From positions 18,010,932 through 18,074,931 of the forward strand of contig OZ020254.1 in assembly GCA_963971285.1 (NCBI GenBank): DNA of 64,000 nt, in the 5' to 3' direction. Below are positions 1-64,000 of the stretch, in pieces (the stretch's first letter is position 1; every line of letters begins with the position of its first letter). The translations under genes were made by a program, and so were the position numbers. This stretch comes from Astropecten irregularis. Taxonomy: Eukaryota; Echinodermata; Asteroidea; Paxillosida; Astropectinidae. Under the pieces are notes generated by a model. That model worked only from the letters and a program-made list of their open reading frames with translations, was not told the origin of the DNA and searched no databases.

Positions 1-1168
1 CACTAGTATACAGGAGCCTGCTGGAGTTTGGTTTCCAATCTCATTTGAGATCAAAAGTGAATACAAATGTGATTATTAGTAAACTCTGTGTGTACTCACT
101 CATTAAAAATTGGAACTTTTGCCAAGGCTGGGTACAGACTCTGTATACGTTGAATGGTGTCAATCTCTGTATCCAATATGGTCATGGAATGACCTTTTCC
201 CTAAAAGAAAAAACATATATTCCAAATTATAATCATCAAATAACTATTAATACGGGAAACTGGCTGAATCTAAAGTCATTGAAAAGAAGACCTCCTGAAT
301 ACCGTACAGGCACTCTACCAACTGAGCTATCCAGCCCAACGTTGGTGGCGACCCTAATAGTCAATTATCTTTGTTCGTTAGGCAGTGAGAGCCATGAAAC
401 CACACACATACCGCCATACCCCAAGGATCAGGAGGTCGCCGTTTCGAATCCCGCTCCAGTCAATTTTTCTTTATTCCAAATTATGTAAGTTTTTTTAAAG
501 TTTGTTTTCAATAAAGGATTTTGACTGGATCTTGAAACCAGACAAGTTATCATTTCACTATAAATTAATTTCATAACATGAATAGGACTAGAACTGGAAG
601 GTGACAGTTAATGTTTTGAAGTATATTGACGCCCCCGTGTATTAGATGTATTGTCTTACGTTACGTATACACTCATTCAGAATAGTGCTCGGCACTAATG
701 ACGTCACACGAGTGATTTGGCCAGCGCACACATGTACAAAATTCCCAGATGTCAGACAAACTTTTCATACATCCACACACGCACACCCACCACACATTTG
801 CACGGTTGCAATGTTTGTGTGAGATCCGGTGTGACGTCACAACATTTAGCATGCTATTTTAGCGCAAGTGCAGATAGAGCGCTATTACACTGTCAATGCT
901 ATTTAGTGGGACGCCACTAAAACGAACACCGCTACTTGGGTATACCGAACATCATCCTTGACTTCCAAAAATTGTGTACAATGTATAGGCCTGTTGAACA
1001 TTGTTCACCATGTTCACTATAACGAACGACCACCATAACGGACAATGTCGGTGTATCTTGCCATGTTCGTTATAGCGGCGTCCGATTGCATCTCTCATCC
1101 AAATAATGGACAATCACATTGCATTTCCTATATAAAGACCGGGTTTAATTGTTTAGAATTGATTGTAC
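1..1168. other. Left-edge non-coding sequence, probably IDUA intron 5
   Basis: No continuation of IDUA was found here, so the stretch is probably intron 5 running off the left edge. It holds a SINE copy (about 285-480) and a short TIR element (about 909-1083). The TIR element has GGACGCC-type ends: its left end reads GGACGCCACTAAAACGAAC and its right end GTTCGTTATAGCGGCGTCC, so the arms are complementary with few mismatches. A partial relative of it (ACTGAACATCATCCTTGG and later ATGAACGACCAG) lies near 19255-19350. Confidence 0.5.
285..480 (-). repeat. tRNA-derived SINE, composite copy
   Basis: On the minus strand it reads as a tRNA-like head with an A-box (TAGCTCAGTTGGTAGAG) in the canonical position, and a block of the same SINE family (rc of GTCAATTATCTTTGTTCG). 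A second tRNA-head fragment in the opposite orientation (TTTCGAATCCCGCTCCAGTC) ends the copy, so it is a rearranged or nested insertion. The 147-residue reading frame over it has no coding character. Confidence 0.75.
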
Positions 1169-4100
1169 CTTGTGATGGAAAGAGATGAAGTTGATGCGTA
1201 CACTCGTTTCTCCAGTGAAATAATTGGTACCATTTTCACAATGCTGCAGCAAGGCCCAACAAATTACAGAAAAAGAGGGAGCACGGCAACTAGCTGCGGG
1301 ACCTCCAAAACGAAGTTTAGGATCTGCAGCTTTCAGTCCTTCTGAACAAGCATCATAGTAGTTCAGAAACCCTGAAACATACCACATAAACACAATTAGA
1401 TTTCTAATATTGACTAAACACCTGAAGTACTTGTGAATATGATTAAATACACTGAAAAGTGAACAAAGAAAAGGGAAAAATTTACAGGGAGTGGGATATG
1501 AACCAGCGAGCCCAGGAATACCGTATCGGCACTCTACCACCTATCCTGCCCCCTATGTTGACGGTGTTCCTAATTAATAGGCTGATCTAATTGTCAATTA
1601 TCTTTGTTCGTTGGGAAGTCAGAAGCCATAAAACCACTCACATACCTCTATATCCCACGGATCATTTAAAATCATTAGCAAAGCTACAACCATGACAACC
1701 TGGGAAAAGATACATGGGGGATCAGTCAACGTTTCACGACTATTCACTTTTCAAAGACTTGAAATTAATCCAGTCTGTTTCCCTTGTGTTTATTGATGAT
1801 TAAACACACTTAGATGTCAACAAAGGGTAATGGATGTATGCATGGGATCATCAATCATTTTTTTTTGTGACAATGAGAACGTTGCATTCGGCAGCTGTCA
1901 ATGGTTTCCAGTTATTCTTTACAGCTTCACAAACACAAATTATCTATAAATTAGGATTGGTAGAACTTAAACTCTGATTGGATTCAACAGTTAATTATCA
2001 AACTTTTATCTCACCTTGTACAGTAAAGTTAAGATTATCAAAATCTTTGTGGTCGGGTTCATTCCATGATTCAAAGTTCCATGTGGAGACATATTCCAAG
2101 CCATATTTATCTGCAAACAAATTCACCATAATTGTACGAGTGTACATATCTTGCAACATTGATGCTTTCTCGCAAGCAAATCTTTTCTTGATTCTTCCAC
2201 TACTTGCTCAAAAATGTTCGGGATCTGCACATGAGTCAAATAACCATAAATACAATTCCATTCTTGTTTGCAATATTTGAATAAACTTCAAGCGTTGTAT
2301 TTATAGACAACTTTGTTGTCTATAAATACTATAAATACTATGTTCCGATTACTGTAACTCTTTCGGATGGGTGTTCTCAACAATACTAGTCCAGTGTTTG
2401 TACACAGTGCTGCATACTGACTGAAATGTCAATTTATAAACCTGTAGTCCACTTCAGAACAAACCAAAAACTAAAACAGAAATGTTCACAGATTAACTAT
2501 AACTTACAGGGTATAAAGACGGTAATGGTAGAAACATACTGTGAAAATGTTTCTGCCTGAAATGCTGAATTTATCCATAAAAGAGTAAAACCAAACACCA
2601 AAACACTTGAGACAGATATTCCCACTCAATTTGGCATAACAATTGAAACGGTTTTTCGTCATTTTCTACTGTTTCCAATGATCAATTGAGCTGAAAATTG
2701 TTGCATGACTAATCAAATTATGAGCAAAAACCTGCCAATGCTCTGTCCTCTTTATTAATGCTGTACATGCCCTTTAATCTCTATGTTTTTTAGTAGTAGT
2801 TGGGTATTTTTTACTTAGTCCTAGTAATGATGATGGCACATACCTATGTATCTTTTAGCCAATGTAGTGACCATATCCCTCCATGCATATACTTGTTTAG
2901 AATCCTCAAAATCGGTAAACCAGTTCGAAGGGTTTCCCATAATCTCAAAACCCGGTCGAAGTCCACTGCGCCATATCTGGTCAATCAGTTGATCCAATAG
3001 GGTAAAGTCAAGACCAGTTACTCCGTTAGTGATCTTTCCACTGTAAAAAATAAACCAAGCACAAAGATTGAGTCCATCAAGTGCAGAATGTGAAATGCAG
3101 CTGGTGACTTAATTAAATGAGGTCTGCTGAGACTCAAGCAACTTATGTTAATTTGATCATCAAATAACCACTTGTAGCGGAAACGGACTGGATTAATTTG
3201 AAGTGATGTCATAAAAGAGTGAACAACGTAAATTTGACTGGAGCGGGATTCAAACCAGTGACAACCAGAATACTGTACTGGCACTCTATCAACTGAGCTA
3301 TCCAGCTCTATGCTAATAGTCAATTAGTTTGTTTTGCAGTCAGAAGCCATGAAACCACTCACATATTGCTACTGCATATTCCAGTTATTCCCAAGGGTCA
3401 TTAAGATACGTGAAGTTAATTGAGTATTAAATCTTGACCTAGCAACATGACAACAGGTCAACACGGATCATGTCAGATAACTAGACTTAACCCAAGCCTC
3501 ATCATTAACTTGACAATTCAATTTATAAAGGTACAGTCATAACTAGGATGCATCTACTCACACACAATAACCATTAATTACCAGTATGTATTCACATTAC
3601 CATTATGAAATTAAAGGGCTACAAAAGCACAAACTCTGTCCAGCTTAGCACCTTCGATACGGTATTCTAGAGATCGTTGGTTCAAATCCCGCTCCAGTGA
3701 TTTTTTGGGGATTAACTTTTTTCAACAACATAAGAAGTTAACTACTGGTAATAACTTTCTTGCATATACAAACCTGACTTGGATAAGATCGAGCAGCCAG
3801 TGTAAACGGACTTGCTGTATACCACCGTGAGGCACAGATCCGATCAGAATCAGATTCTGGATTTCTGATTCACTCAGGAAATACTCAGAGGATTTCTGAT
3901 GAGGAAGGGGAGGGCTGAAAATAAAAAAGAAATAAGAGGATATGTCGCACTGTGAAAACATAAGCTCTATTGGTGCTGTCTTTTTGCCAATGATGATATA
4001 TTTTTTTTAAAGAGAACTACGTACATCACAACATTACAACAAACATACCACAGTTTACAACACATGGTTTTTCCTGTGGCAAGTGTGGTATCCTGAATAC

Positions 4101-4918
4101 CACAATAGTACTGTACACAACAATGTGGTTTGTGGGGGAAATGTGTGGTTTATGATCCAGTTCCCTGTGGAGACTGTGGTAATGTGTGGTAAGCAGCTCT
4201 TATCTTGTGTGGTTGGTGCAGATGAGGGTAAGGGTTAATATCCAGTCCCCCTGTGGAGACTGTGGTAATGTGTGGTAAGCAGCTCTTATCTTGTGTGGTT
4301 GGTGCAGAGGGTAAGGGTTGACATTCAGGAGCTTATTACTTTTTACAGTAAACCTTTGATTATCCTCAGGTAACTAGGAAGTAAACAATTTACCAAAACA
4401 GGAGCGGATCCAGGATTTTCCAAAAATGGGGAGCTGGAAATAAAATTTGGCAATTCAATAGCAACAAATGCATTTCGGGGCTATCAAAGAGCTAATTTTG
4501 TCTCCCCATCTTTTTTCCTTCTCTTTTTGAGTCTTCCTCCCTCCCTATACATTGTTTTTCCTCTTTCTTTCTTTTTTTCTTTTTCTTTCTTTTCTTTTTT
4601 TTTTGGCTGGAAGAAAAAGGGGTAGGGGGCCCCCCACGCCCCCTGGATCCGCCCCTGCAAAAGCTGAACCCAGTATAGAGAGTGTGTTAATATGTTTGTC
4701 ATGGTAACTCAACCATCCCGGCTCAGCAAGAATGAAATCAAGTTATCAACATATTAACCATAATATACCTACCAGAATCCAGTACTCGCCCAGAAATTAT
4801 TTAGCTCAGCTATGGAAACATTTGTCTGCACCGAAAATCTATGTTTGGGGCTTGACGATACTACTCCGGCCAGCAGGATGAACATGAATAACTTGACAGG
4901 AACAAATTTCATCTCCAT
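1169..4918 (-). CDS. IDUA: Alpha-L-iduronidase, exons 1-5 (3' part outside window)
   Basis: Lysosomal glycosidase of family GH39 that removes terminal iduronic acid from dermatan and heparan sulfate. Exons on the minus strand: 4918-4773, 3914-3774, 3040-2844, 2110-2015 and 1371-1169. All have GT-AG borders and join in frame to 261 codons. The start is the ATG at 4918 (a second Met follows two codons later). It opens a hydrophobic signal peptide ([15 protein letters not shown]). Family landmarks in order are FWASTGFCPPLPH across the exon 1/2 junction, [55 protein letters not shown] and GTNYFTGE. The Glu of NEPD corresponds to the acid/base of human IDUA (Glu182). The nucleophile Glu lies in a later exon left of the window. 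NFT after the NEPD region is an N-glycosylation sequon. Donor sites of exons 1 and 5 (GTAGGT, GTACAA) are ordinary to weak. Introns contain SINEs. The identity is firm and the exon borders are hand-derived. Confidence 0.93.
1440..1800 (-). repeat. tRNA-derived SINE (IDUA intron 4)
   Basis: Degenerate copy of the family seen at 285, 3195, 8630, 11800, 14670 and 16025. A tRNA-like head (rc of GGAGTGGGATATGAACCAG) is followed by the family block containing GTCAATTATCTTTGTTCG and GAAGCCATAAAACCACTCACATA. Fragments of the SINE tail (CCAGTCTGTTTCCCTTGTG) lie near 1770 in the opposite sense. It sits between IDUA exons 4 and 5. Confidence 0.7.
2440..2640 (+). repeat. Fragment of ~400-bp dispersed repeat
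   Basis: Matches the 5' half of the dispersed repeat best seen at 35125-35640: the modules ACAGAAATGTTCACAGATT, ACTTACAGGGTATAAAGA and CTGAAATGCTGAATTTATCC occur in the same order. It lies in IDUA intron 3. Confidence 0.6.
3195..3415 (-). repeat. tRNA-derived SINE (IDUA intron 2)
   Basis: On the minus strand the A-box-like TAGCTCAGTTGATAGAG and the B-box-like GGTTTGAATCCCGCTCCAG are spaced as in a tRNA. The family block with GAAGCCATGAAACCACTCACATA follows on the plus strand. A separate plus-strand fragment (GGTTCAAATCCCGCTCCAG, about 3640-3705) lies just downstream. Confidence 0.8.
4162..4325 (+). repeat. Tandem duplication of an ~82-bp segment
   Basis: Two adjacent, nearly identical copies start with CCCTGTGGAGACTGTGG and end with GGTAAGGGTT. 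They differ by a few bases (GCAGATGAGGG against GCAGAGGG). The surrounding sequence is rich in TGTGGT. It lies in IDUA intron 1. Confidence 0.75.
4399..4657. mobile_element. hAT-like MITE (IDUA intron 1)
   Basis: The ends are inverted: CAGGAGCGGATCCAGGATTT on the left and CCCCCTGGATCCGCCCCTG on the right. CAGGGGCGGATCCAG is a common terminus of hAT-type MITEs. The interior has a long pyrimidine run (about 4500-4610). Flanks share CAAAA but no clean 8-bp duplication, so the insertion is old or edited. No coding sequence. Confidence 0.65.
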
Positions 4919-5980
4919 ACTGTACTACAGTATACAGTCTTCCCTATTCCTATAATAAAAAAGTGTGAAAATAGGAAAGGAAATGTTATTCAAGTGTCAG
5001 TAATATAAGGCAAAAGAATAAACATGAAAAGAAATTGAACAAAGAATGTATATATCCTGTACTAGTTTAGTGTATCGTACAACCGCGGCAAGTATCGTAG
5101 CGTAGGCCTTGCTTCTAAATTTCTTACTCTGGTGGTTGTCACTGGCAATTCATTAAATGTAAAAATATGTTGTCACACACAATGATTTTGAGCCTAAAAA
5201 ATGTACTAGTCGAAGCAAAATAATGACTTTTGTGTACCAAAACTCCCCCCCCCCCTGGCCTTAGTGTATTTTACGCCACCCATATTTCAGTATTTAAATT
5301 TGGGTAAGAAACTGGGGTTTTTGTTCACTGAAATATTGCCGAAATTTTAGGGTTTACAGGACCCATGAATAAATTTGCTTTAACTTCAAGTAACAAATCT
5401 CATTTTGGAACAGAAGAAGCTAAATAAATACTGAAAATAATAATATGGGTGATGTGACACTAGGCCTAACCCCTCTTTGAAATGTGTAGGTTTTATTCAC
5501 CATTGAAACGTGTGGGTTTGTTTTCCCCATTGAAACGTGCGGGTTCGTTTGTATCACCGGCCGGCCCCATTGAAAGTTGAAAAACGTGTGGGTTGAGCTT
5601 CATTATTTATGTCTTAAAAATCTCCGTCAGCGACCCACAAACTGCACTGCCACATGGTTCTAGGTTGTGTACAAACCTCAGGAACCCCCAAATGAAGAAG
5701 AATAACTTCAAGGAGTTATGACTTACCATCCGAAAGTGGAAGTAGGCGCAGGCTATTCAACACTCAACTACAAATCGCGATATTCACATTTGATTTATAA
5801 ACATTCAAAGTTCAAAGTTCAATGACATTACGAGGGTCTAGCTAGCTGGTATCGCGCTTTTTATTACATGTTCTAATCCTGACGTACGTACGTACACCAA
5901 CGGAACTTTATTTACATGGTCCGCTATCGCTGATGAATTGAATTTTGTTCCTCGTCGTATGTGTCTTTTTATTATGGAAA
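4919..5980. promoter_or_regulatory. IDUA/BORCS7 divergent intergenic region
   Basis: The 1.06-kb gap between the divergently oriented start codons of IDUA and BORCS7 presumably holds both promoters. I see no clear TATA box. The stretch contains an internally deleted TIR element (5249-5472). Both genes serve lysosomes (a hydrolase and a lysosome-positioning subunit). A shared promoter is inference from the layout only. Confidence 0.45.
5249..5472 (-). mobile_element. Short TIR element, deletion relative of 17258-17897
   Basis: The left end (GGCCTTAGTGTATTTTACG, ACCCATATTTCAGTATTTAA) is complementary to the right end (GTATTTATTTAGCTTC-type sequence on the opposite strand, ending TAGGCCTAACCCC). 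Its interior, read on the minus strand, matches the left arm of the 640-bp element at 17258-17897 almost word for word (GTTCCAAAATGAGATTTG, CATGGGTCCTGTAAACCC, TTCGGCAATATT). It is therefore an internally deleted copy of the same family. Confidence 0.75.
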
Positions 5981-8900
5981 ATGAGTTACGATCCAGTACT
6001 ACGACACTTCATGGTCACCTCTGCTAGATCCGGCCAATCGGTGCAACAACAGGCTCAGGATATGGATCCCAGATTACCGATGAAACTGCAGGAAAATGTC
6101 GCCGAGTTGGGAGGTCTTGCAAAGCAGATTCTTCGCGGCTCGAAGTCTAACGAGGTCGGAACCCGGATCATTCATAGGCCTAGTTCATACTTCACTAAAA
6201 ATAGCTCAGCCTTCTTTCTAGTTTAGGCCTACATAGGCTACTTTATAGATACATGTGTTACCGTTAGAGGGCTCCTCTGTGAGTTCACGGAGGTATGGTG
6301 TTCCCAACCTGCCATTTCGGCATCTCGCATCTCACATCTCGATCCCCTCTCTCAGATTGCATCTCCCGGTTCTCCCCTCTTGCATCTTCAATCTTGCAAT
6401 TGCATCTTGCATCTCGCATCTCACACTATGACAGTCACATCTTGTAAAATCTTGCATCTTCCCCCTCCTTGCATCTCACATTCTTGTAATATCTTGCATC
6501 ATCTCACATCTCCACTCTTGCATCTCCCCACTCGCATCTCGCATCTGGTATCTTGTTTCTACTAGCATCTCCCCTCTTGCATCTCCCCACTCGCATCTTG
6601 CATCTGGTATCTTGTTTCTACTAGCATCTCCCCTCTTGCATCTTCCCACTCGCATCTCACAACTGGTATCTTCCCTCTCGTATCTCACATCTGGTATCTC
6701 ACATCTCCACTCTCGCATCTCACATCTAGTATCCTGCATCTCGCATCTCCCCTCTTGCATCTTCCCTCTCGCATCTCACATCTGGTATCTTGCATCTCAC
6801 ATCTCACATCTCTCATCTGGTATCTTGCATCTCGCATCTCCACTCTCCCATCTCACATCTGGTATCTTCCCTCTCACATCTCACATCTCACATCTGGTAT
6901 CTCGCATCTCCACTCTCCCATCTCACATCTGGTATCTTGCATCTCGCATCTCCCCTCTTGCATCTTCCCTCTCGCATCTCACATCTCACATCTCACATCT
7001 GGTATCTCGCATCTCGCATCTCCACTCTCGCATCTCACATCTGGTATCTTGCATCTTGCATCTCCACTCTCGCATCTCACATCTGGTATCTTGCATCTTG
7101 CATCTCACATCTCACATCTGGTATCTTGCATCTCGCATCTCTCCTCTTGCATCTCCACTCTCGCATCTCACATCTGGTATCTTCCCTCTCGCATCTCAAA
7201 TCTGGTATATTGCATCTTGCATCTCACATCTCACATATGGTATCTTGCATCTCGCATCTCCACTCTCGCATCTCGCATCTCGTATCTTGCATCTTGCATC
7301 TCCCCTTTTGCATCTCCCCTCTCGCATCTCATATCTGGTATCTTGCATCTCACATCTGGTATCTTGCAGCTCGCATCTCCCCTCTTGCATCTTCCCTCTC
7401 GCATCTCGCATCTCACGTCTGGTATCTTCCCTCTCGCATCTCACATCTCACATCTGGTATCTTGCATCTCCCCTCTCCTATCTCACATCTGGTATCTTGC
7501 ATCTCGCATCTCCCCTCTCCCATCTCACATCTCCCCTCTCCTATCTCACATCTGGTATCTTGCATCTTGCATCTCCCCTTTTGCATCTCACACCTCGCAT
7601 CTAGCATCTAGCATCTCCCATCAAGGCATCTACCATCTATCTTGCATCTCACAAATCTCGCAGTTGATTTGTCAAGTTTGCAAAGTGCGTTGGCTGTGCT
7701 TTGTTGTATCAAATTACGAGTTCACATCAATTGCAAGATACAAATTCAGAACGTGAGATGCAAGATGTGTGATGCGATCAAGATGGCAGGTCTAGAACAC
7801 CATATGGAGGAGCCTTCTTTTTAGTTCCAGTTCTATCTAGTTCTAGAAGTAATCATGTCTATGAAAGGCCAGTCTTTATTTTGTGTGAAAACTTTGCAAA
7901 AGAAAATTTTTGCAGGGAACAACACCCAGTTATGGGGCATATTTGTAGTGCAGCACATGGGCCAATTAAATGAGTCGTCTGTTGGCCGCTTGCTGGGGGC
8001 GCTGTTTTGAAATAATAACGTTCTACCTTCCTACTGCCTCTCTATCATGTGACTGATTCTCTTTTCCAACTGCAGAATTTGATCCAAGCTGCCCGTAACC
8101 TAGCTACACAAGAAAGCTGCATTGACAATACTGCCCATGTAAGTTGAAATGACTCATTTTGTTATTAACTGATTTCATGAATATTTATGAACTTAGTATC
8201 ACCATATCAGTTGTCCTGATTAAAAGTATATTACATTTATTGTCCTGAACTGTATACCGTAATTCTAGGGTTTGTTTTTAAGTTTGGCCTACCCCCCAAG
8301 AGAATGATGGTGCTTGAGTCCTAGAGCGAGATAATTATTTAGGCAATTTTGCAAATAGTGCGCCACCAAGTGTTTGCAACATGTTGGCCAATCACAATGC
8401 ATTGAATGCAATTCCGCGCATTGTGATTGGCCAACGCATTGCCAACTCTTGGTGTCGCACTATTTGGAATCGCCCGTATTATTATTGATATACATCCCCG
8501 TGAATGGGGCCATTGAACTAATTTTATTCAAATGTTTGGTTTGCTCACAGAATTTGAAGAAGATGAGTCTTATGGTATCCCAGCTACAGTTTCAGTGAGT
8601 ATTTCATAATCTTTATGACCAAATCATCAAATAACCACAAGCAGACAAGGGAAACTGACCGGTTCATTTTTAAGTCATTGAAAAGTGAATTAAGACAAAT
8701 TGACTGGAGTTGGATTCGAACCAGTGACCTCCAGAATATTGTACCGATGCTCTTACCAACTGTGTTGGTGGTGTCCCTAGTAGTCAATTATCTCTGTTCG
8801 TTTGGCAGTGGTCAGAAGCCATGAAACCACTCACATACCGCTATATCCCAAGGATCCTTTAAGATACTGGCAGCATTAGCCTTGCTGCAACCTGAGAAAC

Positions 8901-9438
8901 AGTACATGAATAATAATACTTTTCATTTTCTTGTCTGTTGTTATTAAGCTTTTCAATATTGAATATAACATTAATTCAGTAGATTTACCTTTCTCTTTTT
9001 GTCTTTGCAGGGCTGAAGCTATTGAAAGAAGGTATGTTTCACTTCGAATTATAATCCATGTACTTTTTGGCTTAATAGTTTCTACATTGTACTCAAAATC
9101 TAAGCAAGAAGCTCAAATAAGTAACTTGTTCAAATTATATTGTATAAGTGTTTCCAAGATTATTCTGAAGTAAAATTAATGTGTCCCAAGGAACTCTGAA
9201 AAACATGTGTAACAGGATATTTGGTTTATAACTAGTGTGTCTGGGTTAACATTATTACTGTAATTACCGTGATGATGCCTTTGCCTTGTAGTATGGTTCA
9301 AGGTGGTTGACTAGGCATTTAATTAAAGCTAGCATGACAGTAGTTCATAATAGTAAACAAAGTATTACTGGTACATTTTTCCACAGCTTGGAAGTAATGG
9401 ACACATTGCAGGATCAACTGCAGACTCTTCAGAGGTGA
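5981..9438 (+). CDS. BORCS7: BORC complex subunit 7 (BORCS7/diaskedin), 5 exons
   Basis: Small coiled-coil subunit of BORC, the lysosome-surface complex that recruits ARL8 and drives lysosomes outward along microtubules. Exons: 5981-6154, 8076-8138, 8551-8594, 9011-9031 and 9387-9438. They join in frame to 117 residues plus TGA; human BORCS7 is about 105 residues. Shared landmarks in order are RSGQSV, LAKQILRGSKSNE, QAARNLATQE, LKKMSLMVSQLQFQ and a C-terminal LQDQLQTLQ. The exon 1 donor (GAG|GTCGGA) is weak, but the join gives exactly the family sequence. I chose ATG 5981 because it is the first in-frame ATG and has A at -3; ATG 6011 is an alternative closer to the human N-terminus. Intron 1 holds the fold-back minisatellite element, and intron 3 a SINE. 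A poly(A) signal AATAAA is at 10306. Confidence 0.9.
6269..7815. mobile_element. Fold-back-type element with minisatellite interior
   Basis: The ends are inverted. The left end reads GGCTCCTC, then TATGGTGTTC and ACCTGCCAT. The right end (7785-7815) reads the reverse complement in the same order: ATGGCAGGT, GAACACCATA, GAGGAGCC. The left copy has a short insertion between the first two blocks. Everything between is a CATCT-based minisatellite. No clear target duplication was found. The element occupies most of BORCS7 intron 1. Confidence 0.6.
6325..7640 (+). repeat. CATCT-based minisatellite
   Basis: About 1.3 kb built from decamer-like words (CTCGCATCT, CTCACATCT, CATCTGGTAT, CTTGCATCT, CTCCCCTCT) in a loose higher-order pattern of roughly 40-75 bp. 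It stays open in all three plus frames and several minus frames because it contains few stop-like words, so none of those frames is a gene. A short inverted remnant (GAGATGCAAGATGTGTGATG) lies at 7755-7774. Confidence 0.9.
8340..8475. mobile_element. Palindromic MITE (BORCS7 intron 2)
   Basis: The arms are near-perfect inverted copies: GCAAATAGTGCGCCACCAAG and TTGGCCAATCACAATGC on the left, and GCATTGTGATTGGCCAA and CTTGGTGTCGCACTATTTGG on the right. The spacer is short. No open frame. Confidence 0.7.
8625..8935 (-). repeat. tRNA-derived SINE (BORCS7 intron 3)
   Basis: This is the most complete copy. On the minus strand it has a 5' block (rc of GAAGCCATGAAACCACTCACATACC), then a tRNA-like head with the B-box region rc of TTGGATTCGAACCAG, then a tail (rc of AAATAACCACAAGCAGACAAG). 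The tail matches the SINE ends at 12005-12050. Not a functional tRNA gene, because the acceptor and anticodon arms do not pair. Confidence 0.8.
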
Positions 9439-9751
9439 TAAAAGGCCAAGTTGATGTCTAATGTGACAGCAAATACTGTCAACTATAGCTCTGCCGTCAG
9501 TTACAAAGTGATCAAGGCAGCCTTATGGTCATGTGCATACAGATGCTACCCTTCAGAGGATCTGCATGTTGTATGTGTAACCTCACTGAGATTTTTTAAA
9601 CAACTTGAGTCTAAAAGAGTCAAATGGTGGTTGCTCTAGGTGGATTTAAGTTGGTTGTTGACTAACTTTGAGAGATACCATGCAGACAAATTGCAAGCCC
9701 AGTATATCATAAGAAAGATTTGAGGCTTTGCATGGTGACAATTGTTACGTG

Positions 9752-9920
9752 GATCGGTTTGCGGAAACACCATGTAATAATCGTTTGTACTTTCGCACTT
9801 CTATATCGTTAGCACTTCTATATTGTTCGCACTTCTCGGGGCCTAATTGCGAGAAGTGCGAACGATATAGAAGTGCAAAAGTACGAACGATTATTACGTG
9901 GTGTTTCCGCAAACCGATTC
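9752..9920. mobile_element. Palindromic MITE downstream of BORCS7
   Basis: Long inverted arms: the left arm has ATCGGTTTGCGGAAACACCA and the right arm ends with TGGTGTTTCCGCAAACCGAT. Inside, CACTTCTATATCGTT is repeated on the left and answered by AACGATATAGAAGTG on the right. It falls in the presumed BORCS7 3' untranslated region. Confidence 0.8.
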
Positions 9921-11870
9921 ACATAACAGTATATCATAGTAAATAATTCTTGTGTCAGAAATATTATGAGAGCATGTCCATGTAGAATGCATTGTTACAT
10001 ATCTTTTAATAGCTGAAGTGCTAATGTGCAGTTGAGTTGTTTGAAAGAAGTTAATTGTTCAAAGTTGTCGTGTTAAAAATGTATTATACGATCCACTGAA
10101 ATTTGTGCAATATGTTTATCATTCATTATGCTTGCTGATAACAAATTCCAAAAGCTTAAAAATTCTTTCAAACCAATGAAAATAAGTTAATAATCAAGCT
10201 TTCTCAACACATTGACCCATAATATAAATGCATGTACATGTAGTATTAGCGATCTCACATTTCTATTAAAGGTGGAATAGACATAAATACAAGAGAGAAT
10301 TATGAAATAAAAATAAGAGATTGAACAATTTTGAAACAAGTGATTTCATTTGTGGAGTGTGTTTATTACAGAAGCCTTGGTTTCCACTTAAAGTATAAAA
10401 AATCCCCATCCCACATTCCCATTAATTTACATTGTTTGCATTTGTATCAATAGCAAAGAAAACTAAATTTGCATTAAATCCCAAGAACAGAGCAGGAACA
10501 GTAAAAAATGACAAGTTTCACTTGAATAACATTTTTCTTTTCAAATTTCTTAATTTCTGACTGATGTACATACATGTACATATTTATGAAGTATCTTCCA
10601 CTTTGCCTTTCTGCATTGGTCATTTTAGAAACTACATGTGCATTTGTTCCTTTTAGTTCAAAAAGACCATTCCCATTATTGAACAATTTACAATGTTGTA
10701 CGTACTCCAGTACTTTCCGTTTCAAACCCAGGTCTCAAATTAAGTGTATACTGGTACTTTCAAACCCTTTTGTTTGGAGAGATGGGCACGGTTGTTGTTT
10801 TAATAATAGCCCGAGTCTATAGATAGCCTATAGATGCAAAAGGTTGATACAACTCAATAATGTCCGTGTTAAACTTCATATCACAGGTGGGCAAAGACTT
10901 GTAGGTTGTGCATTACTTTTGCTTTTTTATCATATTTGAGTGTACCAGTAGTAAATTCACATTAAGAGTTGTATCTTGCACAGCACGAAACTTGAAACAG
11001 TGCCTTCCCTGTCTTACACTGGTTTTGTCGTCTACAATTCCCACTAAAATAAAACCAAGAAATTCCTTGAGCTATTCCAAAAAAACCCTAATAATACACA
11101 TGAGCTTTTTCAATGCACTTGCATTCAAATTGGTTAACCCCCCAAAATGTCTTTTTTTTCGAATATCTACGTTGAATTTGAAACCTGACAAATCTAAATC
11201 AAATCTATTAAACTAAGTCTAATGAAAAAATATAAAAGCTGAATTTTATGCAAAGTTTTCAACTTGCATTTGCACGATTAACTGACCAAGCAATATCCAA
11301 AACCGCTGATTGTTTCAGGCAAAAAATAGCCAAACAAAAGTAGTGCTGTGAATTTGGAGTAATGAACGACAAACATTTTTCTTGACATTTATTTAAAAAT
11401 GTGAGTTGGGGCTAACATATAAAACTCAATTTCACTGGCAAGGAGAACTTCAAACTTCCAAATAGACGGAGTATAATTCAGCACATGACAATGTAATGCA
11501 TAATAACAAAATCAATTTTTTTAGCAATTCATTTTTGTACAATTTGAGAACAAAATATGGAAAAAGAAGAAAAACGTTGTTTACAGTAAGGTTGCTCAAA
11601 ATCAAAAAAGTCATTTCAATATTAAAAGGTTAATATCCTCCAGTGTGCTTAACTTGTATCAACTAAGAATTGATCCCAACATGAAGTACTTAGTGTTTGT
11701 AGATAGCTATCGTTTGATTTTAACAAAGCAAATAGAGGGTTTTTAAATGGCCATTCACAATTTTGTCTTACCGCAAATGATAATCAGGATTTTTTTTTAA
11801 TTATAAAAAAGCCCACAAAAGATTCATGAATCACAAAGCTATCTGAACTTAATGTCGTTGAAAAGTGAAC

Positions 11871-11992
11871 AAAGAAAAATTGACTGGAGCGGGATTTGAA
11901 CCAGCGACCTCTGGAACACTGAGTTGGTAAGTGTGTCATTACAGTGTTTTGGAGGTCACTGGTTTGAATCCCGCTCCAGTCAATTTTTCTTT
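11871..11992. repeat. Inverted pair of SINE heads (50-bp arms)
   Basis: Two tRNA-like SINE heads lie back to back. The left arm (11871-11920) contains TTGACTGGAGCGGGATT and the right arm (11943-11992) contains AATCCCGCTCCAGTCAA. Only about 22 bases separate them. The arms match with a few mismatches and weaker pairing continues outward. They begin about 180 bases past the lectin stop codon. Confidence 0.85.
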
Positions 11993-12168
11993 CTTCACTT
12001 TTTAATAACTTCAATTTAATCCAGTCAGTTTCCCTTGTGGTTATTTGATGAACTTAATGCCAAATTAAATTTGCCATTTATGAGGTCAAACACCATCACC
12101 AAAGATAATTTCCATTCAAAGTTTTATGAAATGTAGCCCTAATAAATCCAGTACCATATTCAGTATCT

Positions 12169-15100
12169 TTAGTAAAATCTCTTCCGGTTGTACTCCTGGC
12201 GTTTCTGGAAAATTACAACTCCAACCATGATACACACAAGAACACCAAGCACACAGCAGAAGACAAGTAGGAACATATTCTTTAGACTCATAGTCCAGCC
12301 CCCTCGGAAGGCACCACCAGGATCATCCACATGATCTAACAATACAACCATCAAAGATTTCCATAATGAGCGACTGGTTTCAAGACTGCAACATATGAAG
12401 AACTTCATTTCTACTTATAAATAGGAGCACAAATTCAAAGTTTCTCGGTTGAATGAAGTATAGGAAATGGAATGGAAAGGGCAGGTGTCAGTTTCACAGT
12501 AGAGAACACATGGTTTTGCCCTGAAAATTCACTTGTTGACCCCTTTATGAGTTGTTACATCTATATTCCAATTTTAGAACGGAAAAACTCCTATTAAAGA
12601 CAATATGGAATTATGGATTTGAATTAGGAGGATCTCTCCCAAAGGTCTTTGAGAAAGATCCTGCTAGGATTGATACATCAGGGTCCGATTTCATAGCTAA
12701 AGCCCAAATCCATCGCTAAACGGAAAATTGATCGCTACTTTGCATAGCAACTTTCCGTGTAGCAATGATCGCAAAGCGTTAGTGAAATCGGCCCCTGGCC
12801 CTCCTGTTATATATTTCAGGTCATCATTTTGGTTGATGAGCAGTTTGCAGCAGTTTATTACTTGTAAAGACAATATGGCCTAGACATTGAACACAAAACA
12901 CCAGGTCAGAAATAGACCACATTATATAATGCCCCACATATTTCTATCTACTTATGAATGTTACTAATAACAGCTGTTATAAGACTTGGGCTATAGAGTT
13001 GTAGAAAGTAATTCAAGGAGCTGTTAGACTCACCTCTTGGTGGAGAAAAGAAATCAGCTGATGGGTTGAGGCTTGAATAATCTAATGATTCATCTGCTCC
13101 TTCTAATTCATACGTCTTAACTGATATGATATCATGATTATCTGCAAAGAAAAAAATGACAACAATCGTCAAATGTTAAACTGATAAAAGAGTCTGCATT
13201 TTGCTTCTACCTAATTGGAGACATCTGACAGGAGTATTTTCGTTTTATATTCAAATAGTTTGACAAAATTGTGAAAAGAAAATGTAGCTACCGGTAATGG
13301 CCACAAACTAAAGACACAGATTATACACATTCTACGGGAAGTCTGCAAAATACATGGGACAAATTTCAATTGAATCATGAATCAGTATTGATGATATCAC
13401 ACGTTATTTATAGTACCGGACTACCGGTAATAATGGAAGGAAAACACACAGTGTGACGTCATTAGTGCAGAGGAACAGTACGATTGCTTCATTTTTTGTA
13501 GATGATCTAATCCGACAACATGTAATTGCATTTTGATCAAACTGAAGTATGGACAAGTTGGATTTACGGCTATGCATGGCAGAAGTACATAAGACTTTTG
13601 ATTTTTCGGTAACACCAAGAGACATAAATGATACTCGTTTAGAGTTGTATGGCTCTGAAAAGAGCTGGTTAACTAAACATTCCGACCAGTATATTCTGGC
13701 TGTTTTCAAGAGAAGTGTATATACAGACAGGATCTGTATTTTGTCATATTTTATGCCTTTGTAACCAACCTGCTAATTGACCTGTCGTTGCTGACAGGCC
13801 AAAGTAATATCCTGTAGGAAGTTTGATACCATCAACATCTATACAGGTCTTCCATTCTGACTTGCCCTCAATATCTGTCATAATCTATGAAAGACAACAC
13901 ACTGGATTATTTACACAGACAATGTGTTTTTAATCAGCAAATTGTAGAAGTATTATTTCCATCCTGGTAGAAATGATAAATTAATATTGCTGACTTCACT
14001 ATGGGAATAGGGACAACTACCCCAGGGATCGATTTCATGAAGCCCTACAATCATGACAATCGATCATAACTTGAGATATACAAAGGATATATAAATCCAT
14101 CGTATTCTATGTAGGACTGCTATGCATCATAAGTCCTACGATTGATAGTACGTTACGATGAGTTTGGTGAAATCGACCCCTGATAGTTTAACTGTTTTTT
14201 TCACCAATAAATAAACAAAATAGTTGCTGAAAATCTTGCAAGTGACACCTGTTTGTAATATACTTACAGCTAATCGTCCACCGAGATATCTGATAGCAAC
14301 ATGTGTTTCATGATCTCTATTCCTGAACGGTGAATGACAACCAGCTATCTCTGTGTGTGTACCATCTCTGTCATGATCATAATGCAATGTACCATTGTTG
14401 ATCTGAGCCGATATGTATGGATGGGGATGCTGTGGAGAAAACGTCATAAATTCACACATTAACTACATGCAATATGTACACATCTAGCACGTTCAATGCA
14501 TTAACGATGCTGTTATTATTAAAGTTTGGCCATTTGAGACAGATTCTGACCGCGTGAAAAGGATGTAGAATTGTTCTGTGTATGGGATTCCCCAATTTAT
14601 TGAACGAGATACCACCCCCCAAATGAATTAATAGTTACAATAGCAAATAGTTTTTGAGCAAATAAATGTTCAAACAAACAAAGATAATTGACTATAAGGG
14701 ACACCACCAACATAGGGCTGGGTAGCTCAGTTAATAAGAAAGCAGGAATAGTATTCTGGAGGTCGCTGGTTCGAATCTTGCCCCAGTAAATTTTTCTTTG
14801 TTCAATTTGTAAGTTTCTCTTGTGGTTTTTGACAAATAAACATGCAATAAATAGAATTTTCATTGGGAAGTATCAAACTATAAATTATACAAGGTGCGGT
14901 TGTCTGGAATGGAAATAAATTCATTCCTGTCTTGAAACAAGTTGGTTAATCAGAGTTTTCATACATTTTGGTTACAAACAATGAAAATAACATGTGGTAA
15001 ATCAGGATACCATTAATTAAAAAGTGGCAATTGGTGAATTTGAGTTTAACTTACATTATGTGGACCGTTGTGGTTACTGTACGTATCAAAGTATACTCCG

Positions 15101-18100
15101 AGACCCATATGGTAGTCCTTGCTGCCAAATACTTGTCCTTTATAAATAAAAAAAATAAATAAATAAATAACCTGACAAACCTTTTTTTTTTCAGGGAATG
15201 AAAATATCTTATCTCTTGGCTATCATAACAAAATGCAAAATGAAAATAGATAAAATAAAGTAAACATTATCTATCAAAAGAAATAAAATCACAATCTAAA
15301 AAAAAAAATGAAGACATGAATTATGAAATGTAAAGGAGAAAAGCTTGAGAGAAGTCCTGTTTAGGATCTGAGCTACATGTAAGTAGCTATCTGGCCGTTC
15401 ATTGGCAATACCCTGTATGGTTTTTGACTGTATAAAATCCCAAACATGATCTATTTGACATTAAAGAGCCTCATGACAGACCAAGGGTCGATGTCATGAA
15501 GCCCTACGATAAATTGTAACTCAAGTTACGAAGGATAACCCATCATAGGGGGCGGCCGGGCCTATCCCACGTAGGGCTCCAATGTATCAAAAGTTCTACG
15601 ATTGATGAGTTGGGTGAAATTGACCCTGGACAGCTTTATGTGGTATTGTGCTGCAATTTCATAGATTCCACATCCGATTCTTAGTTCAGTCAAACTAATT
15701 GAATTCATCCAAAATAAAACATAAAATCATATACACTATGTGATTTGCAATGCTGGATTTTGGACTTTGCCTAAGTTACACATACATGTACATGTAGTAG
15801 ATACATACCAGTCTTCATTCTTTCCTTGGTGTACCAGACTGCAAAACCGTCTCCAAAAAGTGTCTTTCCCTGACCATGCACATGGAATTCAATGTGCAAT
15901 TCCCAGTTGGGGCTCCTGTTTGGCTATAAAACATATCATATTATGCATTAAAATAGTCATATAGTCGTTAATTTTGAAATGAAAATAAAAATATAACTGA
16001 TAACAATTTTTATTGCTACCAACAAAGGGTAACTAAGTTGGTAAGAGCGCCAGTACGGTATTCCTGAGGTTGCTGGTTCGAATCCTGCTCCAGTAAAATT
16101 TTCTTTGTTCACTTTTCAATATGGAAAACAATTAATGAAATACAACATCATCCCCCAAATCCAAAATAGCATTTTGTGTTGACCCATATTACTTCAATCT
16201 GTTTGCCCTAATCATCACGCAATAATTCAGGAGTTAGTTGCTTACCAGTTTGTTCCAGATAGCTCCCTGACGACTCTGTTTATCAGGGGTCAGTCGGATG
16301 TAATTATTGGTGATCATTGTGTGACCTTGCATATCCCACATCGGTAGACTTGCACCAGATCCTTCCAAGTAAATCAAAATATTTATCAAAACAAATTAAA
16401 ATAACAGACTCAAACAATTCCATGTCTGGCATATTATCCAAATCTGAACTTCCAAAGTTCCCATAGGTAAAGTTGAACTAAAACCATCTAAGCTAGGCAT
16501 GTTGGTTAGTGGTTAATGCTTTGCATACTGGTCCCAGTGACAATGTTTGATATTGTTACACTGTAGTAATCGACTTTATAGTAGTCCCAATAAATGACTT
16601 GCCCTTGTACTCACGATCATTCTGTTTGATGAAAACAATTTTTTTCCGATGGAAATCCAGATCGTTTCAGACATTTTGGATTGTCCGTCATCTTGTGTGG
16701 TTCTCTGCCACACACGTGACTTCATGCTTGTTTCTAATTGGCGGAGAGTCAATCCAATTTAAACTATGTCAAAATTGGTCAAAATTTCCATCGGAAAACA
16801 TCCGCCTGAAATGGTGTATTTATCCAGAAATGAGTGAAACAACGACCGAAAATCTTTTTGATCTTTTAAAAGATCAAAATAAAAGAGAAAAGACTTAAGA
16901 AATACTGTGGCCGTTTTTCACGATTTTCTCAAAAAGTGGGCACCGTGTGGAATTGAAATTTTCACAGATGACTGTGACTGTATGTATCTTCCTTGATATT
17001 TTTTTCCCATAAATCTGTACTTCTTTGACAAAAACCAAAGTATGATACTTAATCAGAAAAGAGTAAAAAACTTACTTTTCCTAGGCCTACTAAAACAGTA
17101 AAAAGCAGTGATCAAAATTATTTTTGATCTTTTATTTTTTTTAAAGATCTTTTTTACAACGCAGTGGCTATCGTTACGGCTGCCGTAACGATAGCCACTG
17201 CGTTTTTACAAAAACTTGCTTTCCTTTCCAAATTTATAGTTTTAGTCCCCACTAGTCACTACTTTAGGGGGTTAGTGTAGTTTACACCACTCGTATTATT
17301 TTCAGTATTTATTTAGCTTCTACAGTTCCAAAATGAGATTTGTTACTTAAAGCAAATATTCATGGGTCCTGTAAACCCTAAAATGAACATATTTCGGCAA
17401 TATTCCAGTGAAAAAAGAAGGTTTCCTTACCCACTTATTGCGAAGTTGAACACAGCTTTTCAGTCGCGTTTACGCCATTTTGACACGAACTACCTGTGCA
17501 AAATAATAATCTTACTCCCTCTGGTAAAGTCTATGACACTCTCGACCAATCACAAAGCGGGATTTACCAGGCAACTTTTTCAGCAGCCAATCACCGATGA
17601 TCTGGTCCAGTTAGTCTGGTACCAGACCCAACACATCAAGGCTCATCGAAATAAGGGCGGAAACCAGACTCTCTACAGCTAAGCTAAGCATTTCGTCTGC
17701 AAAATATGTCGCATCGCCTTTATACCGTTTTACCCCATAATTTCCCTCAAAAATCAAAGCCCTGCCCTCTTTCCACAAATTTAAGCTTGCAGACATTGAA
17801 GAGGACACCACAAGTAACGTATTCAGGTGAGTTAGTTTATGGTAGAAGCTAAATAAATACTGAAAATAATACGAGTGGTGTAAACTACACTAACCCCTAC
17901 TTTAGTACTTGTCCACAATCACCGAAGTGATCAGTATTCAGTGTCGGTCAGTGCTGTACATGTTTTTTTTTGTATGTCACTACATAATTATGTGCTAGGC
18001 TAAGTCAGTGAGTGACTGAGTGAGCATGGTGAGTGAGTCGAGTCGCGATCGCACATTGAAAATGACGTGGCAAACACAACTTGTACAACATTCTTTAAAA

Positions 18101-18261
18101 AAATCGTCCATATCCAATCATTTACCTGTGTATGGTCGCATTAATGAATGCTCTCGTTTGAAGTAATCAGCTGGATTCTTATCACTTGCAACGTAAATGT
18201 CTAAATAGACAAAAACGATGTGAAATGTTGCAAGGAGAAGGACAAGCCTGGGGGCCGCCAT
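12169..18261 (-). CDS. LMAN2: VIP36/VIPL-type L-type lectin cargo receptor, 8 exons
   Basis: Type I membrane lectin of the early secretory pathway that binds high-mannose glycans on cargo. Exons: 18261-18126, 16361-16246, 15923-15809, 15137-15055, 14429-14268, 13884-13770, 13141-13034 and 12335-12169. They join in frame to 333 residues; human VIP36 is 356 and VIPL 348. Landmarks in order: a hydrophobic signal segment, YFKREHSLMRPYTG, RLTPDKQSRQGAIWN, HVHGQGKTLFGDGFAVWYT, VFGSKDYHMGLGVYFDTYSN, INNGTLHYDHDRDGTHTEIAG, FRNRDHETHVAIRY, LPTGYYFGLSATTG and DNHDIISVK. Then come a transmembrane segment (FLLVFCCVLGVLVCIMVGVVIF) and a tail ending RKRFY. The Asp, Asn and His/Asp positions that bind Ca2+ and mannose are kept (DTYSN, NRDH), as are the two Cys of the loop. 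The start at 18261 has a strong AAGATGG context. It resembles both LMAN2 and LMAN2L, so it may predate their split; the symbol is approximate. Confidence 0.95.
12679..12797. mobile_element. Palindromic MITE, lectin intron 7
   Basis: The ends are inverted (CAGGGTCCGATTTCATAGC on the left, GTGAAATCGGCCCCTG on the right), with a second inner pair (CGGAAAATTGATCGCTA against TAGCAACTTTCCG and nearby). Related in its ends to 14033-14182 and 15483-15628. Confidence 0.6.
14033..14182. mobile_element. Palindromic MITE, lectin intron 5
   Basis: Left end CAGGGATCGATTTCATGAAG, right end GGTGAAATCGACCCCTG. The inner arms include CCCTACAATC/ATCGATCATAAC on the left and TCCTACGATTGATAG on the right. It overlaps the exon 5 side only by proximity; its right end is 86 bases from exon 5 (14268). 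Confidence 0.6.
14670..14860 (+). repeat. tRNA-derived SINE, plus strand (lectin intron 4)
   Basis: Sense copy: a 5' block with AAAGATAATTGACTATAAGG, an A-box (TAGCTCAGTTAATAAGA), a B-box (GGTTCGAATCTTGCCCCAG), then a tail TTTTTCTTTGTTCAATTTG. It shows the family order most directly. Confidence 0.8.
15483..15628. mobile_element. Palindromic MITE, lectin intron 3
   Basis: Left part GGGTCGATGTCATGAAGCCC, right part GGGTGAAATTGACCCTG. The inner arms carry CCCTACGATAAATTG and TTCTACGATTGATGAG. A GC-rich patch (GGGGGCGGCCGGGCC) sits in the middle. Same family as 14033-14182. Confidence 0.55.
16025..16115 (+). repeat. tRNA-derived SINE fragment (lectin intron 2)
   Basis: tRNA-like head: AACTAAGTTGGTAAGAGCGC resembles an A-box region and GGTTCGAATCCTGCTCCAG is a B-box. 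It is followed by TTTTCTTTGTTCACTTTTCA. The 5' block is missing. Confidence 0.75.
16790..17065 (+). repeat. Dispersed ~400-bp repeat copy (lectin intron 1)
   Basis: Shares the ordered modules CCTGAAATGGTGTATTTATCC, CGTTTTTCACGATTTTCTCA, AAAGTGGGCACCGTGTGG, TTTTCACAGATGACTGTGAC and TGACAAAAACCAAAGTATGAT with the copies at 35-38 kb. Confidence 0.7.
17158..17204. other. Near-perfect 47-base palindrome
   Basis: Two 23-base arms are exact reverse complements around a single central T (17181). The left arm begins AACGCAGTGGCTATCG and the right arm ends CGATAGCCACTGCGTT. Flanks on both sides are T/A-rich (TTTTTAC before, TTTACAAAAA after). It lies between the dispersed repeat and the 640-bp TIR element in lectin intron 1. 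Confidence 0.95.
17258..17897. mobile_element. 640-bp TIR DNA transposon remnant with 8-bp TSD
   Basis: The element starts GGGGTTAGTGTAGTTTACAC and ends with the reverse complement. The terminal inverted repeats run about 56 bases with no mismatch I could see. It is flanked on both sides by TACTTTAG (17250-17257 and 17898-17905), a perfect 8-bp target duplication. No transposase frame remains. An 8-bp duplication points to hAT, P or Merlin; GG-type ends are compatible with Merlin, but this is not settled. It lies in lectin intron 1. Confidence 0.85.
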
Positions 18262-19512
18262 CTTGAACTGAACGAAAGACCATTCACGCGTCACGCGAAC
18301 ACCACGCGCATGCTGTGTACGCATGTCGTCACGGGTGGGGGCGTGGCAGGTACCGTGTGGAAGTTGTAATGTGATGGTGTGACAGGTGCATTGCAGGTGG
18401 GGTGTGTGGAAACTGAAACGCGAGCGCCATCACCGTATCGTACGTCGGACCCTGGGGGTCAAAAAGGGCGATTCTAATTCTGTCAGCGAGAGGTTGTCAT
18501 GACGCTGAGGTTTGTGGCCAACTGAACGATCCTGTTTGCGTTTTTGCAAAAACCTCATTTTGGGAAAGAAGTCGGCATAATTCTGCGCACAAATCATTCC
18601 ACCCTGATGCTTGATGGTGAGTACAGAGACGGGATGTTTTGGAGTTGCACCATATCTGACCATGGAGGCTTCGATCCTTCCTCCATGATCTGACCATGGT
18701 CGCATGCTTCATAAATTCAACTTGTGACTAACTTAAGTACCGGGAAGAGCTTTTATTACTATAAAATATTACTATATAAAAATAGTACTACTCTACAACT
18801 ACTCTAGTGCATGTACATGTACTAGGAGTAAGGTGCCGACTAGTGCAAGGTGATTTATTCTAAATTTAGCCTATACAATGTTCTAATCTTACGTTATTCA
18901 ACCATTAATCATGTGGTATTGATAAAAAGGCATTACCAAAGATTAGTACACTCACACAGGTTAGCTGGTACCAGATTCTACAGTAAACTAACTCACCTAA
19001 ATACGACTCTTCATCAATTGGGTCTGTGGGTACCAGCTGTACTCATCTCCGGTAACGCCGATAAAAATGTAGTTGCGATAATGGCAACCCTTGGTCTGAC
19101 ATGGGAACTTGGACCTATAAATGAAAGGTCTAAGTCAGACCAAGGGTACGACAGGGATGAGCCTTCAGATATTATCCTGATTTAAGAATTTTTTGACACA
19201 GAATTTCACTGAGCTTTTTTGCATACTTGCTCTGTACAAAAGTACATTGGAACTTCACTACTGAACATCATCCTTGGCTTCCAATATTTCTGTGTGTACA
19301 TACCCAATATGGTTCTTTAAATCACTATAATGAACGACCAGTATAACCATGGTCTGACAGGCCAAATGTTACAGTCATTGCAAACTTCAGTTTATTCATC
19401 ATGTGAAACTAGAGTCTCTTAAGTTTGTCTGCAGTTTCAGATCACTGGCATAAATTTCACCCTTTTTTCTATTGTACTTAGATCTAAACTGAAGATCAAA
19501 CATACTGGCACT
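18262..19512. promoter_or_regulatory. Lectin/FADS6 divergent intergenic region
   Basis: The 1.25-kb gap between the start codons of the minus-strand lectin gene and plus-strand FADS6. It holds a 58-bp palindromic element (19086-19145; CTTGGTCTGAC against GTCAGACCAAG), a fragment of the GGACGCC-type element near 19255-19350, and another small inverted repeat around 18655-18705 (CTGACCATGGAGG, CCTCCATGATCTGACC). The sequence just upstream of 18261 is GC-rich and presumably the lectin promoter. Open frames here are not recognised as genes. Confidence 0.45.
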
Positions 19513-20583
19513 ATGATAGAGAGCAAGCCCACAAGTGCAAGGCATCTAGGAAATGGAGACGTGACATCTGGAAAGTTCAACTCCACAAGTTTAAACGGAG
19601 CAAGATTGAGCGAGTTGACCAGTGCTGTAAATGCTGTCACAAGCAATGCATCGTGGTGGGAGCTGTATGGGAAAGACTGGTGTATCATAGCGTCAGGATT
19701 TGCCCTGGTGCCCCCCGGTCTACTTCTTATGAGGAATCTGAACTGGTTCCCATTCCTAACCGGTGTCCTGTTCCTTGGGCTTTTTTATGGTATGCTGAAG
19801 ACAAAGATGTCTCATCTTGCTGCCCACTCAGCTCTGTGCCATTCCAAGATGGCGAATACATTCTGGCAGATTTTCTTCATTGAGTTCTGTGGTTCATTCT
19901 CCAGAGAGTTTTCAATTGATACTCACGTCAAGGTTCATCATCCACATACCAATATCATAGGTCTGGGTGACTCCAGTACCTGGAAGGTCCCATTTCTACC
20001 TTGCTTGGTATACATGTTTTTGGCTCCTCTTTCCCTGCCTATCGTGACTCCAATAATGGCTGTTGTTTTTCTCCTCCAAGATAGAAAGTTTAAGAAGGCT
20101 GTATACTGTGCCATCGTTGTATATCTTGGTTTGATTGCAAACATATATGTCGTGATGTATGTATCAGGACTGTCCCTGGCGACTGCCACTGTGAGCCTAC
20201 TGGCATCCCGTGCAGTCATGGAGATTCCTTACATCCATGTCAATATCTTTCAACACATTGGTCTGCCGATGTATTCCCGTGATAATCGTCCACCCCGTCT
20301 CTACATGATGTGCACTGGTGTCCTCAATCTCTTCCACAATCCCTTGCTGGACTGGAATTTTGGGCACTCTCTTATCGGTTGTCACGTTGAGCATCATTTA
20401 TTCCCAAAGCTCTCTGACAACATGTGTCTCAAGATCCGTCCAGTTGTGAGAAAGTATTTGCAGGAACATGACCTGCCATATCAGGAGAGTGGATACCTTA
20501 ATCGTCTCAAGATCTTCATCAAAGAATATGAAGATTTAATGGTGAATGCCCCTCCCATCACTGAGTTTATTGGAATACAATAA
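19513..20583 (+). CDS. FADS6: Fatty acid desaturase 6, single-exon coding region
   Basis: Membrane fatty-acid desaturase family protein of 356 residues; the substrate of FADS6 is not well defined. Histidine clusters expected for the di-iron centre are present: HLAAH (residues 101-105), HVKVHHPH (138-145) and HVEHH (291-295), plus His242 and His249 in YIHVNIFQHIG. Hydrophobic segments fall near residues 57-75, 80-95, 163-188 and 198-220. FADS6-specific stretches are LGDSSTW, VYMFLAP, NIFQHIGLPM, FGHSLIGCHVEHHLFP, LSDNMCLK and a C-terminal NAPPITE. The length is close to human FADS6 (about 370). The first ATG of the frame fits the family N-terminus. Vertebrate FADS6 genes are split by introns, whereas this frame is continuous. 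A 5' untranslated exon joined just upstream (acceptor-like TGCAGTTTCAG near 19440) is possible. Confidence 0.95.
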   Translation: MIESKPTSARHLGNGDVTSGKFNSTSLNGARLSELTSAVNAVTSNASWWELYGKDWCIIASGFALVPPGLLLMRNLNWFPFLTGVLFLGLFYGMLKTKMSHLAAHSALCHSKMANTFWQIFFIEFCGSFSREFSIDTHVKVHHPHTNIIGLGDSSTWKVPFLPCLVYMFLAPLSLPIVTPIMAVVFLLQDRKFKKAVYCAIVVYLGLIANIYVVMYVSGLSLATATVSLLASRAVMEIPYIHVNIFQHIGLPMYSRDNRPPRLYMMCTGVLNLFHNPLLDWNFGHSLIGCHVEHHLFPKLSDNMCLKIRPVVRKYLQEHDLPYQESGYLNRLKIFIKEYEDLMVNAPPITEFIGIQ

Positions 20584-23500
20584 GCAGATAAATTTCATCT
20601 CTCATTTATACCACAAAAGCTTTCTAGATAGCACCTCAATGCACTAATGTTAATTATTAATAGTACATACTATTAATATCCCACATGAAGTGACAGCTAG
20701 CGGCGATACATGTATGACAAATATGTTTGCAAATTGCCTGTGATTATGATTTCAGAATGGCATTGCAGCTTATTGTATGTTCAATGTGGCATAGCAATGC
20801 TGGTTGAGTTTAATGGTGTGATTTAAGAACATTCAGTGATTATAACCAAAGAAAAGGTAATTCTGTGCTCTGCCTAAAATAGTCATAACCTAAAGGTAAT
20901 TTTTTCTGGGGTGCTCATTTATCTCAATTCACTGTTCTTTTTTAACATCTTTACACTTTTTTCAACAGATACAAATTAAAATTCCAATTTATGAAAAGCA
21001 GCTAACCTTGGCTTAAGTCAAAAATTGGTTCCATTTTTTGTAGAATTTGTAACCGACTCCATTTGTAAAAAACATATTTTTCCGTCAAGTAATAATTCTT
21101 CACATCTGTTTTCAGAGCTGAGAGAGGGACATTTTTCATTCATTTTAATTTTGTACACGTGGAATCTATAAATAAATAATATTGAATTGACCACTTTACT
21201 GTTGACACGGTTACCAAATAGAAAGACTATCCACTGCAATACAGAGGTTGGTCTTTTCCTTAATCCATAACAGTACTATACTGAAGACCAAAAGGAAATG
21301 GTACATGTAATTTCATACTTTGGGGGCATACTAGAACAGAAATCCTCAAAGATTTAGCTATAACTTTAGCTATAAATAATAATTTTAATTCCATCGGCAT
21401 TAATTTAAAAAGTATTTCTCCTGGAAAGAGTACAACCAATTACCAAAAACAGTTTTGATCTCGAGGTGAGATCAGAACTCTTGTGAACAGATTTGAAAAT
21501 GCTGTGAGCGTTTTTCACTTTTTTCTATTAAAAGTACACATACATGTATATGAATTTTTATTTTTAAATTCCAATTCATTTGACAAACTGTATATTGGAT
21601 GCGATATGGTAGAACTGAATAATGCACTTAAACAAATTGCATATTAATTTGTTGCAGGGATAGAGTAGGACTTTCTTACACTTTATTATCAGTTTATCAT
21701 AAACTATAGTAGCAGAAATAAAGTTACTATACAGGGTGTCCGAAAAAAAATGCAACACTTGTTCAGAGAACTACATGTATTATATGAAAATTAAACTGTT
21801 CATCACTTCAAGATTCAGATATGTGATAGATGTTTTGGCTATCATCATGTAGAATTTGAGCAAAATTGGACTAAAATTGAGTGAAAAAACTAAGACTGAA
21901 CTACCCAACCTCAAAACCTGACTTTCATCTTTCTTTCATGCACATTATGTGTGTATTGACCACTATGGGTGTTATCCTTGTAAATTTGTTTTTAGGGAGT
22001 ACTCTTTCAATTGGTCATATTTTCGCAAATTTTAGCCCCAATATGCTTAAACTCTACACGGTGATAGCCAAGACATGGTTGTATCACATAATTATGTGAA
22101 TCTTGAAGTGATAAACAGTTTAATTTTAACATAATGGTTCCCGACACAGTGTTGCTTTTTTATTGGGACACCCTGTATAGCAGCTACTCATTTTTCATTT
22201 TATGCTTAATAATGTGTACTATATAAAAAAAAGAGAAAATTTTATGACATTCCAGTGTGTGATTATTTATAATTCTTAATGTGGAACATTTGTTATTCTT
22301 TGATGGCTGTTGTTTTAATTGATTATCACTCTATTTTATCCATAACTTGCTAGTGTTATGATGTATATGCTCATCAATTGCATACATAACATGCATTTAA
22401 TTTATACCAAAAAATGGTGGTGTGCCTTATGGATGTTTGTTTTTAAAGTGAGCTTTTAAACATATGTTGTTGTTAAATATGCTATTAAAAAGCTTTTCAA
22501 AGTCAAAATTTTCAAAACCGAAAATTACATTGCTAAACTGTTCATGTGTAGACTGCATCCTCCCCAAACAAAAGTCATGTATGATGTCTTCTTTAACCTG
22601 TTCACCGCGTGGTTGGGTTAAAAACATATCATGATTAGACATCGTTTTTATCATCAATTCGATTTGAATTATTTATGGATAACTGCAAATTAATCTTCTC
22701 ATATGAACCATGAGCAGCTCTTTTTGTGCAATTTTAATATTACATGATAATTTATCCTGATGGAAACATATAAAATAATGTTTTAAATAAAACAATTGAT
22801 TCATTTGCATTTGCCAGCATTAAACAGTTGACTCCACTTGTTTTGTTTTTTCTCACCATATATATTTTTCTTTGACCACATTGCCAAATCTTTATAAAAT
22901 TAAATAATAGTCATGCCATTTTGCTCCTTGCCATAACTTCTATTGTAATGACGAGTACAATGCCCTCACGCGACCCTGGAAAACTGAAAAAACTGCTGGT
23001 AGTCGCGACTAGCATTGACATTATTTTTTTACAAAAATAGTATAGCGCCCTCAATAGTAATAACTTGATTAGGAATTGGAACCCAGACTCATCAAATAGA
23101 GTGTCTCGTAGTAATACGAAGTAATGCGAGGGCCATACTACTATTTCGTCATTGGGGAAAACTGGAAAACCCCTTTTGTTCTTCCGGGGATATATTTTTG
23201 TTGTCTTCCTGAGTACAATGTAACTCCTCCATGGCAATAGCCAAGGATCTCCCCCTGTAGTTATTTTTCATGCCATAAGCGGACCACGTTACGAAAGATT
23301 GAGGTTGTTTTCAGTTTTCTAAGTTAAGGGTCTATACTAGGCCTCGATCAGCCAACCTGCCTGGAAATTATTGTAAACTTACCACCGAATACTACGTCAC
23401 GTGTACACTCGGTCTTCCTCGTAGTGCGCACGGTTACTGATTATACGGTGCACAAAGTAAGTTTGGTTTATTCTCATACCGCTAGTATTAACTAATTACT

Positions 23501-23709
23501 TGAGGATTGAAATGCGGGGTTTTAGACTATAATAATTTATGAGACAGCTGCACAATATGATAGGGCCTCGGGCTCAGTCTTCTCACAGTCACAGTCACAC
23601 AAACTGACTTCAGTTTTTTTTTACATGATCAAAAATGAAAGCCCTGCCCTCTTTTGAGAAATTTAACCTTGCTATTAATATTCCAAAAAGGACACCACCA
23701 CCTATGTAT
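20584..23709. other. FADS6 downstream region, A/T-rich, no gene seen
   Basis: Contains the FADS6 3' untranslated region (AATAAA-like sites near 21170), a fragment of the dispersed repeat (about 21330-21530), a TIR element (21728-22179) and low-complexity A/T sequence. Short inverted words (ATAGTATAGCGCCCTC and GAGGGCCATACTACTAT, 23036-23141) look like another small palindromic element. No coding sequence is recognised. The last 75 bases (about 23635-23709) resemble part of the interior of the 640-bp TIR element. Confidence 0.5.
21728..22179. mobile_element. TIR element with TACAGGGTGTCC ends
   Basis: Left end TACAGGGTGTCCGAAAAAAA and TGCAACACT; right end AGTGTTGC, TTTTTTATTGGGACACCCTGTA. TA lies on both sides, as for Tc1/mariner-type insertions. 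The inner arms are also inverted (AAACTGTTCATCACTTCAAGA against TCTTGAAGTGATAAACAGTTT). No transposase frame. Confidence 0.75.
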
Positions 23710-25058
23710 TGTAGCGAGATGTGGGTGGGACTGGACACCAGTCTATTATTCTCAGAAGTTTGGGCCAAACACTGACGTAATGTCTAAAAATATTGTGTAG
23801 GTGATTTTTACAGTTTGTATGGTAACAGCGTCGACCAATCAGAATTAGAGTAGCCATTGCCGCTGGGCGGAAGTGGAGCCCCGGGGCGTGGCTTAAGTTG
23901 CCATAGCTTTAGTGTTATAATTGTGTGCATGTGGGCGATGCATGCGTTGACCATGTGCTTTTGGGCGACATGACAGTTCGTGTCAAGCCAGCATAGCGTA
24001 AAGTTCGTGTCAAGCCAGCATAGCGTAAAGTTCGTGTCAAGCCAGCGTAGCGTAAAGTTCGTGTCAAGCCAGCGTAGTGAAAAGTTAGTTGCCAGACAGC
24101 ATAGCGTGCGTGCCGTAGTGATTGTGCAGCACAGTGCAGCGTAAACTTCAGTCCGGTGAGTTTGGGAATCTTGTGTGATTATTGTCTGAGATAGTCGGGT
24201 CGAAGTTTGGCCTGGTCTCGCTCCGATTGCTTGTGTAACTGGTAATTTGTGTCTGTGTCTCACTGTCACAGTGTACAGTGTAGAGGCAGGAGTATCCCGA
24301 ATTTCCAGTAGGCGAAGGGTTCGTTGTCCTTCGTCGTAGTGATCGAGAGTTGAGTGTGAGCGGCCATTGTTATTGCTATACATTGCATTAGCGCAGCGTT
24401 GGGCATAGGAGACTCGCAGAGTGTATAGACAAGAATTCCGTTGGCACGGTACAAGTGTACGAGTTGTCATAGGTGTGGATCAGTGCGCACAGATTGCCGT
24501 TGATTCCCCCCGGTGTGTCTGGCGGGCAGCAGCGTTGCATAGGGAACAGACTAGAAGTCCGTTGGCACGGTACTAGTGTACGAGCTGCCATAGGCGTGGG
24601 TCAGTGTGCACAGTGCACTGCTGATTCCCCCCGGTGTGTCTGGCGTGCAGCATCTTTGCGTGCATTGCAGCGATGGTCAACTGCTGTTATTAATTATTGT
24701 ACAAACGAACTCAGGTACTCCCAAACGTAGACACGCCCCAGTTATTCATAATCCAGAGAGAGTTGTGAATAAAACCTTCAGTACCCTGTTCAGACATTAT
24801 TCCTGGTGTCCAAGTGTGCAATCATTTATGGTTGTCGAAGTCACAAGCGACAGGTTAATAAACAGACTTAATAGGCCCCTCAGCTACCAATTAGGCGGTA
24901 CATTTCCACCGAAACGAATTCACAGTCCCTGGGCCTGAAGATCGTTCGTCGACCTTTCTGGGCTCGAGGCAGGGAGGTTAAGGGAGTTCCTAGCCATAGT
25001 CGGTGGGGATACCCTGACCTGCAGACTCGTCGGAAAGTTTTAAATAAATAACGCCACA
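23710..25058 (+). repeat. 5' long terminal repeat
   Basis: 1349 bp with TG...CA ends (TGTAGCGAG...CGCCACA). Inside are four to five tandem 27-base units (GTTCGTGTCAAGCCAGC..., about 23966-24095) and a ~125-bp internal duplication marked by TTCCCCCCGGTGTGTCTGGC at two places. A poly(A) signal AATAAA is at 24778. I see no difference from the 3' LTR. Short open frames across it repeat identically in both LTRs and are not genes. Confidence 0.95.
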
Positions 25059-25060
25059 AA

Positions 25061-25079
25061 TGGTGTCAGAAGTGGGATT
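25061..25079 (+). promoter_or_regulatory. Primer-binding site, tRNA-Leu type
   Basis: TGGTGTCAGAAGTGGGATT begins two bases after the 5' LTR. It is complementary to the 3' end of a eukaryotic tRNA-Leu (…CCCACTTCTGACACCA). Confidence 0.85.
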
Positions 25080-25241
25080 TGGAGCTGAGTAGGCGGTAAG
25101 TCTTTGTGGTTTCTTGGTTTGTTGTCCGTCTAGAGTATCGGCCGGAGACCAGTACAGTCGTTAGCCGAAAGACAGGGACATTAGAGGCCCAGAGATTGGC
25201 CTGTAGACAAACAAGAAAGAGACCAGGGTATTCGCTCCAGA

Positions 25242-26795
25242 ATGAGCGCAGAGGGCACTTCCGGTGTCGGAAATGAGCTGCAGAAGCTCAGGTTGGAAGC
25301 GCAGTTTTTGCAATGGGAAAGAGATCTCATGGCGAAGAAACTAGAGGCTTCCATGGGAGAAAAGTTTGACCCAAGAGTTGGGAAAACTGTCCAAAGAGAG
25401 GATGGACATACACCCGTAAAGGACGGGCGTGTGAGATATCAGGTAGATTCTGATATTGAGTTTCAGCTACCGGAAGAGACTTCTGGTTATGGAACTCGGA
25501 ATGAGACAAGTCAGTTCTTGTTTCGCAGAAAGTCGCCTGAGAGTACTCCCACAGGTGGGAAAAATGTAAGGTTTGGGAAGAGCACACCCATTCCGAGTGT
25601 CCCGAGGTCAAATCGGGCAGAGTCAGAGCCTAGGGGCTGTGACATGGAAGAACTGCAAAGTTTTCTGTCCGGTTCTAGTGGCATGGAGTTGGGTTCGAAG
25701 AGTACGAATCCATTCAAAGAAGAGGAGTCAATTACTCCTAAGAGGCTACACAGTGAGCTGTTAAGTTTTGCAACCCGCCCAGAGGAGGCGAGAAACAACA
25801 GCGTGGTAGCAAATGAGGACAATCCTTCGGTAGGCCCATGGCCGCTGAAGAGAGAGCCGAGGATTGTTGGGAGCGAGGGTAGTGGGTTGAGGCAGCTTTA
25901 TAGCCGTCGCCCCAATATCACTCCCGATAGATTTAGTGGCCGTGTGCCATGGAAAGAGTATTTCCGGCACTTCGAGTCATGTAGAGTAGTGAATCAGTGG
26001 AACGAAGAGCAGGCTGCTAGCTATTTGACTGCCAGTCTGCAGGGAAATGCCCTGAGATTGGTGGGGGATGCTCCCAGTGGAGAAACCCTCACCTATAGTG
26101 GGCTTGTAAAACTACTCGAAAGAAGATTTGGGCCAGGTCGACAGAGTGAGAACTATCTCGTCGAACTGAGGCACAAGAGGCAAGGTCCCAAGGAGACTTT
26201 GCAGGAACTGGGTCAGACTATCAAGGAGTTAACTGTCAAGGCATACCCTGAAATACAGGGAGAGTCACTTGACCGGTTAGCAAAGAACCATTTTCTTGAG
26301 GCAGTCGAGAGTCGGTCTGTGCGAGAGGGCATAAACCGAGCACGCCCAAAGAATCTGGACGAAGCCTTACAGGCCGCCCTAGAAACCGAAGGGTTTGAGA
26401 AAGTCGAGCAGCAGAGAACGCTCGATGGAAAACCGGTGAAGTTGGCAAGAGCAGTCGACTCCGGAATGGAACAGAGATTTAGTAAAATGGAGCAAGAGCT
26501 TGGTAACGTGGTCGGCCTGCTGGCAGAATTGTCAAAGCAGGTACAGGGTAAGAGTACCCAGACGACCACAGTTGAAAGCACTCCTCAAAAGGGGCAGAGA
26601 CCCCATGACCAGAGACAAAAAGGCAGGAGATGTTTTAACTGCCAAGAGCAGGGGCATTTTGCAAAAGAGTGCAAAAAGCCCAAGGGTTTCCTGAATTCGG
26701 GAAACGGGTACCAGCCGCACGTAGGGCCCGCGGGCAGGCTGGAGGTGACCGAGGGCCCAAGAGGAGATACAGTGAAGGCGAAAGAGGCCAAGTAA
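25242..26795 (+). CDS. gag: Retrotransposon Gag polyprotein
   Basis: 517 residues, intact. The N-terminus is coiled-coil-like (LQKLRLEAQFLQWERDLMAKKL, charged and heptad-like). The capsid-like retrotransposon gag domain spans about residues 225-385 (RFSGRVPWKEYFRHFE, WNEEQAASYL, LQGNALRLV, LLERRFGPG, RLAKNHFLEAV). A CCHC zinc knuckle of form CX2CX4HX4C lies at about 464-477 (CFNCQEQGHFAKEC). It would coat and package the element RNA. The next frame is reached by -1 slippage at 26699-26705. The start ATG at 25242 is the first in the frame, 163 bases after the primer site. Confidence 0.93.
   Translation: MSAEGTSGVGNELQKLRLEAQFLQWERDLMAKKLEASMGEKFDPRVGKTVQREDGHTPVKDGRVRYQVDSDIEFQLPEETSGYGTRNETSQFLFRRKSPESTPTGGKNVRFGKSTPIPSVPRSNRAESEPRGCDMEELQSFLSGSSGMELGSKSTNPFKEEESITPKRLHSELLSFATRPEEARNNSVVANEDNPSVGPWPLKREPRIVGSEGSGLRQLYSRRPNITPDRFSGRVPWKEYFRHFESCRVVNQWNEEQAASYLTASLQGNALRLVGDAPSGETLTYSGLVKLLERRFGPGRQSENYLVELRHKRQGPKETLQELGQTIKELTVKAYPEIQGESLDRLAKNHFLEAVESRSVREGINRARPKNLDEALQAALETEGFEKVEQQRTLDGKPVKLARAVDSGMEQRFSKMEQELGNVVGLLAELSKQVQGKSTQTTTVESTPQKGQRPHDQRQKGRRCFNCQEQGHFAKECKKPKGFLNSGNGYQPHVGPAGRLEVTEGPRGDTVKAKEAK
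26699..26742 (+). promoter_or_regulatory. -1 ribosomal frameshift signal (GGGAAAC + stem)
   Basis: In the gag frame the bases read TCG GGA AAC, so G_GGA_AAC (26699-26705) is a canonical X_XXY_YYZ heptamer. After a 5-base spacer comes CCAGCC (26711-26716), which pairs with GGCTGG (26737-26742) around a GC-rich loop. Slipping one base back at this site enters exactly the protease/integrase frame. It lies just after the gag zinc knuckle. Confidence 0.8.
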
Positions 26796-28501
26796 AGCGC
26801 AGTAAGCCAGAAGTTGAGGGGCAGAGAACAGTTTCTCTGCCTAACTCTGCTTATGGTCCCCGCTATGGCCTATTCGTAGATGGTGTAGTGAGGGGTACCA
26901 GTTGTCGATTTTTAATTGACACGGGATCCACTGACACCTTGATCAATACCACTGTGTATTATCAGATACCGATAGAACAAAGACCAGTCTTGGACAGAGG
27001 TGAAGTCCAGGTTAGACAGGTCGATGGCACCCCATTGGCCGTATTGGGTGTTGCCTGGATAGAGGTGCAGGTTGGTAAAACCAAGCACGAAGTGAAAGCA
27101 ATTTTCACAGAGATGAAATGCTCGGGAATTTTAGGCATGGATTTCCTGTTACCGACAGGCGGTAATGTGGATTTCCAGGCAAAAATATGGATATTGAATG
27201 GTGAGAAGATACACTGCACTAGCAGTGCAGGAAAACCATTCGCCGAGATGGGTGAAGAGCCACCCATGGGCCAGTCACCAAGCCGGGAAGAGTTGCTGGT
27301 GAGGGGCATCACTGCCCAACCAAGCACCCCTAGTGCTGCGACAAGAGAGGCTCAACTGGCTGATGAGAGCATGAATTGTCTCATCAAGATGAAGGAGGAT
27401 GGAAAGGACCGCCCCGACTGGGCTGCGATGTCCGCCCTCCCAGCAGCCAGTAAGACAGTTTGGTCCTATTGGAACCAGTTAGCAATCAGAGATGGTTTGC
27501 TATACAAGAGATGGGAAGCAGATGATGGCGAGTCAGGGAGATGGCTCCTGGTTCTGCCTCAAAAGTTGAGAGCAGATGTGATTAAGGAGTTGCACGGTGG
27601 TAGACTAAGTGGTCACTTAGGGGTCAGGAAGACCTTGGCCAAAGTGAAGTTCAGGTACTTCTGGCCAGGAATGTCTGCGGACGTAAGGTCATCCCTAAAA
27701 AGTTGCGACCTGTGTGCCAGGAGGAAATCCCTTGCGAAGAAAAGGGTTGCGCCATTGCAGCAAAACCCAGTAGGCATTCCTGTGGAACGTGTAGCCATAG
27801 ACTTGCTCGGGCCACTGCCCGGGACGGACAGTGGCAATCAATTGGTCATGGTAGACTTGGTGACAGAGGACCCGAGTGCTCCCGGTAATGACCAAGAGAC
27901 AGACTTTGCAGAGAGCCTGCAAAGCAATTTGCAACAAGCTCACGAGAGAGCTAGGGTCTGCCTGGGGAAGAGTACCCTGCGGCAGAAGAGGAATCATGCA
28001 AGAGAGAGGCATGAGGTTGAAGAGGTTGAGGAACCTCTGAGAGAGAGGCACAAGGTGCCAGTAAATGACACCGGTGACGAGGTTCAGGAATCTCAGAGTA
28101 AAGTTCCAGCGGACACGGGAAGAGTTCCGGTGTGTATTGAACCTCAGAGTAAGGTTCCGGTGAACACGGGAAGTGTTCCTGTGCGTTCAGAACCTCAGAG
28201 GAGGTACCCTGGGCGAAAACGCCCATTGCCTTTACGGTACCGTACACTCGAGAAGATGTCCTGCCCCCCTGCCCCCTCTTCGATGACCTCAGCAGCAGTC
28301 TCCAGTCTGGAGATGATGTCCAGGACGGGTTCCGACGATGACGACAGCAGCATCCAGCGTCCTACCCCCTCCCAGGAAGGTTCGACAGCTAGTCGACATG
28401 AGGACCGGCCACGACGGAGGATGTGGAGTTCGCCACTGCGTCGACAGGGAGTTGGACCAGCCCTCAGCATCTGCCGGTATGCGATGACGTCATCTCTCTA
28501 G
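26705..28501 (+). pseudogene. pol: Pol remnant: protease joined to integrase N-terminus
   Basis: Reached by -1 frameshift from gag; open to TAG at 28499-28501. Numbering from the in-frame ATG at 26669: aspartic protease about residues 65-185, with DTG at 84-86 and ILGMDFL near 154-160. From about residue 228 (REAQLADES) the sequence is the linker before integrase, then the HHCC zinc domain (H309, H316, C346, C349) and the first catalytic Asp region (VAIDLLGPLP, D378). The second Asp and the Glu of the integrase triad are missing. The frame resumes at a C-terminal stretch (QQAHERARVCLGK...RQKR) and a tail with a tandem repeat (SKVP..TG.VPV..EPQ). RT and RNase H are absent between protease and integrase. 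Both deletions leave the frame open. Confidence 0.88.
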
Positions 28502-28918
28502 GGAGCTCTGTTTTTGATTTATTCATGTGTTTTCTCTTGTTGTTGTTTTTTTTATTGAAGAAGCCGTTTATTTTTGTGTAAAAAGAAGAGAGTAAGTCTT
28601 GCCAGAAAACCTCTTTATTTTATTTGGACCAAAGCATTCATCCTCTTATAATTGTGTAAATTATCTTGATCTGTAAATTATCTGTGATTATTTAATGACC
28701 TTCCAAAATTTATCTTTTGAAATTGTGATTCTTATGCTCTGTATAATCATCTCAGGACCATTAGAAAGTGTATAAAAGTTTTGTGCATATTTAATGAGGG
28801 GCGAAGTAAGTTTTTAGGGTTTTTCTAAAGGTTAGACTTGTGTCAGTCGCCCATCTCGTGAGTGTTTTTGGTTTTAGCTGGTTTGGACTGGGGACAGTCC
28901 AAGCTAAGCTCGGGCCTG

Positions 28919-30267
28919 TGTAGCGAGATGTGGGTGGGACTGGACACCAGTCTATTATTCTCAGAAGTTTGGGCCAAACACTGACGTAATGTCTAAAAAT
29001 ATTGTGTAGGTGATTTTTACAGTTTGTATGGTAACAGCGTCGACCAATCAGAATTAGAGTAGCCATTGCCGCTGGGCGGAAGTGGAGCCCCGGGGCGTGG
29101 CTTAAGTTGCCATAGCTTTAGTGTTATAATTGTGTGCATGTGGGCGATGCATGCGTTGACCATGTGCTTTTGGGCGACATGACAGTTCGTGTCAAGCCAG
29201 CATAGCGTAAAGTTCGTGTCAAGCCAGCATAGCGTAAAGTTCGTGTCAAGCCAGCGTAGCGTAAAGTTCGTGTCAAGCCAGCGTAGTGAAAAGTTAGTTG
29301 CCAGACAGCATAGCGTGCGTGCCGTAGTGATTGTGCAGCACAGTGCAGCGTAAACTTCAGTCCGGTGAGTTTGGGAATCTTGTGTGATTATTGTCTGAGA
29401 TAGTCGGGTCGAAGTTTGGCCTGGTCTCGCTCCGATTGCTTGTGTAACTGGTAATTTGTGTCTGTGTCTCACTGTCACAGTGTACAGTGTAGAGGCAGGA
29501 GTATCCCGAATTTCCAGTAGGCGAAGGGTTCGTTGTCCTTCGTCGTAGTGATCGAGAGTTGAGTGTGAGCGGCCATTGTTATTGCTATACATTGCATTAG
29601 CGCAGCGTTGGGCATAGGAGACTCGCAGAGTGTATAGACAAGAATTCCGTTGGCACGGTACAAGTGTACGAGTTGTCATAGGTGTGGATCAGTGCGCACA
29701 GATTGCCGTTGATTCCCCCCGGTGTGTCTGGCGGGCAGCAGCGTTGCATAGGGAACAGACTAGAAGTCCGTTGGCACGGTACTAGTGTACGAGCTGCCAT
29801 AGGCGTGGGTCAGTGTGCACAGTGCACTGCTGATTCCCCCCGGTGTGTCTGGCGTGCAGCATCTTTGCGTGCATTGCAGCGATGGTCAACTGCTGTTATT
29901 AATTATTGTACAAACGAACTCAGGTACTCCCAAACGTAGACACGCCCCAGTTATTCATAATCCAGAGAGAGTTGTGAATAAAACCTTCAGTACCCTGTTC
30001 AGACATTATTCCTGGTGTCCAAGTGTGCAATCATTTATGGTTGTCGAAGTCACAAGCGACAGGTTAATAAACAGACTTAATAGGCCCCTCAGCTACCAAT
30101 TAGGCGGTACATTTCCACCGAAACGAATTCACAGTCCCTGGGCCTGAAGATCGTTCGTCGACCTTTCTGGGCTCGAGGCAGGGAGGTTAAGGGAGTTCCT
30201 AGCCATAGTCGGTGGGGATACCCTGACCTGCAGACTCGTCGGAAAGTTTTAAATAAATAACGCCACA
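28919..30267 (+). repeat. 3' long terminal repeat
   Basis: 1349 bp, same length as the 5' copy and apparently identical base for base, which implies a very recent insertion. It ends CGCCACA and is followed directly by GTATT, matching the GTAT(T) before the 5' LTR. Confidence 0.95.
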
Positions 30268-30338
30268 GTATTTAGGTGATTCACTTTCACAAAAGTGGTT
30301 TTGATTTCATTATATAAACAGGTGTCAAGTCTTTCAGC

Positions 30339-32134
30339 ATGGATGAGAGAGACAAGAAAAGACTACGTAAAAACCGTTGTTCCTTAGTTGAAAACCTAGA
30401 GACAACAAGAATCGAGGATCTTCTGATAAAGAACGGGATCTTTACACCAGATATGGTTGAAGAAATTTCTGCACAGCACGGAAATAGGGTAAGCCATCAC
30501 TTTTTGGGAGATGAGATGACTTTTGAAACCTGTTCCCAGAGAATGAGACCAGAAGTAGATTCATTATTGGTGTGTTTTATAACTAGTGGGAGTCGGCTAG
30601 ATCCAAACTGGAACCAAGGCCTATATTTCTTCTTATTAACAATGTTGACATTGATCAGTCTCAGTCTTCACTCATGTCAAAATCGTTAGTAAAGATTAAT
30701 ATAGGGCTTCAGTCACTGGATCTAGTGAGCAGCATAGTGCATACTCACTGGACTTCGTAAATGCAGCTACCCTAGAATGCCTCCAAGGGTATGTACTCTT
30801 ATACAAGTCTTTCAAAGTCTTCCTTCTGAGGACCATACACCTTCCAAAAAGAGTATTATACATGGTGTCTCCGCAAGTCTTACTCATTCCAGTATGTACT
30901 TCAATACCACTTGACCATGCACAATGATGCACTACTAGTACAATCCTTCTTCACCTTTTCCCATTTTAACTTTAAGAAAATAAACAAAAAAGATTCTGTG
31001 TTTGCTTTCTTAGAATCAGATCGGCAAGTTACTTAATATGCTGGAAAGAAGAGGATGCAGTGCTTATGAGAAATTCCGGAGCACACTTCAGGAAGCAGGC
31101 TACGACTACTTGGTCAAAGACTTGGACAACACACAGATTGCTGGAGGTACGTTTGACACACAACCTCCCCATCTCCAACCTCCCCATCACCAACCTCCCC
31201 GTCGCCAACCTCCCCATCTCCAACATCCCCATCACCAACCTCCCCACCACCAACCTCCCCATCACCAACCTCCCCATCACCAACCTCCCCATCACCAACC
31301 TCCCCGTCACCAACCTCCCCGTCACCAACCTCCCCGTCACCAACCTCCCCGTCACCTACCTCCCCGTCACCAACCTCCCCATCACCAACCTCCCCGTCAC
31401 CAACCTCCCTGTCACCAACCTCCCCGTCACCAACCTCCCCATCACCAAACTCCCCACCACCAACCTCCCCATCACCAACCTCCCCATCAACAACCTCCCC
31501 ATCACCAACCTCCCCATCACCAACCTCCCCATCACCAACCTCCCCGTCACCAACCTCCCCGTCACCAACCTCCCCATCACCAAACTCCCCACCACCAACC
31601 TCCCCATCACCAACCTCCCCATCACCAACCTCCCCGTCAACAACCTCCCCATCACCAACCTCCCCATCACCAACCTCCCCATCACCAACCTCCCCATCAC
31701 CAACCTCCCCATCACCAACCTCCCCGTCACCAACCTCCCCATCACCAAACTCCCCACCACCAACCTCCCCATCACCAACCTCCCCATCAACAACCTCCCT
31801 GTCACCAACCTCCCCATCTCCAAACTCCTTATCACCATCCTCCCCATCACCTACCTCCCAGTAGTGATACCTACATACCATCTTTCACCCACCGACTTTC
31901 AACTACCACTGACATTCGCAGATAACCATAAATAAATCATAATGCCCCTCCTTTCTCATTTTTGTTTCAGTTGATGAAGCAGATGCCAAGATTAACGAAC
32001 TAGGCAAGACGTCGAATCTTGATATGCAGACCTGCAGAGGAACATCAGAGACTCACCGTGTGGTTAATAATGTCAGTGGAAATAACAACTTTGCAGTATT
32101 TGGTGGGGATGTGACAATCAACCATTACAAGTGA
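30339..32134 (+). CDS. Small CARD protein with Asn/Gly-rich beta-type tail, 3 exons
   Basis: Exons 30339-30488, 31014-31146 and 31971-32134 join in frame (GT-AG) to 148 residues plus TGA. Residues 1-94 form a caspase-recruitment domain of the caspase-9/caspase-2 type: MDERDKKRLRKNRCSLVENL, IEDLLIKNGIFTPDMVEEI, then IGKLLNMLERRGCSAYEKF and LQEAGYDYLVKDL. No caspase, NACHT or kinase domain follows. The last 54 residues are a linker and a tail (VVNNVSGNNNFAVFGG, then DVTINHY) rich in Asn, Gly and alternating hydrophobic residues. The protein is probably an adaptor or regulator in apoptosis or innate immunity; the partner is unknown. An acceptor-like TATATAAACAG at 30321 suggests an upstream non-coding exon, now separated by the LTR element if it lay further left. 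Intron 2 is filled by a 15-bp minisatellite. AATAAA is at 32682. Confidence 0.85.
31152..31865 (+). repeat. 15-bp minisatellite (CARD gene intron 2)
   Basis: About 47 copies of CCCCATCACCAACCT with variants CCCCGTCACCAACCT, CCCCACCACCAACCT and CAACAACCT. The repeat length is a multiple of three and the unit has no stop, so several frames stay open for over 250 codons (HQPPHHQPP-type and others). The splice sites on both sides place it in an intron. Confidence 0.95.
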
Positions 32135-33849
32135 AATTGAAGGAAATAATGTCATATAGCAATATACATACCAGTTAATACTTGAATGAGCTTACAAAGA
32201 GCTTTTTTAACATTTTTGGCAAGTGAGCATTTTTTGTCTATATAATTATAAACCCTGAGAGAAATGACAATGTAATCAGTCCTTGGTGATGACATCTTGT
32301 TTTTAATACAACGAAATGAAAGGACAACATCCACGTGTTGTATTCTATATTTGGAAGCTGTTGTCCAACCCGGCAATTTCAGTGGTATTGAATACGTCAA
32401 TTTGTGTAAATTGATTTCAATCCATTCTGTGACCCCAAGACCACAATCTGTACCAGTCCCAAAACCACACAAATATTGCACACAAACATATTTGTGCAAA
32501 GAGGAAGGTTATAATGACTTCTTCGTTATGAATGATGGATTATGGAAAATGTTAATATTTTGTATTATCTTTAGGTACTACAAAAACAGTAACTAGATTA
32601 AATGTGTCAGTTCTTTTCTCTTTTTTAAACAAAATTTGTATCTTAATCTGCATCTTGTACAACCAATCAGAACATTGAAGAAATAAATACTGCTAGAGAA
32701 GACCAAATGATGTTTAATGACGTTTCAATAATTATACCAAAGACAGACATTGATTTTTAAGGAGAGTGAGAGTTATCACTCTCCTCCGCTCTCCTTAAAA
32801 GGAGCTCCTTAACAATTTAAGGATTGAAGATTTTGATTGAAGAAAAATATTTTTTTTTTTCATCTGGACAAGATGTTAGCGAGAGCAAATCAATCTCCTA
32901 AATTCTAGAGCGATTTGCAGCTCTCCTCAATTTTATTAAAATGAAGGCCTGCAAAGACCAGTCTGTTCATCCTGTGTTGAATTCAGCATAAGGCAGAAAG
33001 GGCCACCCTCATCCCCTGTCTCAACTGAATTCCGTACATGTAACCCATTCTACTTGCCTCCCAATCACCTACCATCTCATGAACCAATGTTCACCTGCAG
33101 TTTTTCACTTGACTCTTCAGCCGTAAGTCCCTCTAACTCCCACCTGCCTTGCAGTTATAATTGCAAGGTCAGCATTGCCATTGTGAAGTAAAAAGGGCAA
33201 CCCTTCCAGCATTCCTATTTGCTCCCCAAATCGCTGTTCTACAAAGCTTTTTCTACCCTTTTGAATATTTGGGTAATTTGTGAGCGAAAGTGTGTATTAT
33301 ATTGCGCCTAATATAACTTATCCATGCTGAGATCCATAGGAGACCATACAGTGGTGCTGGTTGCAACTGGATAGACCACCCAGTTGAAGTAAGACGGAAA
33401 TAAACCTAACCTGTTCCACTTTTCTCATTACCGACACACTTTCACCTACTTCCCTGTCACCTGTAACCCCACTCCCAATGACAAAACCCGGAACCACTCA
33501 CGATTTCGCTGTGGGTACAAATCATCATTTACGGAACTAAAGAAGCGCCAAGCAAGACTACCAACATTCTGAAAAAGAATATCGGATATCCGGCAGAGCT
33601 AGACGAGACTGTTTGCACGTTGCTACCGGCATGTAACATTATATTTACCTTGAATGTAAAGTATCCTTGAAATCGACAAAAGAAGACGTCATCTGTCAGA
33701 ATAGAAATAAATCTTCGGATTAACATTCAAGGAAGTCGACCTCTGTGCTTATAACCTCATTATTACAATAGACAGGGTGGCACCTATAGTGCTCCGTAGA
33801 AATCGACTGAAACAAGTTTTTCACATGATTCATTCACTTATGCGAGAAT
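32135..33849. other. CARD gene 3' flank, nothing recognised
   Basis: Contains the presumed 3' untranslated region up to about 32690. A short palindrome (GGAGAGTGAGAG/CACTCTCCTCCGCTCTCC, near 32760-32815) is present. Otherwise non-repetitive sequence without a coding signal that I can support. Confidence 0.4.
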
Positions 33850-33857
33850 GATGTGAG

Positions 33858-34099
33858 CAGGCGCGGTTCTACGGGGGGGGGGGGGGGCTTAACAACAAAT
33901 TTTGTCTATCCCCCCCAAAAAAAAATGCAAGTGAAAAAAAAAATATTCTTGAAAATACTGGATTTGTTCAGTTATTAAGCGCCAATTACATAAAAAACGC
34001 GTTGTGTGGGCTATAATGTGCATGTTTTCTAGCCACCCCAAAAAATAATGGCTCTTCTAGCCCCCCCCAAAAAAAATTTTGACTCTAGAACCGCGCCTG
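33858..34099. mobile_element. hAT-like MITE with 8-bp TSD and poly-G/poly-C interior
   Basis: Inverted ends CAGGCGCGGTTCTAC and CTAGAACCGCGCCTG are flanked on both sides by GATGTGAG (33850-33857 and 34100-34107). The interior has a run of G, then C-rich/A-rich pairs (CCCCCCCAAAAAAAAA types). 242 bp, non-coding. Confidence 0.85.
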
Positions 34100-34489
34100 G
34101 ATGTGAGCAGAAGCTAAATACATTAAACATAACGAACACCCAGACGGACGGGTGAGAAACTCAACTCCAGTATTGCGTGGTCTTTTCTTGAAAGTTCCGT
34201 TGTCGGTTGTTGTTTTTTATGAGTTCCTAATCCTGGAAATTGGGAAGACTGCCTTTTAGTCATAGGTCATGGCCATGTTACCACTTTGCTTGACACAATC
34301 ATGTGGTCCCCGGAAATCGTAAAAATCGGCGGGGATATGCTGTACGCATTGAATCTGCTTGTGGGTGCAACTGAGATGTCGTGTGGTATGACGTACTAAT
34401 GCTTGGCAGATGCACAGGGGATTTCACATTTGCCGAAAATGTGTGAAAGATTTGTAGGTCATTCACACTGTTATACTCTTAAAGGTATT

Positions 34490-34700
34490 AGTTACATACC
34501 CAAGCAGAACTTGTTCACATATTTCAGGGTTTGAAGATGGTGCTGGTAGAAACATGTTTCCGCCTGAAATGATGTATTCATTCAGAAATTAGTAAAACAA
34601 AGACCGAAAACAGTTTTGATCTCACATTTTCACAGGTTGATTGATTCATGTACATGTTTGTGATCACACAAAGTTTCAGTGTTGTTCTGTCACCTTCACC
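34490..34700 (+). repeat. Dispersed ~400-bp repeat, fragment
   Basis: Modules GTTCACATATTTCAGGG, CCGCCTGAAATGATGTATTC, ACCGAAAACAGTTTTGATCT and TTTTCACAGG occur in family order. Confidence 0.6.
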
Positions 34701-35124
34701 AATAAAGTATTATACCTTTAAAGCAGTCGCGTAATCATCTAAGTATCAAAATTGCGCTTTTTCTTTATTAGGAAAAATGCGAATGAAAATTTGGTAGAGA
34801 AACAGTCAGGTTTCTGGGAATATGGTTTATTATAGCAGTGAGAGACGCACCCAGGATTAGAACAATAAGGGGGCCTGGCGAGCCTTGGTAGCATCAAGTG
34901 CGACGCCAGTTACGTCCCTCCCATCTAATTTGATTTAGAGTAGATTAGCATTAAATGAAGGGATTGTGCCTGCAAAGATGCGCTGTAAATCACCTAGTGT
35001 CATACTATTTACTAGTGGAGGAACATTTTTGTCAATGAAAAAAGAAGAAGATGTGAGACAAAACGTGTTGGGTGTGCGCCCTTGCGAGTTGCGAACCGTC
35101 CTAGTAAGGTACACCCGTGACTTA

Positions 35125-35640
35125 AAGGTGCCGTATCATACTTGGAAGCATACAGAAACAGAAATCTTCACAGATCTACCTATAACTAATATGGTATAAA
35201 GATTGTGATGGTAGGAATCATCGTTCAAGTTTCTCGGTCTGGAATGCTGTAAGTTTATCCAGAAAAGAGTTAAAACGATTTTGATCTTTCAAAGAAAAAA
35301 AAATAACGGTGAAAAGATTTTTTAAATACTGTTAGGGCCTAAGTGTTACCGTTTCTCACTGTTTTCTCAAAAGGTAGGCACCGTATTTATGAGGCCGGAA
35401 ATTTCACAGATGACTGTTATTGTATCTTTCTTGATATTCCTGCCCGCGAATCTAGAAGTTTGATATTACCTTAAATACCGTTTTGAAAATACCGTGAGCG
35501 TCCCTCGCTATTTACTCAAAAAGGTTGCACTGTATGGGACTAGACATTTCACTGATGACTTTCACTGTATCTTTCTTGGTTTCTTGAGACTTGCCAAAAT
35601 ATCTGTATTTCATTGGCAAAAACCAAGTAACCTTTAAAAT
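35125..35640 (+). repeat. Dispersed ~400-bp repeat, long copy
   Basis: Carries the modules ATCATACTTGGAAGCATAC, GAAATCTTCACAGAT, GGAATGCTGTAAGTTTATCC, AAAGAGTTAAAACGA, CACTGTTTTCTCAAAAGG, TTTCACAGATGACTGTTATT and CATTGGCAAAAACCAAG. An internal block (TTTCACTGATGACTTTCACTG) is duplicated. Possibly an old non-autonomous element; class unknown. Confidence 0.75.
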
Positions 35641-35989
35641 AATTTGCATATAATTTCGAGTGTCTTTTCCCCAAATCTTGACGAAGTCTTAGCTTTATGT
35701 ATACTGAAATAAGACGAGATAAGATTTCCAGGCGCGAAGACGTAAGAACATTTATGGCATTTGTTGCAAGGAGTTCACGTCTGGGTCAACCCGGGCTCAA
35801 GATGAACTGTCAAGGATAAGAAGAAGGGTCCCAAAATAGATGACTCCGTCGATCGGCTGGAAATGAAGGTGTAGGCCTACAGGCCCCTGTACTTTGCATT
35901 GCTGGATAGTTCCTGGGGAGGGGAGGGGGCTTGGTGTGGGTATTGTTTCACGGAATGCATAATAAACAACCAATGGTTCTAACTGAAAG

Positions 35990-36330
35990 ACATTAAAGGC
36001 AATACTTTGGTTTTTGTCAAAGAAATACCGATTCATGGGCAAAAATATCAAGGAAGATACCGAACAGTCATCTGTGAAAATCCCAGTCGAGTCCCATACT
36101 ATGCCCATTTTTTGAGAAAACAGTGAAGAACGGCCGCAGGAGTATTTCTTAAGTCTTATCACTTTTATATTTGATCTTTAAAAGATTTTTGATTTTTAAT
36201 TGTTGATCTTTAAAAGATCAAAAATAATTTGGGTCACTGGTTTTACTCTTTTCTGGATAAAAAACATTTCAGGTATGTTTCTACCATCATCATCTATACC
36301 TTGTACGTTATAGGTAAATCTGTGGTATGC
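35990..36330 (-). repeat. Dispersed ~400-bp repeat, inverted copy
   Basis: On the plus strand the modules appear reversed and complemented: TTTTTGTCAAAGAAATACCG, CAAGGAAGATACCG, AACAGTCATCTGTGAAAATC, CCATTTTTTGAGAAAACAGTG, GGTTTTACTCTTTTCTGGAT, TATAGGTAAATCTGTGG. It faces the copy at 35125-35640. Confidence 0.75.
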
Positions 36331-36464
36331 TACCAAAGTATGCCTTTAAGTATATATAGTGTACCAGATTTTAGTAATATTTCTCGAATTTGTGTTGTTG
36401 TTAGGATTGGTTTTACTTGAATTACTGCCAAGATCTTGACCCCAGAAAAACCAGAATTTACAGT

Positions 36465-36775
36465 ACTATCATACTTTGGTAGCATAACCGAAACAGAAAT
36501 CTTCACAGATTTACTATAACGTCTTACAGGGTATAGAGATGATAATGTAGTTCACGTTTCTCTGCCTGAAATGCTGTATTTATCCGGGAAAGAGTAAAAC
36601 CAATTACCAAAAACTATTTTGATCTTTGAGAAAAATAACAGGGGAAAGATTTACAAAATACCGTGGGCGTTTTTCACTGTTTTCTCACTGAAAGTGGGCA
36701 CCCTAGTTATTGTATCTCATTTGCTCACGAATCTGCATTTCTTTGACAAAAAACATAGTATGATATTATCATTAA
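36465..36775 (+). repeat. Dispersed ~400-bp repeat, copy
   Basis: ACTTTGGTAGCATAACCGAA, CAGAAATCTTCACAGATTTA, CTGAAATGCTGTATTTATCC, TTTTTCACTGTTTTCTCAC and TTTGACAAAAAACATAGTATG occur in family order. Confidence 0.75.
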
Positions 36776-37774
36776 AGCAGGACTTAATCAAATAAACATG
36801 AACTACTCCCAATCATCTTTGATTCTTTACCCGGATGGCCAGACATTTTCACCCGCAATTGAAAATTACTTTAGATCTTCAGGAGCAAGTTTTATGTTTA
36901 GATTGGTGTAGGCCTAAACTAAAGATTTCCGCCTGAAAATTTCCCCACCTTCAAAAGAACGTGTGGGACTCAGGGTCGGGCTCTTTGTAAGTCAGAAACA
37001 ATGCGTTTGTACTTGAAACAATTTGGTCACGATAAAAAATACGTGTCTAAAAATACCTGGCTTATTGCGAGCATCGTAAATTGCCTATTATAAATAATCA
37101 ATGTGTCCTTCATTCATTAGAGTGCACTGGGATACCCACTAAAAGGACTTTGCCCCTTAGCGTGTGCGTTACGTGCATTCTTACATCGAACTGACGTCTA
37201 ACATTACTTCATCACGTATACGATGTCTGCACCGTACCGCTATACCCACAAACCAGGCACCACATTTCTGTCGGGAGACCTTGATCACTCCATCCAGCCA
37301 ACGTTTCTGATTAAAACCGCAAGAGAATGTCATAAAAATCTTTAAATATACAAGGTTTTAAGACAGAATTCAAGAGAACCGGGGAAATTTTACCCGGTTT
37401 TTAAGCGATTATGGAATGAGGGTGGGCTGCGGTATCCCTTGGATCGTTAGACCATTATGCATAGACCAAATGTATCCGCATCTGTTAGATGTCAGCCTGT
37501 GCAGTCATCATGTCAGTGGACTTTGGGTCGGGGAACCCACCCCTTAATGATCTCTCACAAAATAATGGCAGAAACTGTTGTTGGAATAAAAATAACGAAA
37601 GCGGATTTTAAACAATAGTTTGCCACTTTGTATGAATTTTTAATAATTTCTTATCGAAATGTACATATTTTCTTTCCGTTTTAACATAGTAAGGATGTTG
37701 ACACATAATTGCACGCAAAGTTTGCAAGGTAATTCTAAGTTACATCATAAACTAAATTAATTTGTTAAAGTTAA

Positions 37775-38115
37775 TTTCATACTTTGGTTTTTGTCAAAGA
37801 AATGCAGATTCATGGGCAAAAATATCAACGAAGATACAATAACAGTCATCTGTGAAAATCCCAGTCCCATACGGTGCCCACTTTTGAGAAAACAGTGAAA
37901 GCACCGACGGTATTTTAAAATATTTGATCTTCCAAAAATCAAAATTGTTTTTGGTCAATTGGTTTTACTCTTTACTGGATAAATTAACAGCATTTTCAGG
38001 CAGAAAAATTGTAATGGTATGTTTCTCAGTACCATCATCATCTTTATTCCCTGCAAGTTATTGGTAAATCTGTGAAGATTTCTGTTTCGGTATGCTACCA
38101 AAGTACTATAGTATT
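37775..38115 (-). repeat. Dispersed ~400-bp repeat, inverted copy
   Basis: TACTTTGGTTTTTGTCAAAG, AACAGTCATCTGTGAAAATC, TTTTGAGAAAACAGTGAA, GGTTTTACTCTTTACTGGAT and GTGAAGATTTCTGTTTCGG run in reverse family order. A weaker partial copy lies at about 38720-38960. Confidence 0.75.
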
Positions 38116-38368
38116 AGTGCCTTTAAAAGTGAGCTAACATATTATTGAGTAATCAAACCAAGCGGTGATGGCAGTAACTGGCACGGGAACGTGGGTATGA
38201 TGAATAGGGAATAACACACCAAATGACACGGGTCATCTAATCGGGAATGCATTAATGATCATGGATATCAAAAGATGTCGAATTGACAATTGAGTTTAAA
38301 CAAACAAAGACGCGTGAGACATTGTATACAGTTGGCTGCACTTGGAGTACCAGTATGCAAACATGTGT

Positions 38369-38455
38369 CTATATATAGACATTGCACAATCTGTACTGCT
38401 ATTTCTGATCTCACAGCGGCCTAAAACAAGGACCCAAATATTTGCCAAAGGTAAG
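38369..38455 (+). promoter_or_regulatory. Possible promoter and first exon
   Basis: A TATA-like CTATATATAG (about 38370) lies about 80 bases before a good donor-like site CAAAG|GTAAGA (38450/38451). The arrangement would fit a short untranslated first exon. I found no downstream exon, so this is weak. Confidence 0.25.
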
Positions 38456-39763
38456 AAAATGTGTGTAATTAATATTTAATTGCTTTAATTTCTGTTTCAT
38501 TATTATAGGTTTCCAGTAGTGATTCGTATAGCTTTCTTTTCATATTATTCTTTTTCGTTCAGTTGGAGACACGACACTAAAATTAGAGAGACGTGTTGTA
38601 CGTATTTGGTCATGTAAAGTTAAAACGTGTGCACTTTCTGAATGGGAATTTCGACATAATCTAACATTGCAAATAATTCATGTTGACCAGCAACTGCATG
38701 GATGTGAAAGTACATGCCGTCGTGTATGATTTTGGAAATGTACTGATAATAAACTGCTCATCAACCCGAAATCAAAACTGTTTTCGATATTTGTTTTACT
38801 AATGTCTGGATAAATACAGCATTTCAGCCGAAAATATTTAACGATATATATCTCTACCAGCAACAGCTTCATTATCCTGAATGTTATGTGAATATCTCTG
38901 TTTGGGTATGAATGATACCAATCATGCATTGAACCTTTAAACAGGTATTGGTGTAAATCTTTACTCTGTCTATCTTCCCTTAAAAAATGCATTCTTAACT
39001 CGCAGAATAATTTGGCTTGATTGAAGGAACTATAATTATGATGAAACCATCAGCTGTAGTTTATCCCAGAATGCTTCTATGCACGATTGTTTTAAGTCAA
39101 TCAGTGTACGCGTGTCTCACGGGAAAATGTTCCTTTAATTCTTAGAAATAAGCGAAACAAATGAAACTGCTTCAAAATCCCATCCACCCATTTGCGCTTC
39201 ATACTCCCAATGACCGACAGACTGGAATGTGCTATGCTCACTAAAAAACCAAATGCGACGAACGGCCACAAAACAGGTGGATAACCGCAGTTATGTAAAT
39301 ATGGAATGTTATTTCAATACATCTTGATGTCACGTATAAGGGAGAATTGTTACTGACTTAAAATGACACTAAGGGAGTAAGTAACTTTATATCTTCCCCA
39401 ATCTGTTAATTGAAACCTGCCACAATACTGCAGAGTGTGGGTGGGCTTTGGATAACCAGCCACCGTCCCACGTTCACAAAAATTAATGTTTAAGTCTTAG
39501 GGGATTGTCTCTCCATTATTTTAATGAGAAAATAAATTTAAAAAATGTAGGCCTAGTTACAATCTGGCTACATTCTTAATATTTATTTATTTTATATATT
39601 TGGACATTTAAAAACAGTATAAAAATAAAAGATACATTGGCAGGTGCAGGTACTTCCCAGAGAAGACAAAAGAACTGTCATCAAAAGATGTGCCTTCCCA
39701 AACACCTGCCAATTGAAAATTTTATATTATGTATATAAACAGCTGAATCGAAATAAAGCTAAA

Positions 39764-40874
39764 CTAGAGATTGTGTCTGTTGAAAACAGAACACAAGGCT
39801 TTTTCGTTTCCGCTTTTATTGAAACAAAATTGTCATAACCTTATAAACACACAAAAGACAGTTGATTATGATCTGATGTTTTATACATTTGAAGTGTGAT
39901 CCTTTAATCATAATTAAACTAGCTTGAATTGGTCATATTTGTATCTCAAAGAAAGACCTTGCCTAACATCGACTTTTGACGAAAGAATCATGATCATAGC
40001 TCTTACCACTTTTAAATGAGGTGCTACTTCCTGTTTGACCGGAATCTGAGGTCACAGAGGTCAAATATTGTGTCACAATGAAAGATCTTGCCTAACATTG
40101 ACTTTTGGTGAATGAATCATGATCATAGCTCTTACCAATTTTAAATGAGAAGCTACTTCCTGTTTGACCGGAAGTAGAGGTCACAGAGATCAAGCAATGT
40201 GTAAAAAATGAAAGACCTTGCCTAACATTGTCTATTGGTGAAATAATCATGATCATAGCTCTCACCACTTTTAAATGAGGAGCTACTTCCGGTTTGACCG
40301 GAAGTAGAGGTCACAGAGGTCAAGCAATGTAACACAAATGAAAGACCTTGCCTAACATTGTCTATTGGTGAAAGAATCATGATCATAGCTCTTACCACTT
40401 TTAAATGAGAAGCTACTTCCTGTTTGACCGGAAGTAGATGTCACAGAGGTCAAGTAACGTGTCACAATGAAAGACCTTGCCTAACATTCACATTTAGTGA
40501 AAGAATTATGATCCTAGCTCTTTCCACTTTTAAATGAGGAGCTACTTCCTGTTTGACCGGAAGTAGAGGTCACAGAGGTCAAGCAATGTTTTACAAAGAA
40601 AGACCTTGCCTAACAATCACTTTTAGTGAAAGAATCAACTTAATATCTCAATCCGTTGATTTGTTGTTGATTTTTAAAGATTTTGATTATTAAATTCAAA
40701 TCGCTGGTCACGTGACACATGATGACGTCACAATCACGAAAAGTTTCGGCAAATAACTTCGCTACACGAACTTTGTTTTGACCAAGTTTGGTTGAAATCA
40801 GTTGTTTTAAAATGATCAAAGTGCCGCCGACAAAAGTCTATGGTAACTCAAACGACAAGAAAAAGAAGAAGAAA
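39764..40874 (+). repeat. Modular repeat element E1 (130-bp units x5)
   Basis: Left end CTAGAGATTGTG, hairpin (arms TGTGTCTGTT and AACAGAACACA), then GGCTTTTTCGTTTCC. The interior has five 130-bp units. Right end (about 40620-40870): CACGTG, TGACGTCA, ACGAAAAGTTTCGG, GACCAAGTTTGGTTG, AAGTGCCGCCGAC, CTATGGTAACTCAAACGAC and an AAG-rich end. E1 is the first of eight elements arranged head to tail. Confidence 0.85.
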
Positions 40875-41757
40875 CTAGAGTTTATGGCTGTTGAAAACAG
40901 CACATAAGGCTTTTCCGCATATGATATAAATTACTTATCAATAAGAATGTTGTCACTAAAAACGAATTTCCCTTACATTATTTGCCTTTTGGTAAAAGAA
41001 TTATGATCCTAGCTGTAACCACTTTTAAATGAGGAGTTACTTCTTGTTTGACCGGAAGTAGAGGTCACAGAGGTCAAGTAATGTGTCACAAAGTAAAACC
41101 TTGCCTAACATTGTCTTTTGGTGAAAGAATCATGATCCTAGCTCTTACCACTTTTAAATGATGAGCTACTTCCTGTTTGACCGGAAGTAGAGGTCACAGA
41201 GGTCAAGCAATGTGCAACAAATGAAAGACCGTGCCTTACATTGTCTATTGGTTAATGAATCATGATCATAGCTCTTACCACTTTTAAATGAGGAGCTACT
41301 TCCTGTTTGACCGGAAGTAGAGGTCACAGAGGTCAAGTAATGTGTCACAATGAAAGACCTTGCCTGACATTCATATTTGGTGAAAGAATCATGATCATAG
41401 CTCTTACCACTTTTAAATGAGGAGCTACTTCCTGTTTGACCGGAAGTAGAGGTCACAGAGGTCAAGCAATGTTTCACAAAGAAAGACCCTGCCTAACAAT
41501 CACTTTTGGTGGAAGAATCAACTTAATATCTCAATCCGTTGATTTGTTGTTTATTTTTAAATATTTTGATTATTAAATTCAAATCGCTGGTCACGTGACA
41601 CCTGATGACGTCACAATCACGAAAAGTTTCGGCAAACAACTACCCTATAGGGACTTCCTTCTGACCAAGTTTGGAAAAAATCGGCAGTTTAAAAGTGACC
41701 AAAGTGCCGCCGACAAAAACCTATGGTAACTCAAACGACAAGAAAAAGAAAAAAAAA
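40875..41757 (+). repeat. Modular repeat element E2 (130-bp units x4)
   Basis: Left end is the second hairpin form: arms TATGGCTGTT and AACAGCACATA, then AAGGCTTTTCCGC. It has four 130-bp units and the standard right end. E2 is nearly identical to E6 (46048-46931), with single-base differences. A 103-codon minus-strand frame over the units is not a gene. Confidence 0.85.
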
Positions 41758-43131
41758 CTAGAGGTTGTGTCTGTTGAAAACAGAACACATGGCTTTTCCG
41801 CATATGATATAAAATATTTCTCAAATTAAATACACATCGCTGATGTTGTTTGATTCAGCAAATAAATGATATCGTCTTCGGGAAATGATTTCTCGTTTTA
41901 ATCAAAAGAGGGCGTTATTCAAAACCGTGCGCTCGGAAAACTGAATCCTGCATTACGGGTGCAGCCAAGTAAATACATGTAGTGGCAAAATGGGTCCGCC
42001 GCCGAGCTCATGAATAAAAGTTAAGCACTCAATATATTTGAAATAAGAGAGTTGTGAGAGCTATGAAAATGAAGGATTGAAGAAATATGGCACTGGACCT
42101 CCTGCCCGGTCTCTGGGCTTCCATTTGTGACCATTTTTGATGCAATTGGGTGAGAAAGTGGGTCTATTTCAGCCGCTTTGCAGAGGGATGTTTTTTTTTT
42201 TTTGAAAATGGCTTCTTTGACTGGAGTGATCCGTACCTTGTTTTAGGGGTGGTCAGCTGAGAATGAGTATAACTCAAAAATTCAACGGTCTCCCTACCAT
42301 AAAATGAAAAGAAAATGAAAGGTTACATGTTCATCATCATTTTTCTGTGCAACTTGAACAGCTGTGAGAGTTCTGTATATTTTTCAACGATTTTTGAAGT
42401 TTGGGGATTTATCACTGTTGTCCACGGGAGTTTATTTACTTGGGTGCAACCTTACGTACTGAAAACGGTATAAGTAGATTGCTGCGCGTGCGTGGTTGTC
42501 TGGTCAAAACACGGCTCAAAATCAGCATTTACGCTGCTTTGCTGGCAACTATGGTAAGGAAGTAAATAAAAAAACGGCATATATAATCCAGGCAATCAAA
42601 CATCTAAACGCGCCTTGTATTTATGTTGTTTAAATCGTATGTTTTATTAAATGACCAATATTTTCACGTACAGAGCAACCTACATCGATAGCATTTCGAT
42701 TAAGATTTGGTGCTGGTATTTAATGATATATAAAAGGAATTACGTGCAAACTATGCCAAGTGTAAACGACGTTTTGTATCACGCAATCGGACATGTGCAT
42801 TGTATGTTACAAACAGTGAATTGCGTACGTAGGCCTATACATGTACACTGTACATAGTGTATGGGGAATTGATCGAGCTTTATGTTTAGTACAACGACCA
42901 TGTTCACGTAATCTGTGTACAAAGTGAACGGGCTAGTTTGATAATTAAAAAAATCATATAAAATCAAGTTTTGACGTCATGATAACGAAAAGTTTCGGGG
43001 AACAACTACCCTATATGGACTTCATTCAGACCAAGTTTGGTTAAGATCGGCTGTTTTAAAGTAACCAAAGTGCCGCGGACAAAAATCTGTGTACAAAGTC
43101 TTTGGGCCACAGCACAAACTCAAAAAAAATA
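41758..43131 (+). repeat. Modular repeat element E3 (unique interior)
   Basis: Left end CTAGAGGTTGTG with the first hairpin form and GGCTTTTCCGC. The interior (about 41820-42960) is unique, with no 130-bp units and no recognised gene. Right end: TGACGTCATGATAACG, AAAAGTTTCGG, GACCAAGTTTGGTTA, AAGTGCCGCGGAC; the CACGTG motif is missing. Confidence 0.75.
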
Positions 43132-44473
43132 CTAGAGATTGTGTCTGTTGAAAACAGAACACAAGGCTTTTCCGTTTCCGCTTTTATTGAAAAAAATTGT
43201 CATAACCACATACACACAAAGGCAGTTGATTATGATCTTATGTTTTATACCTTTGAAGTGTGCACCTTTAATCAAAAACTCACGTGAATTGGTCATATTG
43301 TGTCACAAAGAAAGACCTTGCCTAACATTGACTTTTGACGAAAGAATCATGATCCTAGCTCTTACCACTTTTAAATGAGGAGCTACTTCCTGATTGACCG
43401 GAAGTAGACGTCACAGAGGTCAAGCAATGTGTCACAATTGAAAGACCTTGCCTAACATTGTCTATTGGTGAAAGAATCATGATCATAGCTCTTACCACTT
43501 TTAAATGAGGAGCCACTTCCTGTTTGACCGGAAGTAGAGGTCACAGAGGTCAAGTAATGTTTCACAATGAAAGACCTTGCCTAACATTTTCTATTGGTGA
43601 AAGAATCATGATCATAGCTCTTACCACTTTTAAATGAGGAGCTACTTCCGGTTTGACCGGAAGTAGAGGTCACAGAGGTCAAGCAATGTAACACAAATGA
43701 AAGACCTTGCCTAACATTGTCTATTGGTGAAAGAATCATGACCATAGCTCTTACCACTTTTAAATGAGGAGCTACTTCCGGTTTGACCGGAAGTAGAGGG
43801 CACAGAGGTCAAGCAATGTAACGAAAATGAAAGACCTTGCCTAACATTGTCTATTGGTGAAAGAATCATGAGGGGAGCTCTTACCACTTTTAAATGAGAA
43901 GCTACTTCCTGTTTGACCGGAAGTAGAGGTCACAGAGGTCAAGCAATGTGTCACAATTGAAAGACCTTGCCTAACATTGTCTATTGGTGAAAGAATCATG
44001 ATCATAGCTCTTACCACTTTTAAATGAGGAGCTACTTCCTGTTTGACCGGAAGTAGAGGTCACAGAGGTCAAGCAATGTTTCACAAAGAAAGACCTTGCC
44101 TAACAATCACTTTTGGTGAAAGAATAAACTTAATATCTCAATCCGTTGATTTGTTGTTGATTTTTAAAGATTTTGATTATTAAATTCAAATCGCTGGTCA
44201 CGTGACACCTGATGATGTCACAATCACGAAAAGTTTCGGCAAACAACTACCCTATAGGGACTTCCTTCTGACCAAGTTTGGTAAAAATCGGCGGTTTAAA
44301 AATTACCAAAGTGCCGCCGACAAAAACCTATGGTAACTCAAACGACAAGAAAAAGAAAAAAAAAAAAAATCAGAACAAAAACAATACCTTTTCCGAAAAA
44401 ATCGGAAAAGCCAAAAAAATCAGAACAAAAACAATACCTTTTCCGAAAAAATCGGAAAAGCCAAAAAGAAAAA
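43132..44473 (+). repeat. Modular repeat element E4 (130-bp units x6)
   Basis: First hairpin form at the left, six 130-bp units (43300-44105), and the standard right end with CACGTG and TGATGTCA (CRE mutated by one base). It closes with two tandem copies of a terminal hairpin module (CTTTTCCG, spacer, CGGAAAAGCC; 44370-44463). Confidence 0.85.
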
Positions 44474-46047
44474 CTAGAGATTGTGTCTGTTGAAAACAGA
44501 ACACATGGCTTTTCCGCATATGATATAGAATATTTCTCAAATTGTATCACTTATTTTGTCAGTTTAAGACATGTGGTTTAAAAGTATCAATTATTTCAAT
44601 GAAGAAAACTAAAGTTTAACCCATTTAGTTGCAGGGTTTATGGAACACATTGTCATTTAGAATTGTGTCACAAAAAATAACTTTGCCTAACATTGACTTT
44701 TGGTGAAAGAATCATGATCAAAGCCCTTACCACTTTTAAATGAGAAGCTACCTCATGTTTGACCGGAAGTAGAGGTCACAGAGGTCAAATAATGTGTCAC
44801 AAATGAAAGACCTTGCCTAAAATTGTCGATTTGTGAAAGAATCATGATCATAGCTCTTACCACTTTTAAATGAGGAGCTACTTCTTGTTTGACCGGAAGT
44901 AGAGGTCACAGAGGTAAAATAATGTGTCACAAATGAAAGACCTTGCCTAACATTGTCGATTGGTTAAAGAATCATGATCATAGCTCTTACCACTTTTAAA
45001 TGAGGAGCTACTTCTTGTTTGACCGGAAGTAGAGGTCACAGAGGTCAAGCAATGTGTCACAAATGAAAGACCTTGCCTAATATTGTCTTTTGGTGAAAGA
45101 ATCATGATCATAGCTCTTATCACTTTTAAATGAGGAGCTACTTCCTGTTTGACCGGAAGTAGAGGTCACAGAGGTCAAGCAATGTGTAACAAATGAAAGA
45201 CCTTGCCTAACATTGTCTATTGGTGAAATAATCATGATCATAGCGCTTACCACTTTTAAATGAGGAACTACTTCCTGTATGACCGGAAGTAGAGGTCACA
45301 GAGGTCAAGCAATGTGTCACAAATGAAAGACCTTGCATAACATTGTATATTGGTGAAAGAATCATGATCCTAGCTCTTACCACTTTTAAATGAGGAGCTA
45401 CTTCCTGTTTGACCGGAAGTAGAGGTCACAGAGGTCAAGCAATGTGTCACAAATGAAAGACCTTGCCTAACATTGTCTATTGGTGAAAGAATCATGATCA
45501 TAGCTCTTATCATTTTTAAATGAGGAGCTACTTCCTGTTTGACCGGAAGTAGAGGTCACAGAGGTCAAGCAATGTGTCACAAATGAAAGACCTTGCCTAA
45601 CATTGTCTATTGGTGAAAGAATCATGATCATAGCTCTTACCACTTTTAAATTAGGAGCTACTTCCTGTTTGACCGGAAGTAGAGGTCACAGAGGTCAAGC
45701 AATGTGTAACAAAGAAAGACCCTACCTAACAATCACTTTGGGTGAAATAATCAACTTAATATCTCAAACGGTTGATTTTTTGTTGATTTTTAAAGATTTT
45801 GATTATTAAATTCAAATCGCTTGTCACGTGACCCCTGATGACGTCATAATGGCGAAAAGTTTCGGGACACAACTACCCTATATGGACTTCCTTCAGACCA
45901 AGTTTGGTTAAAATCGGTTGTTTAAAAGTGACCAAAGTGCCGCCGACAAAAGTCTATGGTAACTCAAACGACAAGAAAAAGAAAACGGAAAAAAAAAAAA
46001 AATCAGAACAAAAGCAATACCTTTTCCGTTGAACACGGAAAAGCCAA
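44474..46047 (+). repeat. Modular repeat element E5 (130-bp units x8)
   Basis: First hairpin form, then eight 130-bp units (44650-45720), the largest number in the window. Right end with CACGTG, TGACGTCA and one terminal hairpin module (CTTTTCCG...CGGAAAAGCC, 46020-46045) followed by AACTAGAG of the next element. Confidence 0.85.
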
Positions 46048-46931
46048 CTAGAGTTTATGGCTGTTGAAAACAGCACATAAGGCTTTTCCGCATATGATAT
46101 AAATTACTTATCAATAAGAATGTTGTCACTAAAAACGAATTTCCCTTACATTATTTGCCTTTTGGTAAAAGAATTATGATCCTAGCTGTAACCACTTTTA
46201 AATGAGGAGTTACTTCTTGTTTGACCGGAAGTAGAGGTCACAGAGGTCAAGTAATGTGTCACAAAGAAAAACCTTGCCTAACATTGTCTTTTGGTGAAAG
46301 AATCATGATCCTAGCTCTTACCACTTTTAAATGATGAGCTACTTCCTGTTTGACCGGAAGTAGAGGTCACAGAGGTCAAGCAATGTGCAACAAATGAAAG
46401 ACCGTGCCTTACATTGTCTATTGGTGAAAGAATCATGATCATAGCTCTTACCACTTTTAAATGAGGAGCTACTTCCTGTTTGACCGGAAGTAGAGGTCAC
46501 AGAGGTCAAGTAATGTGTCACAATGAAAGACCTTGCCTGACATTCATATTTGGTGAAAGAATCATGATCATAGCTCTTACCACTTTTAAATGAGGAGCTA
46601 CTTCCTGTTTGACCGGAAGTAGAGGTCACAGAGGTCAAGCAATGTTTCACAAAGAAAGACCCTGCCTAACAATCACTTTTGGTGGAAGAATCAACTTAAT
46701 ATCTCAATCCGTTGATTTGTTGTTTATTTTTAAATATTTTGATTATTAAATTCAAATCGCTGGTCACGTGACACCTGATGACGTCACAATCACGAAAAGT
46801 TTCGGCAAACAACTACCCTATAGGGACTTCCTTCTGACCAAGTTTGGAAAAAATCGGCAGTTTAAAAGTGACCAAAGTGCCGCCGACAAAAACCTATGGT
46901 AACTCAAACGACAAGAAAAAGAAAAAAAAAA
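46048..46931 (+). repeat. Modular repeat element E6 (near-copy of E2)
   Basis: Second hairpin form, four 130-bp units and the same right end as E2. Over about 880 bases only a handful of differences are visible. No terminal hairpin module. Confidence 0.85.
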
Positions 46932-47194
46932 CTAGAGGTTGTGTCTGTTGAAAACAGAACACATGGCTTTTCCGCATATGATATAAAATATTTCAAAAAT
47001 TAATACACATCGCGTATTTTGTTTTTGGTTTAAAAGTGACAATGTCTCAATGTTGTTTAACCCAATATAGTTGCATGGTTAATGGATCTAGTCCCTAATT
47101 GAAGACACTGTCATTCAGTTGGACATATACCATGACATCATTATGATGACGTTGGAGGACCTGGGTGCTTTTGAGGATACATCATTATGCAAAT

Positions 47195-47640
47195 GACACA
47201 AAATCATTTTGCGAGTACAAAATAATTAGCGTATACAACATCATTAACAAATACAACATCATTAGCCAATACAAATTCATTTGTGAATACAAATTCATTT
47301 GCAAATAGAAAATCATTGGCGAACACAAAATCATTTGCGAATACAAAATCATTTATTGCCAGTACGTAATCATTTTGTGTATTCATTTGTCGAAGACGAT
47401 ATCATATGCGAATACGGAAAATTATTTTGTATTCGTTAATAATGATCTTCTTCGACTTTCTTGAAGGCGATATCAGATGCGAATAGAAATCATTTGCAAA
47501 TACTATAAATTCATATGTGAATACAAAATCATTTTGCGTATTCGCATATCGTCTACGACAAAATAATGATTGCGTGAAGATGACATCTTTTGCGAATACG
47601 AAATCAATATCGAATACCAATCATTTGGAGAACATGATTG
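47195..47640 (+). repeat. Imperfect ~21-bp tandem repeat
   Basis: Repeats of GAATACAAAATCATTTGC and relatives (AACATCATTAGC, AAATTCATTTGC). Some later copies are inverted or mixed with CGATATC-rich stretches near 47395-47560. The frames across it are compositional. Confidence 0.8.
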
Positions 47641-48333
47641 CATGAAACGTATTTGCTTCCATGTAATGAACTTCAGTATTAAACTGATTGCCACGTATAG
47701 AAAAACACGCCTACAAGGTCTAGGGGAGAGGACGTGACATTTACTTGTTCATGTGTAAAACTGTATGATCAAATTGCCACGTACAAAAAGACAAAGTCTA
47801 TGGATCTTTGCAGTTTTCCAATACAACTCTTTCCAAGTATTATATTAAGTTGTACATGAATTTACTTAACACGACCCATAAAATGACGTACAATACTCCT
47901 CAACCTACATTGAAAACATTTAGATTAAGATTTTGGATGCTGGTATACGTACGTGCATTGGCAAGATGAAATACGAGTTGTAAGTCACGACATTGTTTTA
48001 CACAGGGAAAGATTGACGTAGGTACAGTGTATGAGAATTCCCGAATTCGAGCAACATAATGTTTTGTACATGACCATTAATTTCACGTAAACTGTGTACA
48101 AAGTTACAGACCAGTAAATAGGTTCAAATCAGTCCGCAGAGCTCATTAATTTTTTGTATACCCTCAAAATTTTTCTTTATAAGAACATTTTCTGAACCTT
48201 ACATGGGAATTCCTGTAGAACACAATTAAACAACTTGGTCACTAGAGTTTGGACTTTTACTTTAAAGTTGTTTGGATGAAATCCGACCCTAAATTCGCTC
48301 TACTTTTGCACGCAGTGGAGGGATAATCCAGAC

Positions 48334-51300
48334 AAGCCAAAAATACAAGTTTTCGAACGTTAGAGGGCGTCTTACCATTTCTTTTATACGCAGTCGGAAA
48401 ATTCGAAAGGCTTGCGGCGTGTATTCAGTTCTGGACAAGTCATGCAACGCAGGGCTCCCCAAATGCCTTGAAATGAAATATTTTTAGGGTATACACAAAA
48501 TGTATGAGCTGGCGAACAGAATTGGGCCTATATGCAAGTCTTGTCCCGGTAATGAAGATGCGCGCATACCGTAAAGTTAGAATTTGCTAGAGATAAAGAA
48601 AGCTTACAATTTTCATAAAATCGTAAAAAATTCAATCAAGATGCCGTCGTGTCGCCGTTTCACATTTAGCATCCCGGACACACATACTTAATACCCACTA
48701 ATTTTCATGACGATCGGACAATGTCTTTATGACGATCGGCCTATCGGCTATTGTGTTACCAAAATCTCATTTTGATAACGTTATGATGACGTCACAGTAT
48801 TTTGCTCCGAAAATGTTGATCTCTGTTGCACATTTAAGAATTACAAAAAGAATTTTAAAGATACCATCTTTCGTTCACTAGTTATCGTTAAAATAACTTT
48901 AATGACCCAAATATTCAATAAATCATAAGAAATCGGAGGATGACGTCATGATGACGTCATTGCAATTTTTTAATATAACACTTCCCGACTTAGACACGTA
49001 CCAAGTTTCCACTCAGTCGAACCAAGGGTTCGCTCATAATTGGCATGCGAAGTTTGGCCATTTATGGCACTGTCACGTGACCCATGATGACGTCATGATG
49101 ACGAAATTGTTCGGCACACATCCGCACTATAGGGACTTTGTTTTGACCAAGTTTGGCTGATATTGGCTGTTTAAAACTAAACAAAGTGGGGTGTAGAAAG
49201 TCTGTGCACAAGCCTATGACCGAACAAAAATAAAAGCTTTTCGCTTCCGCGAAAAAGCCAAAAATACAAGTTTTCGAACGTTGAGGGCGTCTTACCAATT
49301 TTCGTTTGCAGTCCGGAGAAGACTTGCCGGCGTGCATTTTCTGGACAAGTCATGCAACGCAGGGCTCCCCAAATGCCTTGAAATGAAATATTTTTAGGGT
49401 ATACACAAAATGTATGAGCTGGCGAACAGAATTGGGCCTATATGCAAGTCTTGTCCCGGTAATGAAGATGCGCGCATACCGTAAAGTTAGAATTTGCTAG
49501 AGATAAAGAAAGCTTACAATTTTCATAAAATCGTAAAAAATTCAATCAAGATGCCGTCGTGTCGCCGTTTCACATTTAGCATCCCGGACACACATACTTA
49601 ATACCCACTAATTTTCATGACGATCGGACAATGTCTTTATGACGATCGGCCTATCGGCTATTGTGTTACCAAAATCTCATTTTGATAACGTTATGATGAC
49701 GTCACAGTATTTTGCTCCGAAAATGTTGATCTCTGTTGCACATTTAAGAATTACAAAAAGAATTTTAAAGATACCATCTTTCGTTCACTAGTTATCGTTA
49801 AAATAACTTTAATGACCCAAATATTCAATAAATCATAAGAAATCGGAGGATGACGTCATGATGACGTCATTGCAATTTTTTAATATAACACTTCCCGACT
49901 TAGACACGTACCAAGTTTCCACTCAGTCGAACCAAGGGTTCGCTCATAATTGGCATGCGAAGTTTGGCCATTTATGGCACTGTCACGTGACCCATGATGA
50001 CGTCATGATGACGAAATTGTTCGGCACACATCCGCACTATAGGGACTTTGTTTTGACCAAGTTTGGCTGATATTGGCTGTTTAAAACTAAACAAAGTGGG
50101 GTGTAGAAAGTCTGTGCACAAGCCTATGACCGAACAAAAATAAAAGCTTTTCGCTTCCGCGAAAAAGCCAAAAATACAAGTTTTCGAACGTTGAGGGCGT
50201 CTTACCAATTTTCGTTTGCAGTCCGGAGAAGACTTGCCGGCGTGCATTTTCTGGACAAGTCATGCAACGCAGGGCTCCCCAAATGCCTTGAAATGAAATA
50301 TTTTTAGGGTATACACAAAATGTATGAGCTGGCGAACAGAATTGGGCCTATATGCAAGTCTTGTCCCGGTAATGAAGATGCGCGCATACCGTAAAGTTAG
50401 AATTTGCTAGAGATAAAGAAAGCTTACAATTTTCATAAAATCGTAAAAAATTCAATCAAGATGCCGTCGTGTCGCCGTTTCACATTTAGCATCCCGGACA
50501 CACATACTTAATACCCACTAATTTTCATGACGATCGGACAATGTCTTTATGACGATCGGCCTATCGGCTATTGTGTTACCAAAATCTCATTTTGATAACG
50601 TTATGATGACGTCACAGTATTTTGCTCCGAAAATGTTGATCTCTGTTGCACATTTAAGAATTACAAAAAGAATTTTAAAGATACCATCTTTCGTTCACTA
50701 GTTATCGTTAAAATAACTTTAATGACCCAAATATTCAATAAATCATAAGAAATCGGAGGATGACGTCATGATGACGTCATTGCAATTTTTTAATATAACA
50801 CTTCCCGACTTAGACACGTACCAAGTTTCCACTCAGTCGAACCAAGGGTTCGCTCATAATTGGCATGCGAAGTTTGGCCATTTATGGCACTGTCACGTGA
50901 CCCATGATGACGTCATGATGACGAAATTGTTCGGCACACATCCGCACTATAGGGACTTTGTTTTGACCAAGTTTGGCTGATATTGGCTGTTTAAAACTAA
51001 ACAAAGTGGGGTGTAGAAAGTCTGTGCACAAGCCTATGACCGAACAAAAATAAAAGCTTTTCGCTTCCGCGAAAAAGCCAAAAATACAAGTTTTCGAACG
51101 TTGAGGGCGTCTTACCAATTTTCGTTTGCAGTCCGGAGAAGACTTGCCGGCGTGCATTTTCTGGACAAGTCATGCAACGCAGGGCTCCCCAAATGCCTTG
51201 AAATGAAATATTTTTAGGGTATACACAAAATGTATGAGCTGGCGAACAGAATTGGGCCTATATGCAAGTCTTGTCCCGGTAATGAAGATGCGCGCATACC

Positions 51301-54300
51301 GTAAAGTTAGAATTTGCTAGAGATAAAGAAAGCTTACAATTTTCATAAAATCGTAAAAAATTCAATCAAGATGCCGTCGTGTCGCCGTTTCACATTTAGC
51401 ATCCCGGACACACATACTTAATACCCACTAATTTTCATGACGATCGGACAATGTCTTTATGACGATCGGCCTATCGGCTATTGTGTTACCAAAATCTCAT
51501 TTTGATAACGTTATGATGACGTCACAGTATTTTGCTCCGAAAATGTTGATCTCTGTTGCACATTTAAGAATTACAAAAAGAATTTTAAAGATACCATCTT
51601 TCGTTCACTAGTTATCGTTAAAATAACTTTAATGACCCAAATATTCAATAAATCATAAGAAATCGGAGGATGACGTCATGATGACGTCATTGCAATTTTT
51701 TAATATAACACTTCCCGACTTAGACACGTACCAAGTTTCCACTCAGTCGAACCAAGGGTTCGCTCATAATTGGCATGCGAAGTTTGGCCATTTATGGCAC
51801 TGTCACGTGACCCATGATGACGTCATGATGACGAAATTGTTCGGCACACATCCGCACTATAGGGACTTTGTTTTGACCAAGTTTGGCTGATATTGGCTGT
51901 TTAAAACTAAACAAAGTGGGGTGTAGAAAGTCTGTGCACAAGCCTATGACCGAACAAAAATAAAAGCTTTTCGCTTCCGCGAAAAAGCCAAAAATACAAG
52001 TTTTCGAACGTTGAGGGCGTCTTACCAATTTTCGTTTGCAGTCCGGAGAAGACTTGCCGGCGTGCATTTTCTGGACAAGTCATGCAACGCAGGGCTCCCC
52101 AAATGCCTTGAAATGAAATATTTTTAGGGTATACACAAAATGTATGAGCTGGCGAACAGAATTGGGCCTATATGCAAGTCTTGTCCCGGTAATGAAGATG
52201 CGCGCATACCGTAAAGTTAGAATTTGCTAGAGATAAAGAAAGCTTACAATTTTCATAAAATCGTAAAAAATTCAATCAAGATGCCGTCGTGTCGCCGTTT
52301 CACATTTAGCATCCCGGACACACATACTTAATACCCACTAATTTTCATGACGATCGGACAATGTCTTTATGACGATCGGCCTATCGGCTATTGTGTTACC
52401 AAAATCTCATTTTGATAACGTTATGATGACGTCACAGTATTTTGCTCCGAAAATGTTGATCTCTGTTGCACATTTAAGAATTACAAAAAGAATTTTAAAG
52501 ATACCATCTTTCGTTCACTAGTTATCGTTAAAATAACTTTAATGACCCAAATATTCAATAAATCATAAGAAATCGGAGGATGACGTCATGATGACGTCAT
52601 TGCAATTTTTTAATATAACACTTCCCGACTTAGACACGTACCAAGTTTCCACTCAGTCGAACCAAGGGTTCGCTCATAATTGGCATGCGAAGTTTGGCCA
52701 TTTATGGCACTGTCACGTGACCCATGATGACGTCATGATGACGAAATTGTTCGGCACACATCCGCACTATAGGGACTTTGTTTTGACCAAGTTTGGCTGA
52801 TATTGGCTGTTTAAAACTAAACAAAGTGGGGTGTAGAAAGTCTGTGCACAAGCCTATGACCGAACAAAAATAAAAGCTTTTCGCTTCCGCGAAAAAGCCA
52901 AAAATACAAGTTTTCGAACGTTGAGGGCGTCTTACCAATTTTCGTTTGCAGTCCGGAGAAGACTTGCCGGCGTGCATTTTCTGGACAAGTCATGCAACGC
53001 AGGGCTCCCCAAATGCCTTGAAATGAAATATTTTTAGGGTATACACAAAATGTATGAGCTGGCGAACAGAATTGGGCCTATATGCAAGTCTTGTCCCGGT
53101 AATGAAGATGCGCGCATACCGTAAAGTTAGAATTTGCTAGAGATAAAGAAAGCTTACAATTTTCATAAAATCGTAAAAAATTCAATCAAGATGCCGTCGT
53201 GTCGCCGTTTCACATTTAGCATCCCGGACACACATACTTAATACCCACTAATTTTCATGACGATCGGACAATGTCTTTATGACGATCGGCCTATCGGCTA
53301 TTGTGTTACCAAAATCTCATTTTGATAACGTTATGATGACGTCACAGTATTTTGCTCCGAAAATGTTGATCTCTGTTGCACATTTAAGAATTACAAAAAG
53401 AATTTTAAAGATACCATCTTTCGTTCACTAGTTATCGTTAAAATAACTTTAATGACCCAAATATTCAATAAATCATAAGAAATCGGAGGATGACGTCATG
53501 ATGACGTCATTGCAATTTTTTAATATAACACTTCCCGACTTAGACACGTACCAAGTTTCCACTCAGTCGAACCAAGGGTTCGCTCATAATTGGCATGCGA
53601 AGTTTGGCCATTTATGGCACTGTCACGTGACCCATGATGACGTCATGATGACGAAATTGTTCGGCACACATCCGCACTATAGGGACTTTGTTTTGACCAA
53701 GTTTGGCTGATATTGGCTGTTTAAAACTAAACAAAGTGGGGTGTAGAAAGTCTGTGCACAAGCCTATGACCGAACAAAAATAAAAGCTTTTCGCTTCCGC
53801 GAAAAAGCCAAAAATACAAGTTTTCGAACGTTGAGGGCGTCTTACCAATTTTCGTTTGCAGTCCGGAGAAGACTTGCCGGCGTGCATTTTCTGGACAAGT
53901 CATGCAACGCAGGGCTCCCCAAATGCCTTGAAATGAAATATTTTTAGGGTATACACAAAATGTATGAGCTGGCGAACAGAATTGGGCCTATATGCAAGTC
54001 TTGTCCCGGTAATGAAGATGCGCGCATACCGTAAAGTTAGAATTTGCTAGAGATAAAGAAAGCTTACAATTTTCATAAAATCGTAAAAAATTCAATCAAG
54101 ATGCCGTCGTGTCGCCGTTTCACATTTAGCATCCCGGACACACATACTTAATACCCACTAATTTTCATGACGATCGGACAATGTCTTTATGACGATCGGC
54201 CTATCGGCTATTGTGTTACCAAAATCTCATTTTGATAACGTTATGATGACGTCACAGTATTTTGCTCCGAAAATGTTGATCTCTGTTGCACATTTAAGAA

Positions 54301-57300
54301 TTACAAAAAGAATTTTAAAGATACCATCTTTCGTTCACTAGTTATCGTTAAAATAACTTTAATGACCCAAATATTCAATAAATCATAAGAAATCGGAGGA
54401 TGACGTCATGATGACGTCATTGCAATTTTTTAATATAACACTTCCCGACTTAGACACGTACCAAGTTTCCACTCAGTCGAACCAAGGGTTCGCTCATAAT
54501 TGGCATGCGAAGTTTGGCCATTTATGGCACTGTCACGTGACCCATGATGACGTCATGATGACGAAATTGTTCGGCACACATCCGCACTATAGGGACTTTG
54601 TTTTGACCAAGTTTGGCTGATATTGGCTGTTTAAAACTAAACAAAGTGGGGTGTAGAAAGTCTGTGCACAAGCCTATGACCGAACAAAAATAAAAGCTTT
54701 TCGCTTCCGCGAAAAAGCCAAAAATACAAGTTTTCGAACGTTGAGGGCGTCTTACCAATTTTCGTTTGCAGTCCGGAGAAGACTTGCCGGCGTGCATTTT
54801 CTGGACAAGTCATGCAACGCAGGGCTCCCCAAATGCCTTGAAATGAAATATTTTTAGGGTATACACAAAATGTATGAGCTGGCGAACAGAATTGGGCCTA
54901 TATGCAAGTCTTGTCCCGGTAATGAAGATGCGCGCATACCGTAAAGTTAGAATTTGCTAGAGATAAAGAAAGCTTACAATTTTCATAAAATCGTAAAAAA
55001 TTCAATCAAGATGCCGTCGTGTCGCCGTTTCACATTTAGCATCCCGGACACACATACTTAATACCCACTAATTTTCATGACGATCGGACAATGTCTTTAT
55101 GACGATCGGCCTATCGGCTATTGTGTTACCAAAATCTCATTTTGATAACGTTATGATGACGTCACAGTATTTTGCTCCGAAAATGTTGATCTCTGTTGCA
55201 CATTTAAGAATTACAAAAAGAATTTTAAAGATACCATCTTTCGTTCACTAGTTATCGTTAAAATAACTTTAATGACCCAAATATTCAATAAATCATAAGA
55301 AATCGGAGGATGACGTCATGATGACGTCATTGCAATTTTTTAATATAACACTTCCCGACTTAGACACGTACCAAGTTTCCACTCAGTCGAACCAAGGGTT
55401 CGCTCATAATTGGCATGCGAAGTTTGGCCATTTATGGCACTGTCACGTGACCCATGATGACGTCATGATGACGAAATTGTTCGGCACACATCCGCACTAT
55501 AGGGACTTTGTTTTGACCAAGTTTGGCTGATATTGGCTGTTTAAAACTAAACAAAGTGGGGTGTAGAAAGTCTGTGCACAAGCCTATGACCGAACAAAAA
55601 TAAAAGCTTTTCGCTTCCGCGAAAAAGCCAAAAATACAAGTTTTCGAACGTTGAGGGCGTCTTACCAATTTTCGTTTGCAGTCCGGAGAAGACTTGCCGG
55701 CGTGCATTTTCTGGACAAGTCATGCAACGCAGGGCTCCCCAAATGCCTTGAAATGAAATATTTTTAGGGTATACACAAAATGTATGAGCTGGCGAACAGA
55801 ATTGGGCCTATATGCAAGTCTTGTCCCGGTAATGAAGATGCGCGCATACCGTAAAGTTAGAATTTGCTAGAGATAAAGAAAGCTTACAATTTTCATAAAA
55901 TCGTAAAAAATTCAATCAAGATGCCGTCGTGTCGCCGTTTCACATTTAGCATCCCGGACACACATACTTAATACCCACTAATTTTCATGACGATCGGACA
56001 ATGTCTTTATGACGATCGGCCTATCGGCTATTGTGTTACCAAAATCTCATTTTGATAACGTTATGATGACGTCACAGTATTTTGCTCCGAAAATGTTGAT
56101 CTCTGTTGCACATTTAAGAATTACAAAAAGAATTTTAAAGATACCATCTTTCGTTCACTAGTTATCGTTAAAATAACTTTAATGACCCAAATATTCAATA
56201 AATCATAAGAAATCGGAGGATGACGTCATGATGACGTCATTGCAATTTTTTAATATAACACTTCCCGACTTAGACACGTACCAAGTTTCCACTCAGTCGA
56301 ACCAAGGGTTCGCTCATAATTGGCATGCGAAGTTTGGCCATTTATGGCACTGTCACGTGACCCATGATGACGTCATGATGACGAAATTGTTCGGCACACA
56401 TCCGCACTATAGGGACTTTGTTTTGACCAAGTTTGGCTGATATTGGCTGTTTAAAACTAAACAAAGTGGGGTGTAGAAAGTCTGTGCACAAGCCTATGAC
56501 CGAACAAAAATAAAAGCTTTTCGCTTCCGCGAAAAAGCCAAAAATACAAGTTTTCGAACGTTGAGGGCGTCTTACCAATTTTCGTTTGCAGTCCGGAGAA
56601 GACTTGCCGGCGTGCATTTTCTGGACAAGTCATGCAACGCAGGGCTCCCCAAATGCCTTGAAATGAAATATTTTTAGGGTATACACAAAATGTATGAGCT
56701 GGCGAACAGAATTGGGCCTATATGCAAGTCTTGTCCCGGTAATGAAGATGCGCGCATACCGTAAAGTTAGAATTTGCTAGAGATAAAGAAAGCTTACAAT
56801 TTTCATAAAATCGTAAAAAATTCAATCAAGATGCCGTCGTGTCGCCGTTTCACATTTAGCATCCCGGACACACATACTTAATACCCACTAATTTTCATGA
56901 CGATCGGACAATGTCTTTATGACGATCGGCCTATCGGCTATTGTGTTACCAAAATCTCATTTTGATAACGTTATGATGACGTCACAGTATTTTGCTCCGA
57001 AAATGTTGATCTCTGTTGCACATTTAAGAATTACAAAAAGAATTTTAAAGATACCATCTTTCGTTCACTAGTTATCGTTAAAATAACTTTAATGACCCAA
57101 ATATTCAATAAATCATAAGAAATCGGAGGATGACGTCATGATGACGTCATTGCAATTTTTTAATATAACACTTCCCGACTTAGACACGTACCAAGTTTCC
57201 ACTCAGTCGAACCAAGGGTTCGCTCATAATTGGCATGCGAAGTTTGGCCATTTATGGCACTGTCACGTGACCCATGATGACGTCATGATGACGAAATTGT

Positions 57301-60300
57301 TCGGCACACATCCGCACTATAGGGACTTTGTTTTGACCAAGTTTGGCTGATATTGGCTGTTTAAAACTAAACAAAGTGGGGTGTAGAAAGTCTGTGCACA
57401 AGCCTATGACCGAACAAAAATAAAAGCTTTTCGCTTCCGCGAAAAAGCCAAAAATACAAGTTTTCGAACGTTGAGGGCGTCTTACCAATTTTCGTTTGCA
57501 GTCCGGAGAAGACTTGCCGGCGTGCATTTTCTGGACAAGTCATGCAACGCAGGGCTCCCCAAATGCCTTGAAATGAAATATTTTTAGGGTATACACAAAA
57601 TGTATGAGCTGGCGAACAGAATTGGGCCTATATGCAAGTCTTGTCCCGGTAATGAAGATGCGCGCATACCGTAAAGTTAGAATTTGCTAGAGATAAAGAA
57701 AGCTTACAATTTTCATAAAATCGTAAAAAATTCAATCAAGATGCCGTCGTGTCGCCGTTTCACATTTAGCATCCCGGACACACATACTTAATACCCACTA
57801 ATTTTCATGACGATCGGACAATGTCTTTATGACGATCGGCCTATCGGCTATTGTGTTACCAAAATCTCATTTTGATAACGTTATGATGACGTCACAGTAT
57901 TTTGCTCCGAAAATGTTGATCTCTGTTGCACATTTAAGAATTACAAAAAGAATTTTAAAGATACCATCTTTCGTTCACTAGTTATCGTTAAAATAACTTT
58001 AATGACCCAAATATTCAATAAATCATAAGAAATCGGAGGATGACGTCATGATGACGTCATTGCAATTTTTTAATATAACACTTCCCGACTTAGACACGTA
58101 CCAAGTTTCCACTCAGTCGAACCAAGGGTTCGCTCATAATTGGCATGCGAAGTTTGGCCATTTATGGCACTGTCACGTGACCCATGATGACGTCATGATG
58201 ACGAAATTGTTCGGCACACATCCGCACTATAGGGACTTTGTTTTGACCAAGTTTGGCTGATATTGGCTGTTTAAAACTAAACAAAGTGGGGTGTAGAAAG
58301 TCTGTGCACAAGCCTATGACCGAACAAAAATAAAAGCTTTTCGCTTCCGCGAAAAAGCCAAAAATACAAGTTTTCGAACGTTGAGGGCGTCTTACCAATT
58401 TTCGTTTGCAGTCCGGAGAAGACTTGCCGGCGTGCATTTTCTGGACAAGTCATGCAACGCAGGGCTCCCCAAATGCCTTGAAATGAAATATTTTTAGGGT
58501 ATACACAAAATGTATGAGCTGGCGAACAGAATTGGGCCTATATGCAAGTCTTGTCCCGGTAATGAAGATGCGCGCATACCGTAAAGTTAGAATTTGCTAG
58601 AGATAAAGAAAGCTTACAATTTTCATAAAATCGTAAAAAATTCAATCAAGATGCCGTCGTGTCGCCGTTTCACATTTAGCATCCCGGACACACATACTTA
58701 ATACCCACTAATTTTCATGACGATCGGACAATGTCTTTATGACGATCGGCCTATCGGCTATTGTGTTACCAAAATCTCATTTTGATAACGTTATGATGAC
58801 GTCACAGTATTTTGCTCCGAAAATGTTGATCTCTGTTGCACATTTAAGAATTACAAAAAGAATTTTAAAGATACCATCTTTCGTTCACTAGTTATCGTTA
58901 AAATAACTTTAATGACCCAAATATTCAATAAATCATAAGAAATCGGAGGATGACGTCATGATGACGTCATTGCAATTTTTTAATATAACACTTCCCGACT
59001 TAGACACGTACCAAGTTTCCACTCAGTCGAACCAAGGGTTCGCTCATAATTGGCATGCGAAGTTTGGCCATTTATGGCACTGTCACGTGACCCATGATGA
59101 CGTCATGATGACGAAATTGTTCGGCACACATCCGCACTATAGGGACTTTGTTTTGACCAAGTTTGGCTGATATTGGCTGTTTAAAACTAAACAAAGTGGG
59201 GTGTAGAAAGTCTGTGCACAAGCCTATGACCGAACAAAAATAAAAGCTTTTCGCTTCCGCGAAAAAGCCAAAAATACAAGTTTTCGAACGTTGAGGGCGT
59301 CTTACCAATTTTCGTTTGCAGTCCGGAGAAGACTTGCCGGCGTGCATTTTCTGGACAAGTCATGCAACGCAGGGCTCCCCAAATGCCTTGAAATGAAATA
59401 TTTTTAGGGTATACACAAAATGTATGAGCTGGCGAACAGAATTGGGCCTATATGCAAGTCTTGTCCCGGTAATGAAGATGCGCGCATACCGTAAAGTTAG
59501 AATTTGCTAGAGATAAAGAAAGCTTACAATTTTCATAAAATCGTAAAAAATTCAATCAAGATGCCGTCGTGTCGCCGTTTCACATTTAGCATCCCGGACA
59601 CACATACTTAATACCCACTAATTTTCATGACGATCGGACAATGTCTTTATGACGATCGGCCTATCGGCTATTGTGTTACCAAAATCTCATTTTGATAACG
59701 TTATGATGACGTCACAGTATTTTGCTCCGAAAATGTTGATCTCTGTTGCACATTTAAGAATTACAAAAAGAATTTTAAAGATACCATCTTTCGTTCACTA
59801 GTTATCGTTAAAATAACTTTAATGACCCAAATATTCAATAAATCATAAGAAATCGGAGGATGACGTCATGATGACGTCATTGCAATTTTTTAATATAACA
59901 CTTCCCGACTTAGACACGTACCAAGTTTCCACTCAGTCGAACCAAGGGTTCGCTCATAATTGGCATGCGAAGTTTGGCCATTTATGGCACTGTCACGTGA
60001 CCCATGATGACGTCATGATGACGAAATTGTTCGGCACACATCCGCACTATAGGGACTTTGTTTTGACCAAGTTTGGCTGATATTGGCTGTTTAAAACTAA
60101 ACAAAGTGGGGTGTAGAAAGTCTGTGCACAAGCCTATGACCGAACAAAAATAAAAGCTTTTCGCTTCCGCGAAAAAGCCAAAAATACAAGTTTTCGAACG
60201 TTGAGGGCGTCTTACCAATTTTCGTTTGCAGTCCGGAGAAGACTTGCCGGCGTGCATTTTCTGGACAAGTCATGCAACGCAGGGCTCCCCAAATGCCTTG

Positions 60301-62001
60301 AAATGAAATATTTTTAGGGTATACACAAAATGTATGAGCTGGCGAACAGAATTGGGCCTATATGCAAGTCTTGTCCCGGTAATGAAGATGCGCGCATACC
60401 GTAAAGTTAGAATTTGCTAGAGATAAAGAAAGCTTACAATTTTCATAAAATCGTAAAAAATTCAATCAAGATGCCGTCGTGTCGCCGTTTCACATTTAGC
60501 ATCCCGGACACACATACTTAATACCCACTAATTTTCATGACGATCGGACAATGTCTTTATGACGATCGGCCTATCGGCTATTGTGTTACCAAAATCTCAT
60601 TTTGATAACGTTATGATGACGTCACAGTATTTTGCTCCGAAAATGTTGATCTCTGTTGCACATTTAAGAATTACAAAAAGAATTTTAAAGATACCATCTT
60701 TCGTTCACTAGTTATCGTTAAAATAACTTTAATGACCCAAATATTCAATAAATCATAAGAAATCGGAGGATGACGTCATGATGACGTCATTGCAATTTTT
60801 TAATATAACACTTCCCGACTTAGACACGTACCAAGTTTCCACTCAGTCGAACCAAGGGTTCGCTCATAATTGGCATGCGAAGTTTGGCCATTTATGGCAC
60901 TGTCACGTGACCCATGATGACGTCATGATGACGAAATTGTTCGGCACACATCCGCACTATAGGGACTTTGTTTTGACCAAGTTTGGCTGATATTGGCTGT
61001 TTAAAACTAAACAAAGTGGGGTGTAGAAAGTCTGTGCACAAGCCTATGACCGAACAAAAATAAAAGCTTTTCGCTTCCGCGAAAAAGCCAAAAATACAAG
61101 TTTTCGAACGTTGAGGGCGTCTTACCAATTTTCGTTTGCAGTCCGGAGAAGACTTGCCGGCGTGCATTTTCTGGACAAGTCATGCAACGCAGGGCTCCCC
61201 AAATGCCTTGAAATGAAATATTTTTAGGGTATACACAAAATGTATGAGCTGGCGAACAGAATTGGGCCTATATGCAAGTCTTGTCCCGGTAATGAAGATG
61301 CGCGCATACCGTAAAGTTAGAATTTGCTAGAGATAAAGAAAGCTTACAATTTTCATAAAATCGTAAAAAATTCAATCAAGATGCCGTCGTGTCGCCGTTT
61401 CACATTTAGCATCCCGGACACACATACTTAATACCCACTAATTTTCATGACGATCGGACAATGTCTTTATGACGATCGGCCTATCGGCTATTGTGTTACC
61501 AAAATCTCATTTTGATAACGTTATGATGACGTCACAGTATTTTGCTCCGAAAATGTTGATCTCTGTTGCACATTTAAGAATTACAAAAAGAATTTTAAAG
61601 ATACCATCTTTCGTTCACTAGTTATCGTTAAAATAACTTTAATGACCCAAATATTCAATAAATCATAAGAAATCGGAGGATGACGTCATGATGACGTCAT
61701 TGCAATTTTTTAATATAACACTTCCCGACTTAGACACGTACCAAGTTTCCACTCAGTCGAACCAAGGGTTCGCTCATAATTGGCATGCGAAGTTTGGCCA
61801 TTTATGGCACTGTCACGTGACCCATGATGACGTCATGATGACGAAATTGTTCGGCACACATCCGCACTATAGGGACTTTGTTTTGACCAAGTTTGGCTGA
61901 TATTGGCTGTTTAAAACTAAACAAAGTGGGGTGTAGAAAGTCTGTGCACAAGCCTATGACCGAACAAAAATAAAAGCTTTTCGCTTCCGCGAAAAAGCCA
62001 A
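48334..62001 (+). repeat. 910-bp satellite, 15 tandem monomers
   Basis: The period is exactly 910. The landmark GATGACGTCATGATGACGTC recurs with starts near 48940, 49850 and every 910 bases to 61680. The first ~100 bases of the first monomer are diverged (about 11 bases longer), and all other monomers look identical. Each monomer has four TGACGTCA sites, a GTCACGTGAC palindrome, CGATCGG repeats, and the block GACCAAGTTTGGCTG that matches the right end of the E elements. It ends with a GCGAAAAAGCC hairpin. Frames of 70 and 91 codons recur in every copy but resemble no protein. Confidence 0.97.
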
Positions 62002-62985
62002 CTAGAGATTGTGTCTGTTGAAAACAGAACACAAGGCTTTTCCGTTTAATAACATTAAAATGAATTGTCAAAACCTTTAACACATAAAGACATTTGATTA
62101 AGATATTTAATTAAGCCTACTTTTAAAATTCTTCGTCATTTTTCTGTCACAAATGAAAGACCTTGCCTAACATTGACTTTTGGTGAAAGAATCATGTTCA
62201 TAGCTCTTACCACTTTTAAATGAGAAGCTACTTCCGGTTTGACCAGAAGTAGAGGTCACAGAGGTCAAGTAATGTGTCAAAATGAATGACCTTGCCTAAC
62301 ATTCACTTTTGGTGAAAGAATCATGATCATAGCTCTTACCACTTTTAAATGAGGAGCTACTTCCTGTTTGACCGGAAGTAGAGGTCACAGAGGTCAAGTA
62401 ATGTGTCACAATGAAAGACCTTGCCTAACATTCACTTTTGGTGAAAGAATCATGATTCTAGCTCTTACCACTTTTAAATGAGGAGCTACTTCCTGTTTGA
62501 CCGGAAGTAGAGGTCACAGAGGTCAAGCAATGTGTCACACAGAAAGGCCCTACCTAACAATCGCTTTTGGTGAAAGAACCAACTTAATATCTCAAACCGT
62601 TGATTTTTTGTTGATTTTTAAAGATTTTGATTTTTAAATTCAAATCGCTTGTCACGTGACCCCTGATGACGTCATGATGGCGAAAAGTTTCGGGACACAA
62701 CTACCCTATATGGACTTCCTTCAGACCAAGTTTGGTTAAAATCGGTTGCATAAAAGTGACCAAAGTGCCGCAGACAAAGACCTATGGTAACTCAAACGAC
62801 AAGAAAAAGAAGAAAAAAGAAAAAAAATCAGAACAAAAACAATACCTTTTCCGATTAAAATCGGAAAAGCCAAAAAATCAGAACAAAAACAATACCTTTT
62901 CCGAAAAAATCGGAAAAGCCAAAAAGAAAAAAAATCAGAACAAAAACAATACCTTTTCCGATTGAAATCGAAAAAGCCAAAAAAT
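62002..62985 (+). repeat. Modular repeat element E8 (130-bp units x3)
   Basis: First hairpin form and GGCTTTTCCG at the left, then three 130-bp units (62150-62560). The right end has CACGTG and TGACGTCA and finishes with three tandem terminal hairpin modules (CTTTTCCG...CGGAAAAGCC; 62820-62980). It closes the head-to-tail run. Confidence 0.85.
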
Positions 62986-64000
62986 ACTTAGAAAACACAA
63001 AACAACTGAATCAGCAAAAATATTGAATAAGACACGCAACGGGAGTAACGTCTTAGCCAAGAAAATTACACACTTAAACTGTCACGTAAATTACGTTTAA
63101 AAACATTAAAAGATTCAGTAATGAGGCAATTTCTTATAGCTACATCAATTGCCTCATTGTAAGGAACAGAAAAAAGAAGGAGTTTGGCGTGGACGGTTGT
63201 TGATCATGATAAACTTTGAACCAATGAAGATGTAGATATTGCTCAGGTTACGATCAAAGCCCATGAATCTTGCGGGTTCCCAACGTATTCACCACCCATT
63301 ATACTAGCCCACAGAACTTTCCAGATCGACCGTATGACCTCGAGCGTGTGTGTACTTAACGAAATAATCCTGTGTCAGAGTTCACTGGGTGCCTACGTGC
63401 TATGCTGCACGCGTGCAAGTTCATTCATAACGTTAACATGTGTCCCTCATCACAGCATGACAAATCCACCGCAGAGTCCGTCTCATTATTTTTCATTCCT
63501 TGCAATGATTCGTCTAGCTGAGTTTGTGTGCTCGATTTACCGGTCTGTTTTCTGGCAGGGGTCATTGTGACTGAGCTGTTGATTCAAATAGCTTTGTATT
63601 TTTGTTTCTAATTTTAAAGTATAGGGCCTAACCTGTCGGACTTTTGCAAAAACGGCACTGAGACAATCGAGGGGTATATGGCTGTTTATGCAAATAGTGT
63701 ACATAAATATAGGTTTTCCTCTATTTCTATTGGTCTAAGACTGCTATGTGAGGATGACAATTTGCTCTGTCCAGCCAATCCCAGGAGCTCACTAGTATTA
63801 ATCACTCAACCTCGATCCCACCCCAACACTGACGTGCCCCCGAATCCTATAGCAACGTCAAGATTCGATGTGTGTTTAAAGGTTATATCATACTTTGGTT
63901 TTTAAGAAATGAAGATTCATGGGCAACAATATCAAGGAAGATACAGTAACAGTCATCTGTGAAAATTTCAGTCCAATACGGTGCACACTTTTTGAGAACG
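62986..64000. other. Right-edge sequence, no gene recognised
   Basis: Mostly unique sequence. A small inverted pair (AATGAGGCAATT and AATTGCCTCATT) lies at 63119-63157. From about 63880 an inverted copy of the dispersed ~400-bp repeat begins (TACTTTGGTTTTTAAG, AACAGTCATCTGTGAAAATT) and runs off the edge. Open frames up to 78 codons show no family likeness. Confidence 0.45.

Follow-up and report, generated by a model that had tools for sequence, protein, structure and literature searches.

A likely stack of eight Helentron-type elements in a sea star, with probable rolling-circle amplification of the 5' part of one of them

The route by which a transposon becomes satellite DNA is an open question, and it is raised by a 23-kb stretch (positions 39764-62985) of the window, the whole 64,000-nt piece of Astropecten irregularis DNA that was analysed. 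Eight elements lie there in head-to-tail order, all on the minus strand, and the front part of one of them, E7, has been copied about fifteen times without error, which hints at conversion of an element into a satellite. The stretch is probably a stack of eight HINEs (non-autonomous Helentron-type rolling-circle elements) on the minus strand, built up at T tracts, with rolling-circle amplification inside E7. The anatomy of the elements, their junctions, their identities and their mixed ends are matters of observation. The elements were as follows.

39764..40874, minus strand: E1, HINE-like, five anchors of a 130-bp unit; 5' end halts in a T-rich tract, terminal palindrome absent
40875..41757, minus strand: E2, four anchors of the 130-bp unit; sequence almost identical with that of E6
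41758..43131, minus strand: E3, unique interior; 3' end matches E7 exactly across 62 nt, but the 5' blocks are unlike
43132..44473, minus strand: E4, six anchors of the 130-bp unit; 3' end E1-like, 5' block E2/E6-like; two terminal palindromes
44474..46047, minus strand: E5, eight anchors of the 130-bp unit; 3' end E3/E7-like, 5' block E8-like; one terminal palindrome
46048..46931, minus strand: E6, twin of E2, four anchors of the 130-bp unit
46932..62001, minus strand: E7, a single 3' end followed by 1.5 kb of largely unique sequence and by its own 910-bp 5' part in 14.9 copies
62002..62985, minus strand: E8, three anchors of the 130-bp unit; three terminal palindromes

The original prediction of eight starts, each with CTAGAG, a hairpin and GGCTTTTCCG, was borne out at 39764, 40875, 41758, 43132, 44474, 46048, 46932 and 62002, as was the placement of 130-bp units in E1, E2, E4, E5, E6 and E8 (5, 4, 6, 8, 4 and 3 anchors) with none in E3 or E7. 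These starts are the 3' ends of the elements and, read on the minus strand, had the order subterminal repeat, hairpin, CTCTAG in 8/8 cases. The motif GGCTTTTCCG was exact at seven starts, with one mismatch in E1, and AACTAGAG was present at 7/8 starts, the E4 start having ATACTAGAG. A hairpin was predicted in 8/8 ends by RNA folding (7 nt from the 3' end in E4), and DNA folds of two of the eight 3' ends gave z-scores of -2.67 and -2.80. The distances to the 3' end, 33 nt for the subterminal repeat and 7 nt for the hairpin, fall slightly short of those reported for mite HINEs (about 38-60 and 8-35, respectively); canonical Helitrons end in CTRR and have their hairpin some 11 nt before it, and here CTAG was present and the hairpin was at 7 nt. 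HINEs insert into TT with no duplication of the target. The base following the 3' CTAG was T in all eight elements and TT in seven, which is weak evidence of target choice because in 7/8 cases it belongs to the 5' end of the neighbour.

At the other side, 5' ends began with TTGGC or in a T-rich tract, and the canonical Helitron 5' TC was absent from these ends. A terminal palindrome, one arm of which inverts the 3' repeat, was found in E4, E5, E7 and E8, so that the palindromic 5' copy was present in 4/8 elements vs 8/8 (seven exact) for the 3' copy. The subterminal inverted repeats are TT followed by GGCTTTTCCG and CGGAAAAGCC, which puts the 5' repeat within the 2-4 nt of the 5' end that characterises HINEs. 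DNA folds of three 5' palindromes gave z-scores of -6.25, -2.45 and -6.54. Representative termini were:

43132..43174, minus strand: 3' terminus of E4, with CGGAAAAGCC, hairpin and TCTCTAG
46020..46047, minus strand: 5' terminus of E5, with TTGGCTTTTCCG, loop and CGGAAAAGG
62845..62978, minus strand: three consecutive 5' palindromes at the outer end of the stack

It had been claimed that each element directly abuts the next, and independent evidence for this was obtained at E5 and E7, where TTGGC lies at the boundary. At E4 the terminal palindrome lies 9 nt further in, and the 5' end of E1, E2, E3 and E6 is merely the position of the next CTAG, so that at these four the claim found no such backing. 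Likewise, a related closing block was present in all eight elements, as expected, but it was not common to all in its details: that of E3 had no CACGTG, that of E4 read TGATGTCA, and that of E7 lacked AAGTGCCGC and differed from the other seven at 42-50 of 144-149 aligned bases. The interior of E3, thought to be unique, had no 130-bp units but shared two patches of 46-47 nt with E7 at 83-85% identity.

When the ends of E1-E8 were aligned in all 28 pairs, only E2 and E6 were alike at both ends. These two elements, separated in the stack and each with a different 3' neighbour, matched with 880 identities, three mismatches and one gap. Among the longer pairwise alignments listed, E1 and E2 were about 90% identical over 808 nt, E4 and E5 were about 92% identical over 1129 nt but differed at 15/62 positions at the 3' end, and the likeness of E2 and E3 was confined to 67 and 120 nt at their ends. 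Judged from these alignments, E4, E5 and the E3/E7 pair appear chimeric, with ends exchanged as well as interiors. Homogenisation of the 130-bp units element by element was considered and was hardly seen, the mean identity of the 30 monomers being 0.905 within and 0.896 between elements.

No reading frame was open for at least 110 codons between stops in 39050-63219, in keeping with the absence of protein-coding capacity that defines HINEs, and a Pfam scan of 10 of 35 open frames detected no Rep and no helicase among those 10. When a subset of the starts and ends (three starts and two ends) was compared with sequence outside the array, along with the 130-bp unit, the 910-bp unit and two interiors, no match was longer than 48 nt (range 12-48 nt, E 0.002-0.48). 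Exact patterns gave 0 matches in a viral contig collection (3' end, 5' block) and in a bacterial and archaeal contig collection (5' block, 130-bp unit), results that carry little weight for an element from an animal.

The 910-bp satellite in E7 had been taken for cargo, a view that its structure contradicts: each unit is the 5' part of E7 itself, without the 3' end. The relevant features were:

47198-47354: 18-bp minisatellite inside the non-array part of E7
48334..48340, minus strand: 5' terminus repeated internally as 7 nt (TTGGCTT, minus-strand reading), located at the inner array edge and in register with the unit junctions
48341..48428, minus strand: unit positions 1-78 in diverged form, adjoining the array at its inner edge
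48429..62001, minus strand: 910-bp array of partial elements, each with a 5' terminus and without a 3' end
61977..62001, minus strand: 5' terminus of E7 with the palindrome TTGGCTTTTTCGCGGAAGCGAAAAG

The array comprised 14.92 copies with zero mismatches between successive units (12,663 comparisons) and halted at base 62001, the 5' terminus of E7, with the 5' palindrome present in every unit. E7 thus has 15 5' ends, as 15 5' palindromes, and one 3' end, the arrangement of truncated-Helitron arrays, in which 5' ends are kept and a single full 3' end remains. A CTAGAG inside the 910-bp unit was considered as a further 3' end and rejected, since its best match to the 43-nt 3' end was 23/43 and 200 shuffles reached 25. 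The unit junction, CTTGTATTTTTGGCTTTTTCGC, coincides with the 7-nt copy of the 5' terminus, and TTGGCTT occurs only once in the 1.5-kb non-array part of E7, at the array edge. At the same edge, the 88 bp at 48341-48428 differed from unit positions 1-78 by several indels, and everything beyond was identical. Simple slippage on the E7 strand would have left these 88 bp identical, so either passage through a different copy or recombination at a later time is required. With assumed rates of 1e-8 to 2e-9 substitutions per site and year, zero substitutions in 13,573 bp would place the age of the array below about 22,000-110,000 years, a bound that is voided if the array was homogenised.

This form of E7 is already described for plant Helitrons, where it is explained by rolling-circle amplification. 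Arrays with multiple 5' ends and one 3' end are given a rolling-circle account in the relevant passages of PMC12628747, and the same account appears in PMC8268682; experiments on Helraiser, a bat Helitron, showed circles whose head-to-tail ends are precise and a hairpin that acts as terminator (PMC4778049). Such arrays are modelled from a circular template that arises between 5' ends repeated internally. In E7, the copying strand might have returned from the internal TTGGCTT to the true 5' terminus for about 14 rounds and then reached the real 3' end; alternatively, a 910-bp circle could have formed at TTGGCTT, been amplified and been rejoined.

The main rival, which we regard as possible though unlikely, is that the array arose by unequal exchange or replication slippage after a single microhomology duplication, with no rolling-circle step and with the transposon as the source of sequence only. 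The 7-nt junction match suits microhomology repair, and the diverged edge at 48341-48428 lies beside a homogeneous interior, a combination common in satellites homogenised by unequal exchange. However, zero differences in 12,663 comparisons would require one burst or very recent homogenisation, and the array boundary coincides with the 5' terminus of the element rather than falling within its neighbour. An improbable further explanation is that the perfect array is an assembly artefact, an over-extended or smoothed repeat whose true form is shorter or more varied; successive units without any difference across 14.9 copies are what such an error would yield, but both edges are clean, the phase of the element end is kept, and the window has another long identical repeat in the form of two LTRs of 1349 bp. 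Rolling-circle amplification remains the preferred reading of E7, and the locus combines the presumed start (the short internal copy of the terminus) with the end product (a single 3' end, 15 5' ends and no divergence between successive units), so that the rolling-circle and unequal-exchange accounts should be distinguishable through sister loci and circles.

For the stack as a whole, the distribution of homopolymer runs was informative. All seven runs of at least eight A (T on the transposon strand) lay at 5' ends, namely those of E2, E3, E4, E5, E6 and E8 (twice); a single T run of at least eight was present, inside E3. Relative to the canonical Helitron target, between A and T, the 3' side was T and the 5' side of the outermost element lay inside a run of T. 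Stacking is most readily accounted for if each new copy inserted into the T tract of one already in place, in agreement with neighbours that differ and with E2/E6 twins that lie apart beside unlike 3' neighbours. For Drosophila transposon dimers, insertion-site preference is given as the main source (McGurk and Barbash, via PMC12628747). The junctions E2/E3 and E6/E7 were themselves similar (a run of 9 or 10 A followed by 62 nt without a difference; 93.6% identity over 94 nt), and the twins may have been copied along with part of their 5' neighbour rather than having inserted independently.

The number of palindromes per element from E1 to E8 was 0, 0, 0, 2, 1, 0, 1 (at the outer end of E7) and 3, a total of seven for eight elements, and was tried as a record of nested insertion. 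The observed order is nearly allowed, yet by a hand count one in eight cyclic orders fits equally well, and the two palindrome units of E4 match at 100%; for these two reasons the count was given little weight. By its sequence, the E4 pair suggests duplication in place rather than displacement of palindromes by an insertion.

We infer three parts of this best explanation, namely an enzyme, an order of insertion and a rolling-circle route. A Rep/helicase encoded elsewhere would nick at the 5' TT and peel off one strand; copying would halt at the 3' hairpin and CTAG, and the copy would be joined to a T-rich target. The T tract near the 5' end of each copy, on the strand used by the enzyme, would be a ready target for the next copy. 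Growth head to tail in one orientation, with some 5' ends split, would follow from use of the 5' T tract as target, and ends and repeats would be swapped among copies. The stack thereby suggests a simple reason for its single orientation and head-to-tail order. We tentatively extend this to a broader proposal, to which we give rather less than even weight: that a Helentron-type element can become a satellite in one step, through restart of Rep at an internal TTGGCTT and perfect reiteration of the 5' part, and that with the 5' T tract as landing pad the stack acts as a self-seeding nursery of satellites and chimeras.

It is improbable that the eight-element stack is a single read-through product in which the terminator was bypassed and successive copies were laid down. 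One orientation and head-to-tail order would follow, and terminator bypass is the published account of tandem clusters of Helitrons in the bat and the silkworm; as an origin of the entire stack it was rejected because neighbours are not copies of one another, and E2 and E6 are alike at both ends yet non-adjacent. Very improbable is a MITE-like or foldback origin with similar ends. Pearl elements were first described as MITEs (PMC7492417), and both classes have inverted repeats and hairpins, but the asymmetric ends, one of which has a hairpin next to CTAG, agree with Helentrons rather than with terminal-inverted-repeat elements.

The kinship with pearl/DINE-type Helitron-like elements proposed originally is backed by the element plan, that is, by subterminal inverted repeats, a palindromic 5' repeat, a 3' hairpin, T-rich junctions, central repeats and no long open frames. 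Among described systems, Cg_HINE of the Pacific oyster (PMC7492417) shares subterminal inverted repeats, a 3' palindrome and central satellite-like repeats, although the latter are 164-166 bp in Cg170/CgiSat01 vs 130 bp here. Its group 2 carries unrelated repeats between related flanks, so the exchange of interiors is less unusual than had been supposed; the passages on Cg_HINE describe neither an array of 5' parts like the 910-bp one nor an eight-element stack. Bivalve pearl elements (CvA, CvE, MgE and DTC84; PMC7492417, PMC5139131), compared at the level of their descriptions, resemble the present elements in having fixed ends of short length and as many as six central repeats, of about 160 bp vs 130 bp. 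Arthropod HINE/DINE-1 elements, as characterised in PMC4067079, have a subterminal repeat, palindromic in the mite, that lies 2-4 nt from the 5' end, together with a 3' palindrome, T-rich TT targets, terminal T strings and no coding capacity, the subterminal repeat and hairpin being slightly closer to the 3' end in the present elements; the combination of 5' TT and 3' CTAG found here is that of the proto-Helentron of Phytophthora in the same source.

The head-to-tail run had also been considered unusual, a view at odds with adjacent or tandem Helitrons on record in bat, silkworm, maize, rice and Drosophila (PMC4067079, PMC5148889), from which the present stack differs in having neighbours of mixed subfamilies joined at T tracts. 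The 'shuffled' loci of Crassostrea gigas, as presented in PMC12628747, similarly contain complete, truncated and tandemised Helitron/Helentron parts inserted into one another. Helitron-2 of Drosophila virilis has many truncated copies, mainly of the 5' 928 bp, and the passages on these copies in PMC3833285 do not describe a tandem array of 5' parts with one 3' end. Multiple 5' ends and a single 3' end are shared with plant truncated-Helitron arrays, reported as several to hundreds of units and partly decayed (Xiong et al. 2016, via PMC12628747), whereas E7 is a Helentron-type element of an animal, its units are identical and its 7-nt junction can be seen.

The original prediction of eight elements arranged head to tail was borne out at 39764-62985. 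These elements (E1 to E8; minus strand, with 5' and 3' read on that strand) have their left-hand, CTAGAG ends at 39764, 40875, 41758, 43132, 44474, 46048, 46932 and 62002. In every element the 3' end comprises CGGAAAAGCC, which differs at one position in E1, then a hairpin (for example TTGTGTTCTGTTTTCAACAGACACAA) and CTCTAG; T follows directly in eight of eight elements (TT in 7/8). The 5' side carries a block of ~150 nt. Four elements (E4, E5, E7 and E8) also have a terminal palindrome there (TTGGCTTTTCCG-loop-CGGAAAAGG in E5), the arm of which, GGCTTTTCCG, is an inverted copy of the 3' CGGAAAAGCC. Five stretches in all were folded as single-stranded DNA, giving z-scores of -2.67 and -2.80 for two 3' ends and of -6.25, -2.45 and -6.54 for three 5' palindromes. 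In E5 and E7, CTAG of the next element directly adjoins the recognisable 5' terminus, TTGGC. E1, E2, E3 and E6 have no palindrome, and their 5' boundaries are nominal and placed solely by the position of the next CTAG. The 5' terminus is itself undergoing repetition at 62815-62985 (3.3 copies) and 44363-44467 (2.1 copies), where the terminal palindrome lies in tandem 50-bp units.

Elsewhere in the window are the following features, of which the LTR retrotransposon, the CARD pieces and the desaturase frame give it a eukaryotic appearance:
3198-12019: recurring segments of 70-90 bp, with a weak match to tRNA at 3235-3307
6500-7622: 7-bp minisatellite CATCTCG, ~160 copies, 69% matches
19423-20580: fatty-acid desaturase frame, uninterrupted, 386 codons, domain E 9e-17
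23710-30267: LTR retrotransposon with mutually identical 1349-bp LTRs, ends TG...CA and GTAT flanks on both sides
30318-31922: two exon-like pieces with matches to the halves of a CARD domain (23.3 and 19.1 bits, both below the Pfam cut-off of 23.9)
34495-38910: several diverged inverted repeats (105-367 bp, 70-76% identity), immediately left of the stack

The LTR retrotransposon has gag-like (zinc knuckle) and protease plus integrase-zinc-binding open frames. No reverse transcriptase was detected in these two frames (Pfam, E up to 0.01), and the plus strand of the interval flanked by the LTRs has no YXDD-like motif; the element may thus be a non-autonomous derivative of very recent origin. 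The second CARD piece continues into a minisatellite (15-bp unit, 46.6 copies) that translates as a proline-rich repeat. The desaturase frame is perhaps an intronless gene or retrocopy, and the inverted repeats may represent an old element of the foldback or inverted-repeat type. The repeated segments, perhaps a tRNA-derived SINE, matched Rfam tRNA at 29.1 bits (cut-off 29, E 0.058), and ARAGORN found no tRNA in them.

The suggested membership of the stack in the pearl/DINE-type family, the non-autonomous Helentrons or HINEs, was supported by published descriptions. In part of PMC4067079, HINEs are described as lacking coding capacity, with subterminal inverted repeats (2-4 nt from the 5' end), a palindrome close to the 3' end, T strings at the ends and targets rich in T. 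In the stack, the 3' subterminal repeat and hairpin occur in eight of eight elements and the palindromic 5' copy in four, the junctions are T-rich, as would fit such targets, and no open frame of 110 codons occurs within 39050-63219. A canonical Helitron was not supported, as the 5' end is TT, not TC. A section of PMC7492417 reports oyster elements of the same plan, including unrelated repeats between related flanks, so exchange of the interior is already known.

Over the 3'-terminal 62 nt, the elements grouped as E2/E6 (0 differences), E3/E7 (0) with E5 (2), E1/E4 (2) and E8 alone (at least 13), whereas 150 nt of the 5' block gave E2/E6 (0) with E4 (5), E5/E8 (11), and E1, E3 and E7 separately. 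These groupings differ, and therefore E4, E5 and E3/E7 carry mixed ends: in E4 the 3' end appears to be of the E1 type and the 5' block of the E2 type, in E5 the 3' end resembles those of E3 and E7 and the 5' block that of E8, and a common 3' end is combined with different 5' blocks in E3 and E7 (42/144 differences). Identity among the 30 central 130-bp units was hardly higher within elements (0.905) than between them (0.896). E2 and E6 are twins (880 identities, 3 mismatches, 1 gap) whose starts lie 5.2 kb from each other and whose 3' neighbours differ. Because their 5' junctions are similar (a run of 9 or 10 A followed by 62 nt of E3 or E7 that are identical), each twin and its neighbour's end may have been copied jointly (E2/E3, E6/E7).

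The 910-bp repeats of E7, initially taken for satellite cargo, proved to be truncated elements, because every unit contains the palindromic 5' end (15 in total) and the 5' block and lacks the known 3' end (best match 23/43; 200 shuffles reached up to 25). As assembled, the array spans 48429-62001 (14.92 units), with 0 mismatches in 12,663 comparisons between successive units, and terminates at the 5' terminus of E7, where E8 starts. TTGGCTT, the first seven bases of that terminus, occurs once in the 1.5 kb of E7 that lie outside the array, at 48334-48340, exactly at the register of the unit junctions. Beside it, at 48341-48428, unit positions 1-78 recur in diverged form.

Directly visible are the single orientation of the elements, their T-rich junctions, the divergence between neighbours, the mixing of ends and the array of 5' parts with a 7-nt junction. 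Most likely, a Rep/helicase encoded elsewhere would make copies that insert into T tracts. All seven A runs of at least 8 in the stack lie at 5' ends (of 6/8 elements), and the one T run is inside E3. As T tracts thus lie near the 5' end on the element's own strand, a resident copy would invite the next in the same orientation. Within E7, copying by the rolling-circle route would have restarted at the short internal copy of the terminus. The diverged edge at 48341-48428 is only partly explained, as slippage on E7's own strand would be expected to leave identity; the array may therefore have been routed via another copy, or via a circle later reintegrated by recombination.

As retold in part of PMC12628747, plant Helitron arrays, many of which combine several 5' ends with only one 3' end, arise from a circular template after terminator loss (Xiong et al. 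2016); a passage of PMC8268682 gives the same model. The bat Helitron Helraiser forms circles with precise head-to-tail ends, its terminator being the 3' hairpin (PMC4778049, in part). Helitrons lying next to each other, exchanged repeats and arrays carrying many 5' ends have each been described before, and 'shuffled' oyster loci contain truncated and tandemised Helitron parts (PMC12628747, in part). A non-exhaustive literature survey, drawing on portions of papers, found no Helentron-type element of an animal in which identical 5' parts are combined with one 3' end and a short junction can be seen. The E7 array belongs to a known kind, for which its anatomy is unusually clear.
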